From contig NZ_QWJJ01000004.1 of assembly GCF_003575965.1 (NCBI RefSeq), forward strand, positions 124,001-188,000: DNA of 64,000 nucleotides. The letters are read 5' to 3'. This DNA comes from Pseudooceanicola sediminis. GTDB lineage: Bacteria > Pseudomonadota > Alphaproteobacteria > Rhodobacterales > Rhodobacteraceae. Below the pieces are notes generated by a model. The model was not told the DNA's origin and ran no database searches. It saw only the letters and a program-made list of their open reading frames with translations. Both the position numbers and the translations under genes were made by a program. Of this stretch, positions 1-64,000 are shown one piece after another (the first letter of the stretch is position 1; each line of letters starts with the position of its first letter).

Positions 1-81
1 CCCCTGGCGCTGACCGACAGCGCCGACCTCAAGGCGCTGATCACCCCGAAACCAAAGCAGATGGAGCTGTTTGCGGTATGA
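1..81 (+). CDS. 3' end of an upstream gene, possibly a radical SAM DNA-repair partner
   Basis: The first 81 bases read as an open frame of 26 residues ending in KPKQMELFAV and a TGA. The stop overlaps the start of the next gene in an ATGA arrangement, so the two are translationally coupled. The downstream gene is a DUF4130 protein, and that family usually sits directly after a radical SAM protein of the putative DNA modification/repair type, whose members tend to end in a QLxLF-like tail. The identity is therefore an inference from context and a short C-terminus; no catalytic motif is visible in this fragment. Confidence 0.5.
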   Translation, partial: PLALTDSADLKALITPKPKQMELFAV

Positions 82-935
82 CCCACCATGTCATCCGGCT
101 CGACGCCCCGGACGATTTCGATGGCTGGCGCGACGCGGCACGCGCCCTGGCAGGCTCCGGCGTGCCCGCCGACCGTGTGCTCTGGCAGGTCGGGGATCAG
201 CCCGCCGACCTGTTCGCCACGCCGCACCGCGCCCCGGTCGCTCCGATCTCGCCTTCCGCCGCCCGCCTGAACGTGCCGCGCGATTTCATCCAACTGGCGC
301 GCAGCGTGGTGCTGCACCGCGACCCTGAGCGATTCTCGCTGCTTTACGCGCTGCTGCTGCGGGTGCTGCACCGGCCCGCGCTGATGCAGGACGCCACCGA
401 CCCGCTGCGTCGCCGGGTCGAGGGGCTGTCGCAGGCCGTCCGCCGCGACATGCACAAGATGCGGGCCTTTGTGCGCTTTCGCGAAATCACGATGCCGGGC
501 CAGGACGGGGATGCGGCAGAGGGCCAGTCGCGCTTCGTCGCCTGGTTCGAACCCGACCACCACATCACCCGCACCAATGCCGCGTTTTTCGTCGGTCGCT
601 TTGCGACGATGCACTGGTCGATCCTGACACCGGATGCCGCTATTCACTGGGACGGGACGACCCTGCGCCAAGGCCCGGGCGCCAGCGCCGCCGACGCCGC
701 CCCCGGTGATCCGCTGGAAGAGGTCTGGAAGGCGTATTACAGCGCCATCTTCAACCCTGCCCGCCTGAACCCGCGCGCCATGCTCAGCGAGATGCCGATG
801 AAATACTGGAAGAACTTGCCGGAGGCCGCCCTGATCCCCGACCTGATGGCGACGGCCCGCGCCCGCGAACTCGACATGATCGAGCGGTCACGCGCCGCAC
901 AGGGTCGCCACGGCACCGCCAAGGTGGGTCGCTAG
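78..935 (+). CDS. DUF4130 (TIGR03915-like) putative DNA repair protein, no UDG domain
   Basis: This 285-residue protein matches the DUF4130 family, which accompanies radical SAM proteins and is often fused to a C-terminal UdgX uracil-DNA glycosylase domain. Family features visible are the LARSVVLHRDPERFSLLY segment near residue 75, the basic MHKMRAFVRFRE segment near residue 125, the FVAWFEPDHHI stretch near 150 and the WKAYYSAIFNPARLN block near 215. The protein ends shortly after the DUF4130 block, so the glycosylase domain is absent, and the 320 bases downstream show no remnant of one. The start is fixed by the ATGA overlap with the preceding frame. Biochemical function of the family is not firmly known; a role in nucleobase repair or modification is inferred from the association. 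Confidence 0.75.
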   Translation: MTHHVIRLDAPDDFDGWRDAARALAGSGVPADRVLWQVGDQPADLFATPHRAPVAPISPSAARLNVPRDFIQLARSVVLHRDPERFSLLYALLLRVLHRPALMQDATDPLRRRVEGLSQAVRRDMHKMRAFVRFREITMPGQDGDAAEGQSRFVAWFEPDHHITRTNAAFFVGRFATMHWSILTPDAAIHWDGTTLRQGPGASAADAAPGDPLEEVWKAYYSAIFNPARLNPRAMLSEMPMKYWKNLPEAALIPDLMATARARELDMIERSRAAQGRHGTAKVGR

Positions 936-1064
936 CGGCTGCGCAGCCCAGACCAATTGCCGAGACAGGAGGGGCAGACCACACCTGCAAATGCCGTGCC
1001 GGACCGATCCCGCGGCGCGGCGTACGTTGCATTAACCCTGTCGCGCGGCGCAAACGCCCACCGT

Positions 1065-1088
1065 TCAGATACCGCCCGGATACCGACG
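1065..1088 (+). repeat. Intergenic repeat element, copy 1
   Basis: The 24 bases from TCAGATACCGCCC to ATACCGACG recur with two mismatches at 37843-37866, where they lie just upstream of an aminotransferase gene. A shorter copy sits at 1170-1190. Each carries ATACCGACG followed by an A-rich and ACG-containing stretch. Function unknown; a protein binding site or small dispersed repeat is possible. Confidence 0.5.
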
Positions 1089-1169
1089 CAGGCACCGACG
1101 TGCCAAATCGCGGTTTTCCTGAATTAACCTGTGAAAAGACCCCTGTTCGCGCCAACGCGCCGTGCGGCA

Positions 1170-1190
1170 ATACCGACGTCGCAAAAACGC
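1170..1190 (+). repeat. Intergenic repeat element, shorter copy
   Basis: ATACCGACGTC followed by GCAAAAACGC. The copy at 37858-37880 also has ATACCGACGTC and then an A-rich stretch ending in ACG, so the similarity continues past the 11 identical bases. Confidence 0.4.
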
Positions 1191-1256
1191 GTATTAACCA
1201 AGGTCTATCCTCGCCCCGGTGGGGCGTGTCACAGCTCGGATACCTTGGGGGGAAAG

Positions 1257-1333
1257 TGGCGCGGTTGACGGGGCTCGAACCCGCGACCCCCGGCGTGACA
1301 GGCCGGTACTCTAACCAACTGAGCTACAACCGC
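1257..1333 (-). tRNA. tRNA-Asp (GTC), copy 1
   Basis: Read on the minus strand, a 77-nt cloverleaf has acceptor GCGGTTG pairing with CAACCGC, discriminator G and an encoded CCA. The D arm begins GCTCAGTTGGTTAGAG. The anticodon stem CCGGC/GCCGG encloses the loop CTGTCAC, so the anticodon is GTC. The T loop is TTCGAGC. It is identical to the copy at 1506-1582, 249 bp away. Confidence 0.97.
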
Positions 1334-1344
1334 GCGTGAGGGGC

Positions 1345-1373
1345 GGAATAGACCGGGGCGGCGGGGGCGTCAA
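1345..1373 (-). promoter_or_regulatory. Sigma-70-type promoter of tRNA-Asp copy 1
   Basis: On the minus strand TTGACG (complement of 1368-1373) is followed after exactly 17 bp by TATTCC (complement of 1345-1350). The -10 hexamer ends 12 bp before the mature tRNA 5' end. Confidence 0.6.
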
Positions 1374-1465
1374 TGCAAAAATGCCCCCCGAGGCGGGATC
1401 TTTTTGCGATCTTACGACGGGGCTTGCCGCTGCGCATCGGCGTGCCGCAACCGGCTGTCGAACAT

Positions 1466-1492
1466 GAAAAAAGCGCCCCCGAAGGGGCGCTT
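1466..1492 (-). terminator. Rho-independent terminator of tRNA-Asp copy 2
   Basis: A perfect hairpin AAGCGCCCC-CGAA-GGGGCGCTT at 1471-1492 is followed on the minus strand by a run of six T. It lies 14 bp downstream of the tRNA-Asp gene at 1506-1582 and separates it from the first copy. Confidence 0.85.
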
Positions 1493-1505
1493 CATATCAC
1501 GGCAA

Positions 1506-1582
1506 TGGCGCGGTTGACGGGGCTCGAACCCGCGACCCCCGGCGTGACAGGCCGGTACTCTAACCAACTGAGCTACAACCGC
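1506..1582 (-). tRNA. tRNA-Asp (GTC), copy 2
   Basis: Identical over all 77 nt to the tRNA at 1257-1333, including the encoded CCA, the GTC anticodon and the TTCGAGC T loop. The flanks diverge immediately outside the gene. It has its own promoter and terminator, so the two copies are separate transcription units. Confidence 0.97.
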
Positions 1583-1600
1583 GCAGTTGCCGTGGAGCGC

Positions 1601-1629
1601 GTTCTATGGCGAGGGGTCGCAGCCGTCAA
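1601..1629 (-). promoter_or_regulatory. Sigma-70-type promoter of tRNA-Asp copy 2
   Basis: On the minus strand TTGACG (complement of 1624-1629), a 17-bp spacer and TAGAAC (complement of 1601-1606), placed 18 bp before the tRNA 5' end. The same -10 hexamer occurs in the lexA promoter of this window. Confidence 0.65.
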
Positions 1630-1717
1630 GCGGGAATTTCCCCCGTTGTGAAACTTCCTGCATCGGGGGCGCCCCCTTGCCCGCCAACCCATTGGAACGT
1701 GGCAGCTTTTTACCGTC

Positions 1718-2326
1718 TCAGACCAGCGGCGCAATGGTCATGGCATCAACACAGACCAGCCCATGCGCGGCGGCAAAGGCCCGCGCCTCGGTGTCGCTCG
1801 GCGTGGCGCCCTCGGCCCCGATCATCGAACATAGCGCCGCAACCGGGGGCAGCCCTGCGGCCCTCAGCAAGGCCAGCGCGCAGTCGGCCTGCCCCCTCGT
1901 GTCGCCTTCGCTGATCTGGGGAAAGATATGTCCCGGCGTAACAATCATGTCGCCGGTTTCACACTCGGTCGCCGCCCGGATCGTGCGTGCCCGGTCCGCC
2001 GAGGATATGCCCGTCTCGACGCCTTCGCGCGCCTCGATCGACACGGTATAAAGCGGCCGCTCTGCCGCGCCGCGCCGGGGCTGCAACGACAGCCCGAGCA
2101 TCGCCGCCTTGCGTGGTGTCAGCGCCATGCCCAACAGGCCGCGCGCCTCGCGGGCCATGAAGTTCACGCTGCGCGGCGTGATCGCGCCGGCGGCCATCAT
2201 CACCACCGGCCCGGCCCGTGTGCCCGCCAGCACGACCATGCGCCCCTCCACCAACGCATCACAGGCCGCGGACATCTCGTCAGTCAGCGCAATTTTGTGA
2301 TGAAATTCCATGTATTGCAGCACCAT
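1718..2326 (-). CDS. RibB-like protein (DHBP synthase fold) lacking catalytic residues
   Basis: This 202-residue protein aligns along its length with 3,4-dihydroxy-2-butanone 4-phosphate synthase. It keeps the TVSIEAREGVETGISSADR block (residues 94-112), PGHIFP (131-136) and the final AAAHGL. The residues that bind metal and act in RibB are missing. The acidic loop after the GR start (DDEDRENEGD in E. coli) is replaced by VVLAGTRAGPVVMMAA. The TRGGHTEA motif is TRGQADCA, without the histidine, and the conserved glutamate in CELTNDDG is a serine (CSMIGAEG). It is the last gene of an operon with the amidase and rutF, 3 bp after rutF. DHBP synthase activity is therefore unlikely; a changed reaction or a binding role in flavin or heterocycle catabolism is inferred. 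The ATG at 2326 has a GAGGG sequence upstream; an internal ATG at 2311 is an alternative. Confidence 0.75.
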   Translation of the reverse strand: MVLQYMEFHHKIALTDEMSAACDALVEGRMVVLAGTRAGPVVMMAAGAITPRSVNFMAREARGLLGMALTPRKAAMLGLSLQPRRGAAERPLYTVSIEAREGVETGISSADRARTIRAATECETGDMIVTPGHIFPQISEGDTRGQADCALALLRAAGLPPVAALCSMIGAEGATPSDTEARAFAAAHGLVCVDAMTIAPLV

Positions 2327-2329
2327 GCG

Positions 2330-2821
2330 TCAGGCCCTCAGCTCATGAAAACGCCGCCCGAAATAGGCCGAGGCCGGGGCGCCCGCGTCCTGCACGATGC
2401 CCACCACTTCGCAAAACAGCACCTCATGCGTGCCGACCGCATGGCTATGGGTGATCAGGCAATCAAAGCTGACGACCGCCTGTTCCAGCACCGGTGCGCC
2501 GGTCACCGCCCGCCCCCAGGCCGCCGTCTCGAACCGCGCCTGCATCGGGGTCTTGCCACCGAACAGCATGGCCAGATCCTGATGCACCGGCCCCACCGTG
2601 TTCACGCACAGAACGTCATTTTCCAGAAACGCTGGGGCCGCCGACGAACTGCGGTTCAGGCACACCAGCAGCGTCGGCGGCGTATCGGTAACAGAACACA
2701 CGGCCGACGCCGTGAACCCCGACCGCCCTGCGTCTCCGTCGGTGGTGACGATATTGACCGCCCCGGCGAGGCAGGCCATTCCGTCGCGAAAGGCCGTCTG
2801 GCTGACGTGGCTGTGGCGCAT
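2330..2821 (-). CDS. rutF: RutF-type FMN reductase (NADH)
   Basis: The 163-residue protein closely resembles E. coli RutF. It has FRDGMACLAGAVNIVTTDG near the start, the GFTASAVCSVTDTPPTLLV flavin-binding segment (residues 35-53), NDVLCVNT, LFGGKTPMQARF and VSFDC. RutF supplies reduced FMN to the monooxygenase RutA. Here it is encoded between an amidase and the RibB-like gene, while the RutA-type genes lie 10 kb away in the same island. The start at 2821 is chosen because it aligns with RutF and has AGGGA upstream; an in-frame upstream codon at 2893 would add a tail with no family match. A second, more distant flavin reductase is encoded at 15752-16237. Confidence 0.88.
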   Translation of the reverse strand: MRHSHVSQTAFRDGMACLAGAVNIVTTDGDAGRSGFTASAVCSVTDTPPTLLVCLNRSSSAAPAFLENDVLCVNTVGPVHQDLAMLFGGKTPMQARFETAAWGRAVTGAPVLEQAVVSFDCLITHSHAVGTHEVLFCEVVGIVQDAGAPASAYFGRRFHELRA

Positions 2822-2914
2822 GTCATTTTCCCTGTTTGCGTCGCTATTCCAAAGACTAGGCGGGCCGTCCGATCCCGGCGACTGACGTTTCATGGCGGCA
2901 ATGCTGAAAATTCC

Positions 2915-4219
2915 TCACCCCTCCAGGATGGCCTGCGTCGCCAGCCCCGCAATGGCCAGCGCGGTCCGGTCGGCGTAACGACGGGTAACGAACGACAGGC
3001 CCAGGGGCATCCCGTTCGGCCCTGTCAGGCCAGGCGCCGAGACGACCGGCACCTGCAACAGCGTCCACATCGAATTCATCGTCGCATCCCCGGTATAGTC
3101 CAGCCCCACCGGCGCCTCGCCACAGGCCGAGGGCGTCATGACCGCGTCAAAGCCCTGCGCGATCTCGTCAAAGGCGGCGCGGCAGGTGTCGGCATGGGCA
3201 TAGGCCCAGCGGGCCTGGTCCGGCGTGATCTGGCGGGCGTTGCCCACCATGTCCAGAAACTGCGGATGCAGATCCGGGCACCGGCGGACCTCGTTCAGAA
3301 AGGCGCTGCGCCCCTCGCGCGCCAGGATGATCGAATGCGCGGCGTGCAGGTCATTGAAAATCGACGGCAATTCCAGCTCGACCACCTGCGCGCCCTGCCC
3401 GCGCAGAAACGTCGCGCCGCGCCCCAGGGCGTCGCGCATGGCAGGCTCGGTCGCGTCCCAGACCGGCGTGCGGCACAGGGCGATACGCAGCCCCTCGAGG
3501 CTGTCAGGTGTCGGCGCCGCATCCAGGTCAAAGACATCTGCCAGCAACTCCAGATCGCCAATGTCCCGGGCATACAGGCCCAGCGTGTCGCAGGTCAGCG
3601 AATAGACCTTCAGCCCCTCGCGCGAGATCACGTTCCACGTCGGCTTCCATCCGAAAATGCCGTTGAACGAGGCCGGCCGTATGGTCGACCCGCCGGTCTG
3701 CGTACCAAGGGCAACCGCGCACATTCCCGCCGCCACGGCCGCCGCCGACCCCGAGGAGGACCCCCCCGGCGTGCGTGTCGGGTCATGCGGATTGCGCGTC
3801 TTGCCGCCCCGCTGACCAGCGGCGAATTCGGTGGTCACCGTCTTGCCCACGATCAGCGCCCCGGCGGCACGCAGGGTGTCGACACAGGCGGCATCGACGC
3901 CGGGGCGCACGCCTTCGTATCGCCGTGTGTTATGGGCCGTCGGCATGTCGTGCGTCGCGATCACGTCCTTGACGCCAACCGTTACGCCGGCCAGCGGTCC
4001 GCGACTCCCGGCACTGTCGATCGCCGCCGCCTGCGCGCGCAACAGACCGGCGTCAAAATAGTCAAAGGCCTGCACATCCGGCTCGCGGTGCTCAATGGCG
4101 GCGATGGTCGCCTCGGCGATGTCGGCGGCGCTGTGGCGCCCCTCGGCCACGGCGCGGACGATGGCGCCCGCAGTCATGGACAAGGGGTTCGGGCTGTCAA
4201 ACTGGTGTTCGGAGTTCAT
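2915..4219 (-). CDS. Amidase signature family hydrolase
   Basis: The 434-residue protein belongs to the amidase signature family (GatA/AmiE/allophanate hydrolase fold), which hydrolyses amide or carbamoyl C-N bonds. The Ser-cisSer-Lys triad is visible: Lys84 in GVTVGVKDV, the serines of [15 protein letters not shown] (154-158) and nucleophile Ser178 in [14 protein letters not shown]. It is the first gene of a minus-strand operon with rutF and the RibB-like gene, divergent from the ABC transporter operon. A LysR-type box lies 82 bp upstream of its start. The ATG at 4219 has GAGG upstream; an extension to 4261 is less likely. The substrate cannot be read from sequence; an amide or ureide product of ring opening is inferred from the context. 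Confidence 0.85.
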
Positions 4220-4300
4220 CGGGGGCCTCTGCGGTACGGGTCGCTGCCACCTAAACAGCATCTGCGTTTCGCTGCACCGCAGCTTTCCTCAGCCTCTGCG

Positions 4301-4313
4301 TGAGTTTTCTTCA
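4301..4313. promoter_or_regulatory. Putative LysR box between amidase and ABC transporter operons
   Basis: TGAGTTTTCTTCA is a T-N11-A dyad. Its reverse complement TGAAGAAAACTCA matches the island consensus TGAGAAAATCTCA at 10 of 13 positions. It sits 82 bp before the amidase start and 182 bp before the binding-protein start, in the 275-bp divergent region. Confidence 0.45.
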
Positions 4314-4494
4314 ATTGCCCGATCGCGCCTGCCTCCGCGACACTTTTGACAGGGGCGCCCAGACGCCACCCAATCCGCACGACCAACAGAAGCGATAGCG
4401 CATCAAGGACCCGGACCCCCACGAAATGCCGCTCAGGCACATGGGCAGGTCGCAAAAATGGGCCGTGCGCCACTCACGTCCGCAGGAGGGATGT

Positions 4495-5814
4495 ATGACA
4501 CCCAAGACACCGAAAGACGCCAGCACCACCGCCCCCGGCACCACGCCGGCACCGACCGGCCTGTCGCGCCGTGCCTTGCTGAAAACCGGTGCGGCCGCCG
4601 GTGCCGCCAGCCTGTTCCCCGCGCCGATGCTCTGGGCGCAGAACATCAAGGACGTCAAGATCGTCCACGCCGGGCAAAGCTATTCGACCATCCCCAATAT
4701 CGCGGAACAGGCGAACAAGGACCTCGGCTTCACGGTCGAGATGCAGACGCTGGACCAGACCACCCAGACCAACCGCATGTTGACCCAGCCGGACACGCTG
4801 GACGTGGTCGACGTGCCCAACACCTCGATGAAATACTTTCTGGGCCGTGACATCCTGATGCCGCTGGCAGTCAAGGATTACAAATGGTGGGACAAGACCG
4901 TGCCGCTGTTCACGCAAGGCACCTATCCCAACGGCGAAGCCTATTCGATGCAGGGCTATGCGCCGATCAAGGCGCAATACTATACCTCTGAAAAGGCCAA
5001 GGAATACTCGCTCACCCCGACCGAATGGCTGGTCGGCGTGCCGCTTTACTATAACGCCGACACCATCGGCATCCGCCCCGATCTGATCGACCGCCCGATC
5101 GAAAGCTGGGCCGATCTGCTCAGTTCCGATTTCAACGGCAAGGTCGCCTTGCAGGATGGTGTGGCAGTCGGTGTCCCCGACGCCGCCATGGCGCTGGAGG
5201 CCATGGGCGATGTCACCTACGTCGACAAGGGGAACATGACCAAGGAGGAGATCGACGCCACCATCGACAAGCTGATCGCCTACAAGAAGGACGGCCATTT
5301 CCGCAGTTTCTGGACCACGTTCGAGCAATCCGTGCAGCTGATGGCCTCGGGCGAGGTCGTGCTTGAATCGATGTGGGCCCCTGCCGTCACCGAGGTCCGC
5401 ACCCGCGGGATCGAATGCAAGTACAACGGCATGAAGGAAGGCTATCGCGGCTGGTACATCATGATGATGGGCATGAGCCACCTCGACGGCCTGCAACGCG
5501 ACTGCGCCATCGAATACATGAACTGGTACAACTCCGGCTGGGTTGGCGCCTTCATCTCGCGCCAGGGCTTCTACAACTCGGTGCCCGAAAACGTGCAGCC
5601 GATGATGACCGAGAACGAATACGGCTACTGGTACGAGGGCAAGGCGGCAACCGACGACATCCTCAACCCCTTCGGCAAGGTGATGGAAACGGCAGGCGCC
5701 GTGCGCGATGGCGGCGCCCTGTGGGACCGGATGGGCAATATCGGCATCTGGAACTCGCTGATGGACGAAGACCGCTACCTTGTGCGGCGTTGGCAGGATT
5801 TCATCGCAGCGTGA
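4495..5814 (+). CDS. ABC transporter substrate-binding protein, PotD/polyamine type, Tat-exported
   Basis: The 439-residue protein starts with a twin-arginine signal, LSRRALLKTGAAAGAAS (residues 23-39), with likely cleavage near MLWAQ. The mature part has the group 1 extracellular solute-binding fold of spermidine/putrescine-type systems: VDVPNTSMKYFLGRDIL, the PLYYNADTIGIRPDLIDRPI segment and a YMNWYNSGWVGA segment near the C-terminus. Two permeases and an ATPase of the same type follow. The start at 4495 has AGGAGGG immediately upstream; the frame is open from 4426. Polyamine-type transporters carry many small cationic or nitrogenous compounds. Because the operon is divergent from rutF and the amidase, the ligand may be the heterocycle degraded by this island; that is inference. 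Confidence 0.88.
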   Translation: MTPKTPKDASTTAPGTTPAPTGLSRRALLKTGAAAGAASLFPAPMLWAQNIKDVKIVHAGQSYSTIPNIAEQANKDLGFTVEMQTLDQTTQTNRMLTQPDTLDVVDVPNTSMKYFLGRDILMPLAVKDYKWWDKTVPLFTQGTYPNGEAYSMQGYAPIKAQYYTSEKAKEYSLTPTEWLVGVPLYYNADTIGIRPDLIDRPIESWADLLSSDFNGKVALQDGVAVGVPDAAMALEAMGDVTYVDKGNMTKEEIDATIDKLIAYKKDGHFRSFWTTFEQSVQLMASGEVVLESMWAPAVTEVRTRGIECKYNGMKEGYRGWYIMMMGMSHLDGLQRDCAIEYMNWYNSGWVGAFISRQGFYNSVPENVQPMMTENEYGYWYEGKAATDDILNPFGKVMETAGAVRDGGALWDRMGNIGIWNSLMDEDRYLVRRWQDFIAA

Positions 5815-5879
5815 TCCCGCACCCCGGCTGCGGCGCAGGGCGTGCCGCGGCCACCCCGGCCCTTACACAGAGGCTATTC

Positions 5880-6740
5880 ATGAAGCTCAATCCCAAAGCC
5901 GTATCGCTGCTTCAGGTCGCGCCGATGGGGATCATCTTTACCGCCATGGTGCTGGTGCCCCTGCTGATCATCATCGTCGTCAGCTTTCTGGACTACGATT
6001 TTGCCCGCGTCTTTCCCGAGATATATCTCGGGTCGTGGCAGGACGTGCTGACCTCGCAACTGACCCTCGATCTGTATGAAACGACGTTCAAGTTCGTCGC
6101 CATCGTCTGGGTGATCACCTTTTCCCTGGGCTTCTCCATTGCCTATTTCCTGGTCTTCCATGTCCGCACCCTGCAAATCCGTCTGATGCTGCTGGCGGCC
6201 ATCGCCATCCCGTTCTGGACCTCCGGACCGATCCGCGCGGTTGCCTGGGTGCCGCTGCTGGGGCGCGAGGGTCTGGTCAACCAGGCGCTGCTCGGCCTGG
6301 GCATCGTCGATCAGCCCGTTGCCTGGCTGATGTATTCCGAATTCGCCATCCTGGTCGCCTATATCCACCTGCTGACCATGCCGATGGTGATCACCATCTC
6401 GAACTCGATGATGAAGATCCCCGGCTCGATCATCCAGGCTGCGCAGGACGCCGGGGCCTCGGAATTCCAGATCATCCGAGAGATCATCCTGCCGCTGGCC
6501 CGCCCGGGCATTGCCATCGGCACGATCTTTGTCGTGACGGCGGTGATGGGCGATTTCTTCATCGTCAAGACCATGTCCGGCGGTCAGGTCAACACCGCCA
6601 CCATGGCCATCGTGACCGAACTGAACGCCTTTCAGTACCCCCCCGCCGCCGCGAAATCCGTGCTGATGCTGGCCATCGTGCTGGGCCTCGTGGCGCTGTT
6701 GCTGCGCTTTGCCGACATTCGCAAAGAACTGACGAAATAA
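5880..6740 (+). CDS. ABC transporter permease, PotB type
   Basis: This 286-residue integral membrane protein has about six hydrophobic segments. The permease EAA-type loop is seen around IPGSIIQAAQDAGASEFQIIREIILPLARPGIAIG (roughly residues 178-213). It resembles PotB-type subunits of spermidine/putrescine importers and pairs with the permease 13 bp downstream. The ATG at 5880 (MKLNPKAVSLL) is preceded by AGAGG. A longer open frame from 5373 runs through the binding-protein gene and is a shadow there. Confidence 0.9.
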   Translation: MKLNPKAVSLLQVAPMGIIFTAMVLVPLLIIIVVSFLDYDFARVFPEIYLGSWQDVLTSQLTLDLYETTFKFVAIVWVITFSLGFSIAYFLVFHVRTLQIRLMLLAAIAIPFWTSGPIRAVAWVPLLGREGLVNQALLGLGIVDQPVAWLMYSEFAILVAYIHLLTMPMVITISNSMMKIPGSIIQAAQDAGASEFQIIREIILPLARPGIAIGTIFVVTAVMGDFFIVKTMSGGQVNTATMAIVTELNAFQYPPAAAKSVLMLAIVLGLVALLLRFADIRKELTK

Positions 6741-6753
6741 GGAAGGGTCCGCC

Positions 6754-7596
6754 ATGGCTACGCGCAAACGCAAACGCCCGGCAAGCTTCTATGTCCTCGC
6801 CACGCTTCTGGGCGCCTACGCCGTTTTCCTCTATGCGCCGATGGCCTGTGTCTACGTGCTGTCGTTCCAGGGGCCGCAGGGCGGCATGTCCTTCCCAATG
6901 GTCGGCTGGTCGACGCACTGGTTCCAGGTGCTGTTCCAGGGCACCGGCGGGCAAGGCGTGGGCGACATTCCGTCGGCCTTCCGCCGTTCGATCCGGCTGG
7001 CTCTGATCGTCGGGGTGCTGACGATGATCATCTCCGTCTCGGCGGGCATGGCCTATCGGCGCAAGTTTCCGGGGGCAAACTTCGTCTTCTATTCTGCCAT
7101 TGCCTCGATGGTGCTGCCGGGTATCTTCGTCGGGTTCGGCATCGCACTGACGTTCAACCTGCTGGGATGGCGGGTGAACTGGTTCTCCTCGGGTATCGGC
7201 GCCCAGCTGACCTGGACCCTGCCGTTTGGCATGCTGATCATGTTCATCGTTCTGGGCCGCTTCAACCCGGCGTATGAGGAAGCCGCGACCGACCTCGGCG
7301 CCAATGCCCGTCAGCGGTTCTGGATGGTCATCGTGCCGATCATCCTGCCCGGTATCATCGCCATCACCATGGCCTCGCTGACCTCCTCCTACGAGGAAAC
7401 CGCCCGCACGCAGCTGAATGTCGGCACCGGCAACACCATGCCGATGGAAATCACCGGCCTGCTGACCGCCGCGACCTCACCGGTGATCTTTGCCGTGGGC
7501 ACCGTCACCACTTTCGTCTCCTTCTCGCTGGTCATCGCGTCACTGCTCATCATGACGCGGCTGGCCAAGCGCCGCTCTTCGAGGACCGCACAATGA
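6754..7596 (+). CDS. ABC transporter permease, PotC type
   Basis: The 280-residue protein has an N-terminal membrane segment after a KRKRP start, several further hydrophobic segments, and the loop YEEAATDLGANARQRFWMVIVPIILPGIIA near residue 169. It is the second permease of the polyamine-type importer and overlaps the ATPase gene by 4 bp (ATGA). The segment SSYEETARTQLNVGTGNTMPMEI is the usual periplasmic/cytoplasmic transition of PotC-like proteins. Confidence 0.9.
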   Translation: MATRKRKRPASFYVLATLLGAYAVFLYAPMACVYVLSFQGPQGGMSFPMVGWSTHWFQVLFQGTGGQGVGDIPSAFRRSIRLALIVGVLTMIISVSAGMAYRRKFPGANFVFYSAIASMVLPGIFVGFGIALTFNLLGWRVNWFSSGIGAQLTWTLPFGMLIMFIVLGRFNPAYEEAATDLGANARQRFWMVIVPIILPGIIAITMASLTSSYEETARTQLNVGTGNTMPMEITGLLTAATSPVIFAVGTVTTFVSFSLVIASLLIMTRLAKRRSSRTAQ

Positions 7597-8666
7597 ACCT
7601 GAGCCAGCTCAAACCCAAAGCCGCCCTGCCAGAGCCTGAAAAGACGCACCTCAAGCAGGCCACGCAAGGCCACCGTTTCGACGCAGAGCTGGTCGCGGTC
7701 ACCAAGAGCTACGGTCCCGGCGCACCGGCCGTCGACGACATATCGTTGCGCATCCCCCGGGGCAGCTATTGCTGCCTGCTCGGCCCCTCGGGTTGCGGAA
7801 AATCGACCACGCTGCGCATGCTGGCCGGACATGAAGACGTGACCGAGGGCGCGATCCTGATCCATGACGAGGAAGTGACCCACAAACTGCCGGTCGACCG
7901 CGGCACCTCGATGATGTTTCAGGACTACGCCCTGTTTCCGCATCTCTCCTCGCTCGACAACGTCGCCTTTTCGCTCAAGGTGCGCGGCGTCGCCACGACC
8001 GAGCGGCGCAAGCAGGCCCGCGCCTACCTCGAACTGGTTCAGATGGATCACCTGGCCGACCGCCTGCCCAATCAGCTGTCAGGGGGTCAGCAACAGCGCG
8101 TTGCACTGGCGCGATCCCTGATCACCCGCCCAAAGGTTCTGCTGCTGGATGAACCGCTCTCGGCGCTTGATCCCTTCCTGCGGATCAAGATGCGTTCGGA
8201 GCTGAAAAGGATTCAGAAAGAATTGGGTATATCCTTCATCCATGTCACCCACTCCCAGGACGAGGCATTGGCCCTGTCGGACATGATCGTCGTGATGAAT
8301 GACGCGAAAATCATGCAGGCCGCCCCGGTCCGCGAGGTGTTCGAGACGCCGACCAACGCCTTCGTGGCGCGGTTTCTTGGTGGCCAGAACGTTCTGACCA
8401 GCGATACGCACCAGGTTTCCGTGCGTACCGACCGCTGCCGCCTGGGCCGTTCGCCAGGCATGCGCAGTCTGGAAGGACAGATCGCAATGATTGAATATCA
8501 AGGCAACCTTGTGCGCATCACCCTTCAAACCACGCTGGGCGATGAGATGACGGTGCTGCAAAGCGATACCGAGTATTTCGCCCAAAACCCGCAAATCGGG
8601 GACACTGCTGTGATGAGCTGGCACCCCTCGGACGAACATGTCCTGGACCCGATGCAGGCAGGCTGA
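7593..8666 (+). CDS. ABC transporter ATP-binding protein, PotA type
   Basis: The 357-residue ATPase has Walker A GPSGCGKST (residues 64-72), a Q-loop in MFQDYALFPHLS, signature LSGGQQQRVALARSL, Walker B VLLLDEPLSALD and the switch histidine in VTHSQDEALALSD. A C-terminal TOBE-like region (about residues 265-350) is present. It energises the two-permease importer. Translation is coupled to the preceding permease by an ATGA overlap. A strong hairpin 21 bp downstream ends the operon. Confidence 0.92.
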   Translation: MNLSQLKPKAALPEPEKTHLKQATQGHRFDAELVAVTKSYGPGAPAVDDISLRIPRGSYCCLLGPSGCGKSTTLRMLAGHEDVTEGAILIHDEEVTHKLPVDRGTSMMFQDYALFPHLSSLDNVAFSLKVRGVATTERRKQARAYLELVQMDHLADRLPNQLSGGQQQRVALARSLITRPKVLLLDEPLSALDPFLRIKMRSELKRIQKELGISFIHVTHSQDEALALSDMIVVMNDAKIMQAAPVREVFETPTNAFVARFLGGQNVLTSDTHQVSVRTDRCRLGRSPGMRSLEGQIAMIEYQGNLVRITLQTTLGDEMTVLQSDTEYFAQNPQIGDTAVMSWHPSDEHVLDPMQAG

Positions 8667-8687
8667 CAGCGACCCGATGCACGCAAG

Positions 8688-8714
8688 AAAGGCCGCCCTC
8701 ACCGGGCGGCCTTT
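8688..8714. terminator. Bidirectional hairpin terminator between ABC operon and LysR gene
   Basis: Stem AAAGGCCGCCC / GGGCGGCCTTT with a 5-nt loop, lying between the convergent ends of the ATPase gene (8666) and the LysR gene (8744). The AAA/TTT ends support termination in both directions, though the T-run is short. Confidence 0.75.
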
Positions 8715-8743
8715 CGCATTTCGCTCGCTTTCGAACCGGCGGG

Positions 8744-9667
8744 TCAGGCGGCGTGCACCAGCGCGTTCTGACGCACCTTGCCCAGGATCCAGTCCTTGAA
8801 TCGCTGCATTGTTTCGCGGCTGTCAGGCTTCCACGGCGACAACAGGTAATAGGCGCTGCGGATCGGATAGATGTCCGCCACCTTGATCAGATCCCCGCGC
8901 GCAATCGCCTGGCTCGTCAGCAGCGACCGGCCCAGCAGAACCCCGGCGCCGGCCCGCGCCGCGTCGATCCCGGTCGAGGCCTGGTTGAAGCGCGGCCCAT
9001 GCGAAACATCGCCCCGCGACACCCCGTATTCCGCAAGGTAGCGCGTCCAATCGGGATAGGTCCCTTCAAGCCCGTCCTGCAACCGGTCAACATGCACAAG
9101 CGGCGCATGTGCCAGTATCTCCTTGGCATCATTACCGAAACGCGCCGCAAGATCGGGCGAGCAGACAGGCACGATATCTTCTTCCAACAGCGGTTCGACC
9201 TGGCAGTCCAGCGTCGTCTGCCAGTTCAGGATGCGAAAATCGCTCTCCTGCTCCTCGGCTTCCCGGCGGGAAATGAAGGTGCGCACGTTCAGGTCGACCT
9301 CCGGCTCGATTTCCATGAATTCGCCCAACCGTGGCATCAGCCACAGCGACGCAACCGAGGTCGAAGCGGACACCGTCAGCCGGCGGCGCACGTCCTCTTC
9401 CAACTGGGTCAGCGACATCACTGCATCGTTGATCAGGTCCAGCGCCTGCGTAATCCGTGCGACATTGGCGCGCGCGTCCTGGGTCAGTTCGATGCGACTG
9501 TTCTTGCGCAGAAACAACTGCACCTGAAGGAACTCCTCCAGCATCCGGATCTGATGACTGACCGCCGTCGGCGTGACGCAAAGTTCATCCGCCGCCTTGA
9601 CGACCGAGCCGTGCCGCGCCGTCGCTTCAAAGGCGCGAATAGCATTCAAGGGCGCTCTTTTTCGCAT
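8744..9667 (-). CDS. LysR-family regulator, GcvA-like; candidate regulator of the island
   Basis: The 307-residue protein has the LysR helix-turn-helix at residues 6-64 (LNAIRAFEATARHGSVVKAADELCVTPTAVSHQIRMLEE) and a type 2 periplasmic-binding effector domain from about residue 90. The PLNAIRAFE... start and LVHVDRLQDG... pattern fit the GcvA-like group. It lies inside the RutA island, downstream of the nitrilase-like gene on the same strand but separated by 204 bp, so it probably has its own promoter. Conserved T-N11-A boxes at 4301, 11554-11614, 13115, 14562 and 16323 make this the best candidate for the pathway regulator; no box was found directly upstream of its own start. Confidence 0.88.
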   Translation of the reverse strand: MRKRAPLNAIRAFEATARHGSVVKAADELCVTPTAVSHQIRMLEEFLQVQLFLRKNSRIELTQDARANVARITQALDLINDAVMSLTQLEEDVRRRLTVSASTSVASLWLMPRLGEFMEIEPEVDLNVRTFISRREAEEQESDFRILNWQTTLDCQVEPLLEEDIVPVCSPDLAARFGNDAKEILAHAPLVHVDRLQDGLEGTYPDWTRYLAEYGVSRGDVSHGPRFNQASTGIDAARAGAGVLLGRSLLTSQAIARGDLIKVADIYPIRSAYYLLSPWKPDSRETMQRFKDWILGKVRQNALVHAA

Positions 9668-9871
9668 GTCATCCCCGCTGTTGCAGAAAGCCCGAAAACG
9701 GGCGGTTCCTCACCCTGCAATCAGCAGACCACAGCGCCCTTCGACGCGGCAAGCGGCATGGATTTGACGTGACCCGCACAAAGGGAAAACGGTGTTTTAT
9801 TGAGCGTCGCGCCCCGAATTGCCTAAATACACATGGTCCTGCGCATTCTTCGGCTCTCCTGCGGCGCCAGA

Positions 9872-10771
9872 TCAGGCGGCATCGCTATGGCGGGCGCGAT
9901 ATACATCCGGGCGCAGGTTTGCGGCAAAATTCCAACGTGCGCGCAACGCCTGCTGTTCAGGCATCGACAGCTCGGCCACCACCACTTCGTCGTCCATGCT
10001 CTGTGCCGTGGCCATCACCTCGCCCTCGGGGCTACAGATGAAACTGTCCCCGATGTAGGTCACGCCGTTTTCCACCCCGGCCTTGCCCGCCGCGATGGCA
10101 TAGGTCGCGTTGGCGAACGCTCCGCCGCAAATTGCCAGGCGGGATGCCGCGCGGGCCTTTTCCAGCGTGCCGCCATTCATCACCGGCGTATTGTAGGACA
10201 CCGCGAAAAGCTCGGCGTCCGCCTGCATCAACGCCCGATAGCTTTCCGGAAACCGCCGATCATAGCAGATCATGCCGCCCACCCGCGCCGGGCCCAGATC
10301 ATAGACGGGAAACCCCAGGTCGCCGTCCAGAAAATAGCGCTTTTCCAGGATCGTGATGTCCTTGGCCGGATCCGGTGTGGTCTGCCCCGGAATGTGCACC
10401 TTGCGGAACCTGCCCCGCACCTCTCCTGCCGCATCGATAAAGGCCATTGCATTGTACAGCCCGGCCTCGGCGGCCTCCGCATGCGGCAGAACCACCGCGA
10501 TGGCATGTTCCTGCGCGGCCTTGCCGATGCGGCTGATTGCCTCGGCATTCTGCGATACGGATGCAAACGGCTCGACCGAAGGGCGAATTTCGGCTGCGAA
10601 ATAAGGTGTCAGCGCCAGTTCGGGCAAAACCGCGATGCGCGCCTTTTGTGCGGCGGCCCGTGCCAGCAGATCGATGATCCTGTCGACCGTTTCGGCAATG
10701 GTGGCCGAGGCCGGACCAAGCTGAAGCGCGGCGGCGACAAAGCGGTCAACTCGACGTTCTGATGGCATCAT
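9872..10771 (-). CDS. Carbon-nitrogen hydrolase (nitrilase superfamily), carbamoylase/amidase type
   Basis: The 299-residue protein has the nitrilase-superfamily triad: Glu51 in LPELALTPYF, Lys124 in FRKVHIPG and Cys169 in GGMICYDRRFPES. These enzymes hydrolyse non-peptide C-N bonds such as N-carbamoyl amino acids, beta-ureidopropionate or aliphatic amides. The CYDRRFPE motif is that of N-carbamoyl-amino-acid and beta-ureidopropionase-like members. It lies 12 bp after the isochorismatase-like gene and is co-transcribed with it. GAGGAGG precedes the ATG at 10771. A role in hydrolysing a ureido or amide intermediate is inferred. Confidence 0.88.
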   Translation of the reverse strand: MMPSERRVDRFVAAALQLGPASATIAETVDRIIDLLARAAAQKARIAVLPELALTPYFAAEIRPSVEPFASVSQNAEAISRIGKAAQEHAIAVVLPHAEAAEAGLYNAMAFIDAAGEVRGRFRKVHIPGQTTPDPAKDITILEKRYFLDGDLGFPVYDLGPARVGGMICYDRRFPESYRALMQADAELFAVSYNTPVMNGGTLEKARAASRLAICGGAFANATYAIAAGKAGVENGVTYIGDSFICSPEGEVMATAQSMDDEVVVAELSMPEQQALRARWNFAANLRPDVYRARHSDAA

Positions 10772-10783
10772 CAGCGTGCCTCC

Positions 10784-11470
10784 TCAGGCGGTTTTCTGCA
10801 CGGCGGCCGGGCCGGCGATCAGGGCCATCGCCGCCGCCTCGTCGATCACGTCGCAGATCTTGAACTGCATGTCGAACAAGGCGGCAGCGTGGCTCATCTC
10901 GATGCGGTCAAAGACTGCCTCCTCGACCACCATCATCTTGTACCCCATCGCCTCACCCTCGACGCAGGTGGCGCGCACGCACCCCGATGTCGAATTGCCG
11001 ACCGTCAGCAATCCGTCGACGCCCAACTCCTGAAGGATCATGTGCAGATTGGTGAAGGTAAAGCAGCTAGGTGTCTGCTTCTCCAAAAGGATATCGCCGG
11101 CCTGCATCGCGACCTCGGCCTGTATTTCGGAACGCGGGTCACTGGCGGCGAACACACCCGACGCCGATTTTGCCAGGCCGGTGTAGGGGTGAAAGACATG
11201 CTTGGAATAGATCACCGGCATACCCACCCGCCGCGCGGCCTCCAGCAGGCGCTGTTGCACGGGAATGGCGCGCCAGGCGTGGGGTCCGCATGCGCCGGGA
11301 AACCTGTCCAGCTGCTCGACGATCGGGCGATCCTCTCCGATCGCGGTGACCTGCATGTCGATCACCAGCAGCGCGTTCACCCGCCCCGGACCATGCGGCA
11401 CACGCAGGGATCTGCTGCGCGTCAGTGCGCGGTCGTCCTCGGTCAGAAAGCTCTCCCAAACTCGGTTCAT
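10784..11470 (-). CDS. Isochorismatase-like cysteine hydrolase, N-carbamoylsarcosine amidase type
   Basis: The 228-residue protein shows the cysteine hydrolase triad of the isochorismatase-like family: Asp38 in ALLVIDMQ, Lys131 in EKQTPSCF and Cys164 in NSTSGCVRATCVEG. The TSGCVRAT motif and the later VVEEAVFDR-ISHA-LFD pattern point to the N-carbamoylsarcosine amidase/maleamate amidohydrolase (NicF) group rather than to RutB. In the Rut pathway an enzyme of this superfamily opens the ureidoacrylate product of RutA, so a similar position in this pathway is plausible. The ATG at 11470 has AAAGG upstream; the frame is open to 11572. It is divergent from the MFS gene across 212 bp that hold three LysR-type boxes. 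Confidence 0.85.
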   Translation of the reverse strand: MNRVWESFLTEDDRALTRSRSLRVPHGPGRVNALLVIDMQVTAIGEDRPIVEQLDRFPGACGPHAWRAIPVQQRLLEAARRVGMPVIYSKHVFHPYTGLAKSASGVFAASDPRSEIQAEVAMQAGDILLEKQTPSCFTFTNLHMILQELGVDGLLTVGNSTSGCVRATCVEGEAMGYKMMVVEEAVFDRIEMSHAAALFDMQFKICDVIDEAAAMALIAGPAAVQKTA

Positions 11471-11553
11471 GCTGCACCTTTGCCTGTCCCTGTCAGCCAA
11501 GAGGCTATGACGCACGGCGGCGCAGGCCGAATGCGGAAATCTCTGGCGGATGC

Positions 11554-11614
11554 TGAGAAAACCTTGGCCCACCCGTGCTGAGAAAAGTTAAGCGCGGCCT
11601 TTAGGTTTTCTCTT
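11554..11614. promoter_or_regulatory. Three putative LysR boxes between hydrolase and MFS genes
   Basis: TGAGAAAACCTTG (11554-11566) and TGAGAAAAGTTAA (11579-11591) are direct repeats 25 bp apart, each preceded by GC. A third copy is inverted at 11602-11614 (reverse complement AAGAGAAAACCTA). All share GAGAAAA with the palindrome TGAGAAAATCTCA at 13115. The first lies 83 bp from the hydrolase start and the last 68 bp from the MFS start, typical LysR distances. Confidence 0.55.
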
Positions 11615-11682
11615 TTGACGATCTGAGCGCGCCCGGACCATTCACTCTGCAGGCGCCCGCCCGGCGCGTGTGGAGGTGTCGC

Positions 11683-13224
11683 TTGTACATACTGTCTCAA
11701 CGTCGCCAGATCGCCATCGCCTTTGTGGTTGCCTGCGCCTTTCTGATGCAGGGCATCGATTCAACGCTTTTGACGATCGCCATCCCGACCATCGCCGACG
11801 ACCTCGGGCGCGCACCGCTGTCGCTGCACGTGCTGATCACGGCCTATCTGCTCAGCCTCGCGGTGTTCATGCCGGTGTCGGGCTGGTTTGCCGATCGTTT
11901 CGGGGCGCGGCGGGTGTTTTGCGGTGCAATCGGTGTTTTCATGGCCGCGTCCGTGCTCTGCGCCCTGATGCCGGAGCTGTGGATGATGGTGCCCTTTCGC
12001 CTTATCCAGGGGTTCGGCGGCGCGTTGATGACCCCCGTGGGGCGCATGATCGTGCTGCGCGCCTTCGGGCGCGGGCGCACACTGGATGCCATGACATGGC
12101 TGACGATCCCCGTACTGATCGGACCGCTGATCGGACCGTTGATCGGCGCGGCGCTGGTGGAAATGGCGCATTGGCGGCTGCTGTTCCTGGTCAACCTGCC
12201 GATCTGCGCAGCAGCCATCGCCGGGGCATTGCGCCTGATCGAACCTGAGGCGCCGGTCGGCGCGCAGCGCTTCGACCTCGGCGGGTTCGCCCTGGCCGGT
12301 CTGTCCCTGGCCATGTTCCAACTCGGGATCGAGGCCTTGGGCCATCCGCGTTACGGGCCACTCGGGGCGGTCTGCCTTGCGAGCGCAGGTGTGGCGATAT
12401 TCGCCGTCTACCGTCGTCACTCGCGTCGCCTGACGGCCCCCGCACTGGATTTGTCGCTGTTTTCGCAACGCGCCTTTGCCACCGGCGTCATCGCCGGCGG
12501 GATCGGGCGTATCGGTTTGAATTCGATGGCGTTTCTTACTCCGCTGATCCTGCAACTGGGGCTGGGGTTCCGCCCGATCACCGCCGGTCTGTTATCGGCC
12601 ATGGCGGCGCTCGGCTCCTTTGCATCGAAACCCTTGCTCAGGGGAATGCTGGCGCGTCACGGCTTTCGCGCCGTCATGATCGCTCTGACGCTGACCGGCT
12701 CGGCCTCCGTCGCCCTGTTTGCCCTGATCGGCCCGGACTGGCCGCTCTTTCCGCTGCTGGCCCTTTGCGTCGTGTCCGGCACCATCCGCACGTTGTACTT
12801 CAACGCGGCCAACACGTTGACCTACACCGCCCTGTCCGAACATCAACTGTCGAGCGCCGTGTCCTCTGCCGGGGTATTCCAGCAACTGGCCATGGGCCTT
12901 GGCATCTCGCTTTCCGCTGCGCTGCTGTCACTGTTGCAGGGGGCGTCGCCACAGATGACACTCTCTGATTTTCACGCGGCTTTCGCGCTGATGGCCCTGA
13001 TCCCCCTCCTGTCCCTTCCCGTTTTATGGCGGCTGGGCAGGTGCGACAGCCAGCCGAGCCTGTCCCGCGACCAAGCCGCGCAAGCCGGCCCCGACCACCC
13101 CGCCAGGCCGGGGCTGAGAAAATCTCAAGCTGCCCGGCGAAATAAGTCGATTGGCGCGCCGCCCGGTCTGACCAAAGCTGAAGACAACGCAGCGCACCGC
13201 CCCACGGTGGCCGAGAGACTTTGA
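11683..13224 (+). CDS. MFS transporter, DHA2 (multidrug-type) family
   Basis: This 513-residue membrane protein has the DHA2 pattern: a first helix with QGIDSTLLTIAIPTIADDL, the loop motif GWFADRFGARRVF after helix 2, RLIQGFGGALMTPVGR (motif B-like) and IGPLIGPLIGAALVE (motif C-like). It would export or import small organic compounds across the inner membrane. I chose TTG at 11683 because GGAGG ends 6 bp upstream; GTG at 11668 is also open. The last 60 or so residues, after WRLGRC, are hydrophilic and Pro/Ala/Arg rich, unlike the family, and overlap a LysR-type box. The original stop may have been lost. It is 11 bp upstream of the first RutA-type gene. Confidence 0.85.
   Translation: MYILSQRRQIAIAFVVACAFLMQGIDSTLLTIAIPTIADDLGRAPLSLHVLITAYLLSLAVFMPVSGWFADRFGARRVFCGAIGVFMAASVLCALMPELWMMVPFRLIQGFGGALMTPVGRMIVLRAFGRGRTLDAMTWLTIPVLIGPLIGPLIGAALVEMAHWRLLFLVNLPICAAAIAGALRLIEPEAPVGAQRFDLGGFALAGLSLAMFQLGIEALGHPRYGPLGAVCLASAGVAIFAVYRRHSRRLTAPALDLSLFSQRAFATGVIAGGIGRIGLNSMAFLTPLILQLGLGFRPITAGLLSAMAALGSFASKPLLRGMLARHGFRAVMIALTLTGSASVALFALIGPDWPLFPLLALCVVSGTIRTLYFNAANTLTYTALSEHQLSSAVSSAGVFQQLAMGLGISLSAALLSLLQGASPQMTLSDFHAAFALMALIPLLSLPVLWRLGRCDSQPSLSRDQAAQAGPDHPARPGLRKSQAARRNKSIGAPPGLTKAEDNAAHRPTVAERL
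13115..13127. promoter_or_regulatory. Perfect LysR-type dyad upstream of the first RutA-type gene
   Basis: TGAGA-AAA-TCTCA is a perfect 5+3+5 inverted repeat with the T-N11-A form. It lies 108 bp before the start at 13236 and inside the unusual 3' tail of the MFS reading frame. It is the best copy of the motif repeated across the island. Confidence 0.6.
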
Positions 13225-13235
13225 AAGGAAGCGAC

Positions 13236-14339
13236 ATGACCCAGATTGGCGTCTTCATCCCGATTGGCAGCCGCGGTTGGCTGATCTCCACCACCTCTCC
13301 CAAGACCATGCCCAGCTTTGATCTGAACAAGATCGTGGTGCAGCGCGCCGAGCATTTCGGGCTGGATTTCGCTTTATCCATGATCAAGCTGCGCGGCTAC
13401 AACGGGCCGTCGGAATACTGGGTCCACAACCTGGAGAGCTTTACGCTCATGGCCGGCCTGGCCGCTGTGACAACCCGGATCAAGCTGTTCGCGTCCTGCG
13501 CGATGCTGACCCTGCCACCTGCCCTGACCGCGCGGATGGCCACGACGATCGATTCCATAGCGCCGGGTCGGTTCGGGGTGAACATGGTGACCGGATGGCA
13601 GCCCAAGGAATATCAGCAGATGGGGATCGAACTGACGCCAGAACACTTCGCCCGCCGGTATGACTATGCCTCGGAATACGTGCAGGTCATGCAGGAGCTG
13701 TGGAGCGAGGGCGTGTCGAACTTCAAGGGCGATTTCTTTCAGATGGACGATTGCAGACTGTCGCCCCAACCCACGGGGAACCGCATCCCGATCGTCGGTG
13801 CCGGCCAGTCCGAGAAGGGCATGGAGTTCGTTGCCCGCTACGGGGATTACAACTTTGTCGGTGCCGGCGGCAACATCAACGAAACCAGCAAGAGCCGCGA
13901 GATGGTGGCCAAGGTCAACGCAGCAGCCGACAAACACGGGCGTGACACCGGCGCCTTCCTGTTGCTGATGGTCATCGCGGATCGCACGGAGGAAGCCGCC
14001 TGGGCCAAGTGGAACCTGTACAAGGAAGGTACAGACATCGAAGCGCTGGAATGGCAGGCCAGCCAGGCAGGCATGGACAAGGTCTCGAAGGAGGGATCGA
14101 CGGCCGTTGCACTTACCCGCGCCATTTCCAATCCGCAGCCGACAGGGATGCTGAAACTGATCGGTTCCTATGAGCAGGTTGCCGCAATGCTCGATGAAAT
14201 TGCATCCACCAAGGGGTTGAAAGGGCTGATGTTGACGTTTGATGACTTTGTCATCGGAATTGAGCAATTCGGCCAATACATTCAACCATTGATGAAAACA
14301 AGAAACGCAACCTCTGGCGCAAACGCGGCAGCCGCATAG
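13236..14339 (+). CDS. RutA-like flavin-dependent monooxygenase (luciferase-like), paralogue 1
   Basis: The 367-residue protein is a luciferase-like monooxygenase closely related to RutA, which uses FMNH2 and oxygen to open the pyrimidine ring. Shared segments include the N-terminal [57 protein letters not shown] and the C-terminal LTFDDFVIGIEQFGQ-IQPLM. It departs from RutA at regions that surround the substrate: the WPGDDYF segment is ELTPEHF and the [13 protein letters not shown] helix is NINETSKSREMVA. It therefore probably acts on a different ring or intermediate from the paralogue at 14608. The ATG at 13236 has AAAGGAAG upstream. The reduced flavin could come from RutF or from the reductase at 15752. 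Confidence 0.85.
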   Translation: MTQIGVFIPIGSRGWLISTTSPKTMPSFDLNKIVVQRAEHFGLDFALSMIKLRGYNGPSEYWVHNLESFTLMAGLAAVTTRIKLFASCAMLTLPPALTARMATTIDSIAPGRFGVNMVTGWQPKEYQQMGIELTPEHFARRYDYASEYVQVMQELWSEGVSNFKGDFFQMDDCRLSPQPTGNRIPIVGAGQSEKGMEFVARYGDYNFVGAGGNINETSKSREMVAKVNAAADKHGRDTGAFLLLMVIADRTEEAAWAKWNLYKEGTDIEALEWQASQAGMDKVSKEGSTAVALTRAISNPQPTGMLKLIGSYEQVAAMLDEIASTKGLKGLMLTFDDFVIGIEQFGQYIQPLMKTRNATSGANAAAA

Positions 14340-14561
14340 CCGCGTTTATTCGGGAAGGATATGGCACGACACCCGAAATGCCATATGCGTTTGCCATAGA
14401 GCGACGTTATTTATTACAGAGGCTTACGCAAAGCGTCACCGTCCAGTTCCACATCCAAAAAAGACGTCGAAACGGCCTGCGCGCATAATAGGCAGCAAAG
14501 ATTTTTCCGCCCACGCGTCAAGGTGAAACGCGGCTTTGTAGATGAACGCCCCCCACAAAGC

Positions 14562-14574
14562 TGCGAAAATCTTG
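14562..14574. promoter_or_regulatory. Putative LysR box upstream of rutA
   Basis: GCTGCGAAAATCTTGAAG (14560-14577) matches the GCTGAGAAAATCTCAAGC context of the 13115 palindrome; the 13-base core TGCGAAAATCTTG agrees at 10 of 13 positions. A weaker inverted match lies near 14496-14508. It is only 33 bp before the rutA start, closer than the other sites. Confidence 0.4.
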
Positions 14575-14607
14575 AAGTCAATATCTGAACAACGAGGGAG
14601 ATTCGAC

Positions 14608-15690
14608 ATGGACATGGGTGTTTTCATTCCTATTGGCAATAACGGCTGGCTGATTTCAAAATCCTCGCCACAATACATGCCATCTTTTGATTTGAATCGC
14701 GAAATCGTTCAAAAGGCCGAAGGCTATGGGTTGGATTTCGCGCTCTCAATGGTGAAATTGCGTGGGTTTGGCGGCGAGACCGAATTCTGGGATCACAACC
14801 TGGAAAGCTTTACCCTGATGTCGGCCCTTGCCGCCGTCACCAGCAAGATCAAGCTCTTCGCCTCGACCGCGATCCTGACGCTGCCGCCAGCCATCGTTGC
14901 GCGGATGGCCTCGACCATCGACAGCGTCGCGCCGGGCCGTTTCGGGATCAACATCGTGACCGGCTGGGCACCGAACGAATACACCCAGATGGGCGTCTGG
15001 CCGGGCGATGAATATTTCGGATATCGCTATGAATACGCCAGCGAATATGTGCAGGTGATGAAAGACCTGTGGTCCGATGGCACCTCGGATTTCAAGGGCA
15101 AGCATTTCACGATGGACGATTGCAAGCTCTCCCCGAAACCCTCCAGCCCGATCGAAATCGTCGCAGCCGGTCAATCCGACACAGGTATGGCATTTTCCTC
15201 GAACTACGCCGATTATTCCTTTGTGCTCGGCTCCGGCATCAATACGCCCACTGCCTTCGCCCCGACTGCGGCCCGCCTCAGCGATGCCGCAAGGACCTCG
15301 GGCCGTGACGTCGGCGCCTATGTCCTGTTCATGATCATCGCGGGCGAAACCGACGAAGCGGCCCGTGCCAAGTGGGACAGTTATCGTGAAGGTGCCGACA
15401 TGGAGGCCTTGTCCTACATGGGGGTCCAGGGCGCCGCCGACAGCACGGCAGGCGAAAACTCCACCGCCAAGGCGATCAACCTTCCCGAAGGCGCCGTGAA
15501 TTTCAACATGGGCACGATTGTCGGGTCATATCAGACCGTCGCGAGAATGCTGGACGAAGCCGCCGCCGTGCCGGGCGTCAAGGGCATCATGATGACCTTT
15601 GATGATTTCGTCGAAGGCATCGATGCCTTCGGTCAGCACATTCAGCCGCTGATGGCCTGCCGCAAGGATATCGGCATCGCGGCGGAATAA
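14608..15690 (+). CDS. rutA: RutA-type pyrimidine monooxygenase, paralogue 2
   Basis: The 360-residue protein follows E. coli RutA closely along its whole length: [15 protein letters not shown], the QYMPSFDLN segment, [55 protein letters not shown] and [13 protein letters not shown] are all present. RutA cleaves the uracil ring at N3-C4 with FMNH2 and oxygen. The start at 14608 has GAGGGAG seven bases upstream and matches RutA; the in-frame ATG at 14542 lies in an AT-richer leader. It is separated from the first paralogue by 268 bp and so probably has its own promoter. The true substrate here is open, because rutB, rutC, rutD, rutE and rutG are absent from the window. Confidence 0.9.
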
Positions 15691-15751
15691 GGCCCCGCGC
15701 CCTCGAATGAGATCGGCCTCGCCATACCGGCGGGGCCCATGCGCGCCCGGA

Positions 15752-16237
15752 TCACTCCGACAGGAACTTGCCGCGAAAGAAAATCAACGGCGCACCCTGC
15801 CCGGTGGCCCGCAGCGCGCGGACGCGACCAATGACAATCGAGATATCGCCGTGTTCGACGATCTGCTCGACCTCGCAGTCGAACACCCCCAGGGCCGTCG
15901 CATAACACGGTGCGCCCGTCTCCAGCGTATCCCACGCGCCGGGCGCGAATACCTTCTCGCCTTTGCCGCCAAAGGCATTCGCCAGCGCGGCCGTTCCTTC
16001 GGGCAGGAAATTCACGGCGAAATGGCCGCTCTCGCGCACCGCACCCAGGGCACTTGTCTTGCGATCGATCGACACCAGCATCGTCGGCGGGCTTGCGCAG
16101 ACATGGGCGGCCGACAATCCCAGAAATCCCGTAGGCCCGTCTGCCCCCTGCGCCGTGACCAGCGTGGCGCCGATGGCCCGCTCTCCCAAGGTACGCCAGA
16201 ACGCGCCCATATCGATATTCTCGCCCATAGCCTGCAT
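15752..16237 (-). CDS. Flavin reductase-like domain protein (FMN-binding)
   Basis: The 161-residue protein has the flavin reductase-like split-barrel fold: WRTLGERAIGATLVTAQGADGPTGF near the start, then LSAAHVCASPPTMLVSIDRKT and HFAVNFLP. It differs from RutF in sequence and would be the partner reductase for one of the two monooxygenases. It is convergent with rutA at its 3' end. The ATG at 16237 has AAGGGA upstream; an extension to 16261 is possible. A LysR-type box lies 86 bp upstream of the start, as for the other units of the island. Confidence 0.85.
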   Translation of the reverse strand: MQAMGENIDMGAFWRTLGERAIGATLVTAQGADGPTGFLGLSAAHVCASPPTMLVSIDRKTSALGAVRESGHFAVNFLPEGTAALANAFGGKGEKVFAPGAWDTLETGAPCYATALGVFDCEVEQIVEHGDISIVIGRVRALRATGQGAPLIFFRGKFLSE

Positions 16238-16322
16238 TGTGTCATTCCCTTGTCCGCACATGCCTGGCCACAGCTTGCCAACCTGTCAGCCCCCAACAAG
16301 CAGAAGTTTCTGAACGACGTGC

Positions 16323-16335
16323 TGAGATTTTCTCG
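16323..16335. promoter_or_regulatory. Putative LysR box upstream of the flavin reductase
   Basis: TGAGATTTTCTCG, reverse complement CGAGAAAATCTCA, matches the 13115 palindrome at 12 of 13 positions and contains the perfect dyad GAGA-TTT-TCTC. The flanking GCTGA is also shared. Confidence 0.55.
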
Positions 16336-16357
16336 GGCAGGATCAAGACGTCCGGCC

Positions 16358-17350
16358 TCAGCGCGCCGGAATCCGCGCCAGCCTGTCCCCCGTCCCCTCC
16401 ACGCGATCCAGATCCAGCAGCGCGGCCTGCACGGCATCCTGCAAGGGCGTGTGCGGTTCCGGTCCGATCAGCGCGACCAATCCCGCATTGTCCAATCGCA
16501 GGGGATGACGCCAATACGGTGCGATTTCTGCCGCTTCGCGCGGAAAGCCACCAAACGGCGCAGCCATCTGCATCATCCACCACGGAAAGGGATAAACGCG
16601 CAGCTGGCGCCCTGCGGCTTGACGTATCGCCGCAACCATCTGCGCCCCGTCCACGTCGCAATGTCCAGCGAATTGCAGCCGCTCGAACGGCCCCAACCGG
16701 GCGGGCTCCTCCAGTACCCGGGCAAACGCCCGCGCCAGATCGGGCAGGTAGGCCCAGCTGTGGCCCGCGCCGCGCGCCGGATTGATGATGCGTCGCAGGG
16801 GGCGTCCCGATGACACCATCGCGTCTGAAAACCAACTTGAGCGCGCGCCCGGACCAAAGAAATCCCCGGCACGCAGGATCAGCGACGGCACGTCGCCCGC
16901 GGCCTCTTCCAGCCTTTGCTCCATTGCGACGCGAATGCGGCCCTTGCGGCTGGTGGCCGTCTGCGGGGATTCGGCAGCGACCAGGGGGGTCACGGCGGGG
17001 TCGTAATTGTAGATCGTGCCCGGCAAGACGATGCGCGCCTGACCAGCGGCACGCGCCGCGGCAATCGTATTGTCGATCATCGGCAGAACCAGCTGTTCCC
17101 AGTTGCGATACCCTGGCGGGTTCACCGCGTGAACGATCACAGACACGCCCTGCGCGGCTTGCACCACGTCATCCCGCCGCATCGCGTCGCCCCTGATCCA
17201 CTCCACGTGGCCGGGCACGTTGGCGCCGGGCTGCGGCGGTGTGCGTGCCATCCCGCGCACCCGCCACCCCTGACGCAGCAACGCGCTGGCAATACTGCCG
17301 CCAATGCCGCCCGTCGCCCCGAGAACCAAAGCTGTCCTGTTCACAGTCAT
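16358..17350 (-). CDS. NAD(P)-dependent epimerase/reductase (extended SDR)
   Basis: The 330-residue protein has an N-terminal Rossmann motif ALVLGATGGIGGSIASALL (TGxxGxxG type) and the extended short-chain dehydrogenase arrangement. Asn-Tyr-Asp in GTIYNYDP lies where the family has its active-site Tyr region, and no classical YxxxK is evident. AGDFFGPGAR and SWAYLPDLARA are typical of NAD-dependent epimerase/dehydratase-like proteins. The start at 17350 has AGGAG upstream; an open frame continues to 17458 but would overlap the divergent LysR gene. Divergence from a LysR gene suggests that the regulator controls it. Substrate unknown. Confidence 0.8.
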   Translation of the reverse strand: MTVNRTALVLGATGGIGGSIASALLRQGWRVRGMARTPPQPGANVPGHVEWIRGDAMRRDDVVQAAQGVSVIVHAVNPPGYRNWEQLVLPMIDNTIAAARAAGQARIVLPGTIYNYDPAVTPLVAAESPQTATSRKGRIRVAMEQRLEEAAGDVPSLILRAGDFFGPGARSSWFSDAMVSSGRPLRRIINPARGAGHSWAYLPDLARAFARVLEEPARLGPFERLQFAGHCDVDGAQMVAAIRQAAGRQLRVYPFPWWMMQMAAPFGGFPREAAEIAPYWRHPLRLDNAGLVALIGPEPHTPLQDAVQAALLDLDRVEGTGDRLARIPAR

Positions 17351-17410
17351 CACGCAACTCCTCTGTCGACCCAAGATGTCGGGAACAGAATGCCTCCGCC
17401 GCACCTGAAA

Positions 17411-17450
17411 AAGAATTGCAAGAATACCAACAACAGCTATCATAATTCTT
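17411..17450. promoter_or_regulatory. Inverted repeat in the epimerase/LysR divergent promoter
   Basis: AAGAATT at 17411-17417 and AATTCTT at 17444-17450 form an inverted repeat in the 100-bp AT-richer space between the two divergent genes; another AAGAAT-like half occurs at about 17419. It differs from the TGAGAAAATCTCA motif of the neighbouring island, which argues that this LysR protein has a separate target. Confidence 0.35.
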
Positions 17451-18362
17451 ATGAGCAAACCTGTCTCCTGGGAAGATCAGCGTATCTTCCTCGCCGTCCT
17501 CGAGGATGGCAGCCTGTCTGCCGCAGCGCGCAGACTCGGGGTATCGCATCCCACGGTGCGCAGCCGCATCGACGCACTGGAACGCGCACTCGACACCGTG
17601 TTGTTCACCCGTTCGGTCAATGGCCTTGTTCCAACCGAAACAGCATTGGCGCTGCGTGAACCGGCCCGGGCGATGGCCATGGCGTCCGACCTGTTCGTGC
17701 GGCAAGGCTCCTCGGTCGGCACCGACGTCAGCGGCACCGTCCGCATCAGCGTGCCCGATGTGATGGGGGTCGAGGTGATCCCCCGGATGCTGCGCACCCT
17801 GCGCAATGATCATCCAGACCTTCAGATCGAACTGTCCCTCAGCAACCTGCCGGCGGACCTTTTGGCACAAGAGGTCGACATTGCCGTTCGCACCGTGACG
17901 CCGACGCAAAAGGCGCTCATCGCGCGAAAGGTCGCGTCGATCCCCCTGGGCCTGTTCGCCGCCCCCGACTACCTGGGCCAGCGTGGCACCCCGATGACCC
18001 TGTCGGACCTGGCGCGGCATGATTTCATCGGGCCAGATCGCAATCACCGCGACCTTGCCCTTGCCGAAAGGCTGATCCTGGCTGGCAGGCTGGGCGCCGA
18101 CCTGCTGCGCGACCGAATGGTCGTTCGCATCGACAGCCACCCCGCGCAGGTCGCCGCGGCGCGGGCGGGTCTCGGCATCGCCATCATGCAGGTCCCCCTG
18201 GGCGCGGGCGACGACCGCCTCGTCCATCTGCTGCCCGACTTCGAGGTCGCGCTGCTGCAAACCTGGATCGTCATGCACGAAAACCTGTCAAAGGTGCCAC
18301 GCGTCCGCGCGGCATTCGATTCTCTGGCGGCCTCCTTCACGCGCTTTGGCGACGCGCGATGA
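17451..18362 (+). CDS. LysR-family transcriptional regulator
   Basis: The 303-residue protein carries the LysR helix-turn-helix near residues 8-65 (DQRIFLAVLEDGSLSAAARRLGVSHPTVRSRIDALE) and the effector-binding domain with SGTVRISVPDVMGVEVIP near residue 95. The start ATG is the first codon after the AATTCTT arm of an inverted repeat. It is divergent from the epimerase-like gene and is the likely regulator of that gene. It could also act on the RutA island, but the island has its own LysR gene. Confidence 0.88.
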   Translation: MSKPVSWEDQRIFLAVLEDGSLSAAARRLGVSHPTVRSRIDALERALDTVLFTRSVNGLVPTETALALREPARAMAMASDLFVRQGSSVGTDVSGTVRISVPDVMGVEVIPRMLRTLRNDHPDLQIELSLSNLPADLLAQEVDIAVRTVTPTQKALIARKVASIPLGLFAAPDYLGQRGTPMTLSDLARHDFIGPDRNHRDLALAERLILAGRLGADLLRDRMVVRIDSHPAQVAAARAGLGIAIMQVPLGAGDDRLVHLLPDFEVALLQTWIVMHENLSKVPRVRAAFDSLAASFTRFGDAR

Positions 18363-18508
18363 TCGGACACGCGCGCGGCCCAACCCCCTTCGACCCCGAA
18401 AAGCACCGGGAAAACCAAAGCTGACGGGCGCTAACACGGACCTTTCCTTTTGATTGCCCGCAAATTAATCTTCGGCCAGAACGCAAGTTCCAACATGGGA
18501 GTATCAAT

Positions 18509-19693
18509 ATGAAAAAGCTTCTTCTGGCCTCTGCCGCCATCGGTCTGTGCGCCGGCGCATCCTACGCTGACGAGATCAAGATGGGCGTCCTGCTTGGCTT
18601 TACCGGCCCGCTGGAATCGCTGGCCCCCGCAATGGCCCAAGGCGCGGAAATGGCGATCAAGGAGGTCTCTGATTCCGGCAAGTTGCTGGACGGCGACACC
18701 GTGACGCCGGTGCGCGGCGATTCGACCTGTGTCGACGCCGCCGCTGCAACTGCCGCTGCCGAAACCCTCGTCACGTCTGATGGGGTCAAGGGCATCATGG
18801 GCGCGATGTGTTCCGGTGCAACCACCGCCGTGCTGCAAAACGTCGCCATGCCGAACGGCATCGTGATGATCTCGCCCTCCGCCACCTCGCCCGCTCTCTC
18901 CGACATGGAGGATGACGGCCTGTTCTTCCGCACCGCCCCGTCGGACGCCCGCCAGGGCGAAGTCATGGCGGATGAAATCATGGAAAAGGGTCTGAGCTCG
19001 GTCGCCGTGACCTACACCAACAACGACTACGGCAAAGGTCTTGCCGACAGCTTCCAGAAGGCATTCGAGGCGCAGGGCGGCACTGTCACGATCTCGACCG
19101 CACACGAAGACGGCAAGGGTGACTATTCCGCCGAAGTCGGCTCGCTCGCCTCCGCAGGTGGCGACGCGCTGGCGGTCGTCGGCTACGTTGACCAGGGCGG
19201 CTCGGGTGTGCTGCGCGGCGCCCTGGATACCGGCGCGTTCGAAACCTTCATCTTCCCCGATGGCATGGTCAGCCAGACGCTCGAAGACAACTTCGGGTCC
19301 GAGATCGAAGGGTCCTTCGGCCAGCTGCCCGATTCCGAGGGTCAGGGTATGGAGACCTACCTCTCGATGGCAGAAAGCGCCGGCTACGACGGCTCCTCCG
19401 CCTATTCGGGCGCGGCCTATGACGGTGCGGCGCTGATGCTGCTGGCCATGCAGGCTGCCGGGTCCTCCGACCCCAAGGTCTACAAGGACAAGATCACCGA
19501 GATCGCGAACGGTCCCGGCGAAAAGATCTATCCGGGCGAGCTGGCAAAGGCGCTTGAACTGATCGCCGCTGGCACCGCCATCGACTACGAAGGCGCGACC
19601 GCCGTCAACATGATCGGCAACGGCGAGGCGGCAGGCACCTTCCGCGAAATCGAAATCAAGGACGGCAAGATCGAAACGGTCAAATACCGCTAA
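18509..19693 (+). CDS. Branched-chain amino acid/amide ABC transporter substrate-binding protein
   Basis: The 394-residue protein has a Sec signal (MKKLLLASAAIGLCAGASYA, cleavage before DE) and the type 1 periplasmic-binding fold of LivJ/LivK-like proteins, with GVLLGFTGPLESLAP at the N-terminus and the STCVDA...GAMCSGATT pair of cysteines, which probably form the conserved disulfide. It is followed by the four remaining genes of a Liv-type importer. A hairpin between it and the ATPase gene probably gives it higher expression than the membrane parts. Ligand specificity (branched-chain amino acid, amide, urea or short-chain compound) cannot be read from sequence. Confidence 0.9.
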   Translation: MKKLLLASAAIGLCAGASYADEIKMGVLLGFTGPLESLAPAMAQGAEMAIKEVSDSGKLLDGDTVTPVRGDSTCVDAAAATAAAETLVTSDGVKGIMGAMCSGATTAVLQNVAMPNGIVMISPSATSPALSDMEDDGLFFRTAPSDARQGEVMADEIMEKGLSSVAVTYTNNDYGKGLADSFQKAFEAQGGTVTISTAHEDGKGDYSAEVGSLASAGGDALAVVGYVDQGGSGVLRGALDTGAFETFIFPDGMVSQTLEDNFGSEIEGSFGQLPDSEGQGMETYLSMAESAGYDGSSAYSGAAYDGAALMLLAMQAAGSSDPKVYKDKITEIANGPGEKIYPGELAKALELIAAGTAIDYEGATAVNMIGNGEAAGTFREIEIKDGKIETVKYR

Positions 19694-19708
19694 GCTGCCC
19701 TAACCCTG

Positions 19709-19741
19709 AGAATAGCCCGAATCCGTTCGGGCTATTCTTGA
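19709..19741 (+). terminator. Intra-operon hairpin after the Liv binding protein
   Basis: Perfect 13-bp stem AGAATAGCCCGAA / TTCGGGCTATTCT with a TCCG tetraloop, followed by TGATTT rather than a clean T-run. It would partly terminate, or stabilise the upstream mRNA end. Confidence 0.7.
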
Positions 19742-19798
19742 TTTATAACAGAACTTTGCGGCGCGATCTTAGCGTAACGCATAAAGTCGGGGGGCCCC

Positions 19799-20584
19799 AT
19801 GATCCGGGTCGAAAATCTAGTCAAATCCTTCGGCGGGTTCCGGGCTGTCGACGGTGCCAGCCTTGAGATCGCCAAAGGCTCGATCACCGGGCTGATCGGT
19901 CCCAACGGGGCCGGAAAATCCACTCTGTTCAACGTCATCGCCGGGGTGCATGAACCGACGTCCGGCCGGGTCACGATGGACGGCGAAGACATCACCGGCC
20001 TGAAACCGCATGAGCTGTTTCACAAGGGCCTGCTGCGCACCTTTCAGGTCGCGCACGAGTTTCCCTCCCTCACCGTGCGCGAGAACCTGATGATGGTGCC
20101 CTCCCAGCAATCGGGTGAAACCCTGCTGAATACGCTGATCGGGCGCAAACGCATCCGCGACGAGGAAGCCGCCCTGCTTGCAAAAGCCGACGAGGTTCTC
20201 GATTTCCTGACCATTTCGCACCTGCGCGACGAAAAAGCCGGAAACCTTTCGGGCGGTCAGAAAAAGCTGCTGGAACTGGGGCGCACGATGATGGTCGATG
20301 CCAAGATCGTGTTTCTTGACGAGGTCGGTGCAGGCGTCAACCGCACCCTGCTGAACACCATCGGCGATGCCATCGTGCGCCTGAACCGCGAACGGGGCTA
20401 TACCTTCTGCGTCATCGAACACGACATGGATTTCATCGGTCGCCTTTGCGATCCGGTCATCGTCATGGCCGAGGGGCACGTGCTGGCCGAAGGCTCCGCC
20501 GCGCATATCATGGAAAACGAGGCCGTTATCGAAGCCTATCTGGGCACGGGCCTGAAGAACAAAACCAAAGAGGCCGCGCAATGA
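19799..20584 (+). CDS. livG: Branched-chain amino acid ABC transporter ATP-binding protein LivG
   Basis: The 261-residue ATPase has Walker A GPNGAGKST (residues 34-42), signature LSGGQKKLLELGRTMM and the Walker B segment IVFLDEVGAGVN, where the usual DEP is DEV. The insert after the Q-loop (FQVAHEFPSLTVRENLMM) and the C-terminal GTGLKNK tail fit LivG. It overlaps livF by 4 bp (ATGA). Confidence 0.9.
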   Translation: MIRVENLVKSFGGFRAVDGASLEIAKGSITGLIGPNGAGKSTLFNVIAGVHEPTSGRVTMDGEDITGLKPHELFHKGLLRTFQVAHEFPSLTVRENLMMVPSQQSGETLLNTLIGRKRIRDEEAALLAKADEVLDFLTISHLRDEKAGNLSGGQKKLLELGRTMMVDAKIVFLDEVGAGVNRTLLNTIGDAIVRLNRERGYTFCVIEHDMDFIGRLCDPVIVMAEGHVLAEGSAAHIMENEAVIEAYLGTGLKNKTKEAAQ

Positions 20585-21285
20585 GCTATCTCAACGCCGC
20601 CGACATGACCGGCGGCTATGGCAAGGCCGACATCCTGCACGGCTGTACGCTCAGCGTTGAAAAGGGCCAGATCGCCGTCATCGTCGGCCCCAACGGCGCG
20701 GGCAAATCCACCGCGATGAAGGCGGTTTTCGGGATGCTGCCGCTGCGGTCAGGCTCGGTCACGCTGGACGGTCAGGACATCACCGCCCTTTCCCCGCAGG
20801 ACCGGGTCAAGATGGGCATGGGCTTTGTGCCGCAGGTCAACAACGTCTTTCCCACCATGTCGGTCGAGGAAAATCTGGAGATGGGCGCGTTCATCCGCCA
20901 CGACGATTACCGCGCCACCATGGCGCAGGTGTTCGACCTGTTCCCCATCCTCAAGGACAAGCGCCGCCAGAACGCGGGCGAACTCTCGGGCGGGCAACGC
21001 CAGCAGGTCGCGGTGGGCCGCGCGCTGATGACGCAGCCCAAGCTGCTGATGCTGGACGAACCCACCGCAGGCGTAAGCCCCATCGTCATGGACGAGCTTT
21101 TCGATCGCATCATCGAGGTCGCGCGTACCGGCATCTCGATCCTGATGGTTGAACAGAACGCCCGACAAGCTCTTGAAATCGCGGATAAAGGCTATGTCCT
21201 CGCGCAGGGCGAAAACCGTTACACCGACACCGGACAGGCCCTACTGGCTGATCCGGAGGTCCGCCGTACCTTTCTGGGGGGCTGA
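20581..21285 (+). CDS. livF: Branched-chain amino acid ABC transporter ATP-binding protein LivF
   Basis: The 234-residue ATPase has Walker A GPNGAGKST (residues 36-44), signature LSGGQRQQVAVGRALM, Walker B LLMLDEPTAGVSP and the LivF-type ending VEQNARQALEIADKGYVL. The ATG overlaps the livG stop, giving coupling; the open frame upstream of it runs through livG in another frame. Confidence 0.92.
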   Translation: MSYLNAADMTGGYGKADILHGCTLSVEKGQIAVIVGPNGAGKSTAMKAVFGMLPLRSGSVTLDGQDITALSPQDRVKMGMGFVPQVNNVFPTMSVEENLEMGAFIRHDDYRATMAQVFDLFPILKDKRRQNAGELSGGQRQQVAVGRALMTQPKLLMLDEPTAGVSPIVMDELFDRIIEVARTGISILMVEQNARQALEIADKGYVLAQGENRYTDTGQALLADPEVRRTFLGG

Positions 21286-21288
21286 GAG

Positions 21289-22296
21289 ATGGATGTCATC
21301 AACGCGCTTGTCGCGCTCACCAATTACGTCATCATCCCGGCCACCGCTTATGGCGCGCAGCTCGCGCTCGGGGCGCTCGGGGTCACGCTGGTCTATTCGA
21401 TCCTGCGGTTTTCCAACTTTGCCCATGGCGATACCATGGCCCTTGGCACCGGCATCGTAATCCTGATCACCTGGGGGTTCCAAAGTCTCGGCATCACCCT
21501 CGGCCCGCTTCCGACGGCCCTGCTGGCCCTGCCCTTCGGCATCGTGATCACGGCGGCCCTGCTGCTCGGCACCGACCGGACGGTCTACCGGTTCTACCGA
21601 AAGGTGCGTGCGGCCCCTGTCGTCCTTGTCATGGTTTCGGTCGGGGTCATGTTCGTGATGAACGCCCTGACCCGCTTTTTGATCGGCGTTGACCAGATCA
21701 ACTTCGACGATGGCGTCCGTTTCGTCATCAGCGCCCGGCAATGGCGCGACATGACCGGCCTCAGCGAACCACTGACGCTGCGCTCGACCCAGGTTATCAC
21801 CGTGATCACCGCTGTCGCCGTCATGGTGCTGCTGTTCTGGTTTCTCAATCGCACGCGCACCGGCAAATCCATGCGCGCCTTTTCGGACAACGAAGACCTG
21901 GCGTTGCTCTCCGGCATCGACCCCAACCGCGTCGTCACCGTCACATGGATCATCACCGGCGCCCTGGCGACCATCGCAGGCACCCTCTACGGGCTGGACA
22001 AGTCCTTCAAGGCGTTCACCTATTTCCAGCTGCTTTTGCCGATCTTTGCCGCGGCCATCGTCGGCGGCATCGGCAGTCCCGTGGGTGCGATCCTGGGTGG
22101 TTTCGTGATTTCCTTTTCCGAGGTCGGCCTGACCTACGCCTGGAAAAAGGTCGCCACCTACCTGGTCCCTGCGTGGGAGCCGGACGGCCTCGTCCAGCTG
22201 CTCTCCACCGATTATAAATTCGCCGTCAGTTTCACGATCCTGATCCTCGTGCTGATCTTCAGACCGACGGGCCTGCTGAAGGGGAAAATCGTATGA
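21289..22296 (+). CDS. livH: Branched-chain amino acid ABC transporter permease LivH
   Basis: The 335-residue membrane protein has about eight hydrophobic segments. LivH features seen are ALGALGVTLVYSILRFSNFAHGDTMALG near the start, MRAFSDNEDLALLSGIDPNRV in the cytoplasmic loop, and AAAIVGGIGSPVGAILGGFVIS. It begins 3 bp after livF and overlaps livM by 4 bp. Confidence 0.92.
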   Translation: MDVINALVALTNYVIIPATAYGAQLALGALGVTLVYSILRFSNFAHGDTMALGTGIVILITWGFQSLGITLGPLPTALLALPFGIVITAALLLGTDRTVYRFYRKVRAAPVVLVMVSVGVMFVMNALTRFLIGVDQINFDDGVRFVISARQWRDMTGLSEPLTLRSTQVITVITAVAVMVLLFWFLNRTRTGKSMRAFSDNEDLALLSGIDPNRVVTVTWIITGALATIAGTLYGLDKSFKAFTYFQLLLPIFAAAIVGGIGSPVGAILGGFVISFSEVGLTYAWKKVATYLVPAWEPDGLVQLLSTDYKFAVSFTILILVLIFRPTGLLKGKIV

Positions 22297-23621
22297 GCGG
22301 AACCCATCAACCCAGCCGGTCGAGCAGCCTGCGTGGCCCGCTGTTCTTTGCCATCCTTGCCGCCCTTCTGGTGATCGAGGGGCTGACGTCAGGCTGGAAT
22401 TCGACCCTCGGCATCCTCAACATGGGTCTGCTGTCGGCGATCATGGCCCTTGGGGTCAACATGCAGTGGGGCTATGCGGGGCTGTTCAACGCCGGCGCGA
22501 TGGGGTTCCTCGCGCTCGGCGGACTGGCGCCCGTGCTGATCTCGACCGCGCCGACACCGGGGGCGTTCCGCGCCGGCGGCCCCGGCATCCTGACGGCCTT
22601 CGCCGTGGCAATAATCGCGGTGCTTTTGGCCATTCAGGCCTACCGACGCACGCGCGGGCCGGTGCGCGCCCTGCTTGTGACAGCCATCCTGATCCTGGGC
22701 TTCTTCGCCTTTCGCTGGCTCTTCGATCCCGCAGTGACAGTGATCGAGGCGATCAACCCCTCGGCTGCGGGCAACCTCGGCGGCCTTGGCTGGCCGACGC
22801 TGCTCTCCTGGCCCATCGGGGCGCTGCTGGCTGCCGGGGCCGCCTGGCTGGTTGGCAAGACGGCCCTTGGCCTGCGCTCGGATTACCTCGCGATTGCGAC
22901 CCTCGGGATTGCCGAAATCCTCGTGGCCATCCTCAAGAACGAACAATGGCTGGATCGCGGCGTCCTCAACGTCAACGGCATCCCCCGCCCCTGGCCGGTC
23001 CCGTACGAGATCGACCTGCAAAGCAGCGCCACCTTTGTCGAGATGGCCCAAAACTGGGGCATCGACCCGACGCTGGCATCCACGCTGACGGTCAAGCTGG
23101 CCTTCCTCGTGCTGTTCGTGATTGTCATTCTCCTGCTCATCTGGGGGACGGAGCTGGCGCTGAAATCGCCCTGGGGCCGCATGATGCGCGCGATCCGCGA
23201 CAATGAAATCTCTGCCGCCGCCATGGGCAAGAACGTCACACGCCGCCACCTGCAAATCTTCGTGCTGGGGTCTGCGGTGATCGGCCTGGCAGGGGCGATG
23301 ATGATCTCGCTCGACGGTCAGATGACCCCCGCCAGCTACAACCCGCTGCGATATACGTTCCTGATCCTCGTCATGGTGATCGTCGGCGGATCGGGCAGCA
23401 ACTGGGGCTCGGTGCTGGGGGGGATCCTCGTGTGGTACCTCTGGGTCAAGGCAGGCGACTGGGGCCCCGACATCATGGGCTGGGCGGCCTCGCCCTTCGC
23501 CGACGGACCGCTCAAGGATCACCTGCTGAATTCGGCCGCGCATATGCGGATGCTTGTCATGGGGATCATCCTGCTGGTCGTGCTGCGGTTCAGCCCGCGC
23601 GGCCTGCTGCCCGAAAAGTGA
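22293..23621 (+). CDS. livM: Branched-chain amino acid ABC transporter permease LivM
   Basis: The 442-residue membrane protein carries the LivM hallmarks NMQWGYAGLFNAGAMGFLALG, the central DYLAIATLGIAEILVAILKNEQWLDRG, the cytoplasmic GRMMRAIRDNEISAAAMGKNVTRR and a final LRFSPRGLLPEK. At 442 residues it has a longer middle region (about residues 75-180) than many LivM proteins. The gene ends 17 bp before the convergent sensor kinase gene. Confidence 0.92.
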   Translation: MSGTHQPSRSSSLRGPLFFAILAALLVIEGLTSGWNSTLGILNMGLLSAIMALGVNMQWGYAGLFNAGAMGFLALGGLAPVLISTAPTPGAFRAGGPGILTAFAVAIIAVLLAIQAYRRTRGPVRALLVTAILILGFFAFRWLFDPAVTVIEAINPSAAGNLGGLGWPTLLSWPIGALLAAGAAWLVGKTALGLRSDYLAIATLGIAEILVAILKNEQWLDRGVLNVNGIPRPWPVPYEIDLQSSATFVEMAQNWGIDPTLASTLTVKLAFLVLFVIVILLLIWGTELALKSPWGRMMRAIRDNEISAAAMGKNVTRRHLQIFVLGSAVIGLAGAMMISLDGQMTPASYNPLRYTFLILVMVIVGGSGSNWGSVLGGILVWYLWVKAGDWGPDIMGWAASPFADGPLKDHLLNSAAHMRMLVMGIILLVVLRFSPRGLLPEK

Positions 23622-23638
23622 AACCAGCCGAGGCGCGC

Positions 23639-26600
23639 CTAGCCAAGGGCGCGCCTCAGCACCTCCGACAACTCGGCGGGGGAACAGGGCTTGGCGATGA
23701 CCGCACCGGGCACCGAATGATAACTGTCCTTGCCGATGCCGGAATAGCCCGACATGTAGACGATCGGCAGCATGATCCCGAGCGCCCGCATCCGTTCGGC
23801 CAGTTGATAGCCCCCGACACCACCCGGCATCACGATATCCGTCAACAGCAGATCAAACGTCACCCCGTCTTGCAGCAGGGTCAGGGCATCCTTGCCCGAG
23901 GGCGCCGACACGATCTTGTAGCCCAGCGATTTCAGAACCTCGGACAGCATCAGCAGCAGGTCCGGCTGATCCTCGACGATCAGGATCGTCTCGCCCTTGC
24001 CCATGTGCACGGTGGATGCCGTCGCACCCGGTGTCGCATCCTCGATCTGTTCGCCCATCGGCAGATATACCGTGATGCGGCACCCCTCGCCCAATCTGCT
24101 CAGAACATCCATCCAGCCGTCGGACTGATCGGCAAAACCATACACCATGGCCAGGCCCAGCCCCGTACCCTTTCGCGCGGACTTGGTGGTGAAAAACGGG
24201 TCGGTCGCGCGTTCACGCACCTCCGGTGACATGCCCGGGCCGTCATCCTGAACGGAAATCGCCACCAGCGGGCGGCCATTGATCCCCAGGTCATCCGTCA
24301 CCACCGCACTGACGTGGATCGACCCTGCCGACCCATCCTGCACCAGCGCGTCGCGGCTGTTCAGGCACAGGTTCAACAGCGCATTTTCCAGCTGACTGGG
24401 ATCGCAGCAGACCTGCAAGGTCGGGGAAACCTCGTCAAAATGCAGTGTCACCGACCGCTCCAGCACCGGCTCAACCAGTTGTCGCAGATCCGCGAAAACG
24501 TCCTTCAGCGTCACCGACCGCCGCTTGCCCGGTTGCCGCTTGGCAAAGGTCAGCAACCGCGTGGTCAGTTCCGCACCGCGCCGCACCGACCCCAGGCTGG
24601 TCCGCAGATACCTGCGCCCGTCATCGTCCGTCCGCTCCATTGCCAGCTCGGTCGCGTATTCGATCGTCCCCAGGATATTGTTGAAATCATGCGCCACGCC
24701 CCCGGTCAGCTGGCCAAGCGCATCCAGCCGGCTGGCGCGTTCCGCCATGCGCCGGGCGCTTTCCTGATCGGTGATATCCTCCAGCACGATGACCGACGAC
24801 AGCTCGGGCTGCGACGGGTCGTTGACGGGCGAGGACGAGACATGCACATGAATCGGATCCGCCCCGGCCGCGGTGGTCAGCACGGCCTTTTCGCCTTTCA
24901 GCACGGCCCCCGACAGGGCCCTGCGCACCGGGTCGCTCGACGCTTCCAGCGGCGACAGATCATAGGGATCCAGGAAACTGATGTTGTCGGGCCATTCCGC
25001 CGGCCAGATCTGGTTCGGCAGTTGCAGCATGTGGATTGCACCCGGATTGGCGGTATCGATCCGGCCGTCCCTGTTCAGCGCCAGGATACCGCTGCGGGCG
25101 GTGTTCAGGATCGCGCCAAACCGGTTCGACAGGCTTTCCATGCGGCGCGCGTGGATCACCGCCACCCGGCGCGCGCGCAGGATCAGCACGACAAACCCCA
25201 GGGCGCCCAGCACGAAGATGGTGCCGATGATCACCTGCGCCAGCCAGATCCGGCTGGCGGTCCAGAACGTCGGCGCGGCCAGCCATCGGTTGCGCAGGTT
25301 CTGGTATTCCTCCGATGACAGGTACCCCGGGATCACCGCGTTGAGGTTCTCACGGATCGACGACAGGCCAGGACGCAGGGCGATCGCGCGCTCGGTCCGG
25401 GTAAAGGGCGGCTGTACCGCCTCGATCTGCTCGCTGCTGCCGTCCACCTCGGCCAGGCGCTCCATCGTCTGCGTCGCATACAGCACCGCAGACACCTCTC
25501 CCGAAAGCAGGCTCGCCAGCATGTCCTCGGCGTTCTCGAAGATCACAAGGTCCAGGCCCTCCTGGCGCATGGCCACCTGTCGCGCCCAGTTGTTCGCCGC
25601 CACGCCGACCCGCTTGCCCACCAGATCCGGCAACGCCGAGATCCCCGCGCTCTCGCCGCGCCGCATGAAGATCGAATACGGCGATTGCTGCATCGGGATG
25701 GTGAAATCCATCACCGCGCGCTTTTCGTCCGTGATGCTCAGCGGCGGCAGCATGTCGTAGGTGCCCTGCGCCGGGCCGCGTGCCCATTCGTTGGTGGTGA
25801 TCTGGCGAAAATTCAGCGTCAGACCGGTCCGCTGCGCCAGATCGCGCAGCGCCTCGACGCCGTAGCCGGTGAATTCTCCGGTATCGGTGATAATCTGATA
25901 GGGCGGAAAATTCGTCACCCCCACGTTCAGCACATCCGGCACAGATGCCGGACGCAACACGTTCCAGCTTGTCAGCACCCTCTCCAGGTCGCCATCGGCC
26001 TTGAGCTGTGCAATCGCCGCATTGATCGGCGGCAAAAGATCGGGCCGTCCCGGGGCCACCGCGACATAGATCTCATGCCGCTCCAGCGCCGCACCCGATA
26101 TCTTGACGCGATAATCCAACCGGGTGCTGCGCAGCAGGTCGGTCGCCTGCTTGAACGATGTCACGACCCCGTCCAGCTGCCCGGTGACCAGCGCCCCGAA
26201 TGCCCCGTAGGCGTCTTCGAAAATCGTCACGTCTGCGCCGCTTCCAGCCACGGCGGCAGGCGGGCGCAAGACCGACGTGATGACCCCGATCGACTGACCG
26301 CGCATGTTTTCGCTCGTCAGGGTCACTTCGGGGTCGTTGCGCACGAACAGGTAAACCCCCGCCTCCGCGATCGGATCCGACAGCAGGCTGTCCCCAAGGA
26401 CCGGCAGGTCCGGCACACCGACCCTCATATCCGTCTCGCCCGTTCCAACCGATCGGAGCGCCTCGTAAATGCTGTCGTATTCCCGGTAATCGATCCGCAG
26501 CCCTGCGGCCTCGCCGATCAGGCGCGTCAGGTCCGCGTAATACCCGGTCAGCGATCCGTCCGGTGCGGCCTCGTACCGCCCGGCAAAGGGCGACCACGGC

Positions 26601-26701
26601 ACTGTCGCCTGCCCGGCACTGCCGGCCCCCTGGGCATGGACTGTGGCTGGACCCGCCAGGCACCCGATGAGACTGACAATAAGACGAAGTCCTCGGACCA
26701 T
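23639..26701 (-). CDS. Hybrid sensor histidine kinase with two periplasmic venus-flytrap domains
   Basis: The 1020-residue protein has a signal peptide (1-23), two tandem SBP_bac_3-type domains (about 30-250 and 256-475), one membrane helix (484-510) and a PAS-like region (about 520-645). The kinase follows: His671 in GGVAHDFNNILG, an ATPase domain with N box NALLNLCLNSRDA and G boxes DDGPGM and GTGLGLAMVYG, and a C-terminal receiver domain with Asp955 in LLLTDIVMPGG and acidic E910-D911. It should sense a small molecule in the periplasm and pass phosphate to its own receiver. No separate response regulator is adjacent. It is convergent with the Liv operon, so the two may share a ligand theme, but that is inference. 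The two-flytrap arrangement recalls BvgS. Confidence 0.92.
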   Translation of the reverse strand: MVRGLRLIVSLIGCLAGPATVHAQGAGSAGQATVPWSPFAGRYEAAPDGSLTGYYADLTRLIGEAAGLRIDYREYDSIYEALRSVGTGETDMRVGVPDLPVLGDSLLSDPIAEAGVYLFVRNDPEVTLTSENMRGQSIGVITSVLRPPAAVAGSGADVTIFEDAYGAFGALVTGQLDGVVTSFKQATDLLRSTRLDYRVKISGAALERHEIYVAVAPGRPDLLPPINAAIAQLKADGDLERVLTSWNVLRPASVPDVLNVGVTNFPPYQIITDTGEFTGYGVEALRDLAQRTGLTLNFRQITTNEWARGPAQGTYDMLPPLSITDEKRAVMDFTIPMQQSPYSIFMRRGESAGISALPDLVGKRVGVAANNWARQVAMRQEGLDLVIFENAEDMLASLLSGEVSAVLYATQTMERLAEVDGSSEQIEAVQPPFTRTERAIALRPGLSSIRENLNAVIPGYLSSEEYQNLRNRWLAAPTFWTASRIWLAQVIIGTIFVLGALGFVVLILRARRVAVIHARRMESLSNRFGAILNTARSGILALNRDGRIDTANPGAIHMLQLPNQIWPAEWPDNISFLDPYDLSPLEASSDPVRRALSGAVLKGEKAVLTTAAGADPIHVHVSSSPVNDPSQPELSSVIVLEDITDQESARRMAERASRLDALGQLTGGVAHDFNNILGTIEYATELAMERTDDDGRRYLRTSLGSVRRGAELTTRLLTFAKRQPGKRRSVTLKDVFADLRQLVEPVLERSVTLHFDEVSPTLQVCCDPSQLENALLNLCLNSRDALVQDGSAGSIHVSAVVTDDLGINGRPLVAISVQDDGPGMSPEVRERATDPFFTTKSARKGTGLGLAMVYGFADQSDGWMDVLSRLGEGCRITVYLPMGEQIEDATPGATASTVHMGKGETILIVEDQPDLLLMLSEVLKSLGYKIVSAPSGKDALTLLQDGVTFDLLLTDIVMPGGVGGYQLAERMRALGIMLPIVYMSGYSGIGKDSYHSVPGAVIAKPCSPAELSEVLRRALG

Positions 26702-26826
26702 GCGGGCACCAACTATAACAGACGTCAGAGATCTACCTTAGGACAAAGAACAGACTGTAAACAACCGCAAAGGGAAACCTTCGACATTCCGCAACCACGC
26801 AACGAACCGACCGACCGCACAACACG

Positions 26827-26860
26827 AAAACCCGCCGGACGGCACGAAGGCCCCGGCGGG
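26827..26860 (-). terminator. Terminator of the nrdJ transcription unit
   Basis: Stem CCCGCCGG (26831-26838) pairs with CCGGCGGG (26853-26860); on the minus strand it is followed by TTTTCG. It lies 53 bp after the small gene that follows nrdJ. Confidence 0.75.
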
Positions 26861-26912
26861 TCAGGATCGAACAGCTTTCAAACGGGCGCGAGGGACCTGC
26901 CGGCCCGCCCCG

Positions 26913-27158
26913 TCAGTTCAGCGCCATTTCATGCGTCGTCATCAGCGTAACCTTGGTGGCGCAGCCGTGCATACGGATCTCTGTCACGTCAACGGCATGA
27001 CGATCCAGCGCCCCGCCATGCAGCTCCATCGATGCGCCGTTGGCGGCCCCATCCAGAAAACACGTCAGGGCATCGCCGGCCAGCTCCGCCTCGATCCCGC
27101 CGGGGATCTGGCGCACGTCGGCAGGGGTGATCGCCTGGGTTCCGATTATCAACTGCAT
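26913..27158 (-). CDS. Small hypothetical protein downstream of nrdJ
   Basis: An 81-residue protein beginning MQLIIGTQAITPADVRQIP and ending HGCATKVTLMTTHEMALN. I do not recognise a family. It is soluble in appearance, mildly acidic, with one Cys in the middle and one near the end. It follows nrdJ by 112 bp on the same strand and precedes a terminator, so it is probably transcribed with nrdJ. The start at 27158 is chosen because the region upstream lies in a different frame over the nrdJ 3' end; a GAGG sits about 12 bp upstream, which is a little far. Confidence 0.55.
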   Translation of the reverse strand: MQLIIGTQAITPADVRQIPGGIEAELAGDALTCFLDGAANGASMELHGGALDRHAVDVTEIRMHGCATKVTLMTTHEMALN

Positions 27159-27270
27159 TTCTGAAAGTATCCTCAAGGTATTGTTTTTATTATTGGTTTC
27201 TTTTGCGTGGCCCGCCGTTTCGGCAACGGGCCACGCGATGACCTGGCTGTCACGGCCTGCGGCAGCGGGC

Positions 27271-30200
27271 TCAGCTGCACCCAGACGTGCCGCCACAGGT
27301 GTTGCACTTCATGCAGGTCCCGTTGCGCACCAGGGTATAGTTGCCACATTCGCCACAGGCTTCGCCTTCATAGCCCTGCATCTTGGCCTTGACGCGGGCA
27401 TCCATGCTGACGGCCCCGCTGCTGATCGCCGTGGTCGAGGTCGCCATCGTGCTCGTGCTGACCGCGACGGCGGCCTGTGCCGCCCCGCTGCTGCGGGGCG
27501 CCAGGCTGACGACATCGCCCAGTCCGCCGCCGTTCAGCACCATCAGCTCCTGCGGCAGCCGCTTGCGCAGATACCCGGTGGAACTGATCTGCTTCAGCAC
27601 CTCCAGCGACTTGGTCGCGGCCGCCTCGCTCATTTCCTTGACGTTGTTCACGCCTTCCTCGACGCCCTTGCCAAGGTCATCAAAGCTCGCGCCCTGCGGT
27701 TTGACATGGGCCAGGTCGGTGCGATCCAGATAGCTGACCGCCAGTTCGCGGAAGATGTAGTCGAGGATCGAGGTCGCGTTCTTGATGGAATCGTTGCCCT
27801 GCACCATGCCCGCAGGCTCGAACTTGGTGAAGGTGAAGGCGTCGACGAACTCCTCCAGCGGGACGCCGTACTGCAGGCCCACCGAAACGGCGATGGCAAA
27901 GTTGTTCATCATGGCGCGGAACCCCGCACCTTCCTTGTGCATGTCGATGAAGATCTCGCCCAGGTTGCCGTCTTCATATTCGCCGGTGCGCAGATACACC
28001 TTGTGACCGCCGACGATGGCCTTCTGGGTATAGCCCTTGCGGCGCTCGGGCATCTTCTCGCGGCCGCGGGCAACCTCCTTGACGATGACCTTCTCGATGA
28101 TCTTTTCCGCCAGGACGGCCGCCTTCTGCTGTGGCGTGCCGGTCTCCAGCATTTCCGCGGCCTCGTCGTCGTCCTCGACCAGCGCGGCAGCCAGCGGCTG
28201 GCTCAGCTTGGACCCGTCGCGGTACAGCGCGTTTGCCTTGATCCCCAGCGACCAGCTCAACTCGTACGCCGCCTTGCAGTCTTCGATGGTGGCATCGTTC
28301 GGCATGTTGATGGTCTTGGAGATCGCGCCCGAGATGAACGATTGCGCCGCCGCCATCATGGTGATGTGGCTGTTGACCGACAGATAGCGCTTGCCCTTCT
28401 TGCCGCAGGGGTTGGCGCAGTCAAAGATCGACAGGTGCTCGTCCTTCAGATGCGGCGCGCCTTCCAGGGTCATCGTGCCGCAAACGTGGTCGTTCGCCGC
28501 CTCGATGTCCTTGCGGGTAAAGCCCAGGTGCCGCAGCAAATCAAAGCTGGGGTCGTTCAGCTTGGCCGCCGGAATGCCCAGGGTCTGCTTGCAGAACTCT
28601 TCGCCCAGCGTCCACTGGTTGAACACGAACCGGATGTCAAAGGCACCTTGCAGCGCGGCATCGACCTTTTCCAGCTCGCGCGGGCCGAAACCGTGGCCGA
28701 TCAGCGACGTATGGTTGATCGCGGGGCAATTGCCTAGCGAAGCATGACCGACGGCATAGGCGATGATTTCCTCGATCTGCGCCGGCCCATAGCCCAGCTT
28801 TTCCAGTGCGCCGGGCACCGAACGGTTGATGATCTTGAAATAGCCGCCGCCTGCCAGCTTCTTGAACTTGACCAGGGCAAAGTCGGGCTCGATCCCCGTC
28901 GTGTCGCAATCCATCACCAGGCCGATGGTGCCTGTGGGCGCGATCACCGTGGTTTGCGCATTGCGGTACCCATGGGCCTCGCCCAGGCGCACGGCCTCGT
29001 CCCACGCGGTCATCGCCAGCTGGGTCAGCGCAGGATCGGGGCAATTCGTCAGGTCCAGCGGCACCGGCTTGATCGCCAGCCCCTCGTAGCCCTCGGTCGC
29101 GCCATAGGCTGCGTTGCGGTGATTGCGCATGACGCGCTGCATGTGCTTGGCGTTGCGCGCATAGCCCGAAAACGGGCCCAGCTCTCCGGCCACTTCGGCA
29201 CTGGTGGCATAGGCGACGCCGGTCATGATCGCGCTCAGCGCGCCGCACAGCGCGCGCCCCTCGTCGCTGTCATAGGAATAGCCCATGTTCATCAGCAACC
29301 CGCCGATGTTCGCATAGCCCAGACCCAGGGTGCGGAAATCATACGACAATTGCGCGATTTCCTTGGACGGGAACTGTGCCATGGTCACGCTGATTTCCAG
29401 CGTCAGCGTCCACAGACGCGTCGCCTGCATGTAATCGTCGACCTGGAACGCGCCGTCCTTGAGAAAGGTCAGCAGGTTCATCGACGCCAGGTTGCACGCC
29501 GTGTCGTCCAGGAACATGTATTCCGAACAAGGGTTCGACCCGCGGATCGCGCCGTCTTCGGGGCAGGTGTGCCAGGCGTTGACGGTGTCGTGGTACTGGA
29601 TGCCCGGATCGGCACAGGCCCAGGCCGCATGGCCGATGTCTTCCCACAGGTCGCGCGCCTTGATGGTCTTGGCCACGCCGCCATCGGTACGCCGGATCAG
29701 CTCCCAGTCGGCATCGTCCTTGACGGCCTTCAGAAACGCATCCGTCACCCGGACCGAGTTGTTGGAGTTCTGGCCCGAAACGCTGGCATAGGCCTCGCTG
29801 TCCCAGTCGGTGTCGTAGGTCGGGAATTCGATGCTGGTATAGCCCTGCCTGGCATAATCCAGCACGCGCTTGATGTAGGTCTCGGGGATCGCGGTCTTCT
29901 TGCTGTCGCGGATCGCATCCTTCAGCGAAGGGTTCTTGGACGGGTCGACCGCGTCCTCCGTGCTGCCGTCCCACTGACGGATCGCGCCGAAGATCGCGTT
30001 CAGCTTCTGCTCGTGCATTTTCGAACCGGCGACGATCGAGGCAACCTTCTGCTCCTCTTTCACCTTCCAGTTGATGTATTCCTGAACGTCCGGGTGATCG
30101 GCGTCGACGATCACCATCTTGGCCGCGCGGCGCGTCGTGCCGCCCGACTTGATCGCGCCCGCCGCGCGGTCACCGATCTTGAGGAACCCCATCAGGCCGC

Positions 30201-30933
30201 TCGACTTGCCGCCACCCGACAGCTTTTCGTCCGCGGCCCGCAGGCTGGAAAAGTTGGTGCCGGTGCCCGATCCGTATTTGAACAGCCGCGCCTCACGCAC
30301 CCACAGGTCCATGATGCCGCCGTCGCCCACCAGGTCATCCTTGACCGACTGGATAAAGCAGGCGTGCGGTTGCGGATGTTCATAGGCCGAGGACGATTTC
30401 GTCAGCTTGCCGGTCTTGTAATCGACATAGTAGTGGCCCTGCCCCGGACCATCGATGCCATAGGCCCAGTGCAGCCCGGTGTTGAACCACTGCGGGCTGT
30501 TCGGCGCGCCCTTCTGGGTCGCCAGCATGAAACGCATTTCGTCGAAATAGGCCTGTGCGTCGGCTTCGGAGGTGAAATAGCCGCCCTTCCAGCCCCAGTA
30601 GGTCCAGGCACCCGCCAGCCGGTCGAACACCTGCTTGGAGGAAGTCTCGCCGCCAAACGTCACATCGTCATGCGCCGGCACCGACCGCCACAGGAACTCG
30701 GGCACACCTTTTTCACGCACGCGCTTGGTCTCGCTCGGCACGCCGGCCTTGCGGAAATATTTCTGGGCAATCACATCGCTGGCCACCTGGCTCCAGCTTT
30801 GCGGCACTTCCAGATCGGCCAGCCTGAAGACGACCGTCCCGTCCGGGTTGCGGATCTCGGACGTGGTCGTGACGAAATTGATACCCGCGTAGGCATCTTT
30901 TCCCTGCGTCGTGAACGTGCGGTCGATCTTCAT
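27271..30933 (-). CDS. nrdJ: Adenosylcobalamin-dependent (class II) ribonucleotide reductase
   Basis: The 1220-residue protein is the large class II ribonucleotide reductase, which makes deoxyribonucleotides using coenzyme B12. Recognisable parts are the N-terminal [20 protein letters not shown], the [12 protein letters not shown] segment, [24 protein letters not shown] with the active-site NPCSE, the [19 protein letters not shown] segment, and a C-terminal zinc-ribbon-like tail with [23 protein letters not shown], whose cysteines include the shuttle pair. The enzyme needs cobalamin but not oxygen, useful in variable oxygen. An NrdR operator pair upstream indicates repression when dATP is high. 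No intein or frameshift was seen. It forms a unit with the 81-residue gene downstream. Confidence 0.95.
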
Positions 30934-31129
30934 GTGATGTGCCTCATCGAATTAGCTTTTCGCCTGAATGTCCGAGCCGTGGCGCACGGTCTTCTGCGCG
31001 CGGGTCCGGTTCACCCCACCAATGCCGTCGGTTTCCGGGCACAAAGAAGCCATGGCCTGCGTTGCGCGGCCCGTCATCGCCGGGGGTCCGGCGAATGCTC
31101 TTATGTCTCTGTTCTTTGTGCCGTCGAGG

Positions 31130-31176
31130 CCACTAGATCTAGTGGACACCCCGCCTGCCGCAACAATTTGGTGTAT
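31130..31176. promoter_or_regulatory. NrdR operator pair of nrdJ
   Basis: CCACTAGATCTAGTGG (31130-31145) is a perfect 16-bp palindrome that fits the NrdR box consensus acaCwAtATaTwGtgt at 12 positions. CAACAATTTGGTGTAT (31161-31176) fits at 10. Their centres are 31 bp apart, three helical turns, as in known NrdR operators. The second box overlaps the candidate -10 element. Confidence 0.75.
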
Positions 31177-31330
31177 TTTTCCGGCGTCGGTCAACACAAC
31201 TTGGACGGAAAAAAGTGAATCTTTGCGGTTGACGGAAATACTCACAGCGGCTGGTAAATCGCACCGATTCTCCGGTGGATTATTCCACACGTAAAAAGCC
31301 TTGCGTTTCAGACGATTTGGCCCGCGCATT

Positions 31331-31459
31331 CAGGTATTACCTGAAGTTGTCCACAACGCCTTGTGGACAGGCATGTGCCATTTTTTGTGACATGGCGGCA
31401 CCATATGCCTTGGGTGCAACACCCGTATGACACAACATATGGTAGGGAAATGTCCCACC
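31331..31459. repeat. Cluster of five short inverted repeats, with two DnaA-box-like sites
   Basis: In order: CAGGTA-T-TACCTG (31331-31343); TGTCCACAA-CGCC-TTGTGGACA (31348-31369); GTGCC...GGCAC (31375-31401); CCATATG...CATATGG (31401-31442) enclosing GGGT-GCAAC-ACCC (31412-31424); GGGA-AATG-TCCC within a longer GGT...ACC dyad (31441-31459). The second holds TTGTCCACA and, inverted, CTGTCCACA, each near the DnaA box TTATCCACA. Function unknown. Confidence 0.6.
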
Positions 31460-31504
31460 ATCGCCGCAGCCAGAGAATCGCCTATGGCTGCGGCAGCGGC
31501 CTGT

Positions 31505-32062
31505 TCAGCGTGCCATGCGCCGCAAAGTGCCGTCCCGCAGCACGATCTGGTGCACCAGCGCCGTCGCCACATGACCCGCGATCAGCACCAGAAAAGCCCA
31601 GGCCAGCACCCCGTGCGCGGCATTGCCAAGACCCACCATCCAGGTGATCTCCTCGGCCCGGGGCGCGAATATCTCGAACCCCCAGGGCGCAAAGGCGCGG
31701 CTGTTGCCATAGGCCCGCAGCAACGCCAGCAGCGGCACGATCACCATCAACGCATAAAGCACCAGGTGACCGACGCGCGCGGCCAGCCCGACCACCCCCG
31801 CCCCGTGTCCGGGCCGGTGTCCGCGGTTCAGCAGCGCCCACAGCACGCGCAGCCCGACCAGAGTGAAAATCGCCAGGCCGACCGGCTGGTGCAATCCGAC
31901 AAAGAACCCCGCCAGCGGCACCCGCCCCAGGATCAGCTTTACCGCCATGCCCAGGAACTGCCACAGAATCAGCATCGCCAGCCCCCAATGCAGGGCGCGG
32001 CTGATCCGCCCATAGGTCTGGGTCGTGTCCATCCAGCCCACGCGGGGCCTGTCGTTGTTCAT
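31505..32062 (-). CDS. Cytochrome b561 family protein
   Basis: The 185-residue protein has four hydrophobic segments and the histidines expected for two b-type haems: SRALHWGLAML (helix 1), VGLHQPVGLAIF (helix 2), RVGHLVLYALMVIVPLLAL (helix 3) and NAAHGVLAWAFLVLIAGHVATALVHQ (helix 4). Members transfer electrons from the quinone pool, for example in superoxide removal (CybB). The start at 32062 has AGGAG seven bases upstream; the open frame to 32218 would add an arginine-rich tail without family match. It is transcribed alone, with tRNA-Pro upstream on the same strand. Confidence 0.88.
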   Translation of the reverse strand: MNNDRPRVGWMDTTQTYGRISRALHWGLAMLILWQFLGMAVKLILGRVPLAGFFVGLHQPVGLAIFTLVGLRVLWALLNRGHRPGHGAGVVGLAARVGHLVLYALMVIVPLLALLRAYGNSRAFAPWGFEIFAPRAEEITWMVGLGNAAHGVLAWAFLVLIAGHVATALVHQIVLRDGTLRRMAR

Positions 32063-32265
32063 GATTGTCTCCTGCCCGGCCTGCGCGGGTCGTTCTGGCT
32101 CTGTGCTGGCTGGGCGGCAAACCTGGCTGTCACGGCGATATTGCCGCACCGCGGCGCAGCGGCAAGCCAAAGCTGCTGAACATCGCGTGATCGCACCACT
32201 TGTCAAACGCGCCAACACCCGGCGAAAGATCCACCGGGGTCACAGGTCTCAACAAGGCTGAAAAA

Positions 32266-32342
32266 TGGTCGGGGCGGAGAGATTCGAACTCCCGACCCTC
32301 TGTTCCCAAAACAGATGCGCTACCAGGCTGCGCTACGCCCCG
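32266..32342 (-). tRNA. tRNA-Pro (TGG)
   Basis: On the minus strand a 77-nt cloverleaf has acceptor CGGGGCG/CGCCCCG, discriminator A and encoded CCA. The D arm has GCGCAGCCTGGTAGCGC, the anticodon stem TCTGT/ACAGA encloses TTTGGGA (anticodon TGG), and the T loop is TTCGAAT. A TAGAGA hexamer (complement of 32354-32359) lies 11 bp upstream as a possible -10. Confidence 0.97.
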
Positions 32343-32499
32343 AACCGAGGTCGTCTCTAGCGAAGCCGCGACGGTTTGAAAAGCCCAAAGCGCAGGTTTT
32401 GCACAGCAACTTTATCGCGGCCTTGCCGCCACGGCCCCGCAGCCCCCCGATCGCCCGCCCGCAATCGGATGCGAGGACCCGCCGACACGGCGCGCACAC

Positions 32500-33006
32500 T
32501 CACTCCTCCGCGTCGGCGTCACACCGCCAGGCCGCCAGATCAGGCGCAATCGCCGGGTGCCGCATCTGGCTGCCCACATCCAACCCCATCCGTTCGGCCA
32601 GCCCGCCGTTGATCTCCAGCACGTACAGCACGTTTGCCCCCCCGCTCAGCGGGGTGTCGTCCTGCGGCTTTGCCATGCGCTGGATCGCCGTGACCTCGCC
32701 CGCCGGGTTCATGAAGATCATGTCCAACGGGATCAGCGTGTTCCGCATCCAGAAACTGGCGACCTGCGGGCGGTCATAGATGAACAGCATCCCGGCACCG
32801 CTCGACATTTCCTCGCGAAACATCAGCCCCTTTGAACGCTCTGCCGCATCATCCGCGATTTCCACGCGAAACCGCGCGCTGCCCCAGTCGCCGCGAAGTT
32901 CGACACTGTCCTGACGACAGCTCTGGGCACTGGCCGCCACGGCTGCCATCGGCGCGACGAATCCGAAACAGAGACTGGCAAGGGCGATGGGTAGGTGTCG
33001 CATCAT
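32500..33006 (-). CDS. DUF192 family exported protein
   Basis: The 168-residue protein has a signal peptide (MMRHLPIALASLCFGFVAPMAAVAA) followed by the DUF192 domain: RFRVEIADDAAERSKGLMFRE, GAGMLFIYDRPQVASFWMRNTLIPLDMIFM and VLYVLEINGGLAERMGLDVG. These are conserved small beta-barrel proteins of unknown biochemical role, exported in this case. GAGGAA lies just upstream of two adjacent ATG codons (33006 and 33003); either may be used. Confidence 0.9.
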   Translation of the reverse strand: MMRHLPIALASLCFGFVAPMAAVAASAQSCRQDSVELRGDWGSARFRVEIADDAAERSKGLMFREEMSSGAGMLFIYDRPQVASFWMRNTLIPLDMIFMNPAGEVTAIQRMAKPQDDTPLSGGANVLYVLEINGGLAERMGLDVGSQMRHPAIAPDLAAWRCDADAEE

Positions 33007-33150
33007 CAGTGTTCCTCTTGGGTCGACCACATCTTTCGCACGCGCGCAGCAGGCGCCGGATGATCTTTCCGGCGCCCGCTGCGCGTGACCATGATATCCG
33101 ACCCCACAATATGGGCCAGTGGGCAGGCCCGGCAACCGCCGGGCCCCTGC

Positions 33151-33705
33151 TCACTCGACAGGCTGCGATGCGCCCTCCCCGTCCCGGTTGGCCGCTTCCC
33201 ACGGGCAGATCTCGGTCGCCATGCGCCCACGCTTGCCATCGATCACGCGCAGGGCCACCGCTTCGCCCGGCGCCAGGTCCGACAACCCCGAGGCCCGCAG
33301 GACCTCGACGTGAATGAATACATCCTCGGACCGGCCAAACACGTTGGCAAAGCCGAATCCCTTCACCTTGTCGAACCATTTCACCCGTGCCGGCTCCATC
33401 GGAACCGACCGGATCATGTCCGGATCGAGACTGCGGAAATCCTCGAGTATCGCCATGCCTGCGCCTTCGGGCGGTTCGATATGCAGGACCTCGATGGCCT
33501 GCTCTCCCCGCAGCGTCTTTTGCACGATGATTTCGATCCGCGCGCCGTCCGCGATCGAGCTTTGCCCGAAATTCCGCAGGACGTTGGCGTGCAAAAGAAT
33601 ATCACCGCCTCCTTCCTGCGAGACGACGAATCCGAATCCCCGAGACGGGTCGAACCATTTCACATGGCCATCGACCGTCCGGGTACTATCGTCAAATTGA
33701 TTCAA
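33151..33705 (-). CDS. Protein with two cold-shock domains
   Basis: The protein of about 184 residues has two cold-shock domains, each with RNA-binding aromatic motifs: VKWFDPSRGFGFV with ILLHANVL in the first (about residues 15-80) and VKWFDKVKGFGFA with VFIHVEVL in the second (about 107-170). Such proteins bind single-stranded RNA or DNA as chaperones. The tandem form is common in Rhodobacterales. The start is uncertain: TTG at 33705 has GGGGA upstream and gives a normal-length N-terminus, while GTG at 33768 has no visible ribosome binding site. A candidate promoter TTGATT-N18-CTATTT lies just upstream on the minus strand. Confidence 0.85.
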   Translation of the reverse strand: MNQFDDSTRTVDGHVKWFDPSRGFGFVVSQEGGGDILLHANVLRNFGQSSIADGARIEIIVQKTLRGEQAIEVLHIEPPEGAGMAILEDFRSLDPDMIRSVPMEPARVKWFDKVKGFGFANVFGRSEDVFIHVEVLRASGLSDLAPGEAVALRVIDGKRGRMATEICPWEAANRDGEGASQPVE

Positions 33706-33802
33706 TTCTATCCCCGTTTTTCTGCAAGCGTCCGCACCACCACAATGTTCCCAAGCGGTACGGATCACATAAATAGGCGTTCAAAACCGAGATAAATCAA
33801 GG

Positions 33803-33826
33803 TTACGCCTGCAAAAACAGGCGTAA
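33803..33826 (-). terminator. Hairpin directly after pdxH
   Basis: Stem TTACGCCTG / CAGGCGTAA with a 6-nt loop, starting 1 bp after the pdxH stop codon. There is no long T-run, so termination would be weak; it could also lie in the leader of the cold-shock gene if transcription continues. Confidence 0.5.
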
Positions 33827-33827
33827 T

Positions 33828-34433
33828 TCAGGGGTTGAGACGCTGAACAGTCCAGGTCTCCGACTCTGAATCAAGCGTCCAGCGGAACCGATCATGCAAT
33901 CGGAACGCGCCATCTGCCCAGAACTCGATCTCACTCGGCGACACTCGATACCCACCCCAGAAAGGGGGTCTGGGCGGGTTCATGCCCTTGGTTGCGGAAA
34001 TTTTCGCAACCTCGGCCATGAGCGCCGCTCGTGAGGTAAGGGGTCGCGATTGCCGCGACGCCCAAGCCCCCAGTCTGGATTTCAACGACCGCGACGCGAA
34101 ATAGGAGTCCGCTTCCACGCCATCAAGACGCGAAATTGTTCCCCTAACCCGAATCTGCCGGCGCAAACTCTTCCAATGCATGACAAACGCAGCTTTTCCG
34201 CCGAGGTCAAGCTCGCGGGCCTTGGTACTTTCGTAATTCGTATAAAACACGAACCCGTCCGCCAATATTTCCTTCAACAACACCATGCGTACATTGGGCA
34301 GCCCGGTCTCGTCGACGGTGGCCAGCGCAATGGCGTTCGGATCATTCGGCTCGCTCTCTTGCGCTTCGGCCAACCAGGCCGCCGCAATGGCAAACGGGTC
34401 CTGCCCGGCAAAGATACCCTCACGATCGGCCAT
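33828..34433 (-). CDS. pdxH: Pyridoxamine 5'-phosphate oxidase
   Basis: The 201-residue flavoprotein matches PdxH, which oxidises pyridoxine or pyridoxamine 5'-phosphate to pyridoxal phosphate using FMN. Family segments are [55 protein letters not shown], and the C-terminal [17 protein letters not shown] with RLHDRFRW. It is divergent from fabI. Confidence 0.94.
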
Positions 34434-34594
34434 GCCGCATTCCTTTCCTCAAACACGGACGATTGCACCGCATCGCCGCGAAAACTGTGCCTGGGCCGCG
34501 TTTTACCGCCACCCGCTGCATTCGGCAGGCTTGAAGCGCCCCCCCCTATCGCCTAAAGGAGTTTGACCGGAAATTACAGGGCGGAGAGCGCAGC

Positions 34595-35401
34595 ATGGCG
34601 AACACTCTGATGGCGGGCAAGCGCGGCTTGATTATGGGCCTTGCCAACGACAAATCCATCGCCTGGGGCATCGCAAAGGCCCTGGCTGACGCGGGGGCCG
34701 AACTGGCCTTCACCTATATGGGCGATCAGTTCAAGAAACGTGTCGTGCCCCTGGCAGACCAGCTCGGCGTGACCAGGCTCTATGATTGCGACGTGTCGAA
34801 CGAGGCCTCGATCGACGCAGCCTTCGACGCTCTGAAGGCGGATTGGGACACGATCGACTTCATCGTCCACGCCATCGGCTTTTCGGACAAGAACGAATTG
34901 CGCGGCCGCTACGTCGACACCAGCCGCGCCAACTTCACCCTGACGATGGACATTTCCGTCTATTCCTTCACCGCTGTCGCACAGCGCGCGGAAAAGATGA
35001 TGCCGAACGGCGGCTCGATGCTGACCCTCACCTACTACGGCGCCGAACAGGTGATGCCGCACTACAACGTCATGGGCATCGCCAAGGCCGCGCTCGAGGC
35101 TTCGGTGAAATACCTCGCCGAAGACCTCGGCAAGGACGGCATCCGCGTCAACGCCATCTCCGCCGGCCCGATCAAGACGCTCGCCGCCTCCGGCATCGGC
35201 GACTTTCGCTACATCCTGAAATGGAACGAGCTGAACTCGCCCCTGCGCCGCAACGTGACCATCGACGATGTCGGCAAATCCGCGCTCTACCTGCTGTCCG
35301 ATCTCGGCTCCGGCGTCACGGGCGAAAACCTGCACGTTGATTCGGGCTATCACATCGTCGGCATGAAGGCCGTCGACGCCCCCGACATCGACAAGACCTG
35401 A
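34595..35401 (+). CDS. fabI: Enoyl-ACP reductase (NADH)
   Basis: The 268-residue protein is the FabI form of enoyl-acyl carrier protein reductase, the last step of each fatty acid elongation cycle. The cofactor segment [16 protein letters not shown] (residues 15-30), Tyr147 in LTYYGA, and the catalytic Tyr157-x6-Lys164 pair (HYNVMGIAK) are present, with [13 protein letters not shown] in the substrate loop. The start has GGAGAG upstream. The gene is followed 17 bp later by gpt. Confidence 0.94.
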
Positions 35402-35418
35402 ACCGAGGAAGACGCGCC

Positions 35419-35922
35419 ATGACCGACAGACTGCCGCACGAAAAAGGCTTCCACGTCAGCTGGGATCAGCTTCACCGCGACGCCCGCGCCCTCGCCTGGC
35501 GGCTCGATGGTCACGGCCCCGACAACGGGGCCTGGCGCGCGATCGTCGCCATCACCCGCGGCGGCATGGCCCCGGCGATGATCGTGGCCCGCGAACTCGA
35601 CATCCGCACCGTCGACACGATCTCGATCAAATCCTACGATCATCAGAGCCAATCCGAAGCCCACGTCCTGAAATCCCCCGACGCGGCGATGATGGGCGAT
35701 GGCACCGGCATCCTGGTGATCGACGACCTGGTCGATTCCGGCAAGACACTCGAACTGGTCCGCGCCCTCTACCCCAAGGCGCATTTCGCCACGCTCTACG
35801 CCAAACCACTGGGAAAACCCCAGGTGCAAAGCTACATCACCGAGGTTTCGCAAGACACCTGGATCTTCTTCCCCTGGGACATGGCACTGCAATACGTCGA
35901 ACCTTTCCGCGGCCGCGAATAA
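35419..35922 (+). CDS. gpt: Xanthine-guanine phosphoribosyltransferase
   Basis: The 167-residue protein follows E. coli Gpt closely: [25 protein letters not shown], the KSYDH segment, the phosphoribosyl-pyrophosphate motif [28 protein letters not shown] and [12 protein letters not shown]. It salvages guanine and xanthine using PRPP. It is likely co-transcribed with fabI. Confidence 0.92.
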
Positions 35923-36081
35923 CCCCGCGCCGCCACCCCGCGCCCGCCCCTGTCCCCAAGGCATTGCGCCAGGGCCCTGCCCGCCACGCCGACTGCAATC
36001 GGGCCGCAGCTCGCCGGGCTGCGCCCCTCCCGCTGCGACCAGACCTCACCGCCGGCGCCCCCCAAGATGTTTCCCTGTCGG

Positions 36082-36120
36082 AAATATCCCGGGGGGCCGC
36101 AGGCGGGGGCAGCGCCCCCT
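36082..36120. repeat. GC-rich intergenic repeat, copy 1
   Basis: A 39-bp sequence running from AATATCCCGGGGGG through CCGCAGGCGGGGGC to AGCGCCCCCT. It recurs nearly unchanged at 53212-53251. The 3' part folds as GGGGGC-AGC-GCCCCC. Both copies lie between convergent genes, suggesting a role in transcript ends. The 170 bp around it is otherwise low complexity and C-rich. Confidence 0.65.
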
Positions 36121-36188
36121 CCCCCCCCGCCCCGTGGCGCACCCGCCATGCTCCCGCATCATCCGCCCGCGGTTCAGGCCAACCCGTC

Positions 36189-37055
36189 TCAGGCCAGCGC
36201 CGCCTCGACACTGGCGCGCAGCGGCGTGGACACGCGCCCGATCAGCGCCTCCAGCTCCGCACCGCTCCCCTCCAGGTCGCCATGATCGCGCGCAGCAGCA
36301 TCGCTTGAGGCCAGCAGATCCGCGATCGGATCGGGCAACCCCGCCTCTACCAGCGCCGCCTTGTACGCCGCCTCGCTCATGTCGACATAGGGCACCTCCT
36401 TGCCCGACACGGCACTGATCACCGCTGCCAGGCCCACCAGGCCAAAGCTCTCACTGCCCGCCAGCTCATGAACCCTGCCGCTCTCGGGCTGTTGCGCGCT
36501 CAGCACCACGGCAGCGGCCTCGGCATAATCGGCGCGGGCGGCGCTGGCGATCCGCGCTGACCCCGCGGCACCGATCAGCGCCCCATGTGCCACCGCCATC
36601 GGGGCCGACGCGGTATAGTTCTCGGTGTACCAGCCGTTGCGCAACAGGGCATAGCGCAACCCGGATGCGACCAGGGCCGCCTCAGTCTGCCGGTGATCCT
36701 CGGCCACCATCAACCGCGACGTCTCCGCCCGCAGGACCGACGTATAGGCGACGAAACCGACGCCTGCCGCACGTGCCGCCTCGATCACGTTGGCATGTTG
36801 CGCGACGCGCCTGTCAAAATCGGTGCCCGAGATCAGCAGCAACCGCCCGATGCCTGCAAAGGCGGCCTCCAGCGCGTCCCGGTCATCATAGCTTGCCAGC
36901 CGAACCTCGACACCGCGCGCACGCAGCGCCTCCGCGGCCTCCTCGCGGCGCACCAACGCCACCACCTGCGCCGCCGGCAGACGCGCCAGCAGCGCCTCAA
37001 CGACCAGCGCGCCCAATTGACCGGATGCGCCGGTCACCAATACTTTCTCGTCCAT
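36189..37055 (-). CDS. qorB: NAD(P)H-quinone oxidoreductase-like NmrA-family protein (QorB type)
   Basis: The 288-residue protein has an N-terminal Rossmann motif VLVTGASGQLGALVVEALLA and the NmrA/QorB pattern: LLLISGTDFDRRVAQHANVIEAARAAGVGFVAYTS, AEDHRQTEAALVASGLRYALLRNGWYTENY and ADYAEAAAVVL. QorB reduces quinones with NADPH. It is divergent from an HxlR regulator, the same arrangement as qorB (ytfG) and qorR (ytfH) in E. coli. Confidence 0.85.
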   Translation of the reverse strand: MDEKVLVTGASGQLGALVVEALLARLPAAQVVALVRREEAAEALRARGVEVRLASYDDRDALEAAFAGIGRLLLISGTDFDRRVAQHANVIEAARAAGVGFVAYTSVLRAETSRLMVAEDHRQTEAALVASGLRYALLRNGWYTENYTASAPMAVAHGALIGAAGSARIASAARADYAEAAAVVLSAQQPESGRVHELAGSESFGLVGLAAVISAVSGKEVPYVDMSEAAYKAALVEAGLPDPIADLLASSDAAARDHGDLEGSGAELEALIGRVSTPLRASVEAALA

Positions 37056-37116
37056 TTTTCGTCTCCTTCAGGGTCCCGTCACTCTCCGCCTGTCGGCGAG
37101 TCTCGAATCGGGCTAT

Positions 37117-37133
37117 GGTCTCAGACGTAGACC
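37117..37133. promoter_or_regulatory. Possible HxlR operator in the qorB/regulator promoter
   Basis: GGTCT-CAGACGT-AGACC is an inverted repeat in the 111-bp space between the divergent genes, 34 bp before the regulator start. It is the only clear dyad there. Confidence 0.4.
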
Positions 37134-37166
37134 ACCAATCCGCACCCTGTAAGGAGGCACCAATTC

Positions 37167-37619
37167 ATGACAAGGGAACCTAAAGGTAACCCCGTGGTGC
37201 TGGACGCCCCAGCCCGCGCCGTCCTGCAAGTGTTTCGCGCCAAGGCGGGCGAGGCCCGCGCCCTCGACCAGTCGCGCTGCCCGGTCCGCGACGTGCTGGA
37301 CCGGGTGGGTGACAAATGGAGCCTGCTGATCCTGATCGCCCTGTCCCACGCGCCGCACCGCTTCAGCGCCCTGCAACGCGCCGTCGGCGACATCTCGAAA
37401 CGGATGCTCACGCAGTCGCTGCGCAATCTCGAACGCGATGGCCTGGTGTCACGCCAGGTGTTTGCGACGAAACCGCCCTCGGTCGAATATGCGCTGACGG
37501 CCATGGGGGAATCCTCGCTGGTGCCGGTGGTGGGCCTCGTCGGCTGGGCCAGCGCCCATCACGACGCCATCCGCGATGCCCGCCTGGCCTTCGATGCGAA
37601 AGAGGCGGCCATGGCCTGA
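37167..37619 (+). CDS. HxlR-family transcriptional regulator (QorR type)
   Basis: The 150-residue protein has the HxlR winged helix: [55 protein letters not shown] and [26 protein letters not shown]. The Cys in the [10 protein letters not shown] motif is the redox-sensing position in QorR/YodB-like members. AAGGAGG precedes the ATG. Divergence from the quinone reductase gene suggests control of that gene in response to electrophiles or quinones. Confidence 0.88.
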
Positions 37620-37635
37620 TCGAACGTCACCAGCC

Positions 37636-37707
37636 CCCTCTCGACGTCAGGCCGCCTCTCGACTTCAGGCCCCCTCCCGGCTTCGGTCCCCTCCCGGCTT
37701 GCACCCC
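37636..37707. repeat. Four degenerate tandem repeats of 18 bp
   Basis: Units beginning CCCTCTCGAC and GCCTCTCGAC end in TCAGGCC; the following two begin CCTCCCGGCTT. The array occupies most of the space between the HxlR gene stop and the aminotransferase promoter. Function unknown. Confidence 0.5.
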
Positions 37708-37842
37708 CACCCGGCGGCGCCAGCGCGGATGCGGGGCCATGTTGCAGGCATTGCTTTCCCTCCCCGCGCCGCCCTGCTAGCCTCTGCGCTGACCCGGTCC
37801 ACGGTCCCCGGATGGCAGCAACGCGCACCGTTCGGAAACCGC

Positions 37843-37866
37843 TCAGATACCGCCCAAATACCGACG
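37843..37866 (+). repeat. Intergenic repeat element, copy 2
   Basis: TCAGATACCGCCC then AAATACCGACG, matching 22 of 24 bases at 1065-1088. Here it lies 28 bp before the aminotransferase start codon. Confidence 0.5.
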
Positions 37867-37894
37867 TCAGAAATCAACGTTTTCAGAGGCTTGA

Positions 37895-39076
37895 ATGAAC
37901 CACGCGCTGACCCGTACCGACGCCACCTTCTCTCCGCCCGTGATGGAGGCGCGCCGCTGGCTCGACGGGCTGACGTTTGCCGCCGACCGCCCGCTGATCA
38001 ACGTCTCGCAGGCGGCGCCCGTCGCACCGCCCCCCGCGCCGATGATCGCGGCCATGGCCGAGGCGCTGAACACGCCCGAAACCCATCTCTACGGCCCCGT
38101 CCTCGGGTTGCCCGCCCTGCGCGCCCGCATCGCCGCCGACTGGTCCGCCGCCTATGGCGGAACCATCGCCCCCGCACAGGTGGCCATCACCGCCGGCTGC
38201 AATCAGGCCTTCTGCGCCACGATCACCGCCCTGACCACTCAGGGAGACGAGGTGATCTTGCCAACCCCTTGGTATTTCAACCATAAAATGTGGCTCGACA
38301 TGGCGGGGGTCGATGCGGTTCCCCTGCCATGCGAAGCCGACATGATGCCGGACCCCGACCGCGCGGCGGCGCTGATAAGCCCACGCACCCGGGCCATCGT
38401 TCTGGTGACGCCGAACAATCCGACCGGGATGGAATATCCGCCCGCCCTCATCGCGGCCTTCCGTGACCTGGCGCGTGCGCATGGGCTGAAACTGATCGTG
38501 GATGAAACCTATCGCGACTTCCATTCCTCGTCCGACGCCCCGCATGACCTGTTCACCGATCCCGACTGGGACGATGTGCTGATCCACCTCTATTCCTTTT
38601 CCAAGGCATATCGGCTGACGGGCCATCGCACAGGTGCCGTGATCGCCTCTACCAAGACATTGGCAGACATAGAGAAATTTCTGGATACGGTGGCCATCTG
38701 CGCGCCTCAGCTGGGCCAGATCGCGGCCCTGTGGGGCATGGAAAACCTCGGCCAGTGGCTCGCCGGTGAACGGGACGAGATCCTCGCGCGTCGTGCTGCC
38801 ATGTTCGCCGGACGCCAGGCGCTGGCCCGCGCCGGCTGGACCCTGCATTCCGCTGGCGCCTATTTCGCCTATGCCTCTCATCCGTCAGCGAAATCCTCGG
38901 CCGACCTCGCGCCGCAGCTGGTCCGCGACGCGGGTATCCTGATGCTGCCCGGCACCATGTTCACGCCCGCCGGTGGCGCCAACGGCGCGCGCCAGATGCG
39001 CATCGCCTTTGCCAATCTCGACACCGCCGGGATCGGCCGTTTCATCGACCGGCTCACCGCCTCTTCACAGGGCTGA
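37895..39076 (+). CDS. Pyridoxal phosphate-dependent aminotransferase, class I/II
   Basis: The 393-residue protein has the aspartate aminotransferase fold. Features in order are the substrate-side HLYGPVLGLPALRARIA (about residues 64-80), the ITAGCNQAFCATITAL loop that holds the phosphate, VTPNNPTGMEYP with the NPTG asparagine near 174, IVDETYRDFH with Asp203, and the Schiff-base Lys237 in SFSKAYRLTGHRTGA. It is a transaminase of unassigned amino acid substrate, related to aspartate/aromatic or 2-aminoadipate types. The start follows a repeat element; no strong ribosome binding site is evident (CAGAGG is closest). Confidence 0.88.
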   Translation: MNHALTRTDATFSPPVMEARRWLDGLTFAADRPLINVSQAAPVAPPPAPMIAAMAEALNTPETHLYGPVLGLPALRARIAADWSAAYGGTIAPAQVAITAGCNQAFCATITALTTQGDEVILPTPWYFNHKMWLDMAGVDAVPLPCEADMMPDPDRAAALISPRTRAIVLVTPNNPTGMEYPPALIAAFRDLARAHGLKLIVDETYRDFHSSSDAPHDLFTDPDWDDVLIHLYSFSKAYRLTGHRTGAVIASTKTLADIEKFLDTVAICAPQLGQIAALWGMENLGQWLAGERDEILARRAAMFAGRQALARAGWTLHSAGAYFAYASHPSAKSSADLAPQLVRDAGILMLPGTMFTPAGGANGARQMRIAFANLDTAGIGRFIDRLTASSQG

Positions 39077-39083
39077 GAACCCC

Positions 39084-39110
39084 GCCTTGCCCCTTACCCG
39101 GCAAGGCTTT
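39084..39110 (+). terminator. Terminator after the aminotransferase gene
   Basis: GCCTTGCC (39084-39091) pairs with GGCAAGGC (39100-39107) and is followed by TTTAA, 7 bp after the stop codon. Confidence 0.65.
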
Positions 39111-39217
39111 AACAAGGGCCAGACGCGCCGCCGGGCACCCCCCGGCACCTTTGGCGCATGGCATGAGCGTTGCCTGCCAACCCCTTGGCGCGCAACGGAA
39201 ATAGCGGAGGACGCCGT

Positions 39218-41056
39218 ATGGCGATGAAGAAATCCAACATGCTGGTCTGGGGCCTTCTCGTGCTCCTGGTCCTGGGCCTTGGTGGGTTTGGCGCGACCAA
39301 TTTCACCGGCAACGTGACCAATATCGGCGAGGTTGGCGGCAAGCCGATCCGTATCAATGCCTATACCCGGGGCGTGCAGGATCAGATGGCGCAGCTGCAA
39401 CAGCAGATGGGCCAGCCGATCAGTTTCGCCCAGGCGCAGGCCTTCGGCATCACCAACTCGGTGGTCGCGGGCCTTGTCAACGACCGCGCGCTGGACAACG
39501 AGGCAGATCGCCTCGGCCTGTCGATCGGTGATGAAGAGCTTCGTGACCAGATCGTGAAAATCCCGGCATTTCAGGATGCTACGGGAAAGTTCTCGCGCGA
39601 GAGCTACACCTTCGCCCTCGACCGTGCCGGCATCAGCGAAGCGGAATTCGAATCCGACATGCGGTCTGACTCAGCCCGCTCGATGCTTCAGGCAGCGGTG
39701 ATCGCCGCAACCCGGATGCCTGCCGTCTACTCTGACACGCTGGCCAATTACGTGGCCGAACAGCGCACCGTGACCTATGCGACGCTGACGCCCGACGGCC
39801 TGGATACACCTGTTCCGACCCCCACCGACGAACAGCTTCAGACGTTCTACGATGCCAATATCGCGGATTACACCGCGCCCGAGAAAAAGCGCATCACTTA
39901 TGCCGAACTGTCCCCCGACATGATGATGGACCAGGTTCAGATCGACGACGACACCATCCGCGCGCAGTACGAGGCCCGCATAGACGAATTCGAACAACCT
40001 GAGCGGCGACTTGTCGAACGCCTTGTTTTTCCTGACGAAAATGCGGCAGAGGCGGCCAAGGCAAAGCTCGACTCGGGCGAGAGCGACTTTGACACGCTGG
40101 TCAGCGATCGGGGTCTGGCCCTGTCCGATGTCGACCTCGGGGATCTGGGCAAGGATGATCTTGGCGCGGCGGGTGACGCCGTTTTCGCCGCCCAGCAGGG
40201 CGATGTCGTCGGGCCGCTTGACAGCGACCTCGGACCGGCCCTCTTCCGTGTGAACGGCGTCTTGCAAGCCAGCAGCACCGATTATGACGAGGCGGCGGAG
40301 ACGATCCGCACCGACCTGGCCGCAGATGCCGCACGCCGTCTGGTCGCGCAACAGATGGAGCCGGTAGAGGATCTGCTCGCCGGTGGCGCCACGCTCGAAG
40401 ACGTCGCAAAGGAAACGCCGCTGCAACTGGGCACCATCGACTGGTCGCAAGGCATGAGCGAGGGCATCGCGGGTTACGCGGATTTCGCCTCTGCCGCCGC
40501 CGACGTGACCGCCGAGGATTATCCGACCGTGACCGAACTGGACGATGGCGGCCTCTTCGCCCTGCGGTTGGACGAAGTGATCCCTGCCGCCCCCATTCCG
40601 CTGGCCGAAACCCGTGACAAGGTTGCCGAGGACTGGACCACGGCAGAAACCGAGGCGCGCCTGCGCGCCAAGGCAGAGACGCTGGTGGCCACGCTCAGGG
40701 ATGGCACGCCGCTGGAAGATCTTGGCCTGACGTTGACAACCGAGACAAACGTCAGCCGCAATGGCTCCGTTCTCGGCACGCCGCAGGGTTTCAACCAGAT
40801 GGTCTTTGCCATGCAGGAGGGCGACGTTCAGATCACCGATGGCCTGGGGTCGGTCCTGATCGTGCGCCTCGATCAGATCGTCCCCCCTGCCGAAGATGAC
40901 TCCCAAACGGCAGAACTGCGCAAATCGCTTTCGGATCAGGTCTCTAGCTCGCTTGCGCAGGACATCTACCAGGCCTACAGCGCCGACGTCCGCGCGCGGA
41001 CAGACGTGCGCATCAACCAGGAAGCGTTGAACGCGGTAAATGCCCAGATGCAATAA
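39218..41056 (+). CDS. ppiD: Peptidyl-prolyl isomerase of the PpiD/SurA_N type
   Basis: The 612-residue protein has an N-terminal membrane anchor (SNMLVWGLLVLLVLGLGGFGA), a SurA_N-like helical domain (about 35-170) and a parvulin-like region near 240-350. The rest is a second chaperone module. It is a periplasmic folding factor for exported proteins at the inner membrane. The parvulin residues are weakly kept (FDTLVSDRGLALSDVDLGDLG resembles the family's conserved glycine segment), so isomerase activity is uncertain, as in E. coli PpiD. The ATG at 39218 has GGAGG seven bases before it. A strong terminator follows. Confidence 0.86.
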   Translation: MAMKKSNMLVWGLLVLLVLGLGGFGATNFTGNVTNIGEVGGKPIRINAYTRGVQDQMAQLQQQMGQPISFAQAQAFGITNSVVAGLVNDRALDNEADRLGLSIGDEELRDQIVKIPAFQDATGKFSRESYTFALDRAGISEAEFESDMRSDSARSMLQAAVIAATRMPAVYSDTLANYVAEQRTVTYATLTPDGLDTPVPTPTDEQLQTFYDANIADYTAPEKKRITYAELSPDMMMDQVQIDDDTIRAQYEARIDEFEQPERRLVERLVFPDENAAEAAKAKLDSGESDFDTLVSDRGLALSDVDLGDLGKDDLGAAGDAVFAAQQGDVVGPLDSDLGPALFRVNGVLQASSTDYDEAAETIRTDLAADAARRLVAQQMEPVEDLLAGGATLEDVAKETPLQLGTIDWSQGMSEGIAGYADFASAAADVTAEDYPTVTELDDGGLFALRLDEVIPAAPIPLAETRDKVAEDWTTAETEARLRAKAETLVATLRDGTPLEDLGLTLTTETNVSRNGSVLGTPQGFNQMVFAMQEGDVQITDGLGSVLIVRLDQIVPPAEDDSQTAELRKSLSDQVSSSLAQDIYQAYSADVRARTDVRINQEALNAVNAQMQ

Positions 41057-41077
41057 CGCGGCAAAGGTTGTCCGAAC

Positions 41078-41105
41078 AAAAGGCCGCCCTTAGGGGCGGC
41101 CTTTT
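41078..41105. terminator. Bidirectional terminator between ppiD and the deacetylase gene
   Basis: AAAAGGCCGCCC-TTAG-GGGCGGCCTTTT hairpin with five T on the right and four A on the left; the two flanking genes are convergent. Confidence 0.85.
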
Positions 41106-41143
41106 TGGTTTCTGGTATCAAGGCTTTGCGTTGCCGACCCGAA

Positions 41144-42802
41144 CTATCGGCGTTGCTGCGTCAGCACGGCCGAGACGGGCACCAGCTGTACTTGGCTGGC
41201 ACGATCCGCCAGCCCCCATTCCAGCAGCGCCGAAATGGTCTGTGGCCACACCCTTCCGACCATGATGACGCCCTCGTCCTCATCCGCTTTCAGCGCCGCA
41301 TAATCCAGGAAACGGCCGATCACCGCCGCGGCCTCTCCCTCGCTGTCAAAGTCGCGGAACAATGTCGCGGCTGCGACCCCCTCGCGTGTCGCCAGCTTGC
41401 GCATGGTATCACCGCCCTGCGGGTAGAGAAGCAACCCGTGCCCTGTCGCGCTCAGCGTGTCGGCCAGCGCTTCGGCCGCTGCACGATCCTGTTGCAGGGC
41501 GCCGGGCGTCGCCTCCATCACCGCGACCGCTTCGGAAAGCTGCGCGAACCATCCCGACGCCCGTTTGGCAATCTCGGGGTCCGACACGCCGTCGTCCAGC
41601 CCGGCAAGAGCCAGCACCTCGAAACCGGCATCCCGGTATCGGCGCATCGCTGCGGCGGCATCGGGGCGGTTGACATCAATCGCGAAGCTGACCGGATAGG
41701 GAAAGCCGCGCAACGCGCTGGCCGCCATCATGCCCTGCGCATCTGCCCCGGTATCCATCAGCACGATGGACATTCTCGGGCGCTGATCCGTTGCATCGAA
41801 AGGCACCGCAAAGGTATCGATGGCAGCGGTTTGCGCAGGTTGGGCCTCTGCGGGTGCCCCTTGGTTTGCCTCCGCTCCGACTTGAAGCGTGCCGCCCTCC
41901 TCATAATCGCCCGCCCCACCACCACCTGCCACATCTGGCCGAGGGGCAGCAGACATCGCAAAATCATCACGCGGGACAGTCTCTGACGGAACATCGGGTT
42001 TCAGGATCTGCGCGGATTGCGGGCTGCGTGCTACGCTGATGCCGGGCAAGCTGGGCAAGGCGTCAGGGTCTTCGGGGGGCGCGGGCAGTTCATCCGGGCC
42101 TGCCACCGTCATCGTAGGGGCGCTGTCCAGCGCATCCAGATCGCCGAGCGGAAATCCCGGCACCGTTTGCTCCTTCGTGGTCTCTGGTGCCGCGCCCTGC
42201 CTGCCGGTCACGTCGGTCCCAGGCGCCGCAGATCTGGCGGGAATATCCGGGCCACCGTCCTGGCGTGGCGGCACAAGGGGCTGTATCTGAACGCTGGGCA
42301 GAACCGGGCTGACCAATCCGAGGCGCAACCCCGGATCCGTCTCGCTCTCCAGTGAAGCGGTGGACGGCAGGCGCGTTTCCACGGCGGCGGCATCGGGCAG
42401 TCCGGGATTGCGTGTCGTATCGCGGGGAATGGACAGCGCCTCAGGGGTCGCACGCTCCGGGCGGAGGACACCTGACGCCTGGGGCTGATCACCGCCGACC
42501 TCTGGCAGGCGAACGGGCCCATCGGGGCGTCCCCGGTTGAATTGCGATCCGGCCGGAACATCCGCAAGGCCAGCGCGTGGCGCGGCCTCCTGCGGCGCGG
42601 CGGCGCCCGCAAGGTCGCCCGCATGGTCAGCTGTGGCCGGGTTGCCGTCAGGCGGGGTGATCGGGGCAGCGGCGTTCGTGTCCCCGGTCGTCGCATCCGG
42701 CCTCTGCCCAACTGGCAGAGGCAGGCTCAGTGACGTCGTCACAAGGCCCAGGCCCGCCACGCCTACACCCCAAATCACACCGGTGAAAAATCCGCGTCTC
42801 AC
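41144..42802 (-). CDS. Divergent polysaccharide deacetylase (YibQ/DUF610) family protein with long linker
   Basis: The 552-residue protein has an N-terminal membrane anchor (FFTGVIWGVGVAGLGLVTT), about 310 residues of Pro/Ala/Asp-rich low-complexity linker, and a C-terminal divergent polysaccharide deacetylase domain (from about residue 330: RPRMSIVLMDTGADAQGM, GFPYPVSFAIDVNRPDAAAAMRRYRDAGFEVLALAGL, and LLLYPQGGDTM). In most members the start of this domain carries catalytic acidic residues; here VLMDTG keeps an Asp. It should act in the periplasm, perhaps tied to cell envelope remodelling. Start is GTG at 42802 with GAAGGGG upstream. It lies between ppiD and trpD and is transcribed divergently from trpD. 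Confidence 0.8.
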   Translation of the reverse strand: MRRGFFTGVIWGVGVAGLGLVTTSLSLPLPVGQRPDATTGDTNAAAPITPPDGNPATADHAGDLAGAAAPQEAAPRAGLADVPAGSQFNRGRPDGPVRLPEVGGDQPQASGVLRPERATPEALSIPRDTTRNPGLPDAAAVETRLPSTASLESETDPGLRLGLVSPVLPSVQIQPLVPPRQDGGPDIPARSAAPGTDVTGRQGAAPETTKEQTVPGFPLGDLDALDSAPTMTVAGPDELPAPPEDPDALPSLPGISVARSPQSAQILKPDVPSETVPRDDFAMSAAPRPDVAGGGGAGDYEEGGTLQVGAEANQGAPAEAQPAQTAAIDTFAVPFDATDQRPRMSIVLMDTGADAQGMMAASALRGFPYPVSFAIDVNRPDAAAAMRRYRDAGFEVLALAGLDDGVSDPEIAKRASGWFAQLSEAVAVMEATPGALQQDRAAAEALADTLSATGHGLLLYPQGGDTMRKLATREGVAAATLFRDFDSEGEAAAVIGRFLDYAALKADEDEGVIMVGRVWPQTISALLEWGLADRASQVQLVPVSAVLTQQRR

Positions 42803-43110
42803 GTCCGCCCCTTCAATTGTAAAACCACATCCGCACCAACGCAGCGGCGCGGCACCGTCTGTATCTTCGCATCATCGCCTCGGCGCGTCACCCCCGGCCC
42901 GGGCACGAGCGCGCAAAGTGCCCTTGACGCTGCGCCACAAGCGCGGGATCTATGACACGCGCCCGCACTCCAACCCCGCTGCCCAGCCAGACCAAGGCCC
43001 GGAGGCCAGCACAGGCCACGGGTCACAGCGCCGGATCACCCCCACCCATGGGGTATTTCGGAACCCTATACCACCATATCCGCCCTCGGAAAGAGGGAGA
43101 GGAGACGCCT
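42803..43110. other. 308-bp divergent region between the deacetylase gene and trpD
   Basis: No gene is supported here. A TTGACG at 42924-42929 with ATCTAT after 18 bp (42948-42953) may be the trpD promoter. No tryptophan-rich leader peptide or attenuator hairpin was found. Confidence 0.5.
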
Positions 43111-44130
43111 ATGTCAGACGCCATCAAACCGCTGATCGCCGCCGCCGCCGAACGCCCGCTGACCCGTGACGAGGCCGCGCGCGCCTTCACCATATTGTTT
43201 GAGGGCGAGGCAACCCCGAGCCAGATCGGTGGTTTCCTCATGGCGCTCAGGACACGCGGTGAAACGGTGGACGAATATGCAGCTGCGGCCCAGGTCATGC
43301 GGTCTAAATGCCACGCCGTCACGGCGCCGGACGGGGCAATCGATATTGTCGGTACCGGAGGCGACGGCAAGGGCACGCTGAACATCTCCACCGCAACCGC
43401 ATTCGTCGTCGCGGGTGCCGGCGTTCCGGTGGCCAAGCACGGCAACCGCAATCTAAGCTCAAAGTCCGGTTCTGCCGATGCGCTCACCCAGATGGGTGTC
43501 AATGTCATGGTCAGCGCCGATATCGTACAGGAGGCCCTGGCCGAGGCGGGCATCGCCTTCATGATGGCCCCGATGCACCATCCGGCAATGGCCCATGTCG
43601 GCCCAACCCGGGTGGAGCTGGGCACCCGCACGATTTTCAACATCCTTGGCCCGCTGACCAACCCGGCGAACGTGAAACGCCAGCTGACAGGCGCCTTCAA
43701 CCGCGCGGTGATCCGCCCCATGGCCGAAACTCTGGCGGCCCTCGGCTCGCAAAAGGCGTGGCTGGTCCATGGGTCGGACGGGACCGACGAACTGACGATC
43801 ACTGGCGTCAGCTGGGTTTCGGCGCTGGAGGAGGATGGCAGCATCCGTGATTTCGAATTGCACCCCGAAGAGGCCGGCTTGCCAGAGCATCCCTTCGAGG
43901 CGATCGTCGGGGGGACCCCGCAGGAAAATGGCGCGGCGTTCCGCGCCCTGCTGAACGGCACCCCCTCTGCTTATCGCGACGCCGTAGTGCTGAATGCCGC
44001 AGCTGCGCTGATCGTGGCCGGGCGCACCACCGATTTGAAAGAGGCCGCCGCAATCGCCGCACAAAGCATCGACAGCGGTGCGGCTCTGCGCAGCATCGAA
44101 ACGCTGGCACGCATCACGTCACGCGCATGA
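43111..44130 (+). CDS. trpD: Anthranilate phosphoribosyltransferase
   Basis: The 339-residue enzyme joins anthranilate to PRPP in tryptophan synthesis. It has [20 protein letters not shown] for PRPP and metal binding, [58 protein letters not shown] and [19 protein letters not shown] precedes the ATG at 43111; the frame is open from 42952. It starts an operon trpD-ung-trpC-moaC-moeA with overlapping starts and stops. The genes trpE and trpG, which encode the preceding step, are not next to it. Confidence 0.95.
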
Positions 44131-44798
44131 CTGAAACCAGCCCGCCGCCGCCCGCAGCCTGGGCGCACCTGCCGTTTTTTCGCGACAACTACCCGGAAAT
44201 TTGCGCTCATCTCGCCGGGGAAACGCGTCAGGTGCTGCCCCCCGCGTCCCAGCGTTTCGCCGCCCTGGCCCTGACACCACCCGACGCAACCCGGGTCGTC
44301 ATCCTGGGTCAGGATCCCTATCCAACACCGGGCCATGCCCACGGACTGGCGTTTTCAGCCGAACCCGACGTACGTCCGCTGCCACGCTCTCTCGGCAATA
44401 TCTACAAGGAAATGCAATCGGACCTTGGGGCGTGCCCCCCGGATGCGGACCTCAGGTTTCTTGCGCGACAGGGTGTATTGTTGCTCAACACCGCGCTTTC
44501 CGTCCCTGCGGGCGCAGCAAACGGGCATGCCAAACTCGGCTGGCAGACCTTGACGCAACAGGTGCTCGGGGCGCTGAATGATCGGCCACGTGCCTATCTC
44601 CTCTGGGGGAAACCGGCCCAGGCCTATGCCCCGCTGATCACGGCCCAGGATGCGCTGATCCTATGCAGCCCGCACCCGTCACCACTGTCTGCACACCGGG
44701 GATTTTTCGGTGCGCGACCATTTTCAACGGTCAACAACTGGCTTACAGCAAGGGGAGAAAGCGCAATAAACTGGACCAACCCGGGAGCCCCCTCATGA
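44127..44798 (+). CDS. ung: Uracil-DNA glycosylase, family 1 type
   Basis: The 223-residue enzyme removes uracil from DNA. The water-activating motif reads GQDPYP (61-66, with Asp63), where the family usually has GQDPYH. The DNA-binding HPSPLS motif (His183) and [22 protein letters not shown] are intact. It sits inside the tryptophan operon, overlapping trpD and trpC by ATGA at both ends, so it is co-translated with them. The replaced histidine in motif A is a family variant in alphaproteobacteria as far as I recall. Confidence 0.9.
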
Positions 44799-45607
44799 GC
44801 GAAACCGTTCTGGACCGCATCAAGGCGTACAAGCTGGACGAAATCGCCGCCGACAAGCAGGCCAAGCCTCTTGAAGTGCTGGAGAGTGAGGCCCGTAGCG
44901 CCGAGCCGGTGCGCGGCTTTGCCGCCGCGCTGCACGAGGCGTCCCGCGAAGGATACGGCCTGATCGCGGAGGTCAAGAAAGCCTCGCCCTCCAAGGGGTT
45001 GATCCGCGCCGACTTCGACCCCGAAGCCATTGCGAAGGCCTACGAAGCAGGCGGCGCGGCCTGCCTGTCCGTGCTGACCGACACACCATCGTTTCAGGGC
45101 GCAAAAGACTTTCTGACGCGCGCCCGCGCCGCTTGCGGCCTGCCCGTGCTGCGCAAGGATTTCATGTACGACCCCTATCAGGTGGTCGAGGCCCGCGCGC
45201 TGAATGCCGACGCCATCCTGATCATCATGGCCACGGTCAGCAACGAACAGGCGCAAGAACTGGAGCAGACCGCCCTGGACTGGGACATGGACGTGCTGAT
45301 CGAAGTGCACGATGATGATGAGCTTGAGCGCGCTTCGGCCTTGAAAAGCCCCCTGATCGGCATCAACAACCGCGACCTGCGCACCTTCGAGACGTCGCTC
45401 GACACATCGCGCCGCCTGTCCCGGCTGGTGCCCGAAAACCGCACGATCGTCGCCGAAAGCGGCTTGGACGGCCCTGATGACCTGGCAGAACTGGCGCGTT
45501 TCGGCGCCCGGTGTTTCCTGATCGGCGAAAGCCTCATGCGTCAGGATGATGTCGAAACCGCGACGCGCAGTCTGCTTAGCCAGTCGCAGACCGGCGGGAT
45601 GATCTGA
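44795..45607 (+). CDS. trpC: Indole-3-glycerol phosphate synthase
   Basis: The 270-residue TIM-barrel protein performs the ring closure to indole-3-glycerol phosphate. Recognisable parts are [15 protein letters not shown] near residue 55, [71 protein letters not shown] and [10 protein letters not shown]. Catalytic Lys, Glu and Asn positions are kept ([20 protein letters not shown]). Its ATG overlaps the ung stop. Confidence 0.95.
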
Positions 45608-46080
45608 TGGCGCTGACCCACTTCGATGGCAAGGGCGATGCGCATATGGTCGATGTCTCGGACAAACCCAGCACCGCGCGTACGGCCGTCGCGGCAGGCT
45701 GGGTCAGGATGCGGCCCGAAACCCTGACGATGATCACCGAGGGCACGGCCAAGAAGGGCGATGTCGCGGGCGTGGCGCGTCTGGCTGGCATCATGGGGGC
45801 CAAGAAGACCTCCGAGTTGATTCCCCTCTGCCATCCCCTGCCCATAACCAAGGCGTCGATCGAGATCACTGCCGATCCCGACCTGCCCGGCCTTCGGATC
45901 GAGGCGACAGTCAAGACCGGCGGCCAGACCGGGGTCGAGATGGAGGCCCTGACGGCAGTGGCGACGGCGGCGCTGACGATCTACGACATGGTCAAGGCCG
46001 CCGACAAGGCGATGGAGATCGGCGGCATCCATCTGCTGTTGAAAGAGGGCGGCAAATCCGGCCGCTACCAGGCCGAATGA
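45607..46080 (+). CDS. moaC: Cyclic pyranopterin monophosphate synthase
   Basis: The 157-residue protein carries out the second half of the first step of molybdenum cofactor synthesis. It has the family patterns [70 protein letters not shown] and [14 protein letters not shown]. The start shares the G of the trpC stop (TGATG). It continues the same transcription unit. Confidence 0.95.
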
Positions 46081-47261
46081 TCACCGTTGCCGAGGCGTTG
46101 GAGGCCCTTTTTGCGCTGGTAAAACCTGTCACGGCGGAAACCGTGCCGCTCCGCGCCGCCGCAGGCCGCGTCCTGGCCGAAACGGTGACCGCGCAGCGTG
46201 ACCAGCCGCCCTTCGACGGCTCTGCGATGGATGGATACGCCCTCAGATCGGATCAGGCCCATCCCGGCGCCAGGTTTCGGGTGGTGGGGGAATCCGCAGC
46301 GGGCCACGGCTATGACGGTGCCGCCGGTCCCGGTGAGGCGATCCGCATTTTCACCGGTGCTCCCCTGCCCGCCGGGACCGACCGCGTGGTGATACAGGAA
46401 GATGTCGCGCGCCAGGGTGACACCATCACCCTTGGCGATCGCCTGGACACCGGCACAAATGTGCGTCCCGCGGGCGCTGATTTTCGACGTGGGGATCAGA
46501 TGCTTGCGCCGCGCCTGCTGTCTCCGGCGGACCTGGCATTGCTTGCGTCGATGAATGTCCCGCAAGTCCGGGTCGGCCGCCGCCCCGAGGTCGCCCTGAT
46601 CGCGACGGGCGACGAACTTGTCCTGCCCGGCGAAAGCCCTGCCCCTGATCAGATCATCGCCTCGAACACCTACGCACTGGACGCGTTGTTTCGCAGCCTG
46701 GGCGCCCGCACGCGGATGCTGCCGATCGCGCGTGATACGCGCGCAAGCTTGCGATCCGCGTTTTCCCTCGCCCAGGGTGCGGACCTGGTGATCACCATCG
46801 GGGGGGCGTCAGTCGGAGATCACGACCTGGTTGGCGCGGTCGCCGAGGAACTGGGCGTCGAACGCAGTTTCTACAAGGTCGCGATGCGGCCCGGCAAACC
46901 CCTGATGGCTGGCCGGATGAGTGCCCGGATGGGTGGTGCCATGATGATCGGCCTTCCCGGCAATCCGGTCTCTGCAATTGTCTGCGGTCATGTCTTCGTG
47001 GCGCCGGTCCTGCGCGCCATGCAAGGCCTGCCCGCCAACCCGGCGCCGCTCTATTCCGCCCGCCTTTCAGAGCCGTTGGCCGCGAATGGCACGCGCGAGC
47101 ATTACCTGCGTGGCCGCGTGACGCCGGACGGTATTTTTGCGGCCGACCGACAGGACAGCTCCCTGCTTTCGGTCCTGTCGGAGGCGAACGCGTTGATCCT
47201 GCGCGAACCCGACGCGCCGGCCGCCGCGATCGGCGACATCGTGCGCTATATCCCGATCTGA
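46077..47261 (+). CDS. moeA: Molybdopterin molybdenumtransferase
   Basis: The 394-residue protein inserts molybdate into adenylylated molybdopterin. The sequence has [12 protein letters not shown] near the N-terminus, [19 protein letters not shown], the MPT-binding [15 protein letters not shown] and [26 protein letters not shown] and [10 protein letters not shown]. The start overlaps moaC by 4 bp. Confidence 0.94.
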
Positions 47262-47295
47262 CACAGCGGGTGCGCAATTCCCGTGTGTCGGGCTG

Positions 47296-47324
47296 TTGAC
47301 ACAAAACGTGAACATGTGTAGAAC
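47296..47324 (+). promoter_or_regulatory. lexA promoter with an overlapping SOS (LexA) box
   Basis: TTGACA (47296-47301), a 17-bp spacer and TAGAAC (47319-47324) form a good promoter. GAAC-ATGTGTA-GAAC (47310-47324) is the alphaproteobacterial SOS box (reverse of GTTC-N7-GTTC) and covers the -10 element, so LexA should repress its own gene. Confidence 0.88.
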
Positions 47325-47358
47325 GGAAATCAACCGAACCAGTTCAGGAGCCGTCGAA

Positions 47359-48066
47359 ATGTTGACGAAGAAACAGCTGGATCTGCTTGTTTTCATTCAC
47401 AAGCGGATGCAGCGCGATGGCGTTCCGCCCTCGTTCGATGAAATGAAGGAAGCGTTGGATCTACGGTCCAAATCCGGCATCCACCGCCTGATCACGGCGC
47501 TTGAGGAACGCGGTTTCATCCGCCGTTTGGCGCACCGGGCCCGCGCCATCGAAATCGTGAAGTTGCCCGACAGCATTTCATCCGGAGCCGCGGACAACAA
47601 CGTCACCCCGCGTAAGACTGGTGCCGGGGGCAGCTCTTCTCAGGGACGCCGCGATGGCTCGCTTGGGTTCGAGGTGCTTCATGCGATGGAATTGCCTGTC
47701 ATGGGGCGCATCGCCGCCGGAGTGCCAATCGCTGCCATCAGCGATGTCTCGCATCATATCGCCGTACCCGGCAGCATGTTGTCCCGTGGCGGAGATCATT
47801 TCGCGCTCGAGGTGAACGGAGATTCGATGATCGAAGCGGGAATCAACGATGGCGACGTCGTCATCATCCGCGAAACCTCGACCGCCGATAACGGCGATAT
47901 CGTTGTCGCTCTGGTCGAAGAGAAAGAAGCCACCCTGAAAAGACTGTTCCGTCGCGATGGCAACGTAGAACTTGTGGCGGCAAACCCTGCCTATCCACCG
48001 CGTCTGCTGGCAGCGGACAAGGTGCGTGTCCAGGGGCGACTGGTCGGTCTGATCCGCAGTTACTGA
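47359..48066 (+). CDS. lexA: LexA repressor, SOS response
   Basis: The 235-residue repressor has an N-terminal winged helix (about residues 1-65, with [35 protein letters not shown]) and a C-terminal protease domain. The self-cleavage site is Ala120-Gly121 in GRIAAGVP, with Ser156 in NGDSMIEAG and Lys194 in ATLKRLF as the catalytic pair. A glycine- and serine-rich linker joins them. It represses DNA-repair genes until RecA triggers cleavage. The ATG at 47359 follows a leader that carries its own SOS box, 97 bp after the moeA stop. It is convergent with comEC. Confidence 0.95.
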
Positions 48067-48069
48067 GGT

Positions 48070-50235
48070 CTAGTGCGCACCTGCATTCAGGTGCGCCGCC
48101 TCGGGCTGCGCGAGCGCAGACAACAGTGCGGCATTCGGGTGGATCCTGCCGCGCAACTCCTGCATCTGCATCTCGACGGAGCGAAATATCGCAGGGTCTG
48201 TCCAATACCGCTGCCCGCGTAGTGACTGGGCAGTGACAAGACGCATATCGTCGCCCTCGAGCCAGATGGCCACTGCACCACTGCGCCGCAGGCTTTCGGG
48301 ATCAAATATGGTGCAACCGGTCGCGTCTGGCGCCTGGTCACGCCCGACATTCAAAACCAGTATCCCATCCTTGCGACACGGCCCAGCCCGCGCCGCCGCC
48401 CGCATGCCGGTGGCATGTCGCACCTCGATGCGGGCATCTGCGCGCCAACGCAGGGCGGCTTCGACCTGATCGGCCGGGTCACCATCGTTTTCCAGCCAGA
48501 TGCCCGCCACGAAACTCTGCGCGCGGTCACGACTCATCGCCCGCCCGTCCGGTGTCATCACCCCGACCAGCCCGCCGGTATCCGCGATCAAAAGCCAGGG
48601 ACGGTCGACCTGGACCCACAGCACAGCGGCCGCGACAATCGGCATCAGTCCAATCCATCGGCCCCGCCCCGACCAGAGCGCCAGGATCAGCGCCCCCATT
48701 GTCAACATCGGCAAGACAACTGGCGGCGGTGCGGGAACCATGCTGCGCGCGCCCTCAAGTCCGGCGACCCAATGGGCCACGGCCAATATCCACTCCAATC
48801 CCGACCCCATGATCCAGAGGGGCAGCGCCTCCAGCGACAACGGCATCGCCAGCACGCCGATCACCGCCGCCGGAATGATCACGGCCCCCATGACCGGTAC
48901 GGAGAGGAGGTTCGCCAGCAAACCGTAATGTGCCAATTGGTTGAACTGTGCCGCCGCCACCGGCGCCGTGGCCGCGCCAGCCACAGCTGACGACAGGACG
49001 ACGGCCGCGACGTGGCCCCACCAGCCGGTGAGGCGCCAGCCCTTTTCGCGCATCACACCGAAGACCACGACCAGCGCCAGCGTTGCAGCGAAAGACATCT
49101 GAAACCCCGGTGACAGCAAGGCTTCTGGCCGCAGTAAAAGGACGATCAGCGCCGCCAGTGCCACCGCGCGCAGACTGATTGCGCGCCGCTGCGCCATCAC
49201 CGCAACCAACGCGACGGCCACCATGACATAGGCGCGCTCTGTTGCGATACTGCCCCCTGAGAGGAGCAGGTACCCCGTCGCCACGCATAGCGCTGCCACC
49301 GCTGCAACGGTCTTGATCGGCCAGAACAAGGTGGCGCGGCGTGACAGGCTCAGCCCAAGGCGAACAGCCGCAAAGACGAATCCCGACAGCAATCCCATAT
49401 GCAACCCGGAGATCGCCAGCAGGTGCGCCAGGTTCGAAACCCGCAGATCGCGCAACGTGTCCTGACCCATGCCGGAGCGATCCCCGGCTGCGACAGCTGC
49501 GGCAAAGGCCCCGGCCTCGCCCGGTATGGCGTCTTGCAAGCGCGCGGACAGCGCCATGCGCCAACGAAACAGCCGCAAATCCCGTGGCGTGGGCAGCTCC
49601 AATGCCACCAGCGGCACCTGGGCGTATCCTACCGCGCCCAGACGCAGGAACCAGGCGTGACGCTGAAAATCAAATCCGCCGGGCTCTGCCGGACCGGCAG
49701 GTGGCGACAGGTGCGCAGTGGTCATCACGACCATGCCGGGCACCGGAGAGGTGCCGGCGTGACCATGCAACGATATGCGTATGCGCTCGGGTGTCCTCTC
49801 CGGGCTGACGCGGTCAAGATTGACCCTGTCCAGCGTCAGGCGCACCGCATCCGACGCTGATCGGTCGATCGCCACGATCCGCCCTTCCACCGGCCCATAA
49901 TATCGCCAGCCAAGGACAGGGGCGCCGACAGCCTGGGCGCGCCACCCGGCCAGCGTCACCCCCCCGGCAATCAGCGCCGCACCGATCAGGATCGGCTGGA
50001 CAGCGATGTTGACCCGAATGGCGATTCCCGCGCTGACGGCCGACAACAGCAAGAGCATCGCCAGTGTTATCGGCTCAGGCTCGACCTTCAGTGAGAAATA
50101 GCTGCCGATTCCGATTCCCAGGCAGATCGGGGACCAGTGAAACAACTGTCCGCGCTGCGCCAGGATTGCGCCGCGCAGACTGTCCTGGACCCGGGTGAAA
50201 ACCCCGCCTGACCTGAGGGTCACGATCCGCTGCAC
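48070..50235 (-). CDS. comEC: ComEC/Rec2 family DNA uptake channel
   Basis: The 721-residue membrane protein has an N-terminal DUF4131-like region with HAWFLRLGAVGYAQV, followed by the Competence domain with LAHLLAISGLHMGLLSGF, GGSIATERAYVM and LLRPEALLSPGFQMSFAATLALV. A divergent lactamase-like C-terminal part lacks a clear metal-binding HxHxDH. It would carry single-stranded DNA across the inner membrane. Start GTG at 50235 has GGAGGGG six bases upstream. It ends 3 bp from the convergent lexA gene. Confidence 0.9.
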   Translation of the reverse strand: MQRIVTLRSGGVFTRVQDSLRGAILAQRGQLFHWSPICLGIGIGSYFSLKVEPEPITLAMLLLLSAVSAGIAIRVNIAVQPILIGAALIAGGVTLAGWRAQAVGAPVLGWRYYGPVEGRIVAIDRSASDAVRLTLDRVNLDRVSPERTPERIRISLHGHAGTSPVPGMVVMTTAHLSPPAGPAEPGGFDFQRHAWFLRLGAVGYAQVPLVALELPTPRDLRLFRWRMALSARLQDAIPGEAGAFAAAVAAGDRSGMGQDTLRDLRVSNLAHLLAISGLHMGLLSGFVFAAVRLGLSLSRRATLFWPIKTVAAVAALCVATGYLLLSGGSIATERAYVMVAVALVAVMAQRRAISLRAVALAALIVLLLRPEALLSPGFQMSFAATLALVVVFGVMREKGWRLTGWWGHVAAVVLSSAVAGAATAPVAAAQFNQLAHYGLLANLLSVPVMGAVIIPAAVIGVLAMPLSLEALPLWIMGSGLEWILAVAHWVAGLEGARSMVPAPPPVVLPMLTMGALILALWSGRGRWIGLMPIVAAAVLWVQVDRPWLLIADTGGLVGVMTPDGRAMSRDRAQSFVAGIWLENDGDPADQVEAALRWRADARIEVRHATGMRAAARAGPCRKDGILVLNVGRDQAPDATGCTIFDPESLRRSGAVAIWLEGDDMRLVTAQSLRGQRYWTDPAIFRSVEMQMQELRGRIHPNAALLSALAQPEAAHLNAGAH

Positions 50236-50316
50236 TTGTCACCCCTCCGGACCGCCGATAGACAATGCGCAACGCTACAAGCCGCATAGTTAATCAATCG
50301 TTAGGATACACTGCCC

Positions 50317-51723
50317 GTGACTGAACAGGTCGTCACCCGTTTCGCTCCCTCACCCACCGGTTACCTGCACATCGGCGGTGCCCGTACCGCGCTGTTCAAC
50401 TGGCTGTATGCCCGGGGTCGCGGCGGCAAGTTCCTGCTGCGGATCGAAGATACCGACCGTGCACGCTCCACACCCGAGGCAACGCAGGCGATCATCGACG
50501 GCATGGCCTGGCTGGGCCTTGATCATGACGGAGAGATCGTCAGCCAGTTCGACCGCGCCGAGCGTCATCGTGCCGTGGCGCTGGACCTGGTGGAAAAGGG
50601 CCGCGCCTACAAATGCTTCTCTACCCAGGATGAGATCCAGGCGTTCCGGGATGCTGCCAAGGCAGAAGGCCGCTCGACCCTGTTCATCAGTCCATGGCGT
50701 GATGCAGACCCGGCGACTCATCCGGATCTCGCCTACGTCATTCGCCTCAAGACGCCGCTGACAGGCAAGACGGTGATCCGCGACGAAGTCCAGGGAGAGG
50801 TCAACATCGGCAACGATCAGCTTGACGACATGGTCCTGCTGCGCTCGGACGGGACGCCGGTCTATATGCTGGCAGTGGTCGTGGACGATCACGATATGGG
50901 TGTCACCCACGTGATCCGCGGCGACGACCACCTCAACAACGCCGCGCGCCAGATGGGAATCTATGACGCGATGGGTTGGGCGCTGCCCGTCTATGCGCAT
51001 ATCCCCCTCATTCATGGCCCCGACGGCAAGAAGCTGTCCAAGCGTCACGGCGCGCTCGGGGTCGAGGAATATCGCGACATGGGCTATCCTGCCGCGGGTG
51101 TGCGCAACTACCTGGCGCGTCTCGGCTGGAGCCACGGCGACGACGAATTCTTCACCGACGCGCAGGCGCAGGCCTGGTTCGGTTTCGACGGGATGGGCAA
51201 AAGCCCGGCGCGGTTCGATTTCAAGAAGCTAGCCAACATCTCGGGCCAGCATATTGCGGCTGCGGAAAATGCTGCGCTGCTGCAAGAATTGCGCGCCTTC
51301 ATGGCGGTGACCGGGCTGCCCCCCCTGTCGGACACAAAAATTTCACTGATGACCCAGGCCATGCCCTTCCTGCAGGAGCGCGCCAAGACGTTTATTGAAC
51401 TGCTTGAAAAGGCAGAGTTTATCCTGGCTGATCGACCAATTTTGCCCGATGAAAAGGCCGCAAAGTCACTTGATCCGGTATCCCTTGGTATACTGGGTGA
51501 ATTGACGCCGCATCTGCAAAATGCTAGCTGGGACCGTCACGATCTGGAGGGCGAATTGACCGCTTTCGCCGAAGCGCGAGAGATGAAATTCGGTCAATTG
51601 GCCGGGCCTCTCCGCGCCGCGCTGGCGGGCCGCAGCGCCACTCCGAGTGTGTTTGATATGATGCTTATCCTGGGCCGTGAGGAAACCATTCTTCGGCTTC
51701 AGGACGCCAAAGGGGCAGCTTAA
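50317..51723 (+). CDS. gltX: Glutamyl-tRNA synthetase
   Basis: The 468-residue class I synthetase charges tRNA-Glu. It has the signature HIGG (His18) in [22 protein letters not shown], and the KMSKS equivalent KLSKR (239-243). [10 protein letters not shown] follows the N-terminal signature. Start GTG at 50317 (CTGCCCGTG) has a poor ribosome binding site. It is divergent from comEC and 78 bp upstream of gltA. Alphaproteobacteria often have two GltX proteins; which type this is cannot be decided here. Confidence 0.94.
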
Positions 51724-51801
51724 CCGATCGTTGAGACTGGCCATGAGAAATAGGGGCGCCGGAATGGACTGGCGCGGGATAAAGAGGAAGGGAAACAGTA
51801 A

Positions 51802-53097
51802 ATGTCTGATACGAACAAAAAGGCAACTCTCACCGTCGGGGACAAGACCTTCGAATTCCCGGTTCTTTCGCCCTCCGCCGGTCCCGACGTGATCGACATC
51901 CGTAAACTCTACGGCAGCACGGGCATGTTCACCTACGATCCCAGCTTCACGTCGACCGCCGCCTGCGACTCGACCATCACCTATATCGATGGCGAAGAAG
52001 GCGTCCTGCTGCACCGTGGTTATCCCATTGACCAGCTGGCCTCCAAATCGCACTTCCTCGAAGTGTGCTACCTGCTGCTCTACGGCGAACTGCCGAACGG
52101 CACCGAGCTGGAGAAGTTCGAATCCATCGTGACCAACCACACGATGGTGCACGAACAGATGCACCGCTTCTTTACCGGCTATCGCCGTGATGCGCATCCG
52201 ATGGCGATCATGGTCGGCACGGTCGGCGCCATGTCGGCCTTCTACCACGATTCCACGGACATCAATGACCCGCATCAACGCGAGGTCGCCTCGATCCGCC
52301 TGATCGCCAAGATGCCGACGATCGCCGCGATGGCCTATAAATACACCATCGGCCAACCCTTCGTGTACCCGCGCAACGACCTCGACTACGCGTCGAACTT
52401 CTTGCGCATGTGCTTTGCCGTCCCGGCCGAAGAATACCAGGTGAACCCGATCCTGGCCCGCGCGATGGACCGGATCTTCACGTTGCACGCGGACCACGAA
52501 CAGAACGCTTCGACCTCGACCGTGCGTCTGGCCTCGTCCTCGGGCGCCAACCCCTTCGCCTGCATCGCCGCCGGCATCGCCTGCCTCTGGGGTCCCGCCC
52601 ACGGTGGCGCCAATCAGGCCTGCCTCGAAATGCTGCGTGAAATCGGCACCGTGGACAAGATCCCGGAATACATCGCGCGCGCCAAGGACAAGAACGATCC
52701 CTTCCGCCTGATGGGCTTCGGCCACCGCGTCTACAAGAACTTCGACCCCCGCGCGACGGTGATGAAGGAATCAGCGGACGAAGTTCTCGACCTGCTCGGG
52801 ATCGAGGACAATCCCACGCTTCAGGTCGCCAAGGAACTCGAAAAACAGGCCCTCGCGGACCCCTACTTCACCGAGAAGAAGCTGTTCCCGAACGTCGATT
52901 TCTATTCGGGCATCATCCTCGAGGCGATGGGTTTCCCGACTTCGATGTTCACTCCGATCTTCGCGCTGTCGCGCACCATCGGCTGGATCTCGCAGTGGAA
53001 AGAGATGATCGAGGATCCGACCATGCGCATCGGTCGCCCGCGCCAACTCTACACCGGCGCCACGATGCGCGACTACGTGGATGTCGAAAACCGCTGA
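51802..53097 (+). CDS. gltA: Citrate synthase
   Basis: The 431-residue type II (hexameric) citrate synthase condenses oxaloacetate and acetyl-CoA. Motifs are [43 protein letters not shown] (the first His and the GPAHGGAN active-site region), [17 protein letters not shown] with the catalytic-loop His, and the C-terminal Asp in [10 protein letters not shown]. The start has GGAAGGGAAAC just upstream. A terminator follows. Confidence 0.95.
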
Positions 53098-53147
53098 GCG
53101 AGTCTGCACACTGACAGGGCCCTGACGCAAACGGCCTTGACTGTAAA

Positions 53148-53177
53148 AGGGCGGTGCTTTTGGCACCGCCCTCTTTT
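53148..53177 (+). terminator. Terminator of gltA
   Basis: GGGCGGTGC-CACC-type hairpin: GGGCGGTGC (53149-53157) pairs with GCACCGCCC (53163-53171), followed by TCTTTT. Confidence 0.85.
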
Positions 53178-53211
53178 CATCTGCGCGACCTGGCTCTCGT
53201 CATCTGGCCTA

Positions 53212-53251
53212 AAATACCCCGGGGGGCCGCCAGGCGGGGGCAGCGCCCCCT
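53212..53251. repeat. GC-rich intergenic repeat, copy 2
   Basis: A 40-bp copy of the element at 36082-36120, from AAATACCCCGGGGGG to AGCGCCCCCT. It abuts the stop codon of the minus-strand enoyl-CoA hydratase gene and lies after the gltA terminator, between convergent genes. Confidence 0.65.
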
Positions 53252-54026
53252 ACCGTCCCTCGAACTTGGGCGCTCGCTTTTCCAGGAACGACATCACGCC
53301 TTCCTTGAAGTCACGGGAATTGCCGCAGATGCCCTGCCCCTTGCCCTCGGCCGCCAGCTGCTCTTCCAGTGTGCGGTCCCAATTGCCGCGGATCACCTGC
53401 TTGATCTGCTGATAGGCCACCGTCGGTCCCTGCGCCAAATGCGCAGCACGACCCTGCCAGACCTTTTCAAACTCCTCATCCGCAACGGCCTCCCAGATCA
53501 TGCCCCAGTCATCGGCCTGCCGCGCACTGATTTTGTCGGCGAACAATGCGGCCCCCATCGCCTTTGCACTGCCCATGCTGCGCGGCATCCAGTAGGTGCC
53601 GCCCGCGTCCGGGATCAGACCGATACGGCTGAACGCCTGCAGGAAATAGGCGCTCTGCGTCGCGATCACCACATCGGCACACAGCGCCAGGTTCGCCCCG
53701 GCCCCCGCAGCCGCACCGTTCACCGCGCTGATCGTCGGGATCGGGCAGTCGACAATGGCGCGCAGCATGGGCAGGTATTCATCACGCAGCGTCCGCTCCA
53801 GATCCGGGTTCGCGACATTGGCCCGGTCCGAAAGATCCTGCCCGGAACAAAAGGCGCGGCCCTCGGCCGTCAGGACCAGAACACGCGCCTTGTCTGCTAC
53901 GTTGCGCGCCGCATCGGTAATTTCGGCCCGCATCTGGCTGTTCAGCGCATTCATCACCTCCGGCCTGTTCAGCTTAAGAACGGCGATGTCGTCGGCAATG
54001 TCCAACGTAATGGTCTGATAGGTCAC
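53250..54026 (-). CDS. Enoyl-CoA hydratase/isomerase family protein (PaaG-like)
   Basis: The 258-residue crotonase-fold protein has the oxyanion-hole segments AEGRAFCSGQDLSDR and NGAAAGAGANLALCADVV and the loop IGLIPDAGGTYWMPRSMG. The phrase ALFADKISARQADDWGMIWEAVADEE matches PaaG-type proteins (epoxyphenylacetyl-CoA isomerase) rather than the FadB group. Which acyl-CoA it acts on is open; no other phenylacetate genes are present in the window. It is transcribed leftwards and is convergent with gltA. Confidence 0.88.
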   Translation of the reverse strand: MTYQTITLDIADDIAVLKLNRPEVMNALNSQMRAEITDAARNVADKARVLVLTAEGRAFCSGQDLSDRANVANPDLERTLRDEYLPMLRAIVDCPIPTISAVNGAAAGAGANLALCADVVIATQSAYFLQAFSRIGLIPDAGGTYWMPRSMGSAKAMGAALFADKISARQADDWGMIWEAVADEEFEKVWQGRAAHLAQGPTVAYQQIKQVIRGNWDRTLEEQLAAEGKGQGICGNSRDFKEGVMSFLEKRAPKFEGR

Positions 54027-54099
54027 GGTGTCGGTCCTCCCTCATGAACATTTGCGCAGAGAACCAGAAGACGGCAATCCGTCAAACCGAAACACTGCG

Positions 54100-54561
54100 T
54101 CAATCGCGCAGAATTTCCTGCAGGCGCGCATCCTCTTCCTCTGTCAGTCCCGCCGGCTCATCTCCCGGCCGCCCCCGCCTGCGAATGAACAGCACTCCGA
54201 TCCCGAGACCGATCAGCAACATGCCCGGCCCCGCGCCCCACAGGACCCAGTTCGCCCCGCCGGCTGTCGGCATAAGCAAGACATATTCACCATAGCGCGC
54301 AACGATGAAATCCACGACCTCGGCGTCGCTGTCGCCCGCCACCAGTCGTTCGCGCACCAGAATCCGCAGATCGCGTGCAAGGTCTGCATTGGAATCGTCG
54401 ATATTCTCGTTCCGGCAAACCAGGCAACGCAGGCCCCGCGAAATGTCGCGAGCCCGCGTCTCCAGCGCCGGATCTGACAGGATCTCGTCCGGCTGCACCG
54501 CCAGGACGGGACCGGACAGCGCCATCCAGACCGCCAGGAGGATCAGCCCGCACCGCATCAT
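54100..54561 (-). CDS. ccmH: Cytochrome c-type biogenesis protein CcmH (CycL)
   Basis: The 153-residue protein has a signal peptide, the redox motif LRCLVCRNENIDDS with the LRCxxC cysteines, and one C-terminal membrane segment (WVLWGAGPGMLLIGLGIGVLFIRR). It reduces apocytochrome c for haem attachment in the periplasm. It starts at 54561, overlapping the ccmF stop by 4 bp (ATGA). Confidence 0.92.
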   Translation of the reverse strand: MMRCGLILLAVWMALSGPVLAVQPDEILSDPALETRARDISRGLRCLVCRNENIDDSNADLARDLRILVRERLVAGDSDAEVVDFIVARYGEYVLLMPTAGGANWVLWGAGPGMLLIGLGIGVLFIRRRGRPGDEPAGLTEEEDARLQEILRD

Positions 54562-56519
54562 TGGGCTGGCACCTCGGCGCGGGTGGGCTTTGCCGCACCC
54601 GCCGCGACGCGGTAGCGCCTGTCAGACAGACTCAACGCCCCGCCGAGCGCCATCAGCAAGGCGCCACCCCATATCCAGCTGGCCAACGGTTTGTAATAAC
54701 TGCGCATTGCCCAACCACCGCCGGCCTGCTCGTCGCCCACCACCACATAGATATCGCGCAGGATACCGTTGTTGATCGCGGCCTCGGTCGTTGGCATGCC
54801 CGCCACCGGGTAAAACCGCTTTTCCGGGTGCAGCGTCGCGATGTCCCCTCCTCCCCGGGCCAGCGTCACATCCCCCATGGTAGAGATGTAATTGGGCCCC
54901 TCGATGCGCGAAACGGAATTCAGCGTGATCTGATAGCCAGCCAGATCGACAGTATCCCCCAATTGCACGACACGGATATCTTCCTGCTGCCAGGCCAGCA
55001 TCGCTGAAACCCCGGCGATGCAAACACCAAGGCCGCCGTGCGCAACGGCACGCCCCCAATCGGCGCGGGGCAAACGCCGCAGCCGCCACAGCCCTCCCGT
55101 GCCGGTGCGGTTCAACAGATCGGTCACCGCCCCCGCCACCAGCCAGGTGGCCAGCAACATCCCGACCGGTCCAAGGGCCGACCGTCCGGACTGCATCGCC
55201 CAGACCAGCGCCGCCACCGCAACCGCCAGCACCGCTGCGGGCACCAGCTTGCGCAACACCCGCCCCAGCCTGGCCCGCTTCCATGGCAACATCGCCCCGA
55301 CCGGCAGCGCCGCACCAATGGCCACCATGAAGGGCGTGAAGGCCACGTTGAAAAACGGCTCGCCCACCGACAGCTTGCGGTCAAAGAACATCTCGGCCAC
55401 CAGCGGCCAAATCGTGCCGGTAAAGACGACAAAGGCCGCAACCCCCAGCAGCAGGTTGTTCAACACCAGGCCCGATTCCCGGCTGACCGTGGAAAACACG
55501 CCCTTTGAGGTCATCGCCTCGGCCCGTGCGGCGAACAGCGTCAGCGCGCCACCCATGAACAGCGCCAGAATGCCCAGCAGAAACACCCCCCGCTCTGGGT
55601 CGGTGGCAAAGGCATGAACCGACGTGAGGACGCCCGACCGGGTGATGAACGCCCCGATCAGCGAAAACCCGAACGCGATGATCGCCAGCAGTACGGTCCA
55701 GGCCTTCAGGCTTTCGCGCTTTTCGACAACGATGGCCGAATGCAGCAGGGCCCCGGCGATCAGCCACGGCATGAAGCTGGCGTTTTCCACGGGATCCCAG
55801 AACCAGAACCCGCCCCAGCCCAGTTCGTAATAGGCCCACCACGAGCCCAGGGCGATGCCGATGGTCAGGAAAATCCAAGCCGCCAGAGTCCAGGGGCGCA
55901 CCCAGCGTCCCCATGCCGCATCAACACGCCCCTCGATCAGGGCAGCAACGGCGAAGGAAAAGCTCATCGAGAGCCCGACATAGCCGAGGTAGAGAAACGG
56001 CGGATGGAACGCCAGACCGGGGTCCTGCAACAGCGGGTTCAGATCGTTGCCATCAAACGGCGGCACGGCAAGACGCAGGAACGGATTGGAGGTGAACAGG
56101 CTGAACGCCAGAAACGCCACCCCTATGGCCCCCTGCACCGCCAACACCCTTGCGCGCAATGTCGGCGGCAGATTGGTACCAAACAATGCAGCCGCAGCGC
56201 CAAACAGGGCTACGATCAGGATCCACAGCAGCATCGAGCCTTCGTGATTCCCCCACACACCGCTGATCTTGTACAGCAACGGTTTCGCCGAATGCGAATT
56301 CTCGACCACCAATCGCAATGAAAAGTCAGAGGTGACAAATGCGTGCATAAGCGCGGCGAAGGAAAATCCGACCAGCAAAAACTGGGTAATCGCCGCCGTC
56401 TCTCCTGCCGCCATCCATCCCGGCCAGCGCCTCTGCGCGCCGATCAGCGGTACGAATGTCTGAAAGATCGCGACCACGAAGGCAAGGATCAGGGTGAAAT
56501 GGCCAAGCTCTGTAAACAT
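54558..56519 (-). CDS. ccmF: Cytochrome c-type biogenesis protein CcmF
   Basis: The 653-residue multi-spanning membrane protein ligates haem to apocytochrome c. The WWD domain is seen in WAYYELGWGGFWFWDPVENASFMPW, and other family features are HPPFLYLGYVGLSMSFSFA, GVWGNHEGSMLLWILI and HAFATDPERGVFLL. The start at 56519 (MFTELGHFTLI) fits other CcmF proteins; the frame stays open to 56618 but would add a non-conserved tail, and no good ribosome binding site is visible. It and ccmH are one unit, separated from ccmE by the holin and endolysin genes. Confidence 0.92.
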   Translation of the reverse strand: MFTELGHFTLILAFVVAIFQTFVPLIGAQRRWPGWMAAGETAAITQFLLVGFSFAALMHAFVTSDFSLRLVVENSHSAKPLLYKISGVWGNHEGSMLLWILIVALFGAAAALFGTNLPPTLRARVLAVQGAIGVAFLAFSLFTSNPFLRLAVPPFDGNDLNPLLQDPGLAFHPPFLYLGYVGLSMSFSFAVAALIEGRVDAAWGRWVRPWTLAAWIFLTIGIALGSWWAYYELGWGGFWFWDPVENASFMPWLIAGALLHSAIVVEKRESLKAWTVLLAIIAFGFSLIGAFITRSGVLTSVHAFATDPERGVFLLGILALFMGGALTLFAARAEAMTSKGVFSTVSRESGLVLNNLLLGVAAFVVFTGTIWPLVAEMFFDRKLSVGEPFFNVAFTPFMVAIGAALPVGAMLPWKRARLGRVLRKLVPAAVLAVAVAALVWAMQSGRSALGPVGMLLATWLVAGAVTDLLNRTGTGGLWRLRRLPRADWGRAVAHGGLGVCIAGVSAMLAWQQEDIRVVQLGDTVDLAGYQITLNSVSRIEGPNYISTMGDVTLARGGGDIATLHPEKRFYPVAGMPTTEAAINNGILRDIYVVVGDEQAGGGWAMRSYYKPLASWIWGGALLMALGGALSLSDRRYRVAAGAAKPTRAEVPAQ

Positions 56520-56623
56520 GTGCCGGTTATAGGGCGCGGGCAGCACTCTAGCCAATTCAAATACGCGTAGGGGCGCGACCGAATTGTCGCGCCCCTTGTT
56601 TCGCCGTGCGTCCCCCAATGCCC

Positions 56624-57175
56624 TCAGTTGCGGGCGTGCCAGGCCGCCAGCGCCGGGTTGGGATCGCCCACACTAGGTTCCCCCTGTGCCACGCTGGCCG
56701 GTGGCGCAGTCTTGCGCAGGCTTTCCATCTGATCGATCGCTTTGCTGACCTGTGGCAGACGCGCGGCGCTCTGTACGATATCGCGCTGAAATTCCTGACC
56801 TTTCGCCTGATGGCGGGCGCCAAAGTAGAACGATACGACCGCCCCGATCAGCCACCACAATGCCTCGGGCACCAGCGCAAGACCCTGCATGCGCTCCGCG
56901 AACCACACCGGACTGGCCATAGACGCCCCCATCAGCCCGATACACCCAAGCGCCATTACCGGGCGTGGCAAGCGGTTCAACCCGTCCATGAAGCGATCAA
57001 AACCTTGCCGTGCATCGCGAAACTCGCCGGCGTGCTGTTGCAGCGCCGCATTCACCGCCTCGTTTTCACGCTGCGATGCCGCCTCTGCATTGACCCGGAA
57101 AACCTCCGCCGTCTCCCGCACCACGTTGCGGCCGCTGCCGAACAGCGTGCCAAAGACGATATCGATCAACCCCAT
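56624..57175 (-). CDS. Holin, gene-transfer-agent type
   Basis: The 183-residue protein has a soluble N-terminal part (MGLIDIVFGTLFGSGRNVVRETAEVF, then coiled-coil-prone RVNAEAASQRENEAVNAALQQ), followed by hydrophobic segments at about residues 73-93 (LPRPVMALGCIGLMGASMASP) and 107-126 (ALVPEALWWLIGAVVSFYFG). It fits the 3-TM holin family (PF11351) associated with gene transfer agents. It would form membrane pores for release of particles. It overlaps the endolysin gene by 10 bp. The start at 57175 has GGAGGG six bases before it. Confidence 0.85.
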   Translation of the reverse strand: MGLIDIVFGTLFGSGRNVVRETAEVFRVNAEAASQRENEAVNAALQQHAGEFRDARQGFDRFMDGLNRLPRPVMALGCIGLMGASMASPVWFAERMQGLALVPEALWWLIGAVVSFYFGARHQAKGQEFQRDIVQSAARLPQVSKAIDQMESLRKTAPPASVAQGEPSVGDPNPALAAWHARN

Positions 57176-57780
57176 TGCGCGACCCTCCGCTGAAAGTCGC
57201 TCTCCGTGAGGTGATAGCGCGGCGAAATGAACTCCTCCGCGCGGCGGATCCAACCGCCCTTGCCGCCGTTGCGGGCGCATACATACTTGCGGCTGGCTGC
57301 GCGTTTGTCCGCGATCTGGAAATAATAGTTCCGCCGCGCGATTCCATAGGCATCCGCCAACAGGTCCGGGGCGTCCTGATCCGCCGCGAGGCTGGCGCGG
57401 ATCGTCTGCGGTCCGATGATCCCGTCGACGCTGACATCCCACCCCATCTGGCACAGCAGACGCTGCAGGATCTTGACGGCATTCGACCCGGCGTTGACGT
57501 GCATGTCAAAGACACTGGCCCACAGCGTTTCCGGCAACCTGTCGATGCCGGGGCGGTGAAAGTAGTGATCGACAAAAATGCCGACTGCCTGGTCCCGCTT
57601 CAGCGCCCTGATATCTGCGACGTTCACGTCACCGTCGTGATCCAGATCCAGCCCGAGCCGCCGCATCGTCGCCAGCGTCACGCCGAAATTCGTCGCCCCG
57701 CCCGGATCGTCGGGGTCGTTGACGTAGCCACCTTCACGGGCCACGATCTGTTCTGCAATGCGATGTACCTCGGTGGACAT
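57166..57780 (-). CDS. Endolysin, glycoside hydrolase family 108 (GTA-type lysozyme)
   Basis: The 204-residue protein has an N-terminal GH108 N-acetylmuramidase domain with catalytic Glu16 in VAREGGYVNDPDDPGGATNFGVT, and a C-terminal peptidoglycan-binding type 3 domain from about residue 110 (DVSVDGIIGPQTIRASLAAD and RNYYFQIADKR). DLDHDGDVNVADI (45-57) is an EF-hand-like calcium site, common in this family. It would digest peptidoglycan once the adjacent holin acts. The start at 57780 has AGGAG eight bases before it. It lies between ccmE and ccmF and has no phage structural genes around it. Confidence 0.88.
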   Translation of the reverse strand: MSTEVHRIAEQIVAREGGYVNDPDDPGGATNFGVTLATMRRLGLDLDHDGDVNVADIRALKRDQAVGIFVDHYFHRPGIDRLPETLWASVFDMHVNAGSNAVKILQRLLCQMGWDVSVDGIIGPQTIRASLAADQDAPDLLADAYGIARRNYYFQIADKRAASRKYVCARNGGKGGWIRRAEEFISPRYHLTESDFQRRVAQWG

Positions 57781-57864
57781 GGTCGCGTCTCCTGCACGAT
57801 TTTCACCGTGCCGAGGATGGGACACGCCCGGTTAACCAGGCCTTCCCGCAGCGTACGCTCGCGC

Positions 57865-58323
57865 TCAGCTGCCACCTTGCGCGCCGTCTGCCGGCTTGTA
57901 GACACCCTGTTCCTTCAGCGCGTCCACCACCTCTTTCGGCATGTAGCTCTCATCATGTTTGGCAAGGATCTCAGTCGCTTCGAATACGCCGTTCACGTAG
58001 CGCCCCGTCCCGATCATGCCCTGTCCCTCGCCAAACAGATCCGGCAGGATACCCCTGTAGACAACCGGGACCGACGCCCCGCCATCCGTCACCGCAAAAT
58101 GGATGACCTCGCCCGCGTCGCGGGTCAGGGTGCCCTCTTCCACCAGACCGCCCAGGCGGAACCGCTCGGTCGGGGCGGGAATATCGGCCATGATCTGGCT
58201 TGGCGAACGGAAAAAGTTGATGCCGTCGCGCATGGCATAGCCGACCAACGCGGTCGACGCGATCAGCGCGATCGCCGCGAGAACGATGACCTGTATCCGC
58301 CGCTTCTTTTTCAGCCCGCGCAT
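57865..58323 (-). CDS. ccmE: Cytochrome c maturation haem chaperone CcmE
   Basis: The 152-residue protein is anchored by one N-terminal helix (IQVIVLAAIALIASTALVGYA). The periplasmic beta-barrel has FRLGGLVEEGTL, VPVVYRGILPDLFGEGQG and the haem-binding His123 in ILAKHDESYMP. It delivers haem to CcmF. It is preceded by argC at 9 bp and followed by the lysis genes at 84 bp. Confidence 0.94.
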   Translation of the reverse strand: MRGLKKKRRIQVIVLAAIALIASTALVGYAMRDGINFFRSPSQIMADIPAPTERFRLGGLVEEGTLTRDAGEVIHFAVTDGGASVPVVYRGILPDLFGEGQGMIGTGRYVNGVFEATEILAKHDESYMPKEVVDALKEQGVYKPADGAQGGS

Positions 58324-58332
58324 CGGCGCGCC

Positions 58333-59361
58333 TTACGGGAACAGCGGGGCCATCATCAGCCCCTCGGTTTCAGGCAGGCCCAGCATCAGGTTGGCATTCT
58401 GGATCGCCTGCCCGCTCGACCCCTTGCACAGGTTATCCAGTGCGGACACCACGATGGCCCGCCCGCCGATACGGTCGCCGGTCACCCCGATGTGCACAAA
58501 GTTCGACCCCCGGATGTGATGGGTCGAGGGCGTCTCGCCAAAGGGCAGGACCTCGATGAAAGGTTCATTCGCATAGGCGGCCTGCAACGCGGCATGAATG
58601 GCCTGCGCTTCGCCTTTCAGATAGGCGGTGCACAGGATGCCACGGTTCGCGGGCATCAGGTGCGGCGTGAACTGCACCTTGACCGCCCGACCGGCCAGCC
58701 TTGAGAATTCCTGGTCGAACTCGCCCAGATGGCGATGCGTGCCGCCGACGGCATAGGCATTGTAGCCCTCGCTCAGCTCGGCGTGCAGCAGGTTTTCCTT
58801 CAGGCTGCGCCCGGCGCCTGAGACGGCACATTTCATGTCCAGGATGATCTCGTCCAGATCGATCACCCCCGCTTCGATCAGCGGGCGAACGGTGAACTGA
58901 CCTGTCGCGGCGTTGCAGCCGGTGCCGGCCACCAGACGTGCGGCGCGGATCTCGTCGCGATAGAACTCGGTCAGACCATAGACCGCCTCTCGCTGCATCT
59001 CGACCGCCGCATGGGCGTTGCCATACCATTTTTCGTACTCGGCCGGATCACGCAGCCGGAAATCCGCCGAAAGGTCGACGATCTTCAGCGTCTTCGGCAG
59101 ATCGCGGATCACCTCCTGGCTGGTCTTGTGCGGCAGGGCGCAGAACGCCAGGTCGATCCGGTCAAAGTCGATCTGATCCACCGTCACAAGATCCGGCAAT
59201 CTCAGGTGTCGCAGATGGGGATAGACCGAATCCATGCTCTGACCGGCCTTTGAATTGGCGGCCAGCGCAGCAATCTCCATCCCGGGATGGGTGGCGATCA
59301 GGCGGATAAGCTCGGCCCCGGTATACCCCGAGGCGCCGATGATTGCGATCTTCTTGGTCAT
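58333..59361 (-). CDS. argC: N-acetyl-gamma-glutamyl-phosphate reductase
   Basis: The 342-residue enzyme makes N-acetylglutamate semialdehyde in arginine synthesis. It has the NADP-binding [17 protein letters not shown] at the start, the active-site Cys149 in [12 protein letters not shown] and the NVHIG-like [32 protein letters not shown] near the end. The start at 59361 with GGGGAA upstream matches the family; the open frame continues to 59415. Confidence 0.94.
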
Positions 59362-59467
59362 GGTTTCCCCGCAGACGCGTAAACGAGACTTACATGCGGC
59401 ATGGGCCGCGTGCATTCAAGGTGTTTCAATGGGTCGCGGCGCACGGGCAACAGGGTGCCGGGCGCGC

Positions 59468-60280
59468 TCAGGCGGCGTGGAAATCGATCCGTCGTCGCAG
59501 GAACTGCGTCGCATGGGTCGATACGCGGCCCGGATTTCCCGTGGTCAGAAACATCGACACCTCGCCCGGGCCGCGCATCTGCGGCCGCCGAACCAGATAA
59601 TCGGCCAGCGATTCCGCGACGAGGTTGGCCTGCGAATAGACCGAGACATCTGGCCCCAGTGCGGCCTGGAACACCTCTTCCATCAAAGGATAATGCGTAC
59701 AGCCAAGGATCGCGGCCTGCGGTTTCGGCATCTTGCGTTGCAATGCCTCGACGTGGGATTTCACCAGCGCCTCGGCCAGGATCATGTCGCCTTCCTCGAT
59801 CGCATCGACCAGGCCACCGCAGGCCTGTGCCTCGACATCGACGCCGATGGCGCGAAACGCCAGCTCGCGCTGAAAGGCGCGGCTCGACACGGTCGCAGGC
59901 GTGGCAAACAGCGCCACATGCTCCACCGCGACTTCACGTGGCGGCGAATTGTCGCCCCACTGACGCTCCGTCAGCGCCTCGATCAGCGGCACGAAGACGC
60001 CCAGCACGCGCTTGTCCTGCGGCACCCAGCTTTCCTGCATACGGCGCAAGGCCGCGGCGCTGGCGGTATTGCACGCCAGGATCACCAGATCGCAGCCCGC
60101 ATCGAACAGGCGCTGCGTGCCCTTCTTGGTCAGCTCAAAGATATCGTCGGCGTCACGCACACCGTAGGGCGCACAGGCATTGTCGCCGTAATAGACAAAG
60201 GGCACGTCCGGCAGACGCTTTGTGCAAGCGTCCAGCACGGTCAGCCCGCCCAGACCCGAATCAAAGATACCAACTGCCAT
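59468..60280 (-). CDS. murI: Glutamate racemase
   Basis: The 270-residue enzyme makes D-glutamate for peptidoglycan. Its two catalytic cysteines are Cys70 in ILACNTAS and Cys194 in ILGCTHYPL, with the N-terminal [14 protein letters not shown] containing the conserved Asp. It is followed 106 bp later by argC and preceded by an acyltransferase gene on the same strand. Confidence 0.94.
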
Positions 60281-60323
60281 GTTCCACGCCTGCCATTCCG
60301 TGCCGAGGGGACCGCCCCGTGGG

Positions 60324-61247
60324 CTATTGCGCCCGATATTTCAGATCGAATTCGAAACCGTAATCGTAGGTTTTCAACGGCTTCGGCGACAGGTCATAGG
60401 TCGCTTTGCGCAGGAAATCCATCATTGCTTTCGTGTCGCCAGACAACCCGCCCAACACCTGCGGGGCAATCGGCTCACCGATCACCACATTTACCGGCAG
60501 GTCGATGCGCGTCCGGAATTCACGCAGCAGCAGCCCCATCCGCAGGGTTGAATGCAGATGGCTGGCAATCTGGAACAGCCGGGAGGTATGGCCATCGAAA
60601 AACACCGGCACCACCGTTGCACCGCTTTTGGCGATCATGCGGGCGGTAAAGCCGCGCCATCCGGGGTCCATGGGGTGCGAAAACGGTTTTAGCCCGGTGC
60701 TGACCGTGCCGCCGGGAAACACCCCGATCGCCCCGCCCTGCCCCAGATAGCGCAGCGATTCCTTGCGGGTTTGCAGGTTCATCGCCACCGCTTCGCGGGT
60801 CTCGTCAAAGCTGATCGGCAGGATCACGCGGTCAAGATCGCTGGACTTGTTGAACACGCGGTTGGCCAGCACCCGGAAATCGCCCCGCCGTTCCTGAAGG
60901 ATGTGCCCCATCATCAACCCGTCCAGGATACCGTAGGGATGATTGGCGATCAGGATCAGCGGCCCCGTCGCGGGGATATTGTCCATCGACCCACCGATCA
61001 CGTTCAGGCTCAGCCCGTAGCGCTCCATGATGATCGACCAGAAATCACGCCCGGCCTCCTCCATGTCGCGATCGTAGCCGTCCGCGCGCCGGATCAGCGC
61101 ATGACGGCCCAGGACATTTTCCATGACACGGATAACCGCACGACCGGCCCTGGTGGCCGCACTATGGGCATAGGACAGCTCACGCGCGACCTGTCGCCGG
61201 GTTGGGGGGCGCGCGCCATCAGGGTTTGGCAGGACAGTCGCAGTCAT
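60324..61247 (-). CDS. Lysophospholipid acyltransferase family protein
   Basis: The 307-residue protein has the PlsC-like acyltransferase fold with NHPYGILDG at residues 102-110, where His103 and Asp109 are the catalytic pair, and FPGGTVSTG. The NHP(Y/F)GxLDG form and FPGGTVST are those of hemolysin-like acyltransferases such as the acyltransferase part of ornithine-lipid synthesis (OlsF-type). It would transfer acyl chains to a lysolipid at the inner membrane. Substrate not determined. Confidence 0.85.
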
Positions 61248-61332
61248 GGCTGGTTATCCGGGCTATCAGCAGCGTATTCGATCTATCTAGTCACCTCCCC
61301 GGATTCGTTCCAGCTTTGTATGAAGATCCCCT

Positions 61333-64000
61333 TTATTCGGCAGCGGCCCGCACAGGCCCGTCTTGCAGTGCGGCCAGCAACGCCTCGCGCTGTTTCGCCG
61401 CCCGGGCTTCGTTGGCTGCCTTGACCGGACCGTAACCGCGGATCGACTGCGGCAATTCAGCCAGCGCAAGGGCGGTTTCAGCCATTTCGGGGTCATAACC
61501 GGCCAGCAGCCTGTCCATGTCGGCCTCGTACTGGCTGATCAGCGCCCGCTCCATCCTGCGTTCCCCGGTGCGCCCGAACAGATCGAGCGGCCCTCCGCGC
61601 AGGACTTTCAGCCGCGCCATCACCGCCAAGGGTACGCCCATCCACTGACCAAAGGTGCGCTTGGCCGGGCGCCCGTCCTTGCCGATCTTTTCGACCACGG
61701 GTGGGGCCAGGTGATAGGTCATGCGGAAATCGCCCGAAAACTCCTTCTCGGCCTTACGGCGCGTGTCCAGCAGCAACCGCGCCACCTCGTATTCGTCCTT
61801 GTAGGCCAGCACCTTGTGATAGCTTTTCGCCACCGCTTCCTTCAGCGCCGCGTCGCTGAACCGCTCCACCGCCGCACGATAGCGCCGGGCCAAGGCCTTG
61901 TTCTGATAGGCCACCAGGTGCGCCTCGCGAAAGGCAATGCGCTCCTCCAGTGACTTGGGCGCTTCGGCCACTTTCGGCGTCAGCATCGCCGCGGCCTGTT
62001 CGGGATGCAGCACCGCCCAACGACCAATCTCAAAGGCACGCTTGTTCGCCTCCACCGCCTGCCCGTTCAGCGTGATCGCCTGAAGGATCGCGTCATGGCT
62101 CAGCGGCACCAGCCCCCTTTGCCAGGCCGCGCCGCACAGCATCATGTTGGAATAAATGCTGTCGCCCATCGTCGCCTTCGCCAGATCGGAACTGTCGAAC
62201 AGGCTCAGCCGGTCGTTCAGACGCGCCTGCAATTGCAGCGCCAGACGGTCGGCAGGCAGCGCGAATTCGGTGTTGCGGGTGAAATCGCCGGTGATGATCT
62301 CGTGGCTGTTGACCACGCCACCGGCCGTGCCGCTGCGCATCAGACCCAGCGTTTTCGACCCCGCCGACACCACCAGATCCCCCCCGATCAGCGCATCCGC
62401 CTCGCCTGTTGCCACGCGAATGGCGTTGATCGCGTCCGGCGTTTCGGCCAGTCGCAGGTGGATGTGCACCGCGCCCCCCTTCTGGGCCAGGCCCGCCATT
62501 TCCATCATGCCGGCGCCCTTGCCGTCGATCTGCGCGGCCTGCGCCAGCACCGCACCGATGGTGACGATACCGGTGCCGCCCACGCCGGTCAGCACGATAT
62601 TATGCGTCCCCACGATCGGCGCGACCTCAGGTGCGGGCATCTCGGGCAGCTCCAGCGCGGTCGTGTCGGCGGCCTCCTTGCGTACGACCGCCCCCTCCAG
62701 CGTCACGAAACTGGGGCAGAACCCCTTGAGGCAGCTGAAATCCTTGTTGCAGCTGGACTGATCAATCGCCCGCTTGCGCCCCAGCTCGGTCTCGACCGGC
62801 ACGATAGAGACGCAGTTTGACTGCACGCCGCAATCGCCACAGCCCTCGCAAACGTCGGTGTTGATGAACACGCGCTTGTCGGGGTCGGGAAACTTGCCCT
62901 TCTTGCGGCGGCGGCGTTTTTCGGCGGCGCAGGTCTGCACGTAGATGATGGCACTGACGCCCTCGATGCCGGTGCAGGTTTTCTGCACCTCTTCCAGGTC
63001 AGCGCGTTCACTCAGCTTGACCTCTTTCGGAAACAGCGTCAGGTCCAGCTCTTCCTTTTCATCATAGACGGCGGCCACGTGGGTGACACCCATGGCCAGC
63101 AATTCGCGCGCGATGCGATAGGCGGTCAGCCCGCCCTCGTTCGCCTGGCCCCCGGTCATCGCCACGGCATCATTGAACAGGATCTTGTAGGTGATGTTCA
63201 CGCCACTGGCCAAAGCGGCCCGGATCGCCTGAACCCCGGAGTGGTTATAGGTGCCATCCCCGAGGTTCTGGAACACATGATCCCGCGTCGAAAACGGCGC
63301 CTCGCCGATCCAGTTCGCGCCCTCGGCCCCCATGTGGGTAAAGCCTTCGGTCTTGCGGTCCATCCATTGCACCATGTAGTGACAGCCGATCCCGGCATAG
63401 GCGCGGCTGCCCTCCGGCACCTTGGTGGACGAATTGTGCGGACACCCCGAACAGAAATACGGCAGGCGCGCGGCAATATCGGTGACATTATCGTTGCGCC
63501 GCACCTCGCCAAGCGCCGACAGCCCCGCCTTGATCCGGTCGGTGTCGCGCCCCTCCTCGATCAGGATCGCGCCCAGACGCTCTGCAATCATCACCGGGTC
63601 CAGCGCCAGCTTTGTCTGGAACAGCTCCGGCCCGTGCATGTTGCCCGCGCCCCCGCCCTTGTGCCAGCCATAGACGCGACGGCCCCGGCGGTCGTCAAAG
63701 ATCGCCTCCTTGACCTGCACCTCGATCAGCTTGCGCTTTTCCTCGACCACGACGATCAGGTCCAGCCCCTCGGCCCAGTCGTGAAACGACAGCATGTCCA
63801 GCGGCCAGACCTGCGCCACCTTGTAGGTTGTGATGCCCAGGCGCTCGGCCTCGGCCTCGTCGACGCCCAGCAGGCTCAGCGCATGTTGCAGATCCAGCCA
63901 GTTCTTGCCCGCGGCGACAAAGCCGATCTTGGCCCCCGGCTTGCCCCAGACCCGTTTGTCGATCCGGTTGGCACGGGCAAACGCCTCTGCCGCATAGCGT
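61333..64000 (-). CDS. Indolepyruvate ferredoxin oxidoreductase, fused subunits (5' end outside the window)
   Basis: The visible 889 or so residues belong to the large fused indolepyruvate/2-oxoacid ferredoxin oxidoreductase. It shows thiamine diphosphate-binding residues in the GIGCHYMVQWM and GDGTYNHSGVQAI segments, a CEGCGDCGVQSNC motif plus CNKDFSCLKGFCPSF for iron-sulfur centres, and the gamma-like part GVGGTGIVTIGAVLAQAAQIDGKGAG. It oxidises aryl pyruvates to acyl-CoA with electron transfer to ferredoxin. The reading frame remains open to base 64000, so the N-terminus, including its start, lies beyond the edge; a Met at 63819 is internal. Confidence 0.9.
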   Translation of the reverse strand, partial: RYAAEAFARANRIDKRVWGKPGAKIGFVAAGKNWLDLQHALSLLGVDEAEAERLGITTYKVAQVWPLDMLSFHDWAEGLDLIVVVEEKRKLIEVQVKEAIFDDRRGRRVYGWHKGGGAGNMHGPELFQTKLALDPVMIAERLGAILIEEGRDTDRIKAGLSALGEVRRNDNVTDIAARLPYFCSGCPHNSSTKVPEGSRAYAGIGCHYMVQWMDRKTEGFTHMGAEGANWIGEAPFSTRDHVFQNLGDGTYNHSGVQAIRAALASGVNITYKILFNDAVAMTGGQANEGGLTAYRIARELLAMGVTHVAAVYDEKEELDLTLFPKEVKLSERADLEEVQKTCTGIEGVSAIIYVQTCAAEKRRRRKKGKFPDPDKRVFINTDVCEGCGDCGVQSNCVSIVPVETELGRKRAIDQSSCNKDFSCLKGFCPSFVTLEGAVVRKEAADTTALELPEMPAPEVAPIVGTHNIVLTGVGGTGIVTIGAVLAQAAQIDGKGAGMMEMAGLAQKGGAVHIHLRLAETPDAINAIRVATGEADALIGGDLVVSAGSKTLGLMRSGTAGGVVNSHEIITGDFTRNTEFALPADRLALQLQARLNDRLSLFDSSDLAKATMGDSIYSNMMLCGAAWQRGLVPLSHDAILQAITLNGQAVEANKRAFEIGRWAVLHPEQAAAMLTPKVAEAPKSLEERIAFREAHLVAYQNKALARRYRAAVERFSDAALKEAVAKSYHKVLAYKDEYEVARLLLDTRRKAEKEFSGDFRMTYHLAPPVVEKIGKDGRPAKRTFGQWMGVPLAVMARLKVLRGGPLDLFGRTGERRMERALISQYEADMDRLLAGYDPEMAETALALAELPQSIRGYGPVKAANEARAAKQREALLAALQDGPVRAAAE

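Follow-up and report, generated by a model that had tools for sequence, protein, structure and literature searches.

A conserved alphaproteobacterial gene cluster with paralogous RutA-family monooxygenases and its putative role in the catabolism of a pyrimidine-like compound

The genes at 1718..16261 of the window (the whole stretch of DNA analysed, 64,000 nucleotides from Pseudooceanicola sediminis, a member of a genus that lives in the sea) appear to form one conserved unit that is not the standard rut operon. This interpretation is supported by RutA phylogeny, gene content and the co-existence of the cluster with separate rut operons in other genomes. We lean, with modest confidence, towards a catabolic function, in which a pyrimidine-like cyclic ureide or imide would be imported and opened by flavin-dependent oxygenolysis, and its C-N bonds would be hydrolysed stepwise. 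The cluster is rare but conserved and usually annotated as uracil breakdown; public plasmid records, whose hosts are Alphaproteobacteria of grapevine and soil, label the gene rutA 'pyrimidine utilization protein A'. No description of the cluster was found in the open PMC literature, a scope outside which subscription journals mostly lie.

Gene content, boundaries and protein families

Family profile scans confirmed, each at its place, all genes that the first-pass annotation had named. The minus strand opens with a RibB-like protein of the DHBP_synthase family (1718..2326, identified by profile match and ortholog alignment), a RutF-like flavin reductase (2330..2893, start codon uncertain) and an amidase-signature hydrolase (PF01425, 2915..4261, start perhaps at 4219). 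The importer genes follow on the plus strand, encoding a periplasmic substrate-binding protein (SBP_bac_8, 4426..5814, start perhaps at 4495), a PotB-like permease (5880..6740; the called ORF opens at 5373 and the start was taken from the translation), a PotC-like permease (6754..7596) and a PotA-like ATPase (7593..8666). The minus strand then carries a GcvA-like regulator of the LysR family (8744..9667), a nitrilase-superfamily hydrolase (PF00795, 9872..10771) and an isochorismatase-family cysteine hydrolase (PF00857, 10784..11572, probable start about 11470), and the plus strand an exporter-like MFS transporter of the DHA2/MdtD-EmrB type (11668..13224) and the monooxygenases RutA1 (13221..14339, probable start at the ATG at 13236) and RutA2 (14542..15690). 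A second flavin reductase, of the Flavin_Reduct family, lies at 15752..16261 on the minus strand. A search of the window with E. coli RutB to RutG at E<=1e-8 returned RutF as the sole match, in agreement with the earlier statement that RutB, RutC, RutD, RutE and RutG are missing here.

The left edge is adjoined, here and in P. spongiae, by an identical tandem pair of tRNA-Asp genes (1257..1333 and 1506..1582, both on the minus strand). An attachment repeat derived from this tRNA, such as an integrative genomic island might carry, was set aside as unlikely, as the window holds no convincing partial tRNA copy (the best partial match, of 17 bases with E 0.05, lies inside the tRNA). The scan of the proteins in 1-20600 revealed no integrase. 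The downstream LivSBP operon (18509-23621), which directly follows RutA2 in P. spongiae, was rejected as a part of the cluster, since its homologues occur in seven genomes without island genes upstream: within ~10 kb upstream of the LivSBP homologue in these genomes of the genus, only weak ABC-ATPase/MFS paralogues of island genes were found.

RutA is the hallmark of flavin-N5 amide oxygenation and has a role in uracil and thymine breakdown (PMC7662398). By sequence, RutA1 and RutA2 are RutA-family, flavin-N5 type group C monooxygenases. Both pass the TIGR03612 cut-off of 498.3 (scores of 504.1 and 636, respectively) and are the only TIGR03612 matches in the genome, while four RutA1 orthologues score below it, at 477-493; RutA2 shares 63% identity with RutA of E. 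coli. The tree separates the RutA1 clade (33 rows, support 100/100) from the eight canonical RutAs, i.e. those adjoining rutB/C/D, which form a clade of their own (8 rows, 100/100) with both RutA1 and RutA2 outside it. RutA2 and canonical RutA group together (18 rows, 100/99), the RutA2 clade being the neighbour of the canonical one. Both trees were made without L041 and L046 (L046 repeats L017), and the second, that of the RutA1/RutA2 clades, also without L013 (same as L021), L040 and L018. The O2-pocket residues L65, T/S105, N134, V136, W139 and F224, named in PMC7662398, PMC8234197 and PMC10005588, are kept in the examined rows (50 of 58 covered), with V136 replaced by Ile in three canonical rows. 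Glu292, modelled near the RutA pocket (PMC10005588), is not conserved, canonical RutAs included. Changes typical of the RutA1 clade are N31R, Y42T, P142K, N317P, N319G and T322K. One to four tandem RutA copies occur per cluster, up to four in Devosia, and some are adjoined by an extra amidase. Carriage of RutA1 in viral contigs was rejected, as a pattern search of such contigs gave no match.

The RutF-like protein scores 235.4, under the RutF cut-off of 254.75, and shares 58% identity with its E. coli counterpart; it probably supplies FMNH2. The RibB-like protein is not a RibB equivalog, because it scores 92.6 against the TIGR00506 cut-off of 177.45. The acidic loop, the His of GGHTE and the Glu of CE, which we take to be the catalytic residues of RibB, are replaced in all five aligned RibB-like orthologues, and a true RibB is encoded on contig C43 (246.4 bits). 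The RibB-like gene, present in 5 of the 24 loci described below, adjoins the RutF-like gene in five genomes.

All three hydrolases possess intact catalytic motifs (Lys/cis-Ser/Ser in the amidase, Glu/Lys/Cys in the nitrilase, and that of the isochorismatase family), and at other loci loose patterns for these motifs fit 18-21 amidases (n = 21), 13-15 nitrilases (n = 15) and 11-13 isochorismatases (n = 13). The closest solved structures are malonamidase E2 for the amidase and N-carbamoyl-D-amino acid amidohydrolases for the nitrilase; the isochorismatase finds N-carbamoylsarcosine amidohydrolase as a distant best match (69 bits, followed by a putative isochorismatase at 68), and its relationship to RutB is remote (35 of 377.95 bits on the RutB profile). 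The first NCBIfam names, all far under their cut-offs, are indoleacetamide hydrolase, N-carbamoylputrescine amidase and biuret hydrolase for amidase, nitrilase and isochorismatase, respectively. The binding protein is putatively of PotD type, judging by its neighbour genes and one weak match; a substrate class was not assigned from it, as that match, to a distant polyamine-binding structure, amounts to just 25 bits.

Conservation and relation to the standard rut genes

The gene set recurs across 24 loci in several families of Alphaproteobacteria, not all of them independent (they include two Alloyangia, two Devosia, A. vitis with A. ampelinum, and two near-identical MAGs), and its recurrence in other genera with nearly constant order indicates more than chance. 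The neighbourhood check proposed in the first-pass annotation thus recovered the same set elsewhere. Under thresholds of our own setting, which admit weak hits (isochorismatase at 27-43% in four loci, nitrilase at 31-33% in two), the importer genes are present in 18-19 of the 24 loci, the amidase in 19, the isochorismatase in 21, the nitrilase and the LysR-family regulator in 18 each, and a type II asparaginase-family protein in 8. This tally is without L040 and L041 (42-43% identity), has L013/L014 standing for the same-contig L021, and includes four loci cut by contig ends (L026, L027, L038 and L039). Gene calls at the other loci were made partly by a crude GC-position script, with unreliable starts and some unreliable small ORFs, and the count of three RutAs in Aquimixticola arose because one gene is split over L013/L014, the true count being two.

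The distribution is patchy, and in some genomes the cluster resides on plasmids. Acidisphaera has RutA1 without the cluster, and the PotABCD-type importer is missing from Acuticoccus and two MAGs. At the two near-identical MAG loci the isochorismatase directly follows RutA1, and weak family matches point to a BMP-type importer and a protein of the deaminase family. Genes for AtzD, PuuE-like, M20 carbamoylase, Hydantoinase_A and Asp/Glu/hydantoin racemase proteins lie near some other loci; an AtzD homologue is found upstream of the cluster in a single Rhizobiales locus of the 24. These neighbouring ring hydrolases, seen in few loci, may belong to adjacent operons.

Standard rut genes were found outside the cluster on contig C4, in an operon of the order RutB-RutC-permease-RutD-ATPase, which includes an ABC importer and has no adjoining RutA. 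RutB scores 375.2 against a cut-off of 377.95 and is 69% identical to its E. coli counterpart, RutC 56% and RutD 37.5%; for RutG, the highest score in this genome is 102.4 bits, against a cut-off of 758.65 that none of 14 control genomes, E. coli included, passes either. P. spongiae exhibits the same split, with RutB/C/D apart from the cluster RutA. Since no RutA accompanies RutB, RutC and RutD in this genome's C4 operon, RutA2 might act on uracil as well. The first-pass annotation had named Rut B-G elsewhere on the chromosome together with a cluster that serves only uracil, or genes not conserved together, as evidence against its reading: of the former, the first half was found in part (RutB/C/D, without RutA); the latter was not, the set being conserved together.

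Of the 21 genomes found to bear RutA1, 17 were searched for RutB and RutA (those of L027, L037, L038 and L039 were left out; completeness is unstated, and L026 lies at a contig end). Nine had no RutB match at E<=1e-40, and four carry the cluster together with a separate rutA-rutB-rutC-rutD. In Methylocapsa, RutE and RutF lie near a RutA2-clade gene. A plain uracil rut operon was rejected on the separate RutA clades, the gene content of the window, the nine genomes with no RutB match and the four with a co-existing rut operon.

Predicted pathway and competing explanations

The data beneath the model are the genes present, their conservation, the separate phylogeny of the RutAs, the O2-pocket residues kept in them and the motifs of the hydrolases; from these we infer the substrate, step order, products and direction of MFS transport. 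The PotABCD-type transporter would import a pyrimidine-like cyclic ureide or imide, and RutA1 (and RutA2) would open a ring amide bond oxygenolytically with FMNH2 from both flavin reductases. The isochorismatase-like enzyme would act in place of RutB on the ureido/amide product, the nitrilase would remove an N-carbamoyl group by hydrolysis, and a last deamidation by the amidase would give a C3 acid (for example a malonate or malonic semialdehyde derivative) and ammonium. The LysR-family regulator (LysR1) may sense the compound, and the MFS protein may export a product or analogue. The enzyme classes fit the oxidative opening and stepwise C-N hydrolysis suggested earlier. We give a rather small chance to the combined proposal that the tandem RutAs perform successive flavin-N5 cleavages on one multi-imide heterocycle and that the altered RibB-like protein gained a flavin- or sugar-phosphate-linked role; if it were true, tandem RutAs would represent an iterative ring-dismantling route.

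Alternatively, RutA2 and the RutF-like reductase could feed RutB/C/D of contig C4, and the island would serve uracil or thymine, at least partly. The identity of both proteins to their E. coli counterparts, the adjoining RutA2 and canonical clades, a C4 operon without RutA in a genome with both TIGR03612 matches in the island, and the same arrangement in P. spongiae all speak for this explanation; yet RutA1 and RutA2 fall outside the canonical clade, RutA2-clade genes occur with no RutB at E<=1e-40 in Mesobacterium, Aquimixticola, P. nanhaiensis, Lichenifustis and Methylocapsa (completeness unstated), and uracil needs neither the extra hydrolases, the importer nor RutA1, so that we consider it unlikely, if a serious contender. 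Somewhat less probable as substrates are cyclic amides of larger size or synthetic origin (hydantoins, cyclic imides, triazines, or xenobiotics of the uracil or barbiturate type), for which tandem RutAs would provide breadth and no fixed pathway: the recurrence of importer, amidase, isochorismatase, nitrilase and regulator as one set across several families fits a natural substrate, against the four tandem paralogs of Devosia, the adjacent AtzD, PuuE-like, carbamoylase and hydantoinase-family genes at some loci, the patchy distribution and the plasmid location.

A biosynthetic or detoxification cluster is very improbable, given the importer, the three or four C-N hydrolases and gene lists (part of them family-scanned) in which no assembly-line genes were spotted by eye; the points in its favour are the DHA2-type exporter-like MFS protein and a RutA-like flavoenzyme reportedly named in work on tropone biosynthesis (PMC8283759). 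Least credible of all is riboflavin, lumichrome or another flavin as the substrate, as the first-pass annotation had proposed among its candidates. The RibB-like protein and two flavin reductases speak for it; yet any RutA is expected to partner flavin reductases, the RibB-like protein lacks the RibB motifs and is confined to few loci, and this substrate was rejected because family scans found none of the lumichrome-route P450, Rieske and xanthine-oxidase families among the island proteins.

For the catabolic reading, a conserved RutA-paralog clade in a cluster of its own implies a second natural use of flavin-N5 amide chemistry, and the cluster would point to a nitrogen source so far unrecognised in Alphaproteobacteria. 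The small cluster version with a single RutA offers a tractable test set.

Comparison with known systems

With the E. coli Rut system (rutABCDEFG) the cluster shares a RutA-family monooxygenase that retains the O2-pocket residues, a RutF-like reductase and a cysteine hydrolase of the RutB (isochorismatase) family. It differs in that its one to four RutAs fall into separate clades, that the window cluster lacks RutB, C, D, E and G, that an ABC importer stands in place of RutG, and that amidase, nitrilase, MFS and LysR genes are added, with a type II asparaginase-family protein in one third of the loci. Riboflavin/lumichrome degradation by the lum genes likewise involves C-N hydrolases, whose target there is a uracil-type ring; as described in PMC12746152, however, that route employs a P450, a TPP decarboxylase, xanthine oxidase, Rieske and extradiol dioxygenases and opens the ring hydrolytically, whereas scans found none of these families among the island proteins. 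Cyanuric acid and barbiturate catabolism (AtzD family, ureide hydrolases) has cyclic ureide chemistry in common with the cluster, but ring opening is hydrolytic in those systems and predicted to be flavin-dependent here.

Gene content and distribution of the cluster

The window (G000:C35:124001-188000 of the 4.44-Mb Pseudooceanicola sediminis draft genome) carries at 1718-16261 the genes listed in the first-pass annotation, as borne out by Pfam and NCBIfam scans: RibB-like, RutF-like and amidase genes (1718-4261, - strand), a PotABCD-type importer with its binding protein, two permeases and ATPase (4426-8666, +), genes for LysR, nitrilase and isochorismatase (8744-11572, -), and those for an MFS transporter, RutA1 and RutA2 (11668-15690, +). 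A second flavin reductase gene (15752-16261, -) completes the cluster. Searches of open PMC papers turned up no account of such a cluster. RutA is rare in Rhodobacteraceae. RutA1 matches of any kind (E<=1e-100) occur in 2 of 149 family genomes, P. sediminis counted, and 5 of 190 class genomes, again including P. sediminis, possess a RutA above the family cut-off. The second of the two family genomes, Aquimixticola, has every gene of the set, arranged as in the window, plus some additional genes. At E<=1e-138, P. sediminis alone matched among the 398 genomes searched in the phylum draw; in the class draw of 385, two genomes besides P. sediminis matched, at 59% identity, both placing outside the RutA1 clade. 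A single scan of 84,980 species genomes, queried with an alignment of two RutA1 sequences, identified 23 loci, of which 21 (67-92% identity) belong to Alphaproteobacteria or to Proteobacteria-labelled MAGs; the closest named relative is that of Pseudooceanicola spongiae (92%).

A tally was made over 24 loci: the 21 above, the window itself and two on plasmids. These are partly non-independent, four are truncated at contig ends and a few matches are weak. The isochorismatase was found in 21 of them, the amidase, the ATPase and each of the two permeases in 19, the binding protein, nitrilase and LysR in 18, a flavin reductase in 14, a DHA2-type MFS in 11 and a different MFS likewise in 11. Fewer loci have a type II asparaginase-family protein (8), the RibB-like protein (5) or PuuE-like deacetylase-family proteins (4). 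The minimal version, on plasmid pAtS4e of Allorhizobium ampelinum S4, comprises a single rutA, reductase, amidase, isochorismatase, nitrilase, MFS, LysR and importer. Devosia indica carries a tandem array of four RutAs (10001-14563 of its locus L030), and these RutA1-clade genes span different subclades. Two near-identical MAG loci encode the isochorismatase directly after RutA1; by weak family matches, they also encode an importer of the BMP type and a member of a deaminase family. Immediately upstream of RutA1 in a Rhizobiales locus (L024, 2307-9431) lies a cyanuric acid hydrolase of the AtzD family, accompanied by an amidase and an ABC importer of the BMP type. In Alloyangia (L061, 9355-11736; L068, 2026-4401) the RutF-like/RibB-like position is occupied by a 790-aa protein, which by eye resembles an outer-membrane receptor.

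Mobility and flanks

At its left edge the cluster abuts an identical tandem pair of tRNA-Asp genes (1257-1333 and 1506-1582, -), as it does in P. spongiae; no tRNA gene turned up in the remaining loci scanned for tRNAs. Neither a repeated tRNA end in the window nor an integrase among the proteins scanned was found. RutA2 has a GC content of 57%, lower than the mean of 63.5% over the window. The patchy distribution, the plasmid locations and the tRNA and GC observations suggest that the cluster may have spread horizontally. To the right, a divergent pair of an NAD-dependent epimerase/SDR-type gene (-) and a LysR gene (+) at 16358-18362, missing from the corresponding place in P. spongiae, is followed by a branched-chain amino acid type ABC operon (Liv; 18509-23621, +), whose binding protein occurs in genus relatives without the cluster alongside, and by a 1020-aa ORF (23639-26701, -) with a start resembling, by eye, a periplasmic binding-protein sensor domain.

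Hydrolases, RibB-like protein and substrate class

The amidase, nitrilase and isochorismatase of the window retain intact catalytic motifs. Their best solved relatives are malonamidase E2 for the amidase (195.5 bits; next kind 143.5), N-carbamoyl-D-amino acid amidohydrolase for the nitrilase (161.5 bits; next kind 97) and N-carbamoylsarcosine amidohydrolase for the isochorismatase (69 bits; a putative isochorismatase second at 68); the top NCBIfam names differ from these and are all far under cut-off. In Methylocapsa, RutE and RutF are encoded near a RutA2-clade gene. Together, these relatives and the Methylocapsa neighborhood point to a putative substrate whose ring, once opened, would leave a carbamoylated or amidated C3 acid, like a pyrimidine. 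Ring- and ureide-hydrolase families near other cluster loci, i.e. AtzD (433 versus a cut-off of 360), M20 carbamoylase (419 versus 204), PuuE-like (best 377 versus 424.6), Hydantoinase_A and Asp/Glu/hydantoin racemase, point the same way, yet may be parts of adjacent operons.

The RibB-like gene (1718-2326, -) adjoins the RutF-like gene in 5 genomes, and all five proteins lack the DRENEGD loop, GGHTE histidine and CE glutamate of RibB, its metal-binding and catalytic elements. A normal RibB is encoded on contig C43 of P. sediminis, and the RibB-like protein probably does not act as a DHBP synthase.

Relationship to the rut operon

A tree built from 58 RutA-family proteins groups E. coli RutA with those of seven alphaproteobacterial loci in the canonical clade (100/100), in which rutB adjoins 7 of 8 RutAs, and rutC and rutD adjoin the eighth, that of locus L044. 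RutA2 belongs to a neighboring clade of 9 rows (95/90; 18 rows with the canonical ones added, 100/99), and RutA1 to a clade of 33 rows (100/100). The window cluster is not a standard rut operon. No RutB (E<=1e-40) was detected in 9 of 17 searched RutA1-bearing genomes; two Alloyangia, one Rhodobacteraceae MAG and one Rhizobium possess a canonical RutA with RutB, RutC and RutD apart from the cluster. One Rhizobiales genome has RutB, RutC and RutD at a contig end, Acuticoccus two RutB-like proteins, both under cut-off, and Acidisphaera, which is devoid of the cluster, a canonical RutA adjoining RutB. At E<=1e-70, RutB occurs in 1 of 149 family genomes, P. sediminis itself, and Aquimixticola therefore carries the cluster without RutB. 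However, the separation from the uracil pathway is weakened by P. sediminis and P. spongiae, which hold RutB away from RutA, in the latter at a distance from the genome's only two RutAs. Among the proteins RutB to RutG, whose presence elsewhere on the chromosome, combined with a cluster that serves only uracil, was regarded in the first-pass annotation as an argument against a distinct pathway, RutB, RutC and RutD were found on contig C4 of P. sediminis, with an ABC importer and no RutA alongside, and RutA2 could provide the first uracil step absent from that operon. Its order is RutB-RutC-permease-RutD-ATPase (L011, 7019-10617); nearby genes resemble, by eye, xanthine dehydrogenase subunits.

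In E. coli RutA, the O2 pocket is made up of L65, T105, N134, V136 and F224 (PMC7662398, PMC10005588). RutA1 and RutA2 retain these residues and W139, with Ser at position 105, a substitution permitted by the motif given in PMC8234197. Beyond the pocket, the RutA1 clade differs from the canonical residues by N31R and P142K (33/33 rows), N317P and N319G (32/33), Y42T and T322K (31/33) and F226G (28/33). The retained pocket and the changes at these other positions would fit an enzyme with the flavin chemistry of canonical RutA and a different substrate.
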